Origin: Diadema setosum | Taxonomy: Eukaryota > Echinodermata > Echinoidea > Diadematoida > Diadematidae | Reading direction: 5' to 3' | DNA length: 64,000 bases | NCBI GenBank assembly: GCA_033980235.1 | Contig: CM067064.1 | Location: 7,058,501-7,122,500 of the forward strand | Part shown: in pieces, positions 1 to 64,000 of the stretch | How the letters are laid out: every line of letters starts with the position of its first letter | Position numbering within the stretch: the stretch's first letter is position 1 | Translations under genes and position numbers: made by a program | The notes under the pieces: model-generated | Databases searched by the model: none | What the model saw: only the letters and a program-made list of their open reading frames with translations | Told to the model about the DNA's origin: nothing

Positions 1-2
1 TC

Positions 3-4
<2 letters not shown>

Positions 5-68
<64 letters not shown>
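5..68. repeat. (TA)n/(GA)n compound microsatellite
   Basis: About 15 TA units pass directly into about 17 GA units at the window edge. It is a simple repeat with no coding meaning. Confidence 0.95.
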
Positions 69-70
<2 letters not shown>

Positions 71-2028
71 CCTATGTGTTTGTGTATACACACATCATTG
101 CAATGCATTTTTAGTAGAGTATGTGCTCATGAAGTCAAAAAAGAAAGAAAGAAAAAAAAAAAAACACGAGCGGGTAGATAACACGACTCGATTCTTACCA
201 AGCCCGTATTGCACAATGTGCAAACACTCTTGCATGGATGAGGTCAAAGTCCAGTTAAGTCTTTGGAATATACGAAACCAAGGTGACACGGAGACCAGGG
301 GGGCATATCATCAAATAATGTTTAGTCAGTAAGTTTTGACAAATTTAAAGACTGTTTAAAGATATTAAGGATTTCAGTATCTTTAAACAGTTATCAATGA
401 CTCAGAAGTTTAATGAAACATCGCCCTCATATGTCCACTGTCCCTCCCACTGTTTCCCCACCGGCATTCGAGGACGTCTGGTGAGAGAGGGAGAGGTGTA
501 TCTTCAGCAGCTTTGGTCAAGGATTCCGACCAGGCGTTCATGGAATCACGTAGCTAGCACTTCCTTTCTCATCGGGAAGTTCACCACGAAAAAAGAAAAA
601 AAAATACATCGATGCTTATGACTACATTCATACATTCAAGGAGGTTCAAGAGATTGGAGTTACAACTGTCGCTATTCCCTTTGAATCCGTGTTCGATGCC
701 GCCACTCAAAAATATTGTTCCAAACTGGATCTGCCTTACAGATAAGGAGACAATGAGTCATGTCTCCATGCATAATGACAACCCACGCTCTAAGGATTTG
801 TCTTTATGATGGTGATTACTTTCTGTCATTACTACTTATAAAGATGAGCGATACAGTCATAATGGTAAAGACAGAGGGATGCTCGAATCGAAATTGGGCA
901 AATGTTGATGAAATAACAAACACAGTAAGACAGAAGAACAAACAATACAACAATCAAAATTACTCAACTGGACATATCCGGGCACTAATCTCACACACTG
1001 ATATATAAAGATTCTACTCAAGATTTGTTGTTGTTGTTGTTGTTGGTTTTTTTTTTACCATGTCAGTTTTAATTGTCGATATTAAACGGAAAAGTGATGA
1101 GAGCTGCTATTTTTGAGGAATAAGATTCACACACTTTCACAACGTGCAGGTCTGATTTACACTTTGGCAGATATTTCTGGAAGGGATTGACTCATTGGGA
1201 ACATTTCATTACATTTAATGAATAAACAAGTGAAATATACCCGATATTACGTTAGAGTTCAAAATAAATCTTCAGATTGCTCATAAATGAGGGCGGCGTC
1301 ATAAAACAAATCATCAAAGGCACAAACTTAATGCACCTGTGGAATTCCTCCGTGCATCGCTAGCAAACCAAATTTTTTTTTTGAGTGAGTTATAACCAGT
1401 TGGAACTCGACCAGCTCATGAACCTTCTTGACACAATGTTATGTTTTCCTATTAGCGCTAGCAGTCATAACAGAACACACCCAAATTTGTGTAAAAAAGT
1501 GTAAATTTAAACAAACTTCCACAATTAATCTGCCGTTTGGTTTTCATAAGGGTGGTCGGCAAAATTTCCGGGTTTTTTTATCCCCAGTATTCTATGGCGT
1601 GAGAAGCAGAATAAGTTTTAGGAAAGTTTGCCTTGAACTTCTGATTAAATATTTTTTGCGTTCCCTTACCTGCCAGATTGTATAACCATTTCATTTCGAT
1701 GGTTGACGTGTCGAATACTTTAATTACAAATATTGGTGGTGAATGAAATCTAATCGGTACAACACTGCAACAGAATGATATGATGCAATTATACCTCTCC
1801 TCCAATATAGTATAATCGTTTATCAAATACCAAAACGCAACTGTTACTTTCAGTTTCAATTTCCATTTTAAAAATACACACGTTGTACTGCAGCTTTTGT
1901 TTAGCTATGGTAGCACGTGTAAAGATTGACATGAATTATTTAAACGCAACATTACATTACAAGCAAAAACAAAATTTATCTGCTGCTTCTGATTTCACTG
2001 GATTCAATGCTTACTCGGCGGAGTGCAC
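69..2028. other. Intergenic, no gene seen
   Basis: AT-rich sequence with only short chance open frames and homopolymer runs. It holds a short TTG repeat near 1026-1044. I see no exon with convincing composition, domain or splice signals. Confidence 0.6.
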
Positions 2029-2110
2029 GGTAGCGTGGCCGAGCGGTCTAAGGCGCTGGTTTAAGGCACCAGTCATTTCGATGGCGTGGGTTCGAATCCC
2101 ACCGCTGCCA
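2029..2110 (+). tRNA. tRNA-Leu (anticodon AAG)
   Basis: The 82-nt sequence folds as a class II tRNA. The 7-bp acceptor stem GGTAGCG/CGCTGCC (one G-U pair) is followed by discriminator A. The D-arm carries the A box TGGCCGAGCGG. The anticodon stem CTGGT/ACCAG holds the loop TTAAGGC, which gives anticodon AAG and so leucine (CUU codons). The long variable arm expected of tRNA-Leu is present. The T-arm contains GGGTTCGAATCCC, the B box. No intron is present and CCA is not encoded, as in eukaryotes. A T10 run at 2114-2123 is a good RNA polymerase III terminator. I see no degeneration, so it is probably functional. Confidence 0.96.
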
Positions 2111-2113
2111 AAG

Positions 2114-2117
2114 TTTT

Positions 2118-2123
<6 letters not shown>
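2114..2123 (+). terminator. Pol III T-run terminator of tRNA-Leu
   Basis: Ten consecutive T residues begin 3 nt after the discriminator base of the tRNA. Four or more T residues suffice for RNA polymerase III termination in animals. Confidence 0.85.

Positions 2124-2124
<1 letters not shown>

Positions 2125-2161
<37 letters not shown>
2125..2161. repeat. (CT)n microsatellite
   Basis: About 18 CT units lie between the tRNA terminator and the next inverted-repeat element. Confidence 0.95.
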
Positions 2162-2163
<2 letters not shown>

Positions 2164-2675
2164 AATTGAAGACCTGAATATAAGAACGACCTAAGTCCAA
2201 ATTTTGGCCAAATTCAGTTTGACATGGGAAATTGTAGCTTATGCATGGACTCAGCTTGTGTATAAATGATAAATCATAATTACCCCCGGAAGTGCCTGAA
2301 ATAAGTGAGTGAAATCTAATATGAATGTAAGAATGAAGGACTTGGGTTATTTTTACATTCATATTATAGCGCCCTCTCTCATCCTTCTCTCATCTCATAT
2401 AGCAGAATATCATGTATGATTCAAAGAACGACCCAAGTCCATATGATTCAAAGAACGACCCAAGTCCATCATACAAAATGGCCTCTCCACAATTAATGTA
2501 AATGTTAATTGTAATGATAATATATGTTCTTATTTGTATATACAATGTTGCCTTCCCATCACAGTTAAATAGAATATTATTGGACAAATGAAAAAGATAT
2601 GAAGTTTTTTTTAAGTTTATTCGAAATGGTCTTCCATGCTGGACTTGGGTCGTTCTTATATTCAGAAACTCAATT
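2164..2675. mobile_element. MITE-like foldback with repeated GACCCAAGTCC motif
   Basis: The left end at about 2168-2199 (CTGAATATAAGAACGACC) recurs as its reverse complement at about 2637-2664, so the 0.5-kb block has inverted termini. The core motif GAACGACCCAAGTCC also appears twice in tandem at 2423-2469 and again inverted near 2337-2348. No protein is encoded. A non-autonomous DNA transposon beside the tRNA gene is the simplest reading. I found no clear target-site duplication. Confidence 0.6.
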
Positions 2676-4710
2676 TATTCATTTGCAATCACTCCATGCA
2701 ATTCATTACAAATTTTAGTGCAATTTAATTGATGCCGGCAGTTTCACTGAGGGATGATTTCACCTAATAACGAGTATGAAAAAAAATATCAGTAGAGTAG
2801 GACTATGTATTTGTAAACAAGTGCAGAAATAAAGTAAATTTAAAGAAAAAAAAGAAAGAAAGTATACCTTGGTATAGATGAATAAAAACAATAAATGTAA
2901 AAAAGCAGAATCACTACTAGACGAAACAACAGCCGTCGAGTCTTTGGGTGTGTAGAAACAGACAGGAAAAAACTCCCGGATTTTTATGTAAAACATACTG
3001 CCGTTTATTAGTCAAGATAAAGAGCGTATCAATTTTAGTGCAAAGGAAAAAATATACAGAAAACACAACAACTGCGACTGCAATTAATGCAATGCAAATT
3101 GAACATTTACATACACAAAGTGCAAGAAAATATTTACGCCTAAAAATCTCGCAGGCAACTCTTAGATCGAGTAGTTATATCTACAGCAATGTTTAGACTG
3201 TGCAGTAGTATTCTGATGGCTAATACTAGACATGCTGGAGGAATATGTTCGGGAAGATTGACGCTAATTCATTGCAGTCGTCTTGTAACTCTCGATTTTT
3301 CTTACCTCAATCATACCCGACGTTTTGAATTTCATTTTTGTCCTGCAGTGGAAAGACGATTGAAGTTGCCTTGACATTTTTTGAATGTCAAAGAACTCGT
3401 CCTATGAGGTTATGAATCGTATAAGTATAATAGATATCAATTTACTTTATAATTACGTCTATTTAAATTTCAATCTATCTGTCAAGTACTCTGTTACATT
3501 TGTGTTCATGATTTGGGGGAAATGCAGAAAACAAACATACGTAAAAAAAAAAAAAATCTCATAACATTTACAGTAAAACTTGTCTGTAAGGTAAGAATAT
3601 GATAATATAAGATCAGATGGGACTCTAAAATCTTCTTACACTAATTGTACCATAATTTTGAATGATGGTCACTGGAACTGACGATTCAGGAATGCGTTCA
3701 TTATAATCAAAAACAATAACAATTAATGATCTGACATTACATATTTAAGTCAAGAAATTTTCTAAAAGTATAGCAGAACAAAATATGCTCGGAACGTGTT
3801 GGAGATCAGTAGATCGATCTACGTATATTACAAACGTTACTAATAGGTCATGTATTGTTTATTACGTTTTCCTCATACCTCAACACAGTAAATCAGATCC
3901 TTGTCCGTTTGAATTTCATTCAGACTCTCACATTATTCTTGGTTACTGTTATCATTGTTTATGATTAAGAAATCCGTTGATACATTCGCTTCTATCCTGC
4001 ATCACTCAATAGAGTAATATTCAATTAGGTGACAATAATATGGATCTGACTTACTGAATGTTATTGAAGTGGTTAGTGAACAGCTTCCGGTATATATGAA
4101 TGAAATTTTGAGGCAAGCATGTTGTGTATGCTCTAGCGCGGGGCTAATACGGAGTAGAATATGAGGGGCACGCAATCTTTCGGACCGGTGGGTGGTGGAG
4201 GAATCACGTTTCAATTTCGAAGACATTACATAAATGAGATAAACTACACTAAACTGCTCATTGATAGCTAGCTCTGTTTTGTATCATTCTAATACCAAGA
4301 AAAAAAAATACAATGGATTAGGCAAGGAGTGAAAAGTGATTACACTTCTTTCCAAGTAGGACCGCATTGTGTCTGAAAGTCAAGCCAAACCAAAACTTAA
4401 AAAAGCAATAAAAAAACGAAGTAAGAAAGCATTCAAAGGAAGGAGAGGAAATTATGATCATATTACACGATCAGTAAGTAAAGAATGTTATCAGTGCTAT
4501 ACAGAAGACAAGTTTCATAGGAAAAATAGTGTTAAATCATTGTACAGAGTATGTACATGCGCGGTAATAACGCCCTACGCGTTAGCTTCCTCAGGTTTAT
4601 GCTTTTATTTTGTCCTTTTTCGACAAAATAATCAGAAAAGATAAATAGTACTGTGTGATCTGACTCACATTGAACTGGAATCTGTACTTAAGCAAAGCCT
4701 ACACATCTCG
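2676..4710. other. Intergenic, no gene seen
   Basis: AT-rich sequence with only short chance open frames. A lysine-rich frame near 4369-4644 lacks any recognisable domain. The span may include part of the 3' UTR of the minus-strand SRCR gene. A TTTATT at 4604-4609 (AATAAA on the minus strand) is one possible poly(A) signal. Confidence 0.5.
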
Positions 4711-5331
4711 TTAAAGGGGAAATCCAGTCCAAATATAAGTCTGATAAGAAAGAGTAAAATATATCACGAGTTCAACGGTATAACTTTGATCAAAATCAAA
4801 TGAAAAATAAGGAAGGTTTTTTTTTTTCTTTCTTTTCTTTTTTTATGGCGGGGGGGGGGGGAGACAGTTCTTGACCGGTCAATATGGTTATGCAAGTGGC
4901 AAAGTGAGTATGTCATCCCCTCACAACTTACCGTTAGTTTGTACGTAAAATTTTGAAATTTCTAGTTTTTCATTCAAACGCAAATATGCCCGAGGCTCAA
5001 ATCTTCGTATATCCCAGTGATCACTATTCTGAAGTTACGCAACCAGGAATAACTTCATGTTTCAGACTTCAATGACAGAAACATTGAATTTTCGTCATTT
5101 TTTTATGCACACGATCAATGGAAAATTTGTGAAGTTATTACATGGTTAGCTCACTCATTTGCATATTCATATGCACTGTACATGAACTGTTTTGGAGAAA
5201 TTAGCAAAACTTTAAAATGTCATAACTTCCTTATTTTTCATCCGATTTCAATAAACTTTTTACCGTTGAACTCGTAAGATTTTACTTTTTTTATCAGACT
5301 AACTTATATTTGGACTGGATTTCCCCTTTAA
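4711..5331. mobile_element. TTAA-flanked MITE downstream of the SRCR gene
   Basis: The element 4715-5327 begins AGGGGAAATCCAGTCCAAAT and ends with the inverted form of this. The inverted arms extend inward past the ACTTATATTTGGACTGG stretch with some mismatches. TTAA flanks both ends (4711-4714 and 5328-5331), the target-site signature of piggyBac-type elements, although a TA target within TTAA cannot be excluded. No transposase is encoded. It lies only 112 bp beyond the stop codon of the SRCR gene and may sit inside its 3' UTR. Confidence 0.8.
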
Positions 5332-5442
5332 TGCCCTGTTGTAGTTCACAGGTCGCGAACCTCTCTTTTTATCACTTAAAGTATCCATGCTCCGCCCATC
5401 ATCAGATCACGTGATTTTTACCGACAATTATTATTGGCACAA

Positions 5443-5701
5443 TCACTCTATCAGGCGCGCGTAGCCGCCCGTGTTGGCCTTCTTGGAATCCTTGTCTTCC
5501 AAGAACCCTAGATCTTTGAAAGTCTCCTCCTCGTCGTCGTGTGATGCCACGTGGTTTTCCACTGATGTCATGGGCGGTGGCGCCGCGTCAGATTTTACGG
5601 CACCATCTCCGGGGGCGCCACCAGAGTTCCGTACCGTCTCAATTTGAGACAGGACGTCAGACATGGTCACCGCCATCTGTAGATTTTGCTTCCTCTGGTT
5701 G
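5443..5701 (-). CDS. SRCR gene exon 12: cytoplasmic tail and stop
   Basis: The 259-nt exon enters in phase 2 with a basic stretch (NQRKQ), continues with a polar, acidic tail ([17 protein letters not shown]) and ends GGYARLIE followed by TGA at 5445-5443. YARL matches the YxxPhi sorting/endocytosis pattern and lies four residues from the C-terminus. I see no ITAM, TIR or other known signalling domain. A minus-strand ATTAAA at 5332-5327, at the edge of the neighbouring MITE, could serve as poly(A) signal, but this is unproven. Confidence 0.9.
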
Positions 5702-8700
5702 CTGTCGGAATCAGCGAAAAAACAGAATAAAACAAAGCTCATAAAATGCAACGGCAGTAAATTGTTCCCACAATAAGATAACGGTCTCCTCTATTTCTGA
5801 ATTCTTACTCTCAAGAGATTAATCACATGATTACAAGAAAACATTATTAATATTACTATAAAAAAAAAATTGATACCAAAACTGGCTCAGCGTCATTTTT
5901 AAGCATTTTAAGGTAAGTCAATCATCAAATAGACCACACACACACACACACACACACAAAAAAAAAAAAAATGCTGTGATACCTCACTTGAACCATAACA
6001 AGGAATATTCTTGAAGTTATGATCATTGTGATCTTTGTTTTTAGCTGCTCTAGTCGCAATCATTTCAAATTAGTAACTCGTTATGCCATTAAACTCTCTT
6101 GAAAGGCATGATTATAGATTGCTTTATCATTTTACCAGATTATGTTGTATCATACATTGTATCTTGTATTCAGTTATGTATCCAATGTATATGTCTTAGC
6201 ATTGAAGTACCATGTCATACACGTATTTTATTTGTGTTTGAATAATGCAGAAATTAAATAAAACACCCAAAACAAAAAATATTAACGATAATGCCGATAT
6301 TGACGGCAGTGATAACAATATCGATCACGAAATATCATCAAGATGTCTACTTTAGTGCAAGCGGTTGCTCCATCAAATACCCACAGGGGCTTCCCCTTTA
6401 CTATCATCACAGATCTTCTAACTTCCAATTTTCTCACTACAGACAGAAAGAACACCAAGGGTAAAGCATCATGAATATTGGGATCGCCTCCCTTATCCGA
6501 GCTACCACATGCATCTAGAGCTCCCATTTAAGTAGGCATATAGGTCTATAGACATCGCCCAAAACATGTTCTGACTACATGTATTAGTGGGTAGTTTTAC
6601 CGTACTCAATTCTTTCTTATGCATGTCTATTGTGGTCCTGGAAAAAGACCCATACCCAATCTCGAAGTTTCGGCAAGCATGCTCTTCTGAGAACGGTAAG
6701 AACAGGGAAGTGATCACACCTCCGTGGCGTATTAGGGCAGTTACCCCCCGAGGACAACCCCCCCCCCCCCCCTCCCAGTTAATATTGGTCACTGATAAGG
6801 TTAGAGTAAAGATTAGGGTTAGGATGAGGTTAAGGACTAGATTTTGGGTTAGGGTTAGGATTAGGTTCTGGAAAAGGATTAGGGTTTAGCCGAGCGCGAC
6901 AGCGCAAGGCACTGTCGCACTCAGCTGGGCTCGCTTCGTTCGCCCCCATTCTCTTACCACCACACAACGAGATGTAGTTAGCAAAAATCTATCTTGCTGC
7001 GTGCTTCATGCAATAATCTAATGAAGAAGCAGCTTAAGGATGAAATTTTAAGAAGATAACGACAGGTCAAGCGCCATCAGAACAGTTCCGGTAAGCTGTG
7101 AGAAGGGTGCTTTGTATTGGAATTGGAAAAATAATTGGTAAAGGAATATGTATTATGTAAGTCTACGTTAAATGGCAATCATTTTCCATAGTAATCTGAT
7201 AGTGAAATCATCGAATAAAGAATCACAGAATAAACAATAAAGTGTTTGGTAGCTGGTAGTTATTATTTCTACTGCAGAACAGGGTACACTGAGCAATCAC
7301 TCCTTGACTGTGCAGTCACAGTCATGTAAAGGGGTAAAAAAAAAAATGAAAGAGAACGTGGTGATTCTCTGGTCCATGTAAAACGAAGCGAACGGTTGAC
7401 CTCTGCGTCTGTATAACGCTGCTAACAGGTTCCTGTAATGGTATGTGGATTCCAGACTTCCGATTCATGCTCTGGTTATGGTAAAGTAAAATATCGATCA
7501 CATTATGTTCTAGTCTATCCATGTATTCTGTGCACAACTGCCATCACTTACCGGTACATGAAGACGACGGCTACTATTATCAGCACGGCTAGGACGATGA
7601 CCACGAGAATGACTACCACACCAATAACGACATGTGGGCCATCCGGACCGTCATCTCCGTTTTCTGTCGAGATTGAAAAAAAAAAATCAAATCAAAAATA
7701 CATGTATTCATTTCACCATCTATGTCTTATATAAACAAAAGGAGTATTGACATGGCATTGTCGTAAAACGCGTCCTACGTGTTGTGGCTGAATACTCAGT
7801 TTGTTTGTATCTCTGTAGTATGTTATGTATGAGTGAGAGCGAGAAATAGAGAAAGAAGAGAGAGATACGAAGTATAGGCCTATGTAACAAATTTCATGAA
7901 TTTGATCGTCAAACGAAATTACATGCCAAAATATTCCATCAAAAGATCAATTTCTTACAATTTTGTGAAATATAATGCATTATGTGCCTTGAGTGTCATA
8001 GTAACACCTTAAATCAGGGTTTCACGCTCCTTCTTCTTTTTTTTTTGGGGGGGGGGGGGGCGGGAAATGGCTAACATTGCTCTTACGGCCTTCTTTGCAG
8101 GCTATTGGGCTTCCGATCCATTGTTTGTCCGGTCCGCAGTGCCACTCCACAGAATTGTTGCCGTTTTGACAAATGACAGCGATCACCTCCCCTTCCTTGA
8201 ACGATGCTTTGACGATGCTCATGTACGTGTTATGCGGCAGCACAGGTAGAACGCAGTTCAGTTCTTTCAGTTCAGTGGAAGAGAAACATGGGAAAGAAGA
8301 CATGTGTTAGTGTGAAATTTGCTCTTTGAATTTTTTTTTTTTTTAGGTGGCCCACATTATGACAGGGTCTTATCATTGCGCTCCTCGATACATTGATGGT
8401 TCAAAATCAGATGAATCTGCGTTCCAAACTCTTTGTTTTACAACCCAGTGCATTCAAGAACATTCATGGGTACACAATCACAGTTTACTTCTACATGCCT
8501 TATATTTTTTTCATGAAAGTGTTACGTAAAGAACTTGAGAAAAATAAGAGAAAAAAATTATACAAGCCTGTCACTCACTTCTGCCTGTGCAGACGACACC
8601 TGCATCCTCGAGGTGGGAACAATCATGTGTTGCAGAGTGAGGACAGTCCTTGAGGGACTGCTCGTTGCCTGTGCACGCCACATCGTCGTAATGGATGCTG

Positions 8701-9405
8701 CCGTACGATCGCGAGCCGAAGTAGCTGCCGGAAACGGCGCGCTTCGCCGTGCCGAAACCCAGCTCCCTGCAGACGACGGTTGCGTCTACCAAGTCCCATC
8801 CGTCATCGCACACAGTGCCCCATATGAAGTTCTTCAGCACTTCGACGCGACCCTCGAAGGGATTCGAACCGTCGACCAAACGAACTGGTATCATAGAAAA
8901 TGAGGACAGTTTAAGATAACAACGAACTTGCCTGTAATTACAGAGATTGAATTGTTATCATACAGTGTACTAGCAACAAAAACGGCTTATATTTATGTAT
9001 TACTTAGGCTAGCCTGCTCGCTGTTTATACGCAGTGTTATTTTTTATTTTATTTCATTTTTTTTTGCGCAAAAGATCCTATGGTCTTTTTTTTTCTTACT
9101 CCAATATCATCAGATATTCATCCTTACAACATTGTCAAGAGGACATCTGGTAGAAGGGAATTCTTCAAACCGAGGATCTGTGCTGTATACTTACGAGAGT
9201 CTGGTGCTTTAGAAATTAAACATATGAGCTACTTCCAAAGGGTGTGGATGTAACACATATTAACGCTACTGGCAAACTCTTTGCATTTGGAGGTCTACGA
9301 AAATCTCTCCGAACCGACACTGAACAGAAATATTCAACCTGATCTTAATCACCGAGCACGCCAGAGCACAAACTAAAGGACTGGTTAGAGTGGGGTAAAG
9401 GGTGT

Positions 9406-9436
<31 letters not shown>

Positions 9437-12400
9437 TAGCAAGGGGGCGCAAGGGTGTACGTGTACTTACTTGGTGCTGAGCAGACAACCCCGGCGTCGT
9501 TGTCGTGCGTGCAGTTATGCACCTCCACGCCGTTGTTCGGACAGAGGGCGATTGAGGACTCGTGACCGCGGCAGTCCAGGTTGTCCACGTAAATGGGTCC
9601 CGTCCCTTTGCCAAAGGTTGCGTTACCAGGGGCCTCCACGCCCGGCCCAAGGCCCAACTGACGGCACAAGACTCTCGAGTCTGATTTATCCCAGTTGTTG
9701 TCGCACACCGTGCCCCATGTGCCTTCCAGCTGAATCTCTATGCGGCCTTCGTACGGTGTGTTCCCGCCAACTAGGCGGAGAGTTATGTTGTTTTCTGAGA
9801 AAAATGTGTATAAGAAAGTATTTACATTCCGTTAACATGGTAATGGAAGAACATTAGGACCCCATGGAAGAATAGCCATGTCTTCGTAGACTGAGCTGAA
9901 TGGGCTATCCTACCGTGCATATTCGCTGCTTATTTTTTTTCTCTTGTTTCCTTTCCTTTTCCATATTTGATGCTTTCTATGTTTTAAGCATATATTCTTC
10001 TGTTGATCAAATGTTGTATATTGCTTGTCATACTTTTACTGTACTTTTTTTCTGCATGAATTTACGGTGAATAGATAAATCAAATCAAAACCATGGTAAC
10101 GCTCTGTGACTGCCATATGTTTTTAACATAATCTTTGTGCAGCTACTGTTTTTGATCTCACTGATATACACTAATTAAAGAAAGAATCTTATCTAGATAT
10201 GACTGGGACGTTTCTCACCCGGCAGGGAGCAGATGACGCCTGCGTCACGAGTGTGATCACACGTCGAGTTGGCTTGCAGGTCGAAACGGTTGCACTGCAC
10301 CAGTGAGCCCTCGTAGCCGCTACAACCGATATTCTCCGCGAGGATCGTACCCTTGCCCGGTCCGAAAAATGACCCCTTCTTGGCGGATGCGGCAAAGCCA
10401 TAGCTTAGCTGTCGGCAGGCAACCCGCGCCTCCTGCGAGTCCCAATCGGTGTCGCAAATTGTACCCCACTCGTTGTTGACGTACATTTCCACTCGGCCCT
10501 GGTAAGCATTCTTTCCACCAACGAGGCGTACTATGAAAACGAATTTACGAATCAGTATATGAGGTCATTGCTATAATTATAAACATTGACAATTTGATTT
10601 TAATCTTCATCATTAACCTCGGGTTTCAGTAAGTCATTAATTATCTTAACAAAATTTTCCTCATTATGCTATCCATAATGATATCAAGTGCAGCAGAAGT
10701 CATGACAATTACTGTTATTTTCGTATTATGGCTATCATCTTTATCAGGTGAAAACGTAGTACAAGAAGTGGAAGAGGCATAAGAAGAGAGAGCGAGAATG
10801 AAAAGTATAAGAAGTGGGAAGAGTAATACGAGGAAGAACAGGTGGAAAATATGAGAAAAGCAACTAATACTGAAACTTGCTTTTGGGCGCGCAGACGACA
10901 CCCGCGTCTTCGCTATGGCTGCAAGATGTCTGGTTTTCGTAAGGGCAGTCGAGCAGGTTTTCTTCGTCGCCCTCGCACCCGACGTTCTCCAAGTAGATGG
11001 GACCGAAACCTCGACCGAAGCTGGCGTACTTGCGAGCCTCCACGGCTTTACCCAGCCCGAGCTGACGGCAAACAACGGCCGCGTCGTTCAAGTCCCAACC
11101 GTTGTCGCACACCGTACCCCAAGAGTTATTCCGAGAGAGCTCCACGCGACCCTCGAAAATGTTGTTCCCGCCAACCAGACGAATGCCGGTTTTTGTGCCT
11201 GAAGCATGCGCAGGAACAGATGAAAATACAATGGAGTATAGTGCGTTATTATTTTGATGAAGTGTATCCTAAATCCGACATAGAAAGGAAGCTTGTAACT
11301 GGTATCTTTTGCAACACTTATGATAGGATTTAGTCCCAAATACATAAGACCAAGCAAAGTATGCGAAAAACATGGGGCCGAAATTTCTGCCGGATTGGTG
11401 GATAACACCTTTCGTGTTCTATAGCTAAACATGCCCTCGATTAGCGTTATGAAATATTCAACATGTGATGTCTAGGAAGTATCTCGACAAATACGTTGCC
11501 GTTATGTGGAAAGGTTCTTTTCCTATAATCTGATTCTGCATACCCCATGAGGAATAGAATTCAACACTGAGACATGAAGTGAACACACTTTGCCGACAGA
11601 ATGTTACCAGCTGCTTACAGCTTTGATTAATAATCATGAGCGTCCTACTTCAATAAAAAGATACCTTATGCAACTAGCTGATCTTCTTAAGATATACCTT
11701 TTACACTTTGCAGATAAAATGAGGCTTATATTTTCCCCGACGTTATACAATAGACAGAGAAATAAGTGGAATTATATCTCACTTGAAGCCTTGCAGACGG
11801 CACCCGCGTCACGCGAGTGCGGGCACGAGGGATCCCCATCCGGGACCTTTCGCGCCGCACACTGCGACAGTAGCTGGAAGTTGCTGTTGCACATCATATC
11901 GGTCATGTACACCCGGCCCTCACTTGGTGGTCCAAAGCGCGGATCGCCCACTGGGGCCTCGATGGCGGGTCCGAAGCCGAGCTGGGAGCAGACGATGTTG
12001 GCGTCGGCTAAGTCCCAACCATTACCGCAGACAGTCGTCCATTCGCCGTTGACTTCGATCTCGACTCGGCCCTCGGAAGAATTTCTGCCACCAGCCAGGT
12101 TCACTAGAGGAACAAAGGTTGCCATAAAGTTGAAGAACTTCTCCTAATCTACATGAGGGCTGGTGATTACGTGTTGCACGGGTATACTATGCCATTTCAT
12201 AGAAAAGCTGCTAAGCATCGTTCTCAGCTCAGACAGCAGGGAACAGAGCCATTGTTTAATACATAGTCCAGTCAAATACAGTGGATCTGACAACTTCTTT
12301 GTCTCAAATAACTCTTCGAACCTTCGTTTACTTTTCTATGAAGATGTGAGATATTATGTTTTCAGATTGATCCATGAATAAATTACTTAAGCTTGGCAGA

Positions 12401-15400
12401 AAAGATCATAAGATATGACAGAGACATTTGCAATATATCGTACGCCATATATGATACAAATAATGAATGGCCACGGGTATACCTGTACAAAATTTCGCAA
12501 GAGGTTAAAGTGTGAGAAGCCTCTGTAAACGGGAATAAAATCGGGCCAATTATAGCGCTCATCATAATGTAAAAGCGAAGTCCTGTCCCATTGCACAATA
12601 AAGGCAATTCACAATAGGAGATTTAGGCTTTTTCCAACCTTTCCTGCCTTGCTGGCTAGATTTCGTCCACTCCTGTGGACTTCTTCAGGCCAAGTGATTG
12701 GATGGAGCGATGCAACAATATTAGCTTTTGAAAGGAATTTTTGGCCAAGGAAAGTGAAAGAGTCCATCTGGATAAACAGAATCAAACCCACACTCAATAG
12801 GGATTCCTGATACAGCTTATGGCCAATCTTCGGTCCAATGATCACGAAACAAGGAGGCAGTGTCAGAGAAACGGTGCAATCACTTGACCTGTTTATGAAG
12901 AAGTCCACAGGAGTGGACGAAAGCTAGCCAGCAAGTCCGGAAAGTTTGGAAGAAGCCTTAATCTCATAAATGTACGATCTCCCCAACTGAGGAATGTTTT
13001 CTGCATCAAAGGCAATTCACGTTTCGTTTTGTACAACATATCGAACATTAAAAGTCCTTGTCCAAGCCAGGTCCTCCAAACAACAATGAAAGTTTCTACA
13101 GGTAATGCGAAGTGGATACTGCGCTATTAATGAAGAGCCTGTGGAAGAATGTAGGGGCCTACATGGTTAATGGGGTCATCGTGTGATATACAAAACCACA
13201 CGATCTCATTGTTTGCCCGCTGTGCAATGGTACTTTTTAGGGAATGTCATGATCTATTGCGATGGGCAGAGGTATACCAAACTGATATCAAGATTTCGGG
13301 GGCGTGGCGTTGTTTAAAACGAGAGGTATGTTATGTCAGCATACATAATTAAGATTCAGCACAGAGATCATCAGGACGTAAGTCACCTCATGACACAAGG
13401 ATTTGCGGTATTCACTAGTTTGTAGGGTTTTTATTTTCCCGATCATTTTTCAACTGCGCATGCACAGGTTAAGAACTTCAGAACTTTGCTTTCGCAAATT
13501 ATATGTGTGCTCACCTTTCGGCAGGCAGATCACACCGGCATCCTCCGAGTGACGGCAATTGTGCATTCCGACCCCACGGTGCTGACAGTCCAGAATGGAC
13601 GCTTCGCTGCCGTAGCATCGCGTGTCGTCGATGTGAATCGGGCCTGTGCCCGAGCCGAAGCGGGCATTTGTTGTCGCAGCAAAGACATCACCAAACCCTA
13701 GCTGCTTGCAGACGATCTGAAAGATGATTTATTAAAAGGACAACAAAGTATCACAACAAAGAAAACACAGGTATTAAAACGCCGCCGCTGACGTCATGGA
13801 CAGTAACTAATCAATTATTAGTTTAAAGACGGATGTAGACGCCTACATAAGTTCGTATTGTCCAGTATTAAACGCTCCCATTTTGATCTTAATCACTGTA
13901 TTTATCACACATTTAATGGCACATCTTCGTTACTTGTCTCTGAACGAGGAGAAGAAAAGTTAAGGCGGAGTAGGAGGGGGTAAGGACGAGACAGAGACAA
14001 GGAAGGATCATAATATCAAGAACTGTGGCACTGTCACTGGAAGATGGAAAAGGTAGGTATGATGGAAATGTCTGTATTAGTGAGCAAAGGCAGAATACAT
14101 CCATAGTAAAGGGGTATGGATGGATAGGGCGTGGTTGGGAGGAGGAAAGACGGGCGCCGGACAGGCAAACAAAAGGCACCGGATTGAAAATCATAACCAG
14201 AAAAGGGCCTTGGAGGATATTGGAAGGGGAGGGAAGGGATGCCGTCTATAATAAGAGGGAAAAGCATTCACGGAAATACTTCATAGTATATACTTTATAG
14301 TAAATAGTTTAGATTGGAAGCGATTTAGATGGTGACCCACTCAATAAGACCCACGATATAGTTTCCAGGTTCCCTGTGTCAGGTTTCCGAGCAGAATGGG
14401 GTTGTGTCCCTTGGCAAGGGACTATATCTGTCTTTGGCTCGTCCTCTGGAGGGAACTCAAAGCTGTGGCGCCTATGCTTTCTTGCTTTCAAACAATCATT
14501 GCATTGCATGGTATGTAGAACCAAACATGATATATAGTACGTACTCTCGCATCAGTAGTGTCCCAACTGTCGTCGCAAATGGTTCCCCAGACGTTGTTTA
14601 AGAACACTTCCACCCTGCCTTGGAATGGATTCCCCCCGTTGACGAGACGCACCAGCTGACTTGGTGCAGGGGTTGTCGTAGGGATAGGTGGCAAGGTTGC
14701 TTTTAGGAGGAGAAAAAAAATATAAAGATGGCTTAGACGTCTATAGAATCAGACCTGGGGCCCGTTTCATAAAACTTGTCATCAGTGACAACTGCCACAT
14801 TTCTATGACAAATTTGCTCTCAGCCAATCAGATGCAAGGATTTCAGTAGCTTGTCACATCTAATACAACTTGTCACTGATGACAAGTTTTATGAAACGGG
14901 CCCCTGGAATCCTCATCTTCATTTCTATTCCCATTTCACAAATATAGTGACTATGATAGCCAGTCTCAGAAAATGGTCTTAGCTTAATAATTACATTCAT
15001 ATAAATGGGAGGGCCAGAGATATCAATGGTGATAACTAACTACCTAAGTCATGATTATAATCGCACATAGACTGAGAATGATAATCCATGTGTGTGTGTG
15101 TGTGTGTGTGTGTGTGGTTGCAACATACAGAGTGTAGTGATTCGTATGTGTGACCTTGGAGTTGTAGCTTCATGGTGTGACGATGGACTTCTGGATATGC
15201 ATGAGTACTAACATTGTAATAAAAGTCATTATGGTCTGCTACACCAAGGGTTTGTACTCACATTGGTTTTATCACTGCTTCCTGACAGCCGTACGTATTA
15301 TTGATACCCAAGCATTGCCAAGACTACATTGATTCACCTTGGTCAAGTGGGACCTCGTAGGTAAAACGCCTTGTCCGAATATAAACACACTTGTCAGCCA

Positions 15401-17830
15401 GTGACAGAAAGAGAGAGAGAAGAGGGTAGGGAGGAACAAATAAATGATAAATGGAGCGAAGGTAATTTGGGGTGTTTGGCAAGTGATACTTACGTGGTAA
15501 ACCTGCGCAGACGACTCCGGCATCGTTCTCATGATGACAATCGCCCTCGGAAAAATTCCCAGTCGGACAGAACTCGAATCCGTACTCGTCGCCAGTGCAG
15601 AGTAGGTTCATCGAGAGGATCGTACCGAGACCCATGCCGTAAGCCGCCGTCGTCGATATCGCCGTCACATTGCCGAAGCCGAGCTGGCGACAAATCACCG
15701 ACCCATCTTCGAGATCGAAGTAAGCTCCGCAGAACGACCGCCAAGGCGACAAGGGCGAAGCGCGGGCTTCTACCCGCCCTTCGTTCGGCGCACTCCCACC
15801 CATCAGTCGAAGTTGGTAAGGCATTGGTGGAGCTACACGCGTGAGAGATGAGAGAGAGAGAGAAAAAAAAAACTTCTTATCGACATGTTTTCTGATCATT
15901 TTTTTTTTTGCATTACATTATTACATTTTTATAGCACCTTCTGGTAAGTGTACAAAATACTTACCGTAATGTAAAACAACAATATATCAGACGTGATAAG
16001 CTGTAATACATCAAATTCACAATCAACTGAAAGGACAGGGTGAAATCCCGTATGTCATTACTGAAAAAAAAATGGGATTTTATATATTATTCAAAGAATG
16101 AACTTTATGATTCAGATCATTTGTGGGAGAATTTATGAATTCCAAAGTTTGGGGTCGATGTACGAAAAGGAACAATTCCAACCCTTTTTGTGGGTCGATG
16201 TACGAAAAGGAACAATTCCCAATCCTTTGTGGGTCTTTGGAATAACTAAGGAACATTTATGTTGTGTTTCTTGTTTTTGAATAAGGAAACATTATCTTAC
16301 TCTGTATTTTATTCATCCATGCGGCTTCATTTTGGCAATCTTCTTGATATTCATTTTCATTACCATTTTCTGATGAAAATATCATATCATGTGTATTACC
16401 TTTTTTTGAAGAAATGCCAGTCATCACACATATTCTAAGCAATATAAACAGTCTATAAAAACACAAATTGTGAGTAATTGCAGAAGGAAACCACAACGTT
16501 CGTCGCATAGTGTCCATTATTCTATTTTATAAATAATACTTCTTCTTTTTTTTTTCCTTTTTTTTTTTTTTGGGGGGGGGGGGGGGGGGCTTCGTGTTTC
16601 AGGCCCAAACCATCAATTCGTAGAAACAACATTTGTGTGGCTTTATGTTGTATCTTTTCACTGTAATTGTTGATATTCGTACTAATATTTTGTAGAATAT
16701 GATAAGAGTTCCTTTATCATGTTAATCCTATTTTGGTCATACACCACTCTCCATCTCGGTTGAAGAATCATTATAAGCCTCTTAAAGACCTAATAAAATG
16801 GTTTAGGCATTTTTTTCTCATTGATGTAATAATATTAAATGTTAAATTCTAAGTAATTCTATGGTTGTGCGGGGTTTTTTACTGTTCTGAATTTTGTTCT
16901 ATATTTGTTAACATAATGGATACAATTTCCTCGGTTTTGGAAAACTTGCTATACTTTCACCGCATGCGGCGCACTATCACTTCTAAAGAACGGAGTCGTT
17001 AATCACGACCAGTCTAGCCGTAGCCAGCGAGCTAAGGCTATGCTAGCGCAGCGCAGCGCAGCGACAGCCGGCGCGCGGCCGGCGGCTGCACTGGCTAGCG
17101 CTGGCGGAGGAGCGAGCTAGCGAGCGCATAGCAGGTGCTGCGCTGCACTATTGTCATTGGCTAAGCCTTTAGACAAAAGAATATTTAATGAACTGTATTG
17201 GATTTAATACTGCCAATAATACAGATTACAACTGTGGTACGCTTGGATATCCATTATTTTCGGCGAACTCGTGAAATAGGCCCCACCACTGCGTGTCTGT
17301 ACTAAATACTACGGCGACTCGACTGTTTCAGCCCCACCGTGTGGCGTTCATCTCGGTAGGTAAGCACGGCGGTGGGGCTGCCTTCCACAGTGAATACGGC
17401 GAAATGACTTCATAATATGGCCCTCGGCTCGACTAATTTAACGGCCAATTTAACCATAAATACAACCCTACCTAACCCTAAACCCTAGGAGGACCTACCC
17501 TTGCTTCCTATAAACGCACGGGTACGGTGCACGCGTGACTGCGGTGGGGCCTGTTTCACTATAGCCCCACCACCACTGCGTGTCTGTACTAATACTACGG
17601 CGACTCGCCTGCTTTATAGGCCTAGACCTACTCGTGAATCCAGCCCCACCGTGGCATTCATCGGTAGATAAGCACGGCGTTTGGGCTTCCTTCCACAGTA
17701 TGATTTTTAGCATAAAACAAAAACTACTCGACCAAAATTGACGATCATTCTTGGTATCGTTTTTCTTAGAAAATGACGCATCTAAATTACTGATCATATT
17801 GCAGAAACTGACTATGGGAAACTGGTTAGG

Positions 17831-17862
<32 letters not shown>

Positions 17863-20800
17863 CCACGACCCACCCTGTAACAACATATCCCCTAACTGCG
17901 ACAGCCGCCACACGTATACACTGCGTGTGGCGGCTGCGCCGTGCTCCCATTCATATCTTCATGTTGAACAAACGGGTGCCTTTGCGGCGCTATATTTCCT
18001 TAATTTTTTAACAGAAACTACTAGGAATACTTACATGGGTCGATGAAACCTAAATGACTATCATCGGCGACTGTTTGATGCATTTCATTGCTTGTGATGC
18101 ACAAAATGATGTCTTATAAGCAGCTCACCGATGTTCACAGAATTCACAATCACTTGCACTTGGCGCACAGAATACTTGAACGAACATAAGCGAAACTGCG
18201 GGGAAGCCGCCAGGACCGCGCCAGGCGGCGCGGTCTCCGGGGCTACATATCCCCCTAACCGTTAGGCGTTAGAGTGTAGCCTCTGTACTACTACCAAAGA
18301 TTCTGCTATTACTACTTACTAGTCTACTAGACCTAGTGCCGTAGTGGTAATAGTACACTACTAGTAGTAGTACTAGTAGACTACTACTACTAGTAGACTA
18401 TTATAACTACTAGTAGACTGCTACTAGATCTACTACTGGTAGTTTAACTTGTAAGCGCCGGCCGACGGGCCAGGCCACGGCCGGGACGCTCCCGCTTGCT
18501 TGCTGCGGCCGGAGTAGCCGCTCACTTTGTGAGCGAGCTGGGCCTGTTCTTCTAATCTACTTACTAGACAGTTACAACTTACAATGTCAGTCATGTAGAA
18601 TACAGTGTATCCTTTCTAACGTTAAACTATATGGGGGCATACCAGACATACCACTCTGTATTTCCCAGGCGATCGTTTCCGTGAGGTCTATTCTCGGGCT
18701 TGGTGCCATGTTCATACGCTCTTGCACTGGCAGCGGGGGAGATGCAGCTGGTTCATATCGGTAAGGTGCAGCCCCACGATAACGTTCTGGTTCATCGGCT
18801 GCCTCTCCCTCCCCATCTTCCCCTTCAACTTCATGTGCCTCCTCTTCCTCTCCGCTATCGTCAGAGCTGCAGTGTTCATCATCATCATCAATGTCGAAGT
18901 TTACCCATATAGGGGAAGACATTATGCTCGAGGTACCAGGTATCTGTGCAACCTAACTTAGTGATAATGTACGTGGTAATGCGTACATGTCGACAGTCAG
19001 TGTGTCGACCGGGAGCGCACATCCCGCGGGCCCGGGCCTGGCCGGGCTAGCTATCGTGTACGCGCGTGTACCAAGCTAGTAATCTGAGTGCTTGTGCTGA
19101 GCGGCGTCTGCTAACTGAGCACAACTCCGTGCTTATACGTCATCAATCGGTTCAGGGGTGTTGGTCACGTGACTATCTTTTTCGCAAAAGCTGCAACGGG
19201 GTCCTCCAAAAATGTGATATTTGGGGGAGTTTCTAGAAGCGATAAAAACCGGAACGACACTGACAACATATTTACATTGATAATCATGACATATATTTCA
19301 CATTTCTTTTGCATATTAAAAAATTTTGGAAGCATTCTATTAGGTCTTTAATCGCTAAAGTTTGCAACTGAATCTGAAAAAATCTGGAATTTCAACGATA
19401 TTACTTGTCTCTCAAATTCGCAATTGTGAGTGATATTTCCCTGATTTTGTGCAGAATCAATAGATAGGCAGTGCCATGTAATATGTCTAGTTCTGGAGAC
19501 GTAATTACATTCAGATTTGCCAATTTAATAAAGAGAAGAGGACAATTTCTGAAGCAAAATCTTCCCACGACTTGACGGGATAAACAGTGCGTATATTATA
19601 TATGTATATATATATATAAAAGTAATCCAACTTTGGAGGGCTACTATTTTAACATTGTCGGCTATGGAGAGCGCAATGTTAGTTGTGAGGAAAGGGGAAC
19701 TCTTCTTCTTTCCATTGATACCTAATTAGGTTGATAAACATCTTGCGTGACTGAGCACACGAACTTTTTAAAAAGACACCAATGACAAATTACACATTTT
19801 CCAAGTTTGCGTGTACAATATATTGTGAAGGAACAATGCATGTCTCACCGCCTAAATGAAATCTGTCAATGGAAGTGGTCGAATCATATCGGGGTTGTGG
19901 GTTGGCCTCTGTGGGAGTGACCATGTTATCGGACAGGTGGCCATGTTGAAGATAATGAACCATAAAATGTTAGAAGAAATCCTAAACACAAACCCTTAAC
20001 ACAAACCTGCATTCGTACAGGCTGCATGGCCTAATCGGCTACTTTCATTGACAGATGTCATGCATGCATTGAGACATGCATTGCTCGTCACAAAAGCACA
20101 CAAACTTGGAAGAAGTGCAATTTGTCATTGCTATTTTTAAAGTTCAGGTGCTCATTCATGCGTGACATTTGTCAACATATTTAGGTACTAATGGAAAGAG
20201 GAATAGTTCTTCTTTCATCATAATCAACATTGTGCTCTCCATAGCTGACAATTATGAAATAGTAGACCTCCAAAGTTGGATTACCTCTTTTTTTTTTATA
20301 CGCACTGTAGTAAATTTCAACTCCATGATCGAGTTGACTTTGCGAAATATTATGGTCAAATTCGGGAATGTGGTATCAAAATCAAACACAAAAAGGAAAG
20401 CTGTGCCATTTTCTAGTGTCACATCGTAAAATTTCGTAAAATAGTGATTCATCCTTTTCTCGCAAGTATACAAAATATAGGACCTACAAATAAAATTGAG
20501 TGATGACGTCATCACCACACTATCTCCTGTTTACCTACCCAGTAATCTTCACATAATTGGTATTTTTCCTCCAATCTTAAAGGTCTTGTTTACCTTTGGG
20601 AGCGGTGATTTTAAAAATGTTCAAGATATCACTTTTGATGCATATATTGCGTTGGCCAGATGTATCACAAAACATCCTACCACATTAAATTTTTGCAATA
20701 AAGCCTAAAATAAAAGGAAGATATCACTATTTTTTTCTCATTAAAGCATAACTGTATACGGTTTAGTCTGGAAACATTTTTATTGTAACTATTTTTCACA

Positions 20801-21253
20801 TTTTGTATATTCAACATGTGCATTTATGACGTAATGACGGCATATCTTCTTTAAATACGCTTAATGTATGCAACCAATATCATCATTCCTTGAAGGCAAA
20901 TGGAACTTTAAAACCATATAATGCTCAATATGTATAAAATTCTCCAATGTAACTCTATCCAGAAAGGCAATCTATGTAAACTGGAATGGTAGATGAATAT
21001 TTGCTTAGTTATGGTATCTAGCGAAATAAAATTGCACTGCATAAAAAGGCTGATATGAATACAGGACCCTTGAATATTTTGAATACAATGTAGTTCTGAG
21101 TGAGAACTAACAGGCGTAATAGCTTAAATAGAATGGTTCATACTTACACGTGCAGTGGACATTGGGTTGTTTGCTACAGCCGAGCAAGAGGAGAAATGTT
21201 ACTGCGACGTAAAACGCGCCTGTTTTTGAAGATGGACCGGCGCGTGATGTCAT
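5443..21253 (-). CDS. Multi-SRCR/CCP type I transmembrane receptor (12 coding exons)
   Basis: Twelve minus-strand exons join in frame to 2931 nt, 976 residues plus TGA. Residues 1-35 hold a signal peptide. Seven SRCR domains follow (residues about 36-794), then one sushi/CCP domain (795-853), a short linker, a transmembrane helix (about 865-888) and a cytoplasmic tail. Each SRCR domain has six cysteines, the group A pattern, and keeps the GRVE, WGT.C and CRQLG-type motifs. All introns between domains are phase 1, so domains can be shuffled or skipped without a frame change. SRCR receptors are a large family in sea urchins, expressed in immune cells and thought to bind microbial or other polyanionic ligands; that role is family knowledge, not shown here. 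The first exon lies 5.3 kb upstream and is the least certain join. No transcript evidence is available. Confidence 0.85.
5702..7551. other. SRCR gene intron 11: (AC)n and degenerate telomeric repeats
   Basis: This 1.85-kb intron holds an (AC)n/poly-A tract at 5935-5970, a C15 run at 6758-6772 and a degenerate TTAGGG block at 6800-6889. I see no further exon in it. Confidence 0.6.
6800..6889 (+). repeat. Interstitial telomere-like (TTAGGG) repeat
   Basis: Perfect and degenerate TTAGGG, TTAGGA and TTAAGG units cover about 90 bp, including TTGGGTTAGGGTTAGG near 6844-6859. TTAGGG is the telomere repeat of echinoderms and vertebrates. Its place in an intron marks it as an interstitial copy. Confidence 0.8.
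7552..7663 (-). CDS. SRCR gene exon 11: transmembrane helix
   Basis: The 112-nt exon enters in phase 1 and leaves in phase 2 (GTAAGT donor). It encodes an acidic, glycine-rich linker ([10 protein letters not shown]) and about 24 unbroken hydrophobic residues rich in V, I and L, ending FMYR. The basic residue after the helix fits a type I membrane orientation. Confidence 0.92.
8087..8263 (-). CDS. SRCR gene exon 10: sushi/CCP domain
   Basis: The 177-nt phase 1-1 exon has four cysteines in the sushi order (LNCVLP, AVICQNG, WHCGP, PIACKE), with the conserved tryptophan between cysteines 3 and 4 (KQWIG). At 59 codons it is the size of one complement control protein module. Such modules bind complement or other proteins and here form a stalk between the SRCR array and the membrane. 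Confidence 0.85.
8579..8884 (-). CDS. SRCR gene exon 9: SRCR domain 7
   Basis: The 306-nt phase 1-1 exon encodes [37 protein letters not shown] and LEDAGVVC, with six cysteines. It is the membrane-proximal SRCR domain and the closest to the family consensus. It ends in a GTGAGT donor. Confidence 0.93.
9471..9794 (-). CDS. SRCR gene exon 8: SRCR domain 6
   Basis: The 324-nt phase 1-1 exon encodes [37 protein letters not shown] and DNDAGVVC, with six cysteines. Sequons NNIT and NATF are visible. In transcript sense the GTAAGT donor is followed about 35 nt later by a C17 run and then an (AC)n tract within the intron. Confidence 0.93.
10219..10530 (-). CDS. SRCR gene exon 7: SRCR domain 5
   Basis: The 312-nt phase 1-1 exon encodes [37 protein letters not shown] and TRDAGVIC, with six cysteines. 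The usual CRQLGFG is altered to CRQLSYG. A TCATAG acceptor and GTGAGA donor bound it. Confidence 0.92.
10881..11198 (-). CDS. SRCR gene exon 6: SRCR domain 4, GC donor
   Basis: The 318-nt exon encodes [37 protein letters not shown] and SEDAGVVC, with six cysteines. The phase-1 end expected from all other exons falls exactly at AAAA|GCAAGT, so this intron appears to be of the rare GC-AG class. A GT alternative nearby would break the phase with exon 7. Confidence 0.9.
11783..12103 (-). CDS. SRCR gene exon 5: SRCR domain 3
   Basis: The 321-nt phase 1-1 exon encodes [31 protein letters not shown], the CSQLGFG motif and a closing SRDAGAVC, with six cysteines. WGT is changed to WTT, and the segment between cysteines 4 and 5 is long. 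It is bounded by a CTAG acceptor and a GTGAGA donor. Confidence 0.92.
12104..13514. other. SRCR gene intron 4
   Basis: A 1.4-kb intron between domains 2 and 3. It contains the Penelope-like fragment at 12615-12960 and no other recognised feature. Confidence 0.6.
12615..12960 (+). pseudogene. Penelope-like retroelement fragment (endonuclease C-terminus)
   Basis: From 12724 the plus strand encodes [20 protein letters not shown] followed by KPTLNRDS, then an in-frame stop and [21 protein letters not shown] followed by a histidine/tryptophan-rich end is characteristic of the C-terminal GIY-YIG endonuclease region of Penelope-like elements. The fragment is enclosed by inverted copies of a segment containing TCCACTCCTGTGGACTTCTT (12666-12685, and reversed at about 12898-12919), resembling the inverted terminal pieces of such elements. 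It is a short, broken remnant in an intron. Confidence 0.6.
13515..13716 (-). CDS. SRCR gene exon 4: SRCR domain 2, second half
   Basis: The 202-nt exon begins after a TTTCAG acceptor in phase 0 with [11 protein letters not shown] and contains the remaining cysteines through SEDAGVIC. It ends at GTGAGC in phase 1. Together with exon 3 it rebuilds one SRCR domain with all six group A cysteines. Confidence 0.9.
14545..14699 (-). CDS. SRCR gene exon 3: SRCR domain 2, first half
   Basis: The 155-nt exon opens with a proline/threonine-rich linker ([12 protein letters not shown]), then the start of an SRCR domain ([31 protein letters not shown]). It ends at a GTACGT donor in phase 0, just before the IVC of the domain. 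This is the only SRCR domain of the gene split by an intron, and the linker suggests a flexible hinge between domains 1 and 2. Confidence 0.9.
14759..14902. mobile_element. 144-bp MITE with GGCCCGTTTCAT termini
   Basis: Near-perfect inverted termini of about 33 bp (GGCCCGTTTCATAAAACTTG inward, with GTCATCAGTGACAA) enclose a short core. The sequence CCTGG flanks both ends (14754-14758 and 14903-14907), a probable 5-bp target-site duplication. It is non-coding and lies in the intron upstream of exon 3. Confidence 0.9.
15091..15116. repeat. (TG)n microsatellite
   Basis: About 13 TG units in the intron between SRCR domains 1 and 2. Confidence 0.95.
15494..15832 (-). CDS. SRCR gene exon 2: SRCR domain 1
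   Basis: The 339-nt exon (113 codons) is flanked by an AG acceptor and a GTAAGT donor, both phase 1. It encodes a complete SRCR domain with GRVEAR, six cysteines (SFC, VIC, LLC, EFC, GDC, VVC), CRQLGFG and the closing ENDAGVVC. The usual WGTVCDD motif is changed to WRSFCGA, so this membrane-distal domain is the most divergent of the seven. Two N-glycosylation sequons (NVT, NFS) are present. Confidence 0.92.
18355..18440. repeat. ACTAGTAG-rich simple repeat
   Basis: Repeated CTACTAGTAG words, with the self-complementary core ACTAGT occurring several times. It is a cryptic trinucleotide-type repeat. Confidence 0.7.
18587..18922 (-). CDS. Candidate first coding exon, acidic protein (unrecognised)
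   Basis: The minus-strand frame opens [20 protein letters not shown] and continues with an acidic stretch ([20 protein letters not shown]), then [20 protein letters not shown]. It lies in a GC-rich setting and has a possible GTATGT donor after WEIQSG. The acidic segment followed by PYRYEP recalls the N-terminus of animal proteins carrying the P2X7-receptor C-terminal-like domain, but that match is from memory and weak. No downstream exon was found. If real, it would be the first exon of a gene nested in the SRCR gene's first intron, or part of a mobile element. Confidence 0.35.
   Translation of the reverse strand: MSSPIWVNFDIDDDDEHCSSDDSGEEEEAHEVEGEDGEGEAADEPERYRGAAPYRYEPAASPPLPVQERMNMAPSPRIDLTETIAWEIQSGMSGMPPYSLTLERIHCILHD
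19585..20307. mobile_element. 0.7-kb palindromic MITE (CAGTGCGTATA termini)
   Basis: The left arm (19585 to about 19900) and right arm (about 20025-20307) are inverted copies of each other over some 280-300 bp at moderate to high identity. Both carry the segment TAATCCAACTTTGGAGG and the outer end CAGTGCGTATA. A TA follows the right end. TA targets and CAGTG ends suggest a Tc1/mariner-derived non-autonomous element. No transposase is present. Confidence 0.8.
21148..21253 (-). CDS. SRCR gene exon 1: signal peptide
   Basis: The chosen ATG at 21253-21251 starts [12 protein letters not shown] followed by the hydrophobic core [15 protein letters not shown], a typical signal peptide with likely cleavage near the GCS. 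The frame stays open upstream to 21352, but the upstream residues are not signal-like, so this ATG is preferred. The exon ends in a GTAAGT donor in phase 1, matching the phase of every SRCR exon downstream. It is assigned to this gene by strand, phase and the need for a secretion signal. The 5.3-kb intron leaves some doubt. Confidence 0.7.
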
Positions 21254-22606
21254 TATGCCCGCTGTACTTTGCAGCGTCTGCGTGAAAGACCGTTCAATAC
21301 AAACATATATTAGAGGCGATAAGCCATGGCTGTCATTCTTCGATCTTACCATGGACCTATTTGTTGTAGGTCCATGATCCTACGATCCTTAGTGATGCCG
21401 AGGGCTTAGGGCCTTAAATCTTCGGGGATATGAAATGTGTAAAACGATACAAGGCATGGACTAATTTTGCGGGTTTTTTTATCGATCGTCGTAGTGATCA
21501 AGTTATTGTGGTTGGCTTCGACGACTTAAACTGGTATTAGGTTAACAAGGCATCAACACGGATCGGCGTTAGTATTGCTGTCATTCCAATCATTGTTAAA
21601 GCAATAAATATTTGCTTCAATTGTTCATTTTTTATTCTCATTATTGTTATTTTACTGGCGATGTTTGTCATTATGTGCTGAATAGATGAAATAATCTTTG
21701 CCAGTATAGGGTTATCAAGGTATTATTTCCGTACATCTAATATGAACTCACTTCAGATCATATTACAACAAAGTGTTTGTTTCGAGTGCTTTCAAGGTCT
21801 CAAATTATATCCACCCTAATTATTCAGTCACTCTTGGTATGTACCGAATTACTTTGGTGATGTTATTTACGTGGGTGTTTTCATCATCAAAAGCCCAGGA
21901 AAAATATAGTTTTCTTTTTTGTTTTTCGCTTTTCTATGAAATAGCACAGTAGAAAAAAAAAATCACTCTCAAAATCGACATCGTGTTAAGTATAGGCTCA
22001 TGATGTGTTTTTCTAGTTGTAGGCGTATGCGGAAGATGAAGAATAGATATACGGAAAGATACAGATAAGAGTTTGATTTAAAGCGCTCGTAAAGTTCATA
22101 AAACCACATGTAAGCCGTTGTCGAACAGAGATTGGTCAAAGGTCCTGGTAGGGGATGCGGAACCGGGGGTGATTAAGTCATCGAAAATTAAAAGTAAGAG
22201 AAGTCCCACAACAAAAACCTGGACTGTGCGGGGGTCCCACCTAGAAATGAAGATGTTTTTGTTTTTTTCCATGGAAAAAAAAAAAATAATGGAGGGAGGG
22301 GGAAGGAAAGTGCAGGGGTAAACATGGTAAAGGGGGTAGAGGTGAACCTTTGACCCAAGCATGAACACTCATACACCTGATCCCCCCCCCCCCCACACAC
22401 ACACACATACACACAAACAGACATGCATGAAACACATCCTAGCTATTTATTAACATCCATTTTTTGTAAACCTCACAGTTCATGGTTAGGTTCCTCGTTT
22501 TCGCTTTTGTTTTTAGTATCAGTTTGTGTTTCAGCTATCTCTACTTGGCCTTTGTAAGTTAGTATAATTTGGGACATTTACACACTAAAAACAATGTAGT
22601 TAAATT

Positions 22607-22870
22607 ATGACTAGATTTTCTAGTAAAAAAATGACCAGAAATTTAGTTGCATTTCAGTGAAATTGGTTGCTTTGACTGTTCTTCGTATCAGACGGAAATT
22701 ACTAGATGGCATAATCATTCATTCTTAAGAATATCAAGCCGAAAATTTGACTAGATTTTCTAGTAAAAAGACATAACTAGAAAATCAGTCGGTTTTTTTT
22801 TTCCAATGAAATCGACGGCTTTGACTGTTTTTCTTCTCAGACGGAAATAACTAGATGGCATAGTCATATA
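22607..22870. repeat. Two-copy tandem duplication, ~140-bp unit
   Basis: GACTAGATTTTCTAGTAAAA occurs at about 22609 and 22749. Each copy is followed about 100 bp later by CAGACGGAAAT(T/A)ACTAGATGGCAT. Two diverged units are visible, and the CTAGATTTTCTAG core is palindromic. Confidence 0.8.
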
Positions 22871-23021
22871 GTTCACTGCGCAATGAATGTGTAAAAAAAA
22901 CCTTAAAAAAACCCCATTCAAACAATCTCTTCAGATATATTTTGTCCTTAACATTGCAGTGAAGCTTTCACTCAAAATATAGTTGCAGATTGACTTAGGT
23001 GCATCACGAGTCTGGTAGAAT

Positions 23022-23147
23022 GTAGCCTTTTGACAAGGCCTTCTCACTGAATGGAGGCAAGCCCCATCGAGCGCGGCCTTGCGCTGCCCGCTCGGCAATA
23101 GGCTCGCTTCACTCGTCCATACAGCGAGAGGGCCTTGTCAAAAAGCT
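23022..23147. repeat. Small GC-rich foldback
   Basis: AGCCTTTTGACAAGGCC at the left and GGCCTTGTCAAAAAGCT at the right are inverted copies around a GC-rich core containing GCTCGCTTCACTCG. It resembles a short MITE. Confidence 0.6.
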
Positions 23148-25670
23148 AGATAACACGCGACGTACTTTAATCTGTTTGTGACGTACTAGAAGTAAGTACT
23201 TCTCTGTTATGTCACGTGTCTCTCCATCTTTCCAACAATGAGAGGAAACAGACGTCTCGTAAGGAATTGCTTGCAGATTTTAAAGTTTTCTTTAGCTATG
23301 ACTAAGCTATAGACCGGCTTCTTATGCGTAACAGAAGAAGACAAAAAAGCAACAAAACATCACCATTGTGGAAAATCTGAAACATTTACATCATATATAA
23401 TAAATTCTATCTTTCTATGAATTATTTGATTTCAGAGTACACCAGTTGCGTAGAACCTCTGTCTATTCCTTCACAGGCCAACAACGTTGGAATAAACTAT
23501 CAATCTACGACAAGTGCACTATTAAAATCATACTTCAAAGACCCTATCTTAAAGGATTGGACGGCAAACAGATACCAATGTATGATAACCATAAAGGAAT
23601 TCATGATTATCCGGGTATGACACCACGACTTTCTCTTAACTTTAACAGTAATGTTGAGTAAAGAATGGTATGTGACCGTTATGTACAGAGGCATGGTAGA
23701 ATTGCTGGCATTAGAGTGCAGCTATCACCAATCCAAACGTCAGGGCCTTTAACTATGAAACCCAGACAGCGATGTACACCAACGAACCTTGCTAGTTCCT
23801 GTGGCGACAGCCTACTAGCGTAAACTTCAGAATATACTGCATATTTCCTGCATGCCGAAACTTTTATTCTGAAAAGTCGGGATGTGCCCCTCTGTCGACC
23901 TCATATTCTAACATGTACAAGGCAAAAAAAAAAAAAAACAACAACAACAACAACAACAAACAAACAAACTCTTAAATCAATCATAATTACAATAACTTTT
24001 GAAGGCCACACAGGAAAAAAAGCTCAACAAATACGATGCTCCGCTCAATTAACCCCATTAACCCTTCCGCACCACATTTATCAGTAATGTAAACAAGATG
24101 ACCCAACAACAATCACAAATGATGAAAAAGATGTTAAAAGTTTGAACGACTATGTCATGTGATAGGTTGATGGAAGTAAAGTTAAGTGGGACTAAACTGC
24201 AGTCTGGCATTGCAAGATGAATTCAACTTTGCATGGATTTGATATAAGGTATGTATACAATATTTCAATTACAATATGAAACAATATATAACAACCTATT
24301 TGATGTTCTACTTTCTACAAATCATTTTTTTTTTTAGTATGTAAAAGCAATAACTCGATCTATTATATCTCTTTGTCTGAATGTGCATTACCAGACAACC
24401 TTGTCTAACATTTTTCCTTTTCCCTGTTTGTTTGCTTTATTAAATCTGTTGCACTCGACTCATTAATTCTTGAATTTCATATGAATACTATTCATAAAAT
24501 ACGACATGTATTACTCAGCACAAAGAGAATAAAGGAAATTCTGGTGATTGATTGTGTTTCTTTAAAATGAGAGCAATAATGGCCGTAGGTCTACTGATTA
24601 TCATTTAAAAACTTGGATAACTCCGCATCAAAAATGTAGCATGCTTGATATGATCTTATGAGTGCATGGGGCATGATGTGCAAGGGGCATTGTGCGGAAT
24701 GGTAAAAAATTGTATTTTGCCATGGAATATGTACGTTGATGTTCGGACAAACTGGTGATTTGATTTCAATTTCATGATCACTCGCTATACGTAAAGCGGA
24801 ACTTTCAAAAGAGATCTAGATATTGCATACACAGAGGGGATGATTTCTAATCTTCTGTTGATTTTTGACTGGAAGGGGGGGGGGGGGGGGCATGGTGTCA
24901 AACATTAAATGTCATCCGAAGACAGCAACACAGAGAGGACACCTTTCTTTCTCGCGTTCATGATTGGATTAGTGGGGACTCCACAGACGTTCTCGTTATC
25001 GAAAATTCTTTACTGCAGGTCTTTAAATCTCATTTAATGCCTCGGTACCTTTGGCCATTGAGATTTCTTTCCGTCAGTAATAGCAAGGTTGATCTTCCAA
25101 GCGGAAACATATACCTCCCGACACTTTCACACTCCAACCACCAAAGGGCGTTACAGTGATGACACTAAAATCGGTGAAGCACTCCCCTCGTCGACGCCAT
25201 ACTCGAGCCCTGTTTCGTAAAGTTGTTCGTAAAGTTAAGCATAACTTTACGAACGACTGGAATATGAAGTGCCAATATGTGTGCCCATTTTTTCCAGTTA
25301 CGTTTTAACAAAGTACAACTGTATGACAATATTTCATCTACATGAGGGCAAAAATACACTTTCAACTAAAACGTGTGTTAACATTAAAGAATAATCATTA
25401 TCATCTGCAAATTTCAATTTTTGCTATTGAAATTAACAATTATTAGCAAACCCACTTGGCTTGCCATATGTGATCCTGGGATTGATATGGAAATTGCCCC
25501 CCCCCCCCCCATTTTTTAATCACTTACCTTAAAAGGTTACAAGACATGCTTGCTTACACTTTGATAAGAGGCACCCCCTCCCAGATTACATAACCCCTCC
25601 CTATTGGAGAATGGAAGAGTCTAAGGAGTTTGGGTGAGGAGAAGCAGTGGCAGGAAGTGACAGCAGCTTT

Positions 25671-25742
25671 TGTGCCATTCCATGCATAGATGCTGCTACC
25701 ACAACCAACGACTTGTTTCTCCTCATTCTTTCATCATTCTAG
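25671..25742 (+). repeat. R-like repeat copy 1, ending at a splice donor
   Basis: The 72-bp copy begins TGTGCCATTCC and ends ATTCTAG, directly followed by GTAAGT, a consensus 5' splice site. It lies 202 bp from the LTR start, where transcription would plausibly begin. Confidence 0.85.
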
Positions 25743-27525
25743 GTAAGTCTCTTCTCATTCTGATTTCATATATTTGTAATGTTATTACAATAAGGAATGT
25801 TATTCATTTAACATTGAAATGTGTATTCTTGGGAATACACTGACATATGTTCATTTCAAGGATAAGATTTATTTTGAGAGAACACTTCAGTCAGAAAACA
25901 TTGTATGGCATAGTAACTATGTGGGTATATGTTAATTATTGAGTCTGAGTGTTGCTACTATGCTAATTCTGATTTACCAGTGATGAATGAATATGTATCT
26001 GGTGGTGGTTTGTTACACATGATGAGATATACATTCTGAGTGTGTAATTTGTATATAATTTGTACATGGGTTTTGAGGATGTCTAGTTTGTAGTTAATGT
26101 ATATAGAGACCTAGAAGCAAGTTTTGGATGTGAATGTACATTTCACCCTGCAATACAGGTGTACACACATAGTTTATACCATAGGCCACTGGCTTGAGAA
26201 CTGGTCCTTTGTTTCATGCCTAGAGGCAGCATTTAGAGTACCAGTACATTTATCACTCTGTCCATGGATGGGGTCTAGGCTTTTGTTCTGTGTGAGAGAC
26301 TGAATAGATGCAGTCACTGACTAGGCAGAGATTAAGAGTTTTATGGTCAGTGTATGGGACTGCCAACCTGTGTAGCTAGTCTGAATTATTCAGACCAGCT
26401 ACAAGTGAGGAAATATTTAACTACTATCCATGTATATAGTTGTATGTCATTTGTGTTTTTATCTGCCAAGATCTTCAGGTACATTATATAGATATGTTAT
26501 TGATGTTAATTCACAGATTTTAGAGTAGGTTTTGTTAGTAGGGATACATTGATAGAAAGAATGACTAGAGTGTATGTATATAGCTGTGTGGTCTGCGTTA
26601 TAGACTATCAAGGGGACAGGAAGTGCTGTATGTTAGTACAGTCTCCAGCGAGATGTTGTCCCTCCAGCTCACAGAGGAGAGCAAACTTACAGGTAGGAGG
26701 ATAAGGGAAGTTTAATGTATACATGAAGGCAAGGGCCGTGGTGCTCTTTGTTAAGAAAAGAGTTTATAGACTCCCTCAGTTTATGCTTGCTGGCCCTGTA
26801 CTAGTGAGTGAGTTGTTGTAGAAATTTATCTGAAGAAAGATTATCAAGTAGAAGAGTTAGTTATTCCCAATGTTCCCTTTATGGGAAAAACGTTGGATGA
26901 ACTAGTTAGGAGAATTTGTTAATGGTTGTGGAATGAATATAGTTGTTTGAATTATAGTTTAGCTTCATACTTTAGTATGAAGACTCCTACTAAAGGGGGT
27001 CATTTTATTGGGAATTATTATATGAGAAGACTGTTTGATTAGGCAAACTCTACAATTAATATTTAGAATTATCTCGCTCTATAAGGAAAAGGCCAGATGC
27101 GTTCATACATTTCAAACTGATAAGAATTGATATTATTCGGAAGAAAGATTTGAACAGATATGAGACTTGTATTGTAATGAGAATTCGGCACAGGCAGGAA
27201 TCACTAGTTACTTGTATAAAGAAGATATTAGAATATATTATGAATATATCATTGATGAAAAGGGAAGGAGAATGAAATCAGATAATAGTTTGTTAGAATT
27301 ACAGTCATTGACATTCAGATATTATACTGATTATTGATTACGAGTATCAGTAAGCTCATGTACTCTGTGGGAACACTGTTTATGACAGATTTGTATACAG
27401 TTACATCGAGCTCGTGTGTATTTATGTGTTAAACTGAGAACTGATTATTATTGTTTTGTTACACATTGATTGCTCTGCAGTGTTTGTCAATACTTAATTG
27501 TCTGATTGTGACTTTTTATGAGAGC

Positions 27526-27531
27526 AATAAA
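27526..27531 (+). promoter_or_regulatory. AATAAA poly(A) signal in the LTR
   Basis: AATAAA lies immediately before repeat copy 2. Cleavage 10-30 nt downstream would fall inside copy 2, as expected for the end of an R region. Confidence 0.65.
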
Positions 27532-27603
27532 TGTGCCATTCCATGCATAGATGCTGCTACCACAACCAACGACTTGTTTCTCCTCATTCTTTCATCATTC
27601 TAG
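27532..27603 (+). repeat. R-like repeat copy 2, ending in an acceptor-like tract
   Basis: Identical over 72 bp to 25671-25742. Its 3' end is a pyrimidine tract (TTTCTCCTCATTCTTTCATC) closing in TCTAG, a good 3' splice-site sequence. It is followed by the 28-bp LTR end, CACCCCGTAC onward. Confidence 0.85.
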
Positions 27604-27690
27604 CACCCCGTACCCCTACAGGGGTGTTACACATATTTAAGTCGTTCGTAAAGTTGTGCGTAACTTTACGAACAGCTTTATGAAACAGGG

Positions 27691-30107
27691 ACCCGGGCTC
27701 TTCCATCGATGAAACGAAGTCAAATTATTGATTTATCACTGAAAAAAGACTATTCGCAAATGATGCCTTTTGTGCTAGCAATATCGTGATGTTTTTTTAA
27801 GTTCTCGTTTACGTCTCGGGTGATTGTGAAATTGAATTCAATTTGTTTAGTCCGATCATCAACAAGACGTATACCCAAATCGTAAAGATCGCTCATTTTA
27901 CAACATTTTCTATTCGACCCTTAAACACATTAATATTTTACGCCGCCTGTACTACACGTAAGCCTCATTAATAGCACAATAGGCCTATACAGTATTGTCA
28001 CCTGACTGTCGCAGACTGAATTGATCACGGTATAAGATGATACCAAACATGACGACTAGTATTCTAATATTACAGAATAATCGATCAAAATCGACTTTTC
28101 TTACTTTTTGTGCGGGCTAAACACAAAAAGTAAGGAAATTTGACCTTGATTCGGTCATATTTCTCTGAAATGAGAACAGTATCGGTCATATCCTCAGATC
28201 CTATCATTAAAAACAAATAGGATGTTTACGCACACGAAATTTGTAAATATGTTTAACACATGTAACCACACCAGTACGACTCCTCATACGATATGCGGAT
28301 GTATAAAAGTGCAAGTCATGTGAAAATGAAGCAAAAATCAACTCGTTGTGTATATGCAAAACGAGAATGGATATGAGAAAAGAGGCAAAGGTCATTGGCT
28401 GTATTTTCACATTGTTAAGACACACAAACATTTGTTTTGATCTTCTTATCATTGCCACTCAGGGTGTGATAAAAAAAAAATAATGTCTTAAATGCTGACA
28501 CGTGATTATAGATGTATTTTGTTGATCACGATTTTACCGATGCTTATATAGATTGCATTCGTGCATGATTCATGTTACCGTGTTAAAAAAAAAAAGAATA
28601 ATGTAGTCGATAAACGTTTAAGTGTACAGGATGGAATTAGGCTTAAATTTCCATGAAAACAGCTAGAAGTGGTTTGCTCATCATGGATTCTGCATGGACG
28701 CAATATACACTAGTACCTCTTACTCCAATCAGTAAGTACTAACAATACCAGGAAGCGTTATCGTTGATCATGGAGATTATAAACACCTCAACAAAGTCAC
28801 GAGGAAATCTCCCCTCTCACATAATGGACCACTCTTCCTGTGTACCTTTTCTTCGCTGGAAATAGTCCTGCCTCACCAGCCCCGTAACTACAGGTCAATT
28901 CAACATAGGTAACCACATGATATTCCTGAACGCGCGATATATATCAACGTCCTGTTCTACATTTATTTTATCGACGCCAACCACTCCTGCTTAGCTTTAC
29001 AGCGCAATGCTTCATATTTTTTTTTCTTTATGCACATATTTTCACTCACTTTCGATCAAAATTATGCAAGATGTACTGAGGGCAGAAAAAGAAAGAAAAA
29101 AAAAAGAGCTAGAACTGTCATTGAGACAGATTGTTCACATATATCTTGATATGAGCACTTTCGTTTTCATTGAATCTAATGAATCACGTTAAACTCAACC
29201 ATTAAACTTATTGCTGTGCTAAAATTTGAAAAAAAAAAGAAAAATAAAAAAAAAACCGTGTGCATAGATATTATTTGTATATATATATTGCAAAAGCCTG
29301 GCCGAATTAAAGAGACTGTTTCATCCGGGCATTTTCCATATTACGAAAAAGGGTCTCGTGCTGCTTTCATGAGAATGGAAGACATGACAGGATTACCCCT
29401 GTAGCAATGCTAACTATTTTTGTGTAAATGAAACAAACTTATTAATAGAGATTTGAGGTACCAACAACATCCTAGCCAATATTCCACCATTCGAGCTTAT
29501 GTTCGGATATGAGAGAAGCGAAACAGTTCACTGAAGTCAATACGCTCTTCAGTTCATTGCAGAACACTCCAGAGTATCTTTTGTCGGATATTGCTCGACT
29601 CTACCAAGGCACAATCTTCATGTCTTGCACAGTTTCCTCGGTGTGGTTTGCGTTGCCTCCATTCTCTCCCTATACCCTACCAAAACCCTTCCTTTAAACA
29701 GGTGCAATAGTACAGCCTAGCATTGTCCAACTTCCTTCCCTGCCTAAATAAGTATCTCCTGTGTCCCTTCCGCCTGTCTTCTATATACCCCCCCCCCCTC
29801 GAGAGACGGAGAGAGAGAGAGAATAAGGCAAAGATAAAGAAAATGTCCATGTGTAATATATCTCAGCTTTCTACACTACTATCCATAAGCAAAAAAGGGA
29901 GATCTGCAACATTTGGAAGTTTGGCTTTGTTCGTATTTCATTGTACCGTTTCTTTCACTTGCAAAAGCTTGGCGTCTCCTGTTTAGATTACATGACATTC
30001 ATCCTACACTACTACTACTACTACTACTGCTGCTGCTGCTACTGCTACTACTACTACTACTACTTATATTACTACTACGTACTATTACTTCCAGTAATCA
30101 GAGGGCA
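27691..30107. other. Intergenic, no gene seen
   Basis: AT-rich. It contains a perfect 13-bp-arm hairpin at 28099-28133 (CTTACTTTTTGTG and its complement), A- and T-runs, a C11 run at 29788-29798, and a CTA/CTG trinucleotide repeat at 30009-30065. No convincing coding sequence. Confidence 0.6.
30009..30065. repeat. (ACT)n/(TGC)n trinucleotide repeat
   Basis: An ACT tract interrupted by five TGC-type units. Confidence 0.9.
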
Positions 30108-30278
30108 TCAGGGGCGGATCCAGGAATTCCGTAAAGAGGGGGCGCGTTTACAAAATTAAAGGGGGGGGGGCGCACGCACCCTTCCCCATTTTTTCTTTTT
30201 ATTTCCTTTGTTTCAACAAAAAAATAAAGGGGGGGGGGGGCGTGCTCCGGTTGCGGTCCTCCCTGGATCCGCCATTGG
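30108..30278. mobile_element. Short MITE with GGCGGATCCAGG termini
   Basis: GGGGCGGATCCAGG at the left and CCTGGATCCGCC at the right are inverted copies. Two G-runs (30161-30170 and 30229-30240) and A/T-rich stretches fill the interior. Non-coding. Confidence 0.7.
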
Positions 30279-30557
30279 GCATGTATTATAGTCATCCTGC
30301 TCAACTTTTCCCTGCAGTTTTTCACTGGCTTCACATCTGACAGCGAAGTATGGTCAATTTGATCTTCATCTATTACCTTCAAAATCACTCAGCAGTAACA
30401 ACACAGAGTTCATAATGTTTCTTGAACAGTTTAAGAATACCATGCAGGAATCCCATGTGTCCAAATCATTATCTCCATCTCAGTTACACGTTATCTACGT
30501 TACATCTACAATCACTGCATCAGAAGAATGCAATGATCTTGCTCTATCATCACACAA

Positions 30558-31431
30558 TGGGCCGGATGCATAAACGCTAGCAATTGCTTGTGCTAGCCTT
30601 TTACTCGAATCCGTATGCATAAAAACAAGCAATTGCTTGCGAGCAGAAGCTCTTGCTAGCAAGTGCAAGCAATTGCTTGCTGTCCGCAAGCAATTGCTTA
30701 GAGACCAAGCATTTGCTTAAAAACGTATGCATAAAACATACCTTTTGCTAGTTCTTGCTAGCAATTGCTTACGATTTTCCAAGCTCTGTAAAATGAGCTT
30801 GAGCTTTTGCTTATCTGGGACGTTCCCTTTTAAGTATCATTTTCATATTCATGGAAGAAAGACAACAATTGTGAAGGAGTGGTATAAATCTACAAGAAAT
30901 TACTCTGAAGTAGAGTAAGAAATTTTTCATTTCAACAACGGGAATGTCCAGTGGTTAGCACGCAAAATTTGATGAAAAACAGGTAGGATGTCTCACTTCG
31001 GTGGAGAGCAAGGAGACGTCTCTCCACGTGCGATCTGGCAGATGCGGGCTATTGTAAGCAGTGGTGGGAATCAGCCAGTAATACGAGTGTGTGTATAGTT
31101 GTGTGTGTGTGTGTGTGCGTCTGTGTGTGCATTTATGAGTGTCATTTCATAGCTCTTCTGCTATGTCAGGAACTGTTTCCGCACACACATGCCCTTTCAA
31201 ATGCATGCTGCCACACTCGCCTTTGTTCTTGTGTTCGCACAGGCGTGACGCTATTGTTCGAACCCTAAGCAATTGCTTGCTGAATGCAAGCAAAAGGTAT
31301 GTGCACAAGCAAAAGATTATGCATATGTATATAAGCAATTGCTTGAGCTACACCTTTTACTAGACGAGCTTGTGCTTTTGCTTGAAGCAATTGCTTACAA
31401 GCAATTGCTTGTTTTATGCATTCGGCCCAAT
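30558..31431. mobile_element. TIR element with nine AGCAATTGCTT palindromes
   Basis: The outer ends GGGCCGGATGCATAAA and TTTATGCATTCGGCCC are inverted copies, flanked by AAT. The self-complementary word AGCAATTGCTT occurs about five times in the left 220 bp and four times in the right 170 bp, but not in the middle. This is the layout of subterminal transposase-binding repeats. No transposase frame is present, so it is a non-autonomous DNA transposon. Confidence 0.8.
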
Positions 31432-33013
31432 AATTATGTGTTCTTCAGCTCCTTTAAGATTACTCTGACATGTCTGAAGACATAACTTTCCACACGATCG
31501 GTACAACACTTGGTTTCTGTATTTTGCGTAACCTAAAATCCATGTATCCGGTATATGTTTAGTCAAACAAATTGAGCTAGTTCTATTCAGGGAGGTTAGC
31601 ATTGCTCACCTCCCTGTTCTATTTTACATAAATAAAATCAATGTGTTTGTATATTGTCATTGTATAATGTATAGGAATTTTGCCCGACGGAAAGGGCGCA
31701 AGCGATCTTGACTATTAAACTCATACGTGTACGTAATTATAAGTGCATGGATGTGTATATTTCTCTCTTCTTTTTTTAGCAGGCTCCAATCATACCAAAC
31801 AATAAAGATTGACATTACATAGCATTATAGTGTATTCGTTTATAAGTAGGCCTATACAGTCTTTGCAGTGAAACAAGGTTTGAGTGCTTCATGGAGAGCG
31901 TAATGATAATATTATGACCTTTAATATTATTATCATCACTTTAAAATTTCATTGATGTGGTTAACATAGGGAAAGATCAAAGCGATGGACACGAATAGGA
32001 GTTGACACATTTGGACCATGGCGGCTTTGCGCACGAGGCATTTCAAAGTGGCGGCATTTTGATGTGAATGAAGAATGTAGGGTGTGGTGGGGGGGGGAGA
32101 TTGAATGACAATCTCACCGATACTTATACTGGAATCTTTTCAAAAATGAAATGTTCAAGGCTTTTACAGGTGTTACAGATATTTAAAAGAAAAAGAACAG
32201 GAAAAGACATGGATGAAGACTTGAGTATTGCTTTTGTGTGTGTATGTGTGTGTATGTGGGGGGGGGGGGTGGGAGGTTGGAAGGACGGTCTGATGATTAT
32301 ATACGATGTATTTCCTACTTCAAATGGCTTCTGATCGATTTTTTTTTTATTTGCGTATGTATTACTTATACCACTGCTTTACGAGCATCGTAAGTTGGTT
32401 GAATGGATGTAGATTTAAATACTAGCGCTAAATAGCCTGAAGCAGTTATTGTTTTTTTTTTAATTAAAAGATCATGCGTAAAATAGTTATATCAGCTAGC
32501 ATTGTATTACAGTGTACAATATATTGTGACCGTGCATCATTAAAATAGACTCTAAACTCCAAAGTCACTTCTATCAGTTATACTAACTAACTTTTCAGAG
32601 TGTACACTTTTTTGTTCATTGCTCAGATGGGTTAGGAAAGTCATAATCATATGTCATTTCGAAGCTTGAGGTTGGCTCTTTCAGAATCTGCCTTGAACAA
32701 GAAATCCATGTCTGGTGTTTTGTTTTTGTTTTTGTTTTGTTCTTTGATGGTGGTTTTGTGATGCAGGGTCATAATCATATTCAAACGAAAGGAAATACTG
32801 TTTATGAACAGCATCAAGTCACGCAAGATTGTCGTCGTACGCTTTATACAAAAAGAATCATAAAATACTTGATTACCCATCAACACCCCCCCCCCCTCTA
32901 CACACACACACCAGGCACCCCTGCCAATAGACAATTACGTGTCTATTACAGTTACATTAGATTGCAGGCATAGGGGCAAAACGTATATAACATTTCGCTA
33001 ATCGACAATAAAC
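31432..33013. other. Intergenic, no gene seen
   Basis: AT-rich sequence with TG-rich tracts and G-runs at 32083-32098 and 32258-32269 and a C11 run at 32886-32896. Nothing coding is recognised. Confidence 0.6.
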
Positions 33014-33559
33014 TTAAAGGACAAGTTCACCTTCATTAACATAAGGATTGAGAGAATGTAGCAATATAAGTAGAGGAAAAATCAGACAATCCGTTCAAAA
33101 GTTATGAATTTTTAAATTTTTGTGCAGTCACCGCTGGATGAGAAGACTACTGCAGTGTATGATGTCACATGCGTACAACAATATAAGGAAAATATAAAGA
33201 GAATTTCACAAAATTTCATCTTTTGAAAAAAAATACACATTCCCTTGACTCGTTACTGACATAATATGGGTAATATTATTCCCATTGCCTTTAGAAAGAG
33301 GCAAGTCAAATGCTCTTTTATTATGCGAAAAGAGTGAAAATATGTGGAATTTTCTTTACATTTTCTTGATACTGTTGTACTCGTATGACATCACGAGCCT
33401 TAGTAGTCTCCTCATCCAGCGGTTCCAACACAAAAGTTTTAAAAATTCATAACTTTTGCATCGATTGTCCAATTTTCCTCAAATTGTCACTGATGTGGTC
33501 TACTAATATTGCTGCATTCTCTCAATCCTTATGTTAATGAAGGTGAACTTGTCCTTTAA
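33014..33559. mobile_element. TTAA-flanked MITE (AGGACAAGTTCACCTT termini)
   Basis: The element 33018-33555 has inverted ends AGGACAAGTTCACCTT/AAGGTGAACTTGTCCT. The inverted arms reach inward well over 150 bp, including the CGCTGGATGAG/CTCATCCAGCG pair. TTAA lies on both sides. It encodes no protein. A decayed relative of its right half lies at about 44810-44970. Confidence 0.85.
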
Positions 33560-34984
33560 TAGACTACGAAGAGAACACACCTATGTTGAATATTAGTACA
33601 CTATGGGCACTTCACATTTGCTAGGCCTGCGGGGATCGACTTTCTCATCGTGAATAAAACTAGGTCTAGACTACTAAATCATGAATGCAAAATGCGAACA
33701 AGACGAAACATCTGTACAGAAAACAAAGGGAGAGATTTCTTCCAGTGTAAGGAATGAGCTGGGCTTATATCATCTTGTTGAACGGGGCGGATCAGCGGAA
33801 GAGGAGGTAGATAAACGGCCATTCCGCACACGTATACCTTGCTGCGTGGCAGAACCAGGTATTCTCTCAAAGCTAAGTAGGCCTATTTGTGTATAGTTAA
33901 TCATAATGCTTGGACGAACGAACAAATGGGACAGTATACACAATGGAAGACATACAATACATTATCAACCAATGGTTTACTACATGCGCCAAGTAGGAAC
34001 TATAATGAGAACAGAATTTTACTTTTAAAAAAGTTTGTGGCCATCGGTCAAACAGACAGATAGAGAAATCGTTGAATTCAAAGACCAATCATTATCAGAG
34101 TTGCAGTAATTTACCAGGGCATTAACGTTATTGTGTGGTTGATGGAACATTAGCTTTGTTGGTTGATTTGTAAAATTCCCTTACCTTAAAGTCTGCGAAG
34201 TGTAGTCGATACTCTGTCCGTCGCTCGCAGTGCATATCAATTCTGTTACAGACGCCACGTGAAACACAATACATCTGTCTCCTAACGGGCAGATTTATTC
34301 GTGACAGAGTTTCGCCGTGGCACAACGTGCTGAAAAGGGAGTAACTTGCACGCGAGCAATGGAGAAGCAAGATTGAGCCCGCTTCCGTGTGTTAAAAAAC
34401 ACTGGGAGGAAAAAAAAATAGTTTGATGAAAAAGCCTCCCTTGCTGGTAGTTCTTTCCGCTACTGTTACAAACAGACAAACTGGTCAGGTCATTGTTTTT
34501 ATAAGTGTATACCTCATCTATTATGAAGTATAATAGGTGTAATTACTACCGATCTCTGTACTATTAACGGTGTGTCGCATGAAGCGTACAGAATTCATCT
34601 AGCTGTTTGAGTTCATTTTGGACGAAACTTCGAGTTATTTAAAAGATTTTTTTCTTTTTTCTTTTTTGCCGGACAACACTCCAAACACTCCCAACCAGAG
34701 TTGATTACCAGTACAACGGAAGTAGATGGGACTGATAAAGTTGAAAACCGATTGATATATCGTTTCACAAAGCATGTGCGTGTCTTCTGTATTATAGAGA
34801 CGCCCAATCCCATTCCCTTATCCTCAACTATTGTGGATAAATGGGGTTGTATAACTTAACGAGTTGGAACAGAGCAAACGAGCACTTTGCATGTCAGATG
34901 AGAAACCGGCATCGCAGATTTTTCGAGTAAAGACACACAGGCACTCGTTGGCATGTACAAATGTGCACCCACCAAAATAGTAGA
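33560..34984. other. Intergenic, no gene seen
   Basis: Only short chance frames. No splice-bounded coding segment or repeat family is recognised. Confidence 0.6.
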
Positions 34985-34986
34985 CT

Positions 34987-37900
34987 TGTTAAGGGGTAAA
35001 CGTTGCATTTTTTAGTACAAATGTCCTACTTGGCACAGATGTTCCCTAGGGCTATTGGAAAATTTTCATGTAAAGAGACACTCTGTATCAATGCAAATAA
35101 GCCTTAATTTGCATAATTTATGCAAAATTACATATAAAAATTATTAAAAAATATATGTGCACCCAGTAGAAATGTCTAATTTGGTAGAAGCATTCTATAG
35201 AGTAGATGGAAACAATTCCTGCAAAAACTGATTTCATACCTATGTAAATAAACATAAAATTTGCACAATTATGCAAGTTATTGTGCAAAAATCTGGATTT
35301 TTGAAAGAATGTCTAATCTAATAAGAACTGGATCTTGTAGTACAAAGTTTGAACCTGGGATGGATGTTCCTTGGGTCAAAAGCAAATGATTCATCTAAAG
35401 AGACAAACTGTCTCTATGCAAACAAGGTGTTATTTGCATAATATGCATATCAATATCTATACATAGATAATCAGAACAAACAAAAAGCAATCATATGAAA
35501 ATGTCTTAAATTGCTTTGAACTTATATCCAAAAAGCTAATTAAATAAGACAATAATCTCGCAACAACACTCTTCAGTTGTTTAAATTGTTTCCATATTAT
35601 TTGATTAACTTTTTTGCATGAATTATGTAAGTAAGTATACAAGACGTGAAATTTCGAAACATATTGATCTTTAAAATCATTTTTACCATAAGTTTTCCCT
35701 CATTGCATGACTACATTGCAGGGTGGGAAAAAAGCAGTCGATAGTGACACTCTTTAAATATGATTATGCAAATATAACAGTAGGGCCTACATAGGAACAG
35801 CACTGATATATGCAAATCGGAACAATATTGCTTACAAAAGTATTTTTTTTTCCTTGCAAACAATACACAACTAAGGTCACGATTAAAAAATCGTTACAAA
35901 AAAAAAAAAAACTCTACCATAGTGAAAGTGTGAATTCTGATTTTCATTGTATTTTGTAGGCAACCAAGCAAATAAGATGCTTTTTACATCAAACTGATTA
36001 TAAACTTGTGCAAACTATGTGGATGTAAGGGTTTCTGCACACATTAAAAACCTACAAGCTGGAGTTAGAAACAAAGTCTGTTTCTGAAAAAAGAAAGTTC
36101 CCTGAGTATACTTTGACCTGCTATGGCATGGAAACTATGCTAGGAAATTTATACACAATAACATTGTGATAAGGCAATAATCTATGCAAAAATTGTCACG
36201 TCAACAATATAGGATATATTATACTTTAAGTCAAATAATCTTAGTCTCTGACTTAAAATCAGTCAATTTCAACAATAAATCAAAACAGAAATAATATGTT
36301 CATAGCCATAAAAGAGTATATTAGATGGCCTCTACCATTTCTAGGATGTGATTTGTCAACAGATCGTCACATGCTTCTGTTTGCGAGGATCGTAAATGTC
36401 ATATTCTCCCAGGTTGTGATTGTTTTCCCTTAGGATGATGTAACTCCCTAGCAGTCCAAAGAATGTTATATTCCACCACATGCAAGCCAATACCTACATG
36501 ATCTTGAAGCTTTTTCCAAAAATAATTATGTTAACTGGTTTTGTGTAAAGATGACAGAGGTTAAAGTTTAAAAAAAAATTACAGGTAAAAATGTAAAGGT
36601 TTAGAATGTCAGAGGATATACATGTGTGCATCAAAATTAACTTTCATGCGACCCATATATTCAATGCAACGACAGTGATGACTAAACCATGTCACTGAAT
36701 TTCATGTCCTTTCCTACTTATCAAGAGGAAACAAAAACACTTGAGAGGGGAGGGCTTAACGTTGGTTTTTTTTTTTCGTTAATCAACAAGGGAATCACTG
36801 TCAGGTAGAACATGCACAAATATGTACCAAGTTTCATGATACCTTGATTCACATTAAAGATATGGAAGAAAAAGTGAAATATAGCGCTTTCATCAGAGCT
36901 TTGACCTTTAGGCAGGAAATTTTCCAGAGAATCTCCATCAGGTAATACATGTATATATTAAGTTTCAAGAAAAATCCTACAAGCATTGCAAAAATATGAG
37001 GGAAATGGTGAAATTTTGAGGGCCCAATTGACCTTGATCTTTGACAAATGACCCCTAAATTCCCTAGAAAATCCCTGCCAGTTCCAAGTTCCATGAAGAT
37101 ACCTTGAACCATTTGCGAGATACGGAGAAAAAGAAGTGAAATTTTAGCATTTTCACCTGACCTATGACCTTTGACCGCTTGACTTGAAACTCTCTGGAGA
37201 ATCTTATTTTGGTAGTACATGTATGCAGTCACTAAATTTCAAGAAAATACCTTCAGGCATTGCATAGATATGGGGAAAATAATGAAATTTTGAGCATTGA
37301 CCTTGAACTTTTTGACCTTTGAGCTCTTGCCGATTTTACTTAAAGACTGCTTAATTAATTGCCCCATCATACATCATCTTTGGACCAAGTTTGGTGAAAT
37401 TTGCTTAATCCAATCTTGAGTTATCGCGTAAACTGATACAATTTCTGAAGTCGACCTTGGCCAGTGACTTCTGGTACATTCGGGTATTAATATGCACAAT
37501 ATGCTAATTAGGTGGATAGAGAAATAGTGTTTTGATATTACAAACCATTTCCTTTTGACTAAAGGATATGCATACTACTTTGGTAGTTTTTATACTAAAA
37601 TGTAGTCCTTAGACTGTAAGAAAAAAACTTTAAGTAATGTTTTTACTTTACTTTATTTAGTAATTATCTAAATTAGTTGTAATGATGGTTCAATTAGTCA
37701 AATTCTTTTCTCATTTTGTTTCATAGAGTGTTTCTAACAGGTTACATCTATGTAGGATGAGATTTAAGTTTTTTTTATTGTTTACAAATCAATTTGCATA
37801 ACTCGAATAATTATGCAAATTTTATGATTATTTACATAGGTATGAAATCAATTTTTGCAGGAATTGTTTCCACATACTCTATAGTATACTTCTACTAAAT

Positions 37901-38095
37901 TAGGTAGTTCTACTGGATGCACATATGTTTTAAATAATGTCTATATATATTTTGGCATAAATCATGCAAATTAAGGCTTATTTGCATATATACAGTTTGT
38001 CTCTTTAGATGAAAAAAATTCCAATTGTACCGAGGAACTTGTGTGCCAAATAGAACATTTGTACTTTAAAATGCGGCAATCGCCCCTTTTTTTCG
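34987..38095. mobile_element. 3.1-kb element with ~320-bp inverted termini
   Basis: The left arm (34987-35300) and right arm (about 37785-38095) are inverted copies at an estimated 75-80% identity. Both carry AATAAGCCTTAATTTGCAT and GGAAACAATTCCTGCAAAAA. The octamer ATGCAAAT or its complement occurs nine times in the element. The interior includes degenerate approximately 140-bp units with TGACCTTTGACC-like words (36790-37330). No intact transposase is seen, so it is either non-autonomous or decayed. Confidence 0.75.
36790..37330. repeat. Degenerate ~140-bp tandem units with TGACCTTTGACC words
   Basis: Several diverged units repeat the order AAGTTTCA(T/A)GA, ATACCTTGA, GAGATA(T/C)GGAGAA, GTGAAAT and a TGACCTTTGACC-like word. 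A minus-strand frame of 127 codons runs through them but is low-complexity repeat translation, not a recognised protein. Confidence 0.6.
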
Positions 38096-38184
38096 CCCTT
38101 AGCGAGCCTACTAAAAGGAATATACATCGGGATTTTACATGTTGTATATTTATCTGCTAGCGTTATGACATTATACGCACACGT

Positions 38185-38850
38185 GTATGCAGAGCTCGAC
38201 ACAGACTTTTTTCCCCCTCTGGTGGCCAGTTCGGACTACCAAAGTCATCATTGTTTGGTGGCCCGAAAAAATGAAGAAAAACAAAAAACTTAATGATTCA
38301 ATCAATACCAAAATACAGTCAACAATGATAGCCTTAAGTATGTGAAAATTGGCAGATATGATATAAGTGCTTCTAATGACACGTACTGTACCTAGGAAGT
38401 AGAAAAAATCAAAACATTAAAACTGAAATAATTTGATAAGACATTAAGACATTTATTGAATATCCAGGCATGAATATAATTTTCTATGACAATAAATATT
38501 CATGAAATTATTAGATTTAACAAATTGATGTGTCTAGTGGTATCGTGGATGAATAGAATTTTGACACAAAATTTGGCCGTGAAAGGGGAAAAAAAAAGAA
38601 GGTTTGGCTGCATTTAGTCGTAAAATATAGCCTACGTTTAGTCACGAAGACTAACAGCTAGTGATCTGGCAACCCTGGATACTCGCCTCAACCAGCTGAA
38701 ATGAGTGCAGTTATGAAGCACTGAGCCCTGGATGAAAAAAAAAAAACAACAACGCATAAATACAATGCACAAACAAAAATTTTCTGGTTGCCCGAAGGCT
38801 ATTTTTGGTGGCCCGGGCCTCCAGGCCACCGCTAACGTAGAGTCTTGGCA
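38185..38850. mobile_element. Probable MITE with GTGGCC-rich inverted ends
   Basis: The left end (GAGCTCGACACAGAC, GGTGGCC, TTTGGTGGCCCG) and right end (GGTTGCCCGAAGGC, GGTGGCCCGGGCC, GCTAACGTAGAGTC) form imperfect inverted repeats about 650 bp apart. No coding sequence. Boundaries are approximate. Confidence 0.5.
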
Positions 38851-38990
38851 TGTGGATACATTTATTATTAATGTATCTGTACATATACTTTATTTATATT
38901 ATATGTTTTATATATAATTATATACGGTGTGAAAAGGTGAAGCATTCAACGGACGTAGCTAGTTCAACGTAGTTTATTTCCAAGCTTTCG

Positions 38991-38992
<2 letters not shown>

Positions 38993-39070
<78 letters not shown>
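38993..39070. repeat. (AC)n/(AT)n compound microsatellite
   Basis: About 16 AC units pass directly into about 21 AT units, then into ACATAT-type degenerate repeats. Confidence 0.95.
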
Positions 39071-39082
<12 letters not shown>

Positions 39083-39892
39083 TAACATGTGTGTATATAT
39101 TGTGTACATTCCATTATAAAATAAATGTATTAATAAATTTATGCAGTACGCTGACGGTTTTAATTGTAAACCTGTAGAATGGAAAGCAACTGGAAAGAGG
39201 AAGGAAAGGAGGGAGAGAGAGTAACGTTTTGTTTCAGCCTCCAAAAGTATATCATGTACATTAACTCATACACATTTAAAAAAAAAAAAAAGAGAGAGAG
39301 ATCAATATTAGTTGAAAATCTAAAAGTGAAAGTCCGCTCCATTTCCACAATGACCTTGACTGGCGGAGCAAAAATCAAACAAGCCAGAACGGTAAAGGGT
39401 TTTCTCTTTTCTTTTTTAGATGTGTGTTAGGTTGTTTATGTCATACGTGGCCACTTAGGAAACATGCACTTCCACTTAATATGAGCAAGCTCTCAAGAGA
39501 CTGGCGCCTTTAAGTACCATCCGAAGGATTAAGCAATGAAAATACATGACCGAAGCCCCGTTTTGACAGAGCACTGTTACCGCGACCGCGACCGCGGTCG
39601 GGTAGCGTCCGGGTAACTTTTTTACCCTTCCTGCGAAAACGGTCCCCGCTGGCTGCCGTAGTTCGTGGTGACTTTCCATTTCGTATCAGTGGACACACCC
39701 CTTTTCTAGAAATCTGCCCGGAGGTTTTCTGTGTGTGTGTGTTTGAGGGCTTGAGTTGTCGTGGGGCACAACCACTCCTGTAAGCAGGAGGCTCGAACTA
39801 GCAGGGGCTTTAGGATAGAGTGTCCGTGGTCTTGTGCAACATACCGTTTCTGTAATTTATTACAATTTGCTGATGTTTCTTTTCTCTATACA

Positions 39893-40167
39893 TCCTTTTA
39901 ACGGTAACAGGTAAAAATGTCGGAGGTAAAAATGTCAGAGACAAAAATGTCAGAAGTACAAATGTCAGAGGTAAAAATGTCAGAGGTAAAAAAGTAATCA
40001 GTAAAAATGTCAGAGGTAAAAATGTCAGATGTAAAAATGAGGTAAACATGTCAGAGGTAAAACATTTGATTACTTCTGACATTTTTACCTCTGACATATT
40101 TACTTCTGACATTTTTACTTCTGACATTTTTACCTCTGACATTTTTACCTCTGAACCCTTTTAACGA
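39893..40167. mobile_element. TU-like foldback element of 15-bp repeats
   Basis: The left arm (about 39908-40060) is a run of about ten 15-bp units GTAAAAATGTCAGAG. The right arm (about 40070-40155) is the same unit inverted (CTCTGACATTTTTAC), so the whole forms a giant hairpin. The flanking sequence CCTTTTAACG occurs at both ends (39893-39902 and 40158-40167), a probable 10-bp target duplication. Foldback transposons with 15-bp repeats in their outer domains are known from sea urchin as TU elements. This one is only about 255 bp and has no visible middle segment. Confidence 0.75.
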
Positions 40168-41279
40168 AGCATTTCAATCACCTGTTCCCTCCCTGTAGGT
40201 TCCATAGGCAGAATGCAGTTGTTGCTAGGTAGGGCAAGCCTCTGGCAAGCTTTGTGTTCATTCTATATGGCCAACTTATTTTTTAAACAAATTATGGATA
40301 AAATCTGAATACATTACACAACCGGTCTCTTATCATGGGTGGATATATATTACGGAAAAAAAAAGAATATCTTTAAATGATTTACATGATTTGAAATTCG
40401 TTAAGACCAAATCGTATTTGAAACCTCATTGTAAAAATTGAATCAGATGATGACGTTATCGGGTCCGAACTGTCATTATTTTTATGATGACCAGGGCAAC
40501 TCACCCCTTCCCTTCTAAAGACATCATTACCAGGGGGACTTTAACAAAAACACAATGTGCAAGCAATTTTGGGGAGCGGGAGCGGGTATAGATTGTATTT
40601 TGTAGCTTGTAAACTGAAATGTTGATGCTATTTTTCGATTTGTGTGTGTGTGTTTTTATTGTATATTTCATGGGTTGCCATCTCAATTTGCTTTAATTTG
40701 TCGATAAACTGGTCTATTCGGTCACCCATGAACATCAAGCTTTGTATATATTTTCATGAATTTACCTTGTCATTATGTTTGACCAATCACTGAGCGCTAA
40801 TAAGGAAAGACTTCATCATCTTTGCACTCTGGAAGTTGAATTTTATAATAACAGCACAGCCAAATGAGTAGAGAATAAAAGTTTGAGAAAACTATTTAAA
40901 AAAATGAGGAAAGTTTTAGAGTTCGACGTTGAGCATCTTAAAAAAACACCGTGATATCAGTTACGATGACTCATGCAGATCAAACATGGCGACAATGCCA
41001 TTAAGTGATAACTCTCTCATAGATTTATATATCAAAGTATCACATGATCAATATTTTTGTCAATAATTCAGAAACCGTATGCAGGAGAATGATCGGTTGT
41101 AGCACTCATCATCTCAACTGGTGTACTATGACTGTGTAATATAGTGACAAATTTCAAACAGTATACAAATATTATAGAATCGGTACAACTCATGATATTT
41201 GATTTTTGCATGACCGATATCACAGTGACCTTCCAGCGATCTGAATGTTTCAATTATTTTATCAAAGTCATTTCAAACA
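40168..41279. other. Intergenic, no gene seen
   Basis: AT-rich, with a short (TG)n tract near 40641. No coding or repeat feature is recognised. Confidence 0.6.
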
Positions 41280-41614
41280 TATGGCCCGAATTCACGAAGG
41301 TGGTACAAATGAAACCATGGCTTAAAACCATGGAAAAAAACCATGAAGCGCCAAGTGTCGCATGAAAATATATTTCGTTTCGAAATCAGTCATTTCGTCG
41401 ATGAAATGATTATTTTGTAACGAAATGACAACATTTTGTAACTAAATGAACATTTCGTCCACGAAATGATAATTTCGTTAACGAAGCGGTTATTCTGTCG
41501 ACGAAATGACCAATTTCGGAACGAAATATTCAGTGTGACACTTGGCGCTCCATGGTTTTTGTCCATGGTTTAAACCATGGTTTCATTTGTACCACCTTGT
41601 GAATTCGGGCCATA
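41280..41614. mobile_element. TA-flanked MITE with CCATGG palindromes and CGAAATGA units
   Basis: Ends TGGCCCGAATTCAC and GTGAATTCGGGCCA are inverted copies flanked by TA at 41280-41281 and 41613-41614. Just inside, AAACCATGG motifs are palindromic. The centre repeats ATTTCGT..ACGAAATGA units at 15-25-bp spacing. TA targeting suggests a Tc1/mariner relationship. A related left end (ACCCGAATTCAT) starts the 18-bp array at 46426. Confidence 0.85.
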
Positions 41615-42660
41615 GAGTGGAGTTAACTTGCAGCAGTAACTTCAATTTGCTGCATGTGTTAAACCTTCCACCCTAAATAAGTAAAAGTGCAGGTTGCATG
41701 AGTCATTTACGTGTCCTTCATAGGTACTGATAGTGGAGTGGATATGTAGTAACCACTCGTGTAACCTTCCTACTCTGTTGTTGTTGTTGTTTTTATCCTG
41801 TTTCTTTTTATGTCCTTTCTACGTTTCCAGCCGAGTCTGATGGAGTGTTGATTTGCTCACCCATGTAATCAACTAGGCCTGTTCATTTTTACAGGTCACT
41901 TCCATCGAGAGTGTAAATACACCAGTAAAGGTTTAAAAAATATAAACATTCACCCCGAGTCCCTTTCTGTTTTATTTCCATCAGAGAACCCGAGAACGGA
42001 CGAGTTTTTTTTTTTTTTTTTTTTTTTTTTTAAGGCGCCGAAAAGTATGACACGCGAAATGTTGCAAAGAATTTAACATTGCAACAAAACATTACATAAG
42101 AACATACAAACAAATCTAATTCATTATTCCAATGTGTGTACATTTGTATTTTTATATTTTCGAATCATACACGGTGTCAGAAATGAAAGAGTCCATGCAT
42201 AGTTTATCAACCCTTTGCACATTTGACCGGATATGGGAAAATCTAGGAAATGATGGAAAGATTTTAACCAGAAAGAATTCTCTCTCATGCAGAGAGATAT
42301 GAGATTCAAAGATTACCAAAGGAGGAAGTGAAAAAAGGAAACAAGGGGCCTGACTTCTCCTCACATCGATTTCGTCTTTCAACAGGATTCATTCGACATT
42401 ATCAGCAACCAATTTCGGCAATCTATCTTTTTCTCTCTTTTTTTTTTTGGGGGGGGGGGAGTGCATGGGGAGGAGTGGTTGGGTTCGTACTGTCCCTGTA
42501 AATATCGGAACGAAAGTGAGAGAAATTTTCATAGAAGATGAAGACAATTTTTTACAAACATATTCATTTGATATTGAAATACACACACACACACACTTTG
42601 CAATAGTTTTGTATCATTTGGATGTGGAAATAAACATTCATGTTGCACATTAGTATAATT
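41615..42660. other. Intergenic, no gene seen
   Basis: Contains a T-run at 42006-42031 and a T-run plus G-run at 42433-42459. No coding segment is recognised. Confidence 0.6.
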
Positions 42661-42667
42661 TATGAAG

Positions 42668-42836
42668 ATACAGATAGATAGATAGAAAGATAGATAGATA
42701 AATGAATAGATGTATAGATAGATGAATAGATAGATATATAGATAGGTGAATAGATAGATATATAGATAGACGAATAGATAGAGAGATAGATAGGTGAATA
42801 GATAGATAGATGAATAGAGAGATAGATAGATGACTA
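42668..42836. repeat. (GATA)n-type microsatellite
   Basis: GATA and GATGAATA units for about 165 bp. The open frame on the opposite strand is repeat translation. Confidence 0.95.
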
Positions 42837-45619
42837 GTAGAGGACGAAAGGACAAAGAGAGCGAGAGAGGGTAGTATGTTATATGCCCTGTGAATGGATT
42901 CATTATTTTGTCAAATAAGCCTTGAATAATTTATGGCCGGATATTAATGGTCATATCACCTTGCGATTTGTGACCGTGTTGAAAGCAATTGACAGGTCAG
43001 TATAGGGTTAGAATCAAATCAGTTATTGAGAGATCGAAGTAAAATCCTATAACTTACCGAAACATTGAATTACAGTCAGCATGTGAAAACTTTTTTTCAC
43101 TATAATATTAAATTTCGTTTTTGTTGTTGTTTTTTTTTTTTCGTATCGGGTACTGGATATGAATATTGTAATATCCGCAAACCGTTATTATTTTGTATAA
43201 TAAATTATGAACTAAAAAGCACGCAAAGCGACTCGAAGCGAGCCCAGACACAGTTCCTGTCGAGGGAAGTGACTTGGTTAAGTAGGGGACCTGTTTCCTC
43301 ATATCACTTCCGCCGCGTGTTTATAAGGCTTCTCATTTCTCAGGACATTCGTAACCCATGCAGGGACCTACTGAAAAACAACAACAACTAAAATAGTGTT
43401 GTGCGTACGCTGTATTCCATTCTCAGGAGAGGATATACACATAACAAGAACCACCAGAAAAACTTCATTCTTTCATTCTTCTGTAACATATGTGTGTGTG
43501 TGTGTGTGTGTGTTTTAGATAATACTTTTTATATATCTTTGCGAAGCGTATAAACCAAAAGTCAATGAAACTGAACTCTTCCATAATTGCCCCATTTGAA
43601 CATACCATTCAAATATCCGTCATCTGCGTGAACCACGATTGCCGATCGGTAGAGCAGAAGTCAAGACTTCCAAGCGGATTCCACACCAACCACAAATTTG
43701 TTGTAATATAATGAACGGGCTATAGCATTTAGTGACTTTTTGTTAGACAGGTTGTAGTTGCTTATAAACAACATCATACCTATAACTAATTTGCATGCAA
43801 TTATGATGTCGTTCCAACAAATATAATTTGATGAAAACATACCCATTCTAAGATTTCATAACCTGCTTACATAATGTCCAATTTTGACGAAAATTCTCCC
43901 ACTGTGTACATCTGATTTTACTTAATTTACTCTAACCAGCCTAAACTTGAGTGAAAAATGCACTATATGGATCGAAATTCTCTCCCTACTTGTATCATAG
44001 AATATAAACCTGCATGTTAGGAATCTTTGAGCTCCCCCTTATCAATGTTTATACAATTTTGTTACTATTTGCGTGTGTGTAAAACTGTGTATGTGAGTTT
44101 GTGTTTGTTTGTGTGTGTGTGTGTGTACCTGAGAGTTTGTACAATAGACAAGTGTTAATATTAAAGGCGAGAATTGACTGCTGTATTTACGTACATTATG
44201 TGGAGCATTATGTCAAATTTTCAAGACATTGGTAAGCAAAGTGGAGCTATACTAGCTGGATAACTGTACAGCATTTTGTACATTCGCCTGCTCCTTTCAT
44301 TTGTATAAGAATGATGTGCAGATCAGATATATTGTATATGCTCAAAAACACACTTTGACGTATACAAACAAGGGGAGATATAGAGATATATTCAACCTTT
44401 ATTATGAGAAATTTAAATAAAGTACATCATGTTTTTATGAAATAATCATTGGGTCACTATTACTTGATATCCAACTTAAGGCAATGTTGATACCAGCTTA
44501 CGTCTTTCCTATTGTTTGTGCAGAAAAAACAACAACTACTGATATAGTAATTCTCCTTTTATGTAGATAGCTCATACATTCATTTCTGTACACTGTCCAC
44601 CGACTGATTTCCCCACTGACATTCCCAGCTACAGTTATGGCTGGATATAACATTCTAGTACTTTTCAACACTGTCGTGACTGTCATGTTACTGCAATTAA
44701 TTGTCAATCCATTTCTAGTCTTTTGTCTTTACATCATCACCATTACTCATTTCTAGCTGAAAACAATGAAAAAGTGTACTTTTCTTGCCTTCTCTCAAAA
44801 GGTGGGGAATAATCTTACATTCGATATAATGTCAGTAACAAGTCGAAGGAGCATGTACTCTATGGCATCACGAAATGTTGTGCTGCTGGGTAGTCTTCTT
44901 ATCCAGCGACGACGCCCATAAGATTTATCCAAAATTTTTGAACAGGTGGTCCGATTTTCCTCAGACCGCAATTACGTATACCGCACTACTATCAGTGTAC
45001 TTAGTTTTGTAATCACTGATATCAAGTTAATAGCTATATTCCCCTTTGAAAATACATGTGTTGTTGAATTTAGTCAAACGCGAGAGAAATTTGATACCTA
45101 TGTTTCTATAATCTGTTTCCTCCTTTCGACTTCATTACAAAGACAAGACATTCATTTACTTTGTTTTCGTTTCTCATCTGACAATATATATATAGAATAT
45201 AATGAAACCATATTCGGCTGCACCATCTGGTCTTCCATTGGGTCTAGCTGTATGTAGGACTTGGGGAAGTGAAGATTAATTCATGTGTAAATAATATGTT
45301 ACTGCATGCAGTATGCTATTTACATAATGACAAGTGTATTTTTGCACTCATTATAGTTAATGTGCTTCATGTTTACTTATTTGTGTAAGTTTTGTATAAA
45401 TGTGTTGTTGTAATGAATTGCAAGGGAGGGGACTGCTTTATACAAATTCTTTTTCTTAGCAGCCCCTCAATTTAATTTCTAGTCTTAGGTAATGAAACAA
45501 GATACGTTTCTATGTGATCCTGTTACATGAAACCTTATCATTTTGACGTTAATGGTATTGTTTGGAAATGAATGAGTGATGTAAACTTCCACGAACAGAC
45601 AGACAGATAGACAGACACA

Positions 45620-45676
<57 letters not shown>

Positions 45677-45869
45677 ATACACTTTCATTTGTCATCATAG
45701 TACGTGATCCAATTTGGGTTATCAACTTGTGGCACATTCTTAGAAGTTCAAATTTCTTCGCCAGGTTGAGAGAATAATCATAAATTACATAGATTAGTAA
45801 AATTCGTTATTTTGAAACCGCGTCAATCAAAGCACAAACCTGGTCGGAAGGGTCTAGGTGATGAACTAT
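42837..45869. other. Intergenic, no gene seen
   Basis: AT-rich with TG-type microsatellites at 43491-43514 and 44108-44128 and an AC/ACAG tract at 45597-45680. A segment at about 44810-44970 is a decayed relative of the MITE at 33014. No gene is recognised. Confidence 0.6.
45597..45680. repeat. (ACAG)n/(AC)n microsatellite
   Basis: GACAGACAGAT units followed by about 28 AC units. Confidence 0.95.
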
Positions 45870-46118
45870 GGGGGCGCTGTGGCATAGTGGATAAGACTCC
45901 TGACACCCAATCGGATGACCCGAGTTCGATTCCCGCCCAGTGCTAACGTCCTTGGACGAGATGTTCTTACCCACAATGTCCCTCTCGACCTAGGTGTATA
46001 GATGGGTACCTGGCAACGCTAGGGTAATAAAAATGGCAGGGCCCTCTGATAGAGCAATGGCAATGCTGAAGAGGCTATATATATACTGGATAATGAACAT
46101 CTTATTATTATTATAATA

Positions 46119-46157
<39 letters not shown>

Positions 46158-46200
46158 GTTATTATTATTATTGTTATTATTATTATTATCATTATTATCA
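45870..46200 (+). mobile_element. tRNA-derived SINE with (ATT)n tail
   Basis: The head has an internal pol III promoter: A box TGGCATAGTGGA at 45880-45891 and B box AGTTCGATTCC at 45923-45933. It is followed by about 165 bp of unrelated body (TCGACCTAGGTGTATAG, GGTACCTGGCAACG) and an (ATT)n tail from about 46104. The head no longer folds as a complete cloverleaf, so it is a retroposon, not a tRNA gene. SINEs of this type need reverse transcriptase from a partner LINE. Confidence 0.85.
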
Positions 46201-46425
46201 ACGGCAAAAGGCCAAAAAGAAAAATACGTGGACTGTTTAAGGCAACAATGTCCCATTCATATCACACGAAAAACAGAAGAACGATTATTTAGTTAAGAAC
46301 AAAGGGAATATCAACAGAAGAAGCGATGTGGAAAGAGAAAGAAAAAATTAAGAAGGTGTCTGTAAACAAACTTCAGTCGATAGTCATGTAAGAATGTAAA
46401 GCAACTTATTGCACTTATCATGACC

Positions 46426-46680
46426 CGAATTCATATAGGCAGTTTAAACAAAATCGATGATTTACATTCAGTCCATGGTTTAAATTCAGTCCATGATTTA
46501 AATTCAGTCCATGATTTAAGTTCAGTCCATGGTTTAAATTCAGTCCATGGTTTAAATTCAGTCCATGGTTTAAATTCAGTCCATGGTTTAAATTCCGTCC
46601 ATGGTTTAAATTCAGTCCATGGTTTAAATTCAGTCCTTGGTTTAAATTCAGTCCATGGTTGAATTCAGTCCATGGACCAC
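46426..46680. repeat. 18-bp tandem array (TTTAAATTCAGTCCATGG)
   Basis: About 12 units with few changes (GG to GA at the end of early units) follow an ACCCGAATTCAT end. The plus-strand frame reads GLNSVH repeats only because 18 is a multiple of three. The unit resembles the CCATGGTTTAAACCATGG terminus of the MITE at 41280, so the array probably arose by expansion within a related element. Confidence 0.9.
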
Positions 46681-47240
46681 GGCAAGCGCGAAACAGGCGT
46701 GTCTTTCAAATATATGCGCGTGTCAGCGTGCATTCAGCATTGGACGTTTGTTGGCGCACGTGATGAAATTGCCGTATACCAATTCTATTACAGACTAAAT
46801 TTTGACTACCTTGGCGTATTCCGGCCATAATAGTGTGTTGATAGTTGTAACGTATCAGCTAGTCCATGGTCCGCGGTGGTTCATTGTGTACAGACATCCT
46901 AGACCGGATGAAGCTGACCAATATTAGGTTTGATTCACGTCATTAACTCCAGGAATTGGCGCTGTGCAGACCTCTGCCTAGATTTTGGGTTTTGTAATGT
47001 TTGGTTTACACAAGAAATTCCCGCCACCAACCACATCGTTATCGACTTACCAGAATTCCACAAACTACGACACTATGCTGCTATGAGATGAAGCTACTCG
47101 AAAGTATCGTAGAATCACCGAATCTTATCCCACCTACCCTGATCTGATATGAATGTCACGGCAGTTGCACGGCGGATAATCCGGAAAAATAAAACGAAAA
47201 ACAAAAACGATATTTGCGTTGCGAAACAAAATCGCACACA

Positions 47241-47274
<34 letters not shown>

Positions 47275-47954
47275 CACTAACACATACCAAATATGGTAGG
47301 GCTACTGTTGTGAAATCACCCTTGCAAAATCAAACTTCACCAGATTTGTGCTTAACTTGCGTATATTGATTGCCCAAGCTCCTCTTGCTATGACCTTGTA
47401 CACTTTGAAATAGTTAAGGTCATCAGGAAGAAGTGGGACTTTTGCGTAATGATTTTTATTTGTTTCGGATAGCAAGCTATGATATATTGATGATTACACT
47501 TCAGTCTAGAGGTAGTGTACAGTCCAAACGCGATTTATCCGATGCTCTCTTTACTAGGACATCTCTAATATCCGGATGCGTAAAAGCAGTGAAGACCTCC
47601 CCTCCCCCCCCCCCCCCAAAAAAAGGTGATTTTTAACTCAATTAAAACTCCTACAAAACTCACGCGATCCACCTTTGATATTTCCTACAGAAACGTGTTG
47701 GAGTTGTGCTGTAAAATGTTTCAATATTCAAATGATTCTTTACTATAGTTTTAAGTAGGCTATAATACACTACTTTTGCATTATACACTGCGTGATGTAA
47801 ACTTACGTAGCTACCATTGGGACACCCGGTCAGTAACCTACTTGAAGTCTTATACTATGTAGTACACTGTAATACCATGTCCTATACATAAACATTTTTC
47901 CGCCCATATCCGCACAAATCGCTTCGGTACGGAAGCTTAAAAGTGCCAACCAGA
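46681..47954. other. Intergenic, no gene seen
   Basis: CCATGGACCACGG (46670) and CCATGGTCCGCGG (46864) suggest the remainder of the element carrying the 18-bp array. An (AC)n tract lies at 47233-47271 and a C-run at 47590-47608. No gene is recognised. Confidence 0.55.
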
Positions 47955-49490
47955 TGACGAGATAAGAAGACGAGAAGACAGGTTAAATATCGAGAAGCCG
48001 AGTTATTGCAACTCGGCAAGTCGACTTGCTTGGATCAAGAAGACAAGATGACAAGTTGTTGAAACTCAGTAAGTCGACTCGTTTGGGACAAGAAGACATG
48101 ATAACGAGTTGTTGAAACTCGGAAAGTCGACTTGCTTTGGACAAGAAGTCAAGATGACAAGTTGTTGAAACTCGGCAAGTCGACTCGTTTGGGACAAGAA
48201 GTCAAGAAGGCAAGTTGTTGAAACTCGGCAAGTCGACTCGTTTGGGACAAGAAGTCAAGATGACAAGTTGTTGAAACTCGGCAAGTCGACTCGTTTGGGA
48301 CAAGAAGTCAAGATGACAAGTTGTTGAAACTCGGCAAGTCGACTCGTTTGGGACAAGAAGTCAAGATGACAAGTTGTTGAAACTCGGCAAGTCGACTCGT
48401 TTGGGACAAGAAATCAAGATGACAAGTTGTTGAAACTCGGCAAGTCGACTCGTTTGGGACAAGAAGACATGATAACGAGTTGTTGAAACTCAGAATGTCG
48501 ACTTGCTTTGGACAAGAAGTCAAGATGACAAGTTGTTGAAACTCGGCAAGTCGACTCGTTTGGGACAAGAAGTCAAGATGACAAGTTGTTGAAACTCGGC
48601 AAGTCGACTCGTTTGGAACAAGAAGACATGATAACGAGTTGTTGAAACTCGGAAAGTCGACTTGCTTTGGACAAGAAGTCAAGATGACAAGTTGTTGAAA
48701 CTCGGCAAGTCGACTCGTTTGGGACAAAAAGTCAAGATGACAAGTTGTTGAAACTCGGCAAGTCGACTCGTTTGGGACAAGAAGTCAAGATGACAAGTTG
48801 TTGAAACTCGGCAAGTCGACTTGTTTGGGACAAGAAGTCAAGATGACAAGTTGTTGAAACTCGGCAAGTCGACTCGTTTGGGACAAGAAATCAAGATGAC
48901 AAGTTGTTGAAACTCGGCAAGTCGACTCGTTTTGGACAAGAAGACATGATAACGAGTTGTTGAAACTCGGAAAGTCGACTTGCTTTGGACAAGAAGTCAA
49001 GATGACAAGTTGTTGAAACTCGGCAAGTCGACTCGTTTGGGACAAGAAGTCAAGATGACAAGTTGTTGAAACTCGGCAAGTCGACTCGTTTGGGACAAGA
49101 AGTCAAGATGACAAGTTGTTGAAACTCGGAAAGTCGACTTGCTTTGGACAAGAAGTCAAGATGACAAGTTGTTGAAACTCGGCAAGTCGACTTGTTTGGG
49201 AAAAGAAGACATGATAACGAGTTGTTGAAACTCGGAATGTCGACTTGCTTGGGACAAGACGTCAAATGACAAGTTGTTGAAACTCGGCAAGTCGACTTGT
49301 TTTGGACGAGAAGACAAAATGCCGAGTTGTCAAAACACGACAAGTACGTCGACTTGTTTTGGAAAAGAAAACAAATTGGTTAGTTAGTGGAACAGAAAAG
49401 TCGACTTGTTGCGGACAAAGAGACAAGTCAACGAGTGGTAGGAATTTGTTTAGGACAAGAAATCAAGGTGACAAGTTGTTTATCGACATT
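47955..49490. repeat. 53-bp satellite array (about 25 units)
   Basis: Units repeat in the order GACAAGTTGTTGAAACTCGG, CAAGTCGACTCGTTTGGGAC, AAGAAGTCAAGAT, with degenerate units at both edges. Two subtypes alternate irregularly: the common one with GTCAAGATGAC, and one with GACATGATAACGAG plus GGAAAGTCGACTTGC. Each unit has the palindrome AGTCGACT. The minus strand stays open across much of the array with a 53-residue period (3 x 53 bp), giving long repetitive frames that I do not regard as genes. Confidence 0.95.
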
Positions 49491-49499
49491 TGGGGTCTA

Positions 49500-49645
49500 G
49501 GAACACTACCTCCTGGAAAACTACCCCATAATTACTACCCCTTGGATCTGGATAACTACCCCCGGATTATACCCCCGAATAATTACCCCCGGGATAACTA
49601 CTCCTGGATAACTATCCCACAGATGACTACCCCCAGATAGCACTA
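49500..49645. repeat. Degenerate TAACTACCCC(CGGA) repeat
   Basis: Units of about 15-18 bp of the form GGATAACTACCCCC. Similar degenerate units recur at about 52250-52480, on the other side of the 160-bp satellite. Confidence 0.7.
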
Positions 49646-50317
49646 TCAAATAAAACATCATCACAACAACAACAACAACAAAAAAAAAGCAGTGAATTCA
49701 AAGACAAATACAACTTAAACAATCACTGAATATTTCCGATGTCCCACCCTGACCCGATGGTGTTAGCTCATCCAGCAAAACTGGTAATTGGATTTATGTT
49801 CTTTCAGGAAAAAAAAAAAAAAAAAACTTGTCATTATAGTACCACCCGACGGCAACACATTGCCCTACGATGATCAAAGATATGTTCAGTTTATTTAGAA
49901 ATGATTTTCCTCACCAAAATCTCAATGCATAAACTTGACCAATGGAGCAAAATACTGGTATTTTTTTTTCTCCTGAAAATACTGTTTCCGTGACAACACA
50001 GTGTCTAACACCGACAAATGACGAATGTTGCACTACAATCGGGATATATAAATCAAAGCTAAATCACTGATTGTTGCTTTACATACTATAGTCTATATCA
50101 AAATGCCTTGCATTGCCAATAATAAGACTTGACGGGCTATTTCCCAACTTTCCCAACACACACAAACACACACAAACACAAACAATTAGGGGATGCTCTA
50201 AAGTGCAGATTTTGGACATCCTTCCCCCGCTTGGTCACTTCGACGCCCCCTCGCTGGTCATACCTCCCCCAATCATGAACAATAAACCGACATCCTTGAC
50301 TACCAGTGGCGCACCGC

Positions 50318-51765
50318 CCCCCCCCCTTAATTTCCAAAGCGAAAACAACATATTTATAGCTAAAAACGGCAGTTTTTGGACTGTAAAATGTCAGAATTTT
50401 CACTCTCACTCGCTCCGCTTGCTCGTATTTAATCGCTCTGCCATTCTCGTGATGTTGCTGCCAGTATTAAATTGCCAGCAGTTGCACCCGGTGCGCCCCC
50501 TTAATTTCCAAAGCGAAAAGGATAGCTACAAACGGCAGTTTTTATACTGTAAAATGTCAAAATTTTCAAGCTCGCTCGCATTTTAATCAATTCAATTCAA
50601 TTCAAACTTTATTTCATTTTTCGAAAAGAATATAAACATTTCACTTCCTTTGGTAACATAGAATAAGGTTGCATAATCAAAACAAAGTGAATTGAGAAAA
50701 CATAATTGTGAAACCTTGGGGTAACAGAAACGTTGTAAGGAAAATTGATTGACTGAAGTGATACAGACGATATAATCGTTATGCCATTCTCCTGATGTTG
50801 CTGCCAGTAATTGCCAGCAGTTTATGTTGCGCCCTGTGCGCCCCCTTAATTTCCAAAGCGAAGAAATATAGCTACAAACGGAAGGGGTTTTTTTGACAGT
50901 AAATTGTCACATTTTTCAAGGTCGCTCGCTCCGCTAGCTCACGTTTAATCGTTATCCCATTCTCTTGATGTTGCTGCCAGTAATTGCCTGCAGTTGCGCC
51001 CGGTGCGCCCTGCTTAATTTCCAAAGCGAACAATAATATAGCTACAAACGGTAATTTTTTGACTGTAAAATGTCAACATTTTCAAGCTCGCTCGCATTTA
51101 ATCGCCTTGCCATTCTCCTGATGTTACTGCCAGTAATTGCCAGCAATTGCGCCCGGTGCCCCCTCTTAATTTTCAAAGCGAAAAGATGCGTAGCTAAAAA
51201 CGGCATTTTTTTTTTAAACTGTGAAATGCCAACATTTTCGAGCTCGCTCGCTTCTCTCGCTTGCATTTAATCGTTGTGCCGTTCTCCTGACGTTGCTGCC
51301 AGTAATTGCCAGCAGTTGCACCCCCCTTAATTTCGAAAACGAATAAATATTGATACAAACGGCAGTTTTTTGACTGTGTCAAAATTTTCAAGCTCACTCG
51401 TTCTGCTCGCTCGCATTTAATTGTTATGCCATTCTCCTGATGTTACTGCCAGTAATTGCCAGCAGTTGCGCCCTGTGCGCGCCCCTTAATTTTCAAAGCG
51501 AAGAAATATAGGTACAAACAGAAGTTTTTGGACTGTAAATTTGTCAAAATTTTCAAGCTCTCTCGCTCCGCTTGCTCGCATTTAATCGTTTTGCCATTAT
51601 CCTCATGCTCATGCCAGTAATTGCCAGCAGTTGCGCCGGTGCGCCCCCCTTCATTTCCAAAGCGAAAAAATATAGCTACAAACCGCAGTTTGGGATTGTA
51701 AAATATCAAAATTTTCAAGCTCGCTCGCTCCGCTCGCTCGCATTTAATTGTTATGCAATTCTCCT
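50318..51765. repeat. ~160-bp satellite array (about 8 units)
   Basis: Units start near CCCCCTTAATTTCCAAAGCG at about 50318, 50499, 50840, 51007, 51162, 51325, 51482 and 51646. They include ATAGCTACAAACGGCAGTTT, TTCAAGCTCGCTCGC, and CTGATGTTGCTGCCAGTAAT before CCAGCAGTTGCG. Spacing is 153-181 bp except where a separate insertion interrupts the second unit. Open frames through the units are not conserved as protein. Confidence 0.9.
50583..50766 (-). mobile_element. Retroposon-like insertion in the satellite (possible)
   Basis: About 180 bp unlike the satellite breaks one unit. It starts AATCAATTCAATTCAATTCA, which in reverse is a TTGAATTGAATT-type tail, suggesting a minus-strand SINE or LINE 3' end. 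No head was recognised. Confidence 0.5.
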
Positions 51766-51769
51766 TTTT

Positions 51770-52090
51770 TTTTCTTTTTACAAAAAGTCCCTCCGTGGAA
51801 GGGGTATCCCCCTCCTACACCCTCTCCCGCTTGGTTGCTTCGCTCCCTTGCCGAGGATCTCACATCGTCACATAATGTATCCCCGTAATAGTCCTTCATA
51901 GTATTTTCATTTTTACTATGCTCTATAAACGCGACTTTTGCACTCTTGTTTTTACAAAAAGTTACCACCGTGGGACGGGGTATCCCCCTCCCACACCCTC
52001 CGCACTGAAGGAGCGAAATTGATCATCGTCGAGGATCTCACACCGTCACATAATGTACCCCCGTATAGTCCTTCATAGCGAAAGATTCGT
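51770..52090. repeat. Two-copy tandem repeat, ~180-bp unit
   Basis: Both copies run from TTTTTACAAAAAGT through GGGGTATCCCCCTCC, GAGGATCTCACA and CGTCACATAATGTA to AGTCCTTCATAG, starting near 51774 and 51950. Confidence 0.85.
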
Positions 52091-52744
52091 GTATGTATAC
52101 AATCACATGTATGTACATATATAGAGTATGTGTAAATGTACATGATGACACAGGATCCAATAAATCATTTTTTTTTTTTTAAATCTCACAGTTTACATTT
52201 ACTGTCAAAACGCACCCCCCTTGAAAAAAAAAAGCTGGTGACGCCCCTGCAACTCATCCCCTCCCCCGAAAGCATCCCCCGTCCCCGGATAAATACCACC
52301 AGGACAATTTTCGCAAGGCAATTACCTACCAGATAAATATCACCCGGTTGATTACTCCCTCTAAGGCTTTCCCACCAATCCTGATAGCCTACAACTATTA
52401 CCTCTGGATATCAAACTTCTTACCCTCCAGGAAAATTCACCAGAACAATTCCCCATCGGGCATCCCCCGAACCCACGGCCCACGAAAACTACTCAGAGGC
52501 AGGCAGGATGTAATGTCATGGAGTACCCCATGAATATGTCTACTTATGGGCCCACATACTTTACCTTTATTTCATAAATTAATGAGTACATTACTGCATC
52601 TATTTTGAAAATTCTTATCACCGCCTCCAGATGTGTCTAGGAGAATTTCGATGCTATTTTCTGTTTATACCGTATTTAGTAGTCCGGCAGCCTAAAGCCA
52701 TTTTTTTGGCCGAAGTACTTATTCTCTGATACAGTTTTTTTTTT
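52091..52744. other. Repeat-rich spacer, no gene seen
   Basis: Contains degenerate CCCCGGATAA-type units (52250-52480) and AT-rich sequence. Confidence 0.55.
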
Positions 52745-55700
52745 TCTCTGATGATTATTCATCTTTTGGGTCTTTTCAAAGGTATTCAGGTGGTTGTGGA
52801 GCTCTCACCCTTGAGCAATTTTGATTATTCAAAATGGCGTCCAACATGGCCGCCACACAGCCCTCAATATAGGAAAATGTATGTAATCATGTGTTTTAAA
52901 TGCTACTATATCAACGTTTGGATTGGAGCATTTGTCCAAAGGTCCAATAACTTGAACAAGATATTTTTGACATTTTTTGTTGCAGGACAGTTGCCACGGT
53001 AAACATTGAATTAGCTTAAAATCCCTAAAATGCACAATATAAATACAAAATGATATGGAATCGGGTTTGTGTGTGTGGTGAGGGACATGTTGACCAGAAT
53101 GTTTGGCAGAAATACGTAGAAACTATTTTACCTAAAGGACCTGAGTAGAAGGTTGCCATGGATACTTGCTCTTTGGCTGGTTGCAGACATGATATTTTAC
53201 ATACGAATGTATAGTCCTGGGATGTTTCAAAATGTATAAGTAACCTGTATATAGGAAGCTTATCAATCTGTAAAAGAAACTGACTACATCGTTGTCTTCC
53301 GAATTTGCCTTTTTCTTGGTGTTATACATGTTACCATGAGAGTATCATCTGAAGAGATAACTGCCTACGATGTCTTGATGCATCATAAAATTATATACAT
53401 TAAAGAAAATCCTATGATATCAAGTAGAGGAGATGCAGGAGAGTTGAACCACTTTTTCCATTTTTGGACATGTTTCCTAATCAATTCTTGCTCACAACAA
53501 GTGTTTGTTACCAAATTGAAGAACAACTATAAACCTGTCTTGTAGCTATGAAAATTTCTTCTACTCTTCTAGGAAATTGCCTAATAAAAAAAAAAGAACT
53601 TTCTTTAGAAAAATAAATGTCGACACTCATGCAGAGCAAGGAGAGTTAAGCCATGAGTTGGGCCACCTTTAGAAGACATGTGCTACTTGTTTGAGAGTTA
53701 AACCACGATGTCAAACCATAAAGATTAGATTACAAAATCGGCTTACAAGTAGCCAGTAGCCAGAAATAAATCTTAGCTTAACAAAATCGGTTTTATCCTA
53801 ATTTCAAGCATAGAAAGATATGAAAATTTAAGAAGTTCAAACACTCATCATGCACTTTATTCTTAAACATCCCTTAATATAAGAACCACTCATATCGGGG
53901 CTGGCGCTATGTTTTGTAAACGTGAGGCGGCCCAGTTTATATTTCTGGTGCCACTTCTGGGTTTTACTGACAAGCAAAAAAAAAAAAAAAAAAAAGAAAG
54001 AAAAAGGAGGGGGGAAGAGGGCTTAACTATTATTTTCTGATATTACTTCCGGGGGTAATAGGCTGAATCAGCTGACAAGAAAAAAAAAGATGAGGGGCCT
54101 ATCCCACTTTTCTTGTGCCTATTAAGTATACAAAAGTGTGGGGATCCTGGTGGTAAGACCCTATATATTCCTATGTATTATCCCCCCCCCCCAAAAAAAA
54201 AGAAAAAAAAAGAAAAAAAGAAAAAAGTTGAGGCGATCCCTCACTCCTTGTTTGCGTCGGCTCTGTGTATTACAGTGAAAAGTTTTGCGTAATGATATTT
54301 TGCAATGGAACTTCTTCAAGTTTGAGGGAGAAAGGTTTGCGGTGACACCATGTGTACGAAGTCCTTAACCGCATCGTTGCTTGGCAGAAGAGACTAGAAA
54401 GAGGGGAATTGAAGAGAGAAGCGACATATGGGGATAGTAAGGAGGGCAAAAGTGAAGAGCGGGGGATAATAATGTGTCGGAAGTTGAAGTTGTACTATTA
54501 GTGGAGACGGTAGAAAAGGGAACAGAGAGAGTGGTAAGGAAGAACAGAGTGAGAATCAAGTAAGATATCTAAGATTCTTTAAGTTTGCTCATCCCCTCCC
54601 TATGTCTTCGATACTATAGTTCCTCGCATAATGAAGCACAGTAAAAATAAGCTACTCATCAGAACTGGAACCTGAATATTTGAATAAAAAACTTACATGA
54701 CCTACTTTAGAAACCTTCATGTACTACAGAAATGAAACATGAAAAGTAAGTCATAATATGTTTTTTGTTTTTTGTTTTTTTACAGAAAATTATAACAAAC
54801 ACATATTTTCTTTTTCAGAGTGTTTTTGCCTTATACACTTGTAAAATATCAATTTCGGTTAAATTAATATGCATGACTCATGAATAAAAACTACAGGTAA
54901 GTATAGTGAGATAATTAACAGGAAATCATGAAACAAACTGGATTATTTCATTCTCAAGGACTGTAGTTTATTACGAACAATATGTATGTATTGATGTCAA
55001 TGTCATGAATGTAAAAGTTATTTCATTATAGCCTTCACCTTGTACCACATAGGAAGTCTCATTTTTGAAATGTTGTTTTCACATAACACTTAATGAACGA
55101 TTTTTAAGGAAATTTATGCAGGCTGTAATATTGCAATGTTTCCGCTTAGACGGGAAGAATCTAAGGGCTGAATCTTTGGGAATTGAAATGGGAATCTTTG
55201 GGAATTGAAATTCATGAGTGTTGTGATTTTTTTTCGATTTTTTTTTTGATTTTTTTTTTGAAAAAAAAGTGGGGGGGGGGCTGCAGTCCCCCCAACCCCC
55301 CCCCCCCCGCTTCCGCGGCCCCTGAGAGAGAGGTACTGGATTTGTGTAACCAATATAGGCATATGTGGAGTAAAGACCTGAAATATGGTATTTCACATTT
55401 TCACATCATTGCTACACTGCAATTCAATCCTTCGGCATTTATTCACAATTAAATTCAAGTTTAGGTTGATATGGCAACTATAAATATAAATTAAGGCTAG
55501 ATTAATGTTAACTTCATTAAGGCTTTTTTTTTGTAAGAGGTATGCATGTAATTGATATTTCCTTGACGTCGCACAAATAACAGGCATTTTTGTGTATTTT
55601 GCATACTTTGCTAACTTTTTTGAGGTTTGTTCCAATTATTTGATGGTTACCATGGCAACCAGATTCTGTTCAACTAAAGACATTGTACTAATATTACTGG

Positions 55701-55888
55701 CCGTTTAGATAAGTGTTCTAATTGAAGTACTAGTGTTTTAGGGACATTTTTCTGACTCTTGTATAGGCTTCACGGCGGCCATTTTGGACGCCACTTTGAA
55801 TAATTACAATTGCCCAATGGTGAGAGCTCCACACCCACTTGAATATCATTGTAGAGATCCCAAAGATGAATAATCAACAAAGAATATA
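52745..55888. mobile_element. 3.1-kb element with long inverted termini
   Basis: The left end (GATTATTCATCTTTTGGG, GTGGAGCTCTCACC, ATGGCGTCCAACATGGCCG) returns inverted at the right end (CGGCCATTTTGGACGCCA, GGTGAGAGCTCCACAC, AAAGATGAATAATC). Weaker inverted similarity continues to about 53010 and 55610 (GTTGCCACGGTAA and TTACCATGGCAAC). The interior has C/A- and G-rich low-complexity tracts (53975-54225, 55230-55315) and no transposase. It is a non-autonomous or decayed DNA transposon ending just before the gypsy LTR. Confidence 0.75.
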
Positions 55889-56030
55889 TATATATATGTG
55901 GGCAAGCCCACATATTGCTAAGATATTAGCAAGAGGTAACCCCTCCAGAGATTGACCCTGGCACCCCATCTTCGAATGGAAGAGTCCAACACTTTCTTTA
56001 GGGTTGTTATCTCCTCTGCGGGGTGAAAGC

Positions 56031-56088
56031 ATTCAAGACTTGCTTTTCACCACAAGAAGTCTGCCATCTCTCTCTCTCCATCTAAGGT
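56031..56088 (+). repeat. R-like repeat copy 1 of the gypsy LTR
   Basis: The 58-bp copy begins ATTCAAGACTTGC and contains CATCTAAG|GTGGGT, a usable 5' splice site at 56087. It lies 134 bp from the LTR start, comparable to the 202 bp in the solo LTR. Confidence 0.85.
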
Positions 56089-58251
56089 GGGTTCAAACAT
56101 TTTATGGTATATTTGCTACAGTTACTTGGTAAAGATTTTAATAGTGTGCAACTAATATCATCAGAAGTAGACATTTTATCCTGAGTAGATGCTATTGAAG
56201 GTATACAAAAGAATGGATTCCAAGAGAGCGTTCTACGCAGGTTACAAAAGTTGAGACAAAAATGGCAAGCCTGAGAAATTCTACAAATTCGATAAATGCA
56301 GCCGAGTTGGCCATTACCAATATAGTTTCATTGTGAATAGCCAGCAGATTCATTGCTTTAAAAATGGACCACTTGGTCAGTTAAGCTCTACGTGTCTTGC
56401 GATTGTCTCATGAAAATAATGTCCTTGGTTATATTGTATACTCTGTAAATTGACGAAGGAAACGGGACAATTATGTCAGTTATCCAATATGTTTCACAAA
56501 CTATCCAATAACTCAGTAAAGCTAAAACTACAGGGTATATAGTGTTGCATATTGTCATAAGAAAAATGCAGTACTCCATGAGGCGTACAGGAGGGTATAT
56601 AATGTGGGCCTGTTCAATAATAATTTTATTCTAGAAAATCTTGCGAGTGTTATGTGTGTCTGTGCATGTAGTGATGGTATGCATGTGGCTAGTGTAATGA
56701 TGTGGCTCAATGTGCACTGCAATGTCAGGACATAATTATAAGATTGTAGAATTAGACGCTGTAGTGAAGAAAAGTCAGTGTACGCTTCATTCTAACAGAC
56801 CCCATCAAGACAAAGAAATCTCAGTGGTCTCCAAAGAAAGGTACGCAGTGGAAAAAAATAACAGTTTGATGGGCTAGGGGTACTTTCACACGGGAAGACT
56901 AACACACCACATGAGACAGCGTATGCGGGAATGTCCCTCGAGGGAATTTGTTGAGACTGGTGTTGAATGTTATGTGTGTGTAGTGTAGATACTGTGTGCC
57001 ATAATTTGACAATCCAGGTTGAGGGATGAGTAATAGATGACTGTCTCACACAATTCTAAGTTAGATACTCCTCTTTAAGTTTTGAAGTGTTACAGTATAT
57101 ATATGATAATACAGGATTGTATTTTCGCTAATGAAATTGAGTTGTGTGTTGTGGGTGTCAGCAGAAATAAGTAGGGTTATCATTAGGTATACGAGTTTGA
57201 TGGGGGAGACGGAACTAGAATTAGAGTGTGAACACTCCTCCCACTGCCGGAGTGAAAACCACCGGTATGCACACCAGCGAGCCAGTGGTTCTCGCTCCAG
57301 CCCTGTGGTCGGATGTTGATGTGATGTGGTCACTCCTCTCCTGTCTCTCGCCAAGGTTGAGATAACTCTGTACCTCGGCAGTGTAGATAGCTTGCTACTT
57401 TCTTCCCCCTGCCTAAACAAAGTCTTTGTTTTAAGTTTTGGACACCACTTGGGAAAGTGAGAGAGTTTATCTCCTCCTTTTGAGGAGCCATCTCGAAGAG
57501 TGCTGGGGAAAAGAGAGGAGATGTTTTATTTTATTTTTAGTTCAGGAAGACAAGTTAGAAAAGAACCAGTCAGTGCAGATTGGTAGTAGGAATTTACAAC
57601 AAATGTCAGTGTTATTATATGTAGCCTGAAAGAATCCAGTCATTTGAGTCATCAAATTGTTTTGAAGTGAGAAGGAATAAGTTTAAGGGCTATGTCCATA
57701 TGGATTTTTATTTGTTTTGGAACAGACTGGCTTAGACAAAAGAACAAACATTTTTAATTAGTTACATAAGGAGTGGGCAGGATAAATTGATTGGAATAAT
57801 GTTGAAGTTAGATTAAGTGAGTTGTAATTTTATGACTAATCATGATTTGTTTATTTGTAGCGCCGATGAATTATAGGCATTGATATGGATGTAACATAGA
57901 ACTGCATTCTTACCTATCACACAGCTCTAGGGGATGTAATCGGTAATAGAGATAGGAAAGGGATCAGTGAGAGATTATGTTATAAATCACATACCTAATG
58001 AGTAACCTCTTTACAGCTAAATAAAGAAGGGTGTATTAATTTAGTTGTTTACAGCTGGGAATAGGGTAGGCAGACAAATAACAGAGTATATCACATAAAT
58101 GAGCAGTTCTCATTCGTAATTACAGGCTGGCAGCACTAAGCAGATGTTGTGTAAACACGGTGTGCTGACATAGAGCCGTAATTGTTGTACATGATTTTGT
58201 TTTTAAGTTGTTTGTGTTTTATCATTTGAGTATTCATCTGGTCATTAACGG

Positions 58252-58257
58252 AATAAA
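58252..58257 (+). promoter_or_regulatory. AATAAA poly(A) signal in the gypsy LTR
   Basis: AATAAA precedes copy 2 by two bases. The GAATAAAAGA context could also act as a weak TATA-like box for a start in copy 2, so its role is not settled. Confidence 0.6.
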
Positions 58258-58259
58258 AG

Positions 58260-58317
58260 ATTCAAGACTTGCTTTTCACCACAAGAAGTCTGCCATCTCT
58301 CTCTCTCCATCTAAGGT
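58260..58317 (+). repeat. R-like repeat copy 2 of the gypsy LTR
   Basis: Identical over 58 bp to 56031-56088. Its end, a CTCTCTCTCTCC tract closing in ATCTAAG at 58315, reads as a 3' splice site. The 33 bp after the shared segment end the LTR. Confidence 0.85.
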
Positions 58318-58350
58318 CTACGAGTGCGAATGAGCGAGAGGTGGGCTACA

Positions 58351-58526
58351 ATTCTGGAGGCACTGCCCGGATGCTGCTAGGTGGTTCGAAGTTTCTAACC
58401 CTCATTACCGGCAAACCACCTATGCAGTAATCCACTACAATTCAGTTGCCCAAGAAGCCTGACACTGCGGCTGCGCTGATACGACTACTGACGCCATTAA
58501 AGCAGGCCTGATTAGTAAACTGGAAA
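58351..58526 (+). other. gypsy leader with candidate primer-binding site
   Basis: TGGAGGCACTGCCC at 58355-58368 starts with the TGG expected for pairing with a tRNA 3' CCA, four bases after the LTR end. I could not assign the tRNA. The remainder is the untranslated leader before the gag ATG. Confidence 0.5.
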
Positions 58527-59849
58527 ATGGAGAGCTTCGACGAGGTCCAGAAGGAAGCCCTTGCTCGACTTGCATTAGCCAGTGAAGAGGACCTGAAACG
58601 CGTGGCTGAGGAAATAGGTATCAGCACAACGGAGAGGGCCAAGGCTGAGGGCAGAGGCAAACTGGGACTCCAACGAGCGGTCCGCCGACACCTGGATAGC
58701 GATGACCTCGCCGATGCTGATGATGGAGGTAAGGCTGTGTGGGTGAAGGTGGTCAGTTTGTTGGTGAGTGTGACGAGGGTAGGAAATGAGACAGAGGCAG
58801 AAACCGGCCCAACAAAAACAGAGAATTCAGGTTCCCCAGAGGAGACACAGGGAAATTCTCCATCGGAGGAGAGAGAAACAAAGAAGACACCTTACGTAGG
58901 GGAGGCGAAGGGCCCAATGTTAGCAACATGGAGAAAGGAATTCCGGATCAATGGTCAGGTGGGAGAGCCTGGCCAGAAGGACAAGTTGTCCTTCGTCAGC
59001 TTGGCTCGGCAGGTAGAGCACGGGATTCGGAAGGGGTTCTCTGAAGAGGAAGTCACAGAAGCAGTAGTACGTGCAGTGAGTCCTGGGCTACGATTAAGGT
59101 CCTACCTTGAAGGACGAACAGACCTTTCTCTGCCGGATCTGAGACGAATCCTGAGAGCTCACTATCGGGAGAAAGATGCCACGGCAGTTTTTCAAGAACT
59201 CTCAACGGCCTCCCAGGGTCACAAGGAAGCTGCCCATGACTTTGTATTAAGGGCCCTGGACCTAAAACAGAAGGTGTTGTTCGCCTCCCAGGAAGCAGGA
59301 GCTGGGGTTACGTATGACCCCAGCCAAGTACAACGGATGGCATTGAGGTCCATCTCTACAGGCATAGCAAATGAGGCGGTACAGGTGGAGATGCGACCTC
59401 ATCTACAGAATGAAGATATTTGTGATGAGGAACTGCTGGAGCTTCTGACCGCTGCAGTCGAGCATGAAGCAGAGCGGGCTCACAAGCTGAAACCCAGGGG
59501 GGTAAGAGCAGCAAGTGTAGAGGCCACGGCTGTAAGGACCGAAGAACAGGCACACCCATCCAAGACCAACTCTGCTAAGACCACCAACCTCAACCTAAGT
59601 GAGCTGGCGGCAAGCATCCAGGCCATTGTGAAGGCCGAGCTCAGCAACCTGCGTGCCGAACCCCAACCAAACAAAGCACAGCAGCGAAGGGAAAGAGGTT
59701 GTGTTGCCTGCCGGAAAGCTGGTACAGGCAATTCCTGTGATCACTGCTTCCGATGTGGTAGCAGTGAACACTACTTGCGGGGTTGCCGTGCCAGGAAGCA
59801 ACAGGGACAGGGAAATGCTCAAGGGTTACAGGAGAGGGACGCCCAGTAA
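58527..59849 (+). CDS. gypsy gag: capsid/nucleocapsid polyprotein
   Basis: A 440-codon open frame beginning [15 protein letters not shown], 177 bp after the LTR. Gag forms the virus-like particle that packages the element's RNA. The N-terminal region is charged and helical in character. The middle (about residues 130-310) resembles a retrotransposon capsid, with [11 protein letters not shown] and a helix-rich composition. The C-terminus has a zinc knuckle [14 protein letters not shown] (C-x2-C-x4-H-x4-C), preceded by another Cys pair (CVACRKAG). The frame is uninterrupted, suggesting recent activity. Gag ends TAA at 59847-59849 and overlaps pol by 82 nt. The element belongs to the Metaviridae-type retrotransposons. 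I see no evidence of a cellular (domesticated) role. Confidence 0.9.
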
Positions 59850-62800
59850 CCTGTTCAGACGAAACGTCCCAATCCCCAGCTTCTCAGGTAACAAACCACT
59901 TCAACATTTCATCATCACCAGACAGCAGAAAACAGAGAGAGGTTGTCCATTTAGTAGGTCGCAAGTGCCTGGTGGCTTGCAGCTTCAACCAACAACCTAC
60001 TACAGCGCTATGGGATACTGGAGCCCAAGTTTCCCTAGTTTCCAAGGAGTGGCTTGACAGAAATTTGCCGGATGTTCCCAACCGTCCCTGGACAGAAATT
60101 ATCGAGGGGGAACCCTTAAAATTGTCTGCGGCAAACGGAAGTATTATTCCATACTGTGGATGGGTTGAGATCAGCCTACAAGTGCCTGGGGACGCAACAG
60201 CTGCTCAATCCCTTCAAGTACCCCTTCTAGTGACAATGGAGACGCTCGAACATCCTATCCTTGGGTATAACGTCATCGAAGCCCTTGCTAAAGGTCAGTC
60301 GGCACAACTGAGTAGATTACTCCCACATGCCAAGAAGTCGACAATAAACCAGTTGGTTTCACTGCTCAGTTTGCCTAGTGATGGCGAAATATGCCAAGCG
60401 TACACTTGCCGCAATGGTGAAGTTATTCCCGCGGGACAGACCAGGCTAGTTAGATGCAGGAGACCAAATGCCATGGCTCAGGAAACAACCGTCTTCTTCG
60501 AACCCTTGGAATCTCCATGTCTACCTGACGGTCTTACACCAAACTGCTCTCCGGTGGACATACGAGGGGGAAGATTTATGACCTTTGTTGTTCCTGTCTC
60601 GAATGACACCACTCACGACATACTGCTGCCTGGCAGGACGCATCTAGGAAGGCTAGTCCCTCTGCGCACTATCCTCCCCGCAGACGTTCTCCAAGAAGCA
60701 GACATTAAGGTCTCCTCAGTAGCCAACTCTACGACAGACTCCAGCAGACCACACTCAAACATGGATGACACCTGGATACCGCCAGTGGATCTTTCTCATC
60801 TACCTGAGCCACAGCGCAAGTTAGCGGAGAAGGTTCTGGTGGAGGAAGCAGAGGCATTTGCCAGGAATGACCAGGACCTTGGGTGTATCCCCTCGCTACA
60901 AATGCATCTCACTCTGAATGACCCATCCCCTGTGCAGAAGACCTATATGGGTGTCCCACCCCCGCTGATGAAGGAGGTCAAGGAGTACCTGCGGGACTTG
61001 ATCAGTCGCGGATGGATTTCGAAGTCCCAGTCACCCTACTCTTCCCCAATCGTTTGTGTAAGGAAGAAAGATGGGACTTTGAGGCTTTGCGTCGACTATC
61101 GACAATTAAATCAAAGGACTGTGGCGGACAGACAACCAATCCCGCGGATCCAAGACACTCTAGACACCCTTGGTGGTAACAGCTGGTTTTCCACCCTCGA
61201 CCAAGGGAAAGCATACCACCAAGGGTTCATGGACCTGGAAAGTCGCCCTCTCACCGCATTCATCACCCCCTGGGGACTGTATGAATGGGTGCGAATTCCA
61301 TTCGGCTTGAAAAACGCGCCTGCAGCATTCCAACGCTGCATGGAGTCTTGCCTAGAAGGGTTGAACAACGAGATCTGCGTGACCTATTTGGACGACATCC
61401 TTGTCTACAGTAGTACATTCGAGGAACATGTCAACAGGTTGAAACAAGTGCTCCAAGCTGCAAAGAGGCATGGTATGAAATTGAGGGCAGCAAAGTGTCA
61501 CTTGTTTCAACGGGAAGTGAAATACCTTGGACGAATAGTATCGGCGGAAGGACATCGACCTGACCCATGTGATACAGTGGCAGTTTTGCAGCTCAAGGAG
61601 AAGACCCCTCGTACAGTAGGTGACATCCGAAAGACCATGGGACTCCTGGGGTACTACAGGAGATACATACCTGATTTCTCCAAGCTTGCCAAGCCAATAT
61701 ATGACCTGTTGTCCGTACCTCAAGCCAAACCTCCACCCACGACCCAGGCCAAATCCAAACTAAAGAGGAAGGCACAAGTCCCATCTCGCACCCCAGTCAC
61801 ATGGACTCCGTTCCATCAAGAGCGCCTCGAAAACCTGGTTGACCGACTTGTCCAGCCTCCTGTGATGGCATTTCCTGACTATGAACAGCCATTTATTGTT
61901 CACACAGATGCATCTCAGGAGGGGCTTGGAGCAGTCTTATACCAGCGACAAGAAGGAAGACTCAGGGTTATCTCCTATTCAAGAACACTGACGCCAGCTG
62001 AGCTTAACTACCACCTCCATTCAGGGAAGCTAGAATTTCTGGCGTTGAAGTGGTCTGTGTGCGATAAATTTCGGGACTATCTCTACTATGCTCCATCATT
62101 TGTTGTGTACACAGACAACAACCCCCTCACATACGTTATGTCCTCGGCAAAATTGAATGCCACAGGTCAGAGATGGGTGGCGGAATTGGCCGATTTCAAC
62201 TTCACCATCAAGTACCGCCCAGGAAGGTCAAACACAGATGCAGACACCCTGTCCAGGATACCTTTGGACATGGAAAGGTACATGACCAAATGCTCCCAGG
62301 AGGCCCCTGCTGGTCTCGCTGTGAAGGCCATCTTGCAAGCTGTAGAAGAGACACCCTTGACCCTGTTGGCTTCTGTGTGCACCAGCAACCAAGTGGATCC
62401 TGAACCCAGTGAGAGAGGTATACAAGAGGTGACCACAGAAGACATGGTGGAGGCTCAGAAGAGTGATCCCTTGCTTGGACAGGTCAGGAAGTTGAAGGAG
62501 CGAAACGAGATGCCAACCTCAGCAACCTGGAAGAGGGCGGCAAAAGAGATGCGACCCTTCCTCCGAGAGTTAAGCCAAATGAAGATCAACTCGGATGGGA
62601 TCCTCTGTAGGGAAACGGCACAGCATATGCAGGTAGTTCTTCCCACCAAGTTCCGGGGCCGGGCGATCCAGGAAATCCACGAGAAGATGGGACATCTTGG
62701 AACGGACCGTGTACTAGAACTTGCTAGACAGAGATTCTATTGGCCACATATGCAGCGTGAAGTGGAGCACCACATCAAAAACAAATGCAGCTGTGTGATC

Positions 62801-64000
62801 AATAAGAAGCCTGCCCATCCACCCAAAGCACCGATGATACCGATCGTGACAACAGAACCGTTAGAGCTGATTTCCATTGATTTCCTCCACCTGGAAACAA
62901 GCAAAGGTGGGTACGAGTACATCTTAGTGGTAGTGGACCACTTTACGAGATTCGCCCAAGCGTATGCCACCAGGAACAAAGCGGGTCAGACTGCAGCAGA
63001 CCGTATCTTCAACGATTTCGTCTTGAGGTTTGGTTTCCCCCGCCGCATCCTCCACGACCAGGGCAGGGAGTTTGAAAATCAGCTCTTCCATCACCTGCAA
63101 CAATTGTCCGGGGTACAGAACTCCCGCACCACCCCCTACCATCCCCAAGGGAATGGGAAGGCAGAGCGATTTAATCGTACCTTACTGGCGATGCTGAGGA
63201 CTCTGACCACAGAGCAGAAGGCAAACTGGAAGGAACACCTGAATAAAGTGGTCCATGCGTACAATTCCACCCGCAACGAGGCTACTGGCTATGCGCCCGC
63301 GTTCCTCATGTTTGGTCGCTCTCCCCGACTCCCTGTCGACCTTGTATTTGGGTTGAGCCCAAAGAGTACACAGCCGTGTAAAGACCACTCAACCTATGTT
63401 CAGAGGTGGAAGGAAGCTATGGCGGAAGCGTATGAGCTGGCAAGGAAGAACTCAAATGCAAGGGCTATGAGGGGGAAAACCCTTCATGACAAAAATCTCA
63501 GCCCCCTTCCACTGGAAGCTGGTGACCGAGTCCTTGTGAGGAACTTGCACCAAAGACCTGGTCCCCAGAAACTTCGGTCACATTGGGACGAAGAAATCTA
63601 CGTAGTAAAGAGAAGGATGTCCCCAGAAATGCCCGTGTACGAAGTGCACCCCGAGAAAAAGCCGGACAGAATCAAAGTACTCCATCGCAACCTCCTGTTC
63701 CCATGTGAGTACCTGCAGGGTAACAGTGACCCAAGACCTGCCACGAGACGAGATGCTGTCCGACCCCATCAACCTCACACAAGGAACACACTAGCACAGG
63801 GACAGGAAGGGCTAGAAGACGGGGACTCGGAGGATGACGAAGAGGTTGTGCTTGTCCCTGAAACTTCCGCACAGTTAATCGATGAACCTGCCCAGCGACA
63901 ACCTTACGCAAAGAGAGTCCCACCTTCAACCACCTCATCACAGGAGAGACATCCTGGGCCCCGTCCTGTGCCACAGAACCCAGAACCACCTCAACCCCGG
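59768..64000 (+). CDS. gypsy pol: protease, RT, RNase H, integrase (runs off window)
   Basis: The frame, -1 relative to gag, is open for about 1411 codons from 59768 to the window end with no stop. The order is Ty3/gypsy-like. An aspartic protease has WDTGAQVS at 60011. The reverse transcriptase follows with [21 protein letters not shown] and the catalytic YLDD at 61385-61396. RNase H has IVHTDAS, with its Asp at 61907. The integrase has an N-terminal H-x4-H...C-x-C zinc motif and catalytic D (62879), D (63056) and E (63164), spaced D-x58-D-x35-E. A GPY/F-like region ends [12 protein letters not shown], then a polar tail. I see no chromodomain. All catalytic residues are present, so the element looks competent as far as it is visible. 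Confidence 0.92.
59810..59816 (+). promoter_or_regulatory. Candidate -1 frameshift site GGGAAAT (gag/pol)
   Basis: In the gag frame this reads G GGA AAT, the X XXY YYZ pattern needed for -1 slippage. It lies inside the only window (59768-59849) where both frames are open. The closely related GGGAAAC is a known retroviral slippery site. No stimulatory structure was established, so its use is inferred. Confidence 0.55.

Follow-up and report, generated by a model that had tools for sequence, protein, structure and literature searches.

An LTR element carries the same poly(A) signal in both of its LTRs, yet has to disregard it in one and respond to it in the other, and a solo LTR in the genome of Diadema setosum raises the question of whether RNA splicing could make this distinction. 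Three retroviral answers to the two-LTR poly(A) problem, in addition to that of foamy viruses, are described in PMC3694450. The initial annotation of our window, by which we mean the whole stretch of 64,000 nucleotides that was analysed, had read this LTR as one that may be spliced, and among the explanations considered here that model fits the sequence best.

The feature at 25469-27631 (plus strand; family F1, subfamily A) is a solo LTR on the basis of its TGT..ACA ends, with TGTGATCC at 25469 and GTGTTACA at 27631, and of the target-site duplication CATA on either flank (25465-25468 and 27632-27635); the same family is present at other loci. Its U3 (25469-25670) carries a promoter candidate, GAATGGAAGAGTC, that is common to a second LTR in the window, of family F2. 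The two identical 72-bp segments 1861 bp apart that had been reported were recovered by self-comparison as R copy 1 (25671-25742) and R copy 2 (27532-27603), with 0 mismatches and an E value of 4.6e-32, and a 35-bp piece of the segment has exactly two matches in the window, with 0 expected in 100 shuffles. The borders proved to be as described as well: copy 1, the proposed first exon with a putative start at or near 25677, runs straight into the donor GTAAGT (25743-25748), while copy 2 directly follows an AATAAA poly(A) signal (27526-27531), ends in a pyrimidine-rich stretch and TAG, and is followed by a U5 of 28 nt (27604-27631). The candidate GT-AG intron would span 25743-27603 with its acceptor AG at 27602-27603, where copy 2 closes; poly(A) cleavage is proposed for the initial part of that copy. 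According to a splice-site matrix, the GT at 25743 has the top score among the 155 GT sites of the solo LTR, and the AG at 27603 ranks second among 169 AG sites, exceeded only by the identical string that closes copy 1. The AATAAA at 27526 is the sole AATAAA on the same strand of the solo LTR.

This solo LTR is not a one-off, as the second element of the window, of family F2, shows the arrangement too, built on an R of unrelated sequence. Within its 5' LTR (55897-58350, plus strand), self-comparison of the window revealed a near-identical 63-bp pair at 56026-56088 and 58256-58317. The 56-nt core of R copy 1 (56031-56086) is followed by GTGGGT, or by GTGAGT in the 3' LTR, and is identical to R copy 2 (58260-58315), which has an AATAAA on its 5' side (58252-58257) and a U5 of 35 nt on its 3' side (58316-58350). 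The matching 3' LTR is found beyond the window, at C6:7123650-7126102, and differs from the 5' LTR by two substitutions and one gap. When the solo LTR was compared with the F2 LTR, the U3 regions were found to be related (0 of 200 shuffles as good) and the introns showed borderline similarity (1 of 40), with no detectable relatedness of R (22 of 200) and no relationship of U5 (40 of 200). The F2 donor in the window has the top score among the 189 GT sites of its LTR by the same matrix. Two features of this LTR weigh against the spliceable-LTR reading, namely two AG sites within the intron (57540 and 57545) that outscore the proposed acceptor, and an extra AATAAA at 58020. Downstream, a putative primer-binding site, TGGAGGCACTGCCCGGAT (58355-58372), recurs as the same string 3' of F1 LTRs; a string of this type starting with TGG is common to the positions 3' of F1, F2 and F3 LTRs, and no tRNA matched it. 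The open gag frame (58512-59849) has no Pfam match, and its named relatives include Lytechinus pictus, Holothuria, Patiria and fish. The pol frame (59768-64000, open to the window end) encodes protease, RT, RNase H and integrase, with Pfam matches to RVT_1, RT_RNaseH, Integrase_H2C2 and rve in that order and protease matches below Pfam's cut-off. As in Ty3/gypsy elements, these domains stand in the order protease, RT, RNase H and integrase and the LTRs come with 4-bp target duplications, but unlike in Ty3/gypsy elements generally, an intron-like segment flanked by two R copies interrupts the LTR.

Using the RT of the second element as query, at least 88 rows were obtained (86 of 2229 candidates scored), and among the matches listed, 38 rows in 36 places had an RT identity of at least 60%. 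We examined 21 of these 36 close-clade places, comprising the two F2 elements, two A elements, one B element, the C18 element and 15 places of which the 5' region was newly fetched, and found the paired-R layout in 19, the other two being precise intron-less R/U5 fusions. Twelve of the 15 newly fetched regions carry the duplicate in the 5' region and one (L076/L091) has fused LTRs of 299 bp; in L089 and L090, where the fetched stretch is without copy 1 of the 5' LTR, the duplicate is seen in the 3' LTR only. An F3 element, L070, has GATAAA in place of AATAAA, which weighs against the spliceable-LTR reading. Thirteen of the 50 RT rows with 44-49% identity were also fetched, and they yielded a further family with the paired-R layout, F9 (L084, also in its 3' LTR, and L100). 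In L085 and L088, of which the LTR extent was seen, no repeat of 24 nt or more was found, and nothing was seen in eight other distant elements, the LTR extent of which was not delimited. An ambiguous case is L098, in which GTAAGC and CAG border an exact 90-bp duplicate, but copy 2 lacks an AATAAA and no end of the LTR was seen; it was left out of the counts.

The paired-R layout is present in ten subfamilies of the host genome, which we compared through one representative each. R is 56-72 nt long and the copy spacing is 1659-2517, with 0 mismatches between the R copies in nine representatives and 2 in F1B. In 10 of 10, AATAAA ends -1 to 5 nt before copy 2 and no AATAAA occurs within 25 nt before copy 1, and 14-17 of the last 20 nt are pyrimidines. 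AG/GT follows copy 1 in all ten, partly by construction because AG/GT[AG]A was used to place the R end; an unanchored duplicate search, in which the donor was not used, gave the same R ends at AG/GT for F3-F9. For F2, the duplicate match runs 2 nt past the AG because the F2 U5 also starts with GT, and L061 was taken as representative because the 5' LTR in the window has GTGGGT. Identity of R between families is 53-75% by gapped alignment (83% for F1A-F1B), the shuffle test having been applied to F1 vs F2 only. In an RT tree, F1-F8 group as a single clade (100/100), whereas F9 is placed among other lineages, and the paired-R label accordingly needs at least two changes; this placement of F9 weighs against the spliceable-LTR reading, and the layout of F9 may reflect two origins, losses or LTR exchange. 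Relatives were also sought by RT and gag in viral contigs and by gag in genome contigs; pattern matches were obtained, none of which passed the tblastn check. A pattern built on the U3 motif gave 24 matches in viral contigs, which we take for chance given the length of the motif.

Family F1 itself was followed through the host genome (885.7 Mb, 96 contigs) with the solo LTR as query, giving at least 31 match rows, and the sample consists of 20 regions around LTR match rows and 6 further regions. Both R copies are present in all 12 F1 LTR loci for which the two R regions could be located (L025, L033-L036, L039-L044 and L047; nine insertions, three of them LTR pairs), with copy 2 degraded in L041. 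For L037, L045, L046, L048 and L050 the F1 sequence covers one of the two R regions only, and in L038 the end of copy 1 was not found by pattern. GTAAG directly follows copy 1 in 13 of 14 rows, the exception being ATAAG in L042, and AATAAA precedes copy 2 in 14 of 15, the exception being L041. The solo LTR has no coding part of its own, and the family is tied to pol by RT matches between LTR pairs on C19 and C2. The 4-bp target duplications are CATA in the window, GTGT on C19, TTTA on C2 and CTTC at L041; unmatched flanks were found at L035/L036 (CAAG/CAAC) and L043 (TTTA/CATA).

Divergence between the copies was measured over 66 nt, from ATTC to AG, in three LTRs of subfamily A and five of subfamily B (L041 dropped). 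The R copies within one LTR differ by 1.0% in A and 2.4% in B, whereas the R cores of A and B differ by 19.3% in copy 1, 19.4% in copy 2 and 19.3% across copies; elsewhere, A and B differ by 16-18% in U3 and the intron ends and by 1.8% in U5. The likeness within an LTR that the initial annotation had suggested comparing with that between LTRs is thus the greater, and from this difference we conclude that the evolution of the two R copies is concerted as far as the splice-like border. In the core, the F1 copies agree at 518 of 528 positions (eight insertions, one LTR each, L041 dropped). The same eight insertions give agreement at 42 of 48 positions over the 6 nt just before ATTC and at 11 of 48 over the 6 nt that precede these (-12 to -7), and nine insertions give 59 of 252 over the 28 nt that follow AG. 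A copy-2-specific variant upstream of ATTC, GTATGTC, is common to L039/L040, L044 and L047. As such, the perfect copy pair stands, but according to the copy alignments the overwritten part, which had been equated with the whole 72-bp segment, probably starts at or near ATTC (25677) and not at 25671. We infer that the usual RNA 5' end lies at or near this ATTC, where the rewritten stretch begins. Three differences between core copies are common to both LTRs of an element, two in L033/L034, where copy 1 looks derived, and one in L039/L040, where copy 1 has the rarer base that is also seen in L050 and L055; these very few sites fit a copy 2 that lags one cycle behind copy 1. Base -1 of F1 copy 2 is C in 10 of 15 rows, T in one (L042) and G in four (L033, L034, L045 and the degraded L041), while that of copy 1 is C in 14 of 14; F2 has G at copy 2 and C at copy 1, and F3 has the same base at both copies. 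As a possible trace of the cap, base -1 of copy 2 provides a hint only.

Based on these sequence features, we consider it highly probable that a Ty3/gypsy-type clade has spliceable LTRs, in which transcription starts at copy 1, splicing is confined to the 5' LTR, polyadenylation takes place in copy 2 and copy 2 is rewritten. The layout and its recurrence, the concerted evolution, the splice-like signals at the borders and the fused LTRs can be read from the DNA itself; the start site, the splicing, the poly(A) choice and the transfer route are all parts that we infer. In the 5' LTR, splicing would use the GT that follows copy 1 as donor and the AG closing copy 2 as acceptor, which would remove the 5' AATAAA and leave an R-U5-PBS leader. 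Cleavage of the RNA in the 3' LTR would fall inside copy 2, roughly 10-30 nt past AATAAA and ahead of the acceptor AG, and the intron would therefore be retained. Strong-stop DNA (R-U5) from the spliced 5' end could then anneal to the start of copy 2 at the RNA 3' end and prime the copying of the intron, copy 1 and U3, so that the LTR is rebuilt, and copy 2 would be rewritten from copy 1 of the 5' LTR at first-strand transfer, presumably remaining one cycle behind. The narrow range of R lengths might result from a double demand, in that R has to keep the acceptor off the 3' RNA end and to carry its own pyrimidine tract and AG. Since R carries its own AG, copy 1 ends in AG/GTAAGT and resembles a recursive splice site. 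Proximity to the cap together with U1 would be expected to give the 5' donor an advantage, an effect that U1 has in foamy virus (PMC3694450). A foamy-like RNA switch hiding the 3' donor gained no consistent support, as RNA folding of 6 LTRs gave no consistent 5'/3' difference in predicted donor accessibility, and this counts against the model, which has to account for the skipping of the 3' donor. The original interpretation is strengthened by the concerted evolution and by the recurrence of the layout with different R sequences, and it is refined with regard to the rewritten part, probably from about 25677, to the expected lag of copy 2 by one cycle and to the nested fused members of the family.

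These fused LTRs, in which U5 follows U3-R directly and the join coincides or nearly coincides with the predicted junction, occur in F1 (L049/L057 on C21, L051/L055 and L052/L056 on C20, the latter with a mutated junction, and the pair L053/L054 on C18), in F2 (L066 and the more diverged L067) and in F5 (L076/L091). The F5 element has fusions in its two LTRs alike and is flanked by ACTT on either side, which indicates that the fusion preceded integration. It had been stated that family members lacking copy 1 or the donor would speak against the model; members without copy 2 and the donor do exist, but as intron-less fusions nested among intron-bearing LTRs in the F1 tree, where at least three changes are needed and fused LTRs must thus arise repeatedly. 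They fit a transfer of strong-stop DNA onto copy 1, which under the model would yield intron-less LTRs, and also splicing of a read-through 3' LTR, recombination or template jumping. Fused LTRs alone are accordingly no proof of splicing, because recombination or transfer onto copy 1 could give them. That the intron-less short LTRs are the original form, into which an intron was inserted later, might be argued from the roughly 300-bp fused LTRs of elements whose RT frame is open (C18 and C2:11681620); their nested position with at least three changes, the absence of AATAAA from the three fused LTRs checked (L053, L066 and L076) and their share of 2 in 21 examined close-clade elements make this the least probable of the alternatives, and we give it next to no weight.

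Direct repeats do recombine and the fused LTRs resemble recombination products, and the copies could therefore be kept alike by gene conversion or by template jumping of the RT, with splice-like borders that merely mark the ends of the repeat. Such processes leave unexplained why repeats end at AG/GT in families with unrelated R, as seen in the unanchored search, and why AATAAA is found at copy 2 only, which renders this explanation very improbable. We regard it as just as improbable that these LTRs have a conventional short R with a start at copy 2 and a poly(A) signal in U3, as in RSV and MMTV, copy 1 being a replication-neutral duplicate in U3. The AATAAA directly 5' of copy 2 does resemble the placement in RSV, MMTV and HTLV-1, where the poly(A) signal lies directly 5' of R and upstream of the only start site (PMC3694450). 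However, a neutral copy 1 should drift freely, yet both copies diverge together (19% between A and B against 1.0-2.4% within an LTR), and the layout recurs with borders at AG/GT.

The spliceable LTR that we favour would share with RSV, MMTV and HTLV-1 a poly(A) signal directly 5' of the R that ends the RNA (PMC3694450), but here R is present twice and the proposed start is the copy about 1.7-2.5 kb further upstream. In foamy virus, the major splice donor lies in R, near the cap and upstream of the LTR poly(A) signal, and U1 at that donor suppresses the 5' poly(A) site independently of splicing (PMC3694450); the donor proposed here likewise would lie near the cap and precedes the LTR poly(A) signal. 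Unlike in foamy virus, a single LTR here holds both donor and acceptor, with the R copies bounding them. To our knowledge, the foamy virus LTR has no second R copy or acceptor inside. Penelope-like elements have a GIY-YIG nuclease and pseudo-LTRs, in contrast to the integrase domains and true LTRs of the second element. They can keep introns through retrotransposition (PMC3846280). Among the open-access papers listed by full-text search, judged by their titles and the openings of their abstracts, we recognised no description of a paired-R spliceable LTR, and its novelty is thus provisional.

If the model is true, a poly(A) signal cut out by splicing in one LTR only would be a further answer to the two-LTR poly(A) problem, and splicing would be part of the replication mechanism of the element. 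Owing to the different processing of the two ends of the RNA, the terminal repeat would carry its intron through reverse transcription; the borders of the copies would be genomic marks of RNA 5' ends and splice junctions, and the different processing of one sequence at two RNA ends would become testable in a reporter. We think it likely, with less assurance than for the model as such, that splicing is an obligatory replication step in a diverse clade of LTR retrotransposons, in which the joining of copy 1 to U5 alone makes the R-U5 used for transfer and copy 2 is a DNA record of this splicing, rewritten at each transposition, and that this arrangement arose or spread between lineages more than once. 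Taken together, the layout suggests that many elements of this host have RNA splicing built into the way in which they copy themselves.

In both LTRs of the window that carry a proposed intron, the solo LTR (25728-25748) and the 5' LTR of the second, Ty3/gypsy-type element (56072-56092), R copy 1 ends in a pyrimidine tract followed by AG, and the adjoining donor begins with GT. Judged from its sequence, this junction would resemble a recursive splice site whose exon has zero length. The solo LTR is flanked on both sides by the arms of a 59-nt inverted repeat (25208-25266 and 27632-27690), which are 90% complementary, and it seems to have inserted into a small inverted-repeat element, where the right arm begins on its inner side.

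Relatives of the gag of the second element (58527-59849) were found in echinoderm and fish records, a Pfam scan of this gag gave no match, and the gag frame overlaps the pol frame. Elsewhere in the window are several exon-like frames on the minus strand (8571-15914), with SRCR domain matches in all four frames scanned, a tandem array of approximately 53 bp spacing (47989-49436) throughout which one frame is open, and a predicted tRNA-Leu (aag) gene (2029-2110).

Two other loci on one contig of the same genome (G000:C10) also contain duplicated segments. On the minus strand of one fetched stretch (L098:1782-2978), an exact 90-bp duplicate, with copies 1107 bp apart, is bordered by CAG|GTAAGC and CAG, without AATAAA, and may represent a variant of the paired-R layout or something else. 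The other (L064, G000:C10:17059000-17064200) holds an LTR of the second element's family, F2, with four copies of the R2-U5 end, and this fourfold end is a local amplification.
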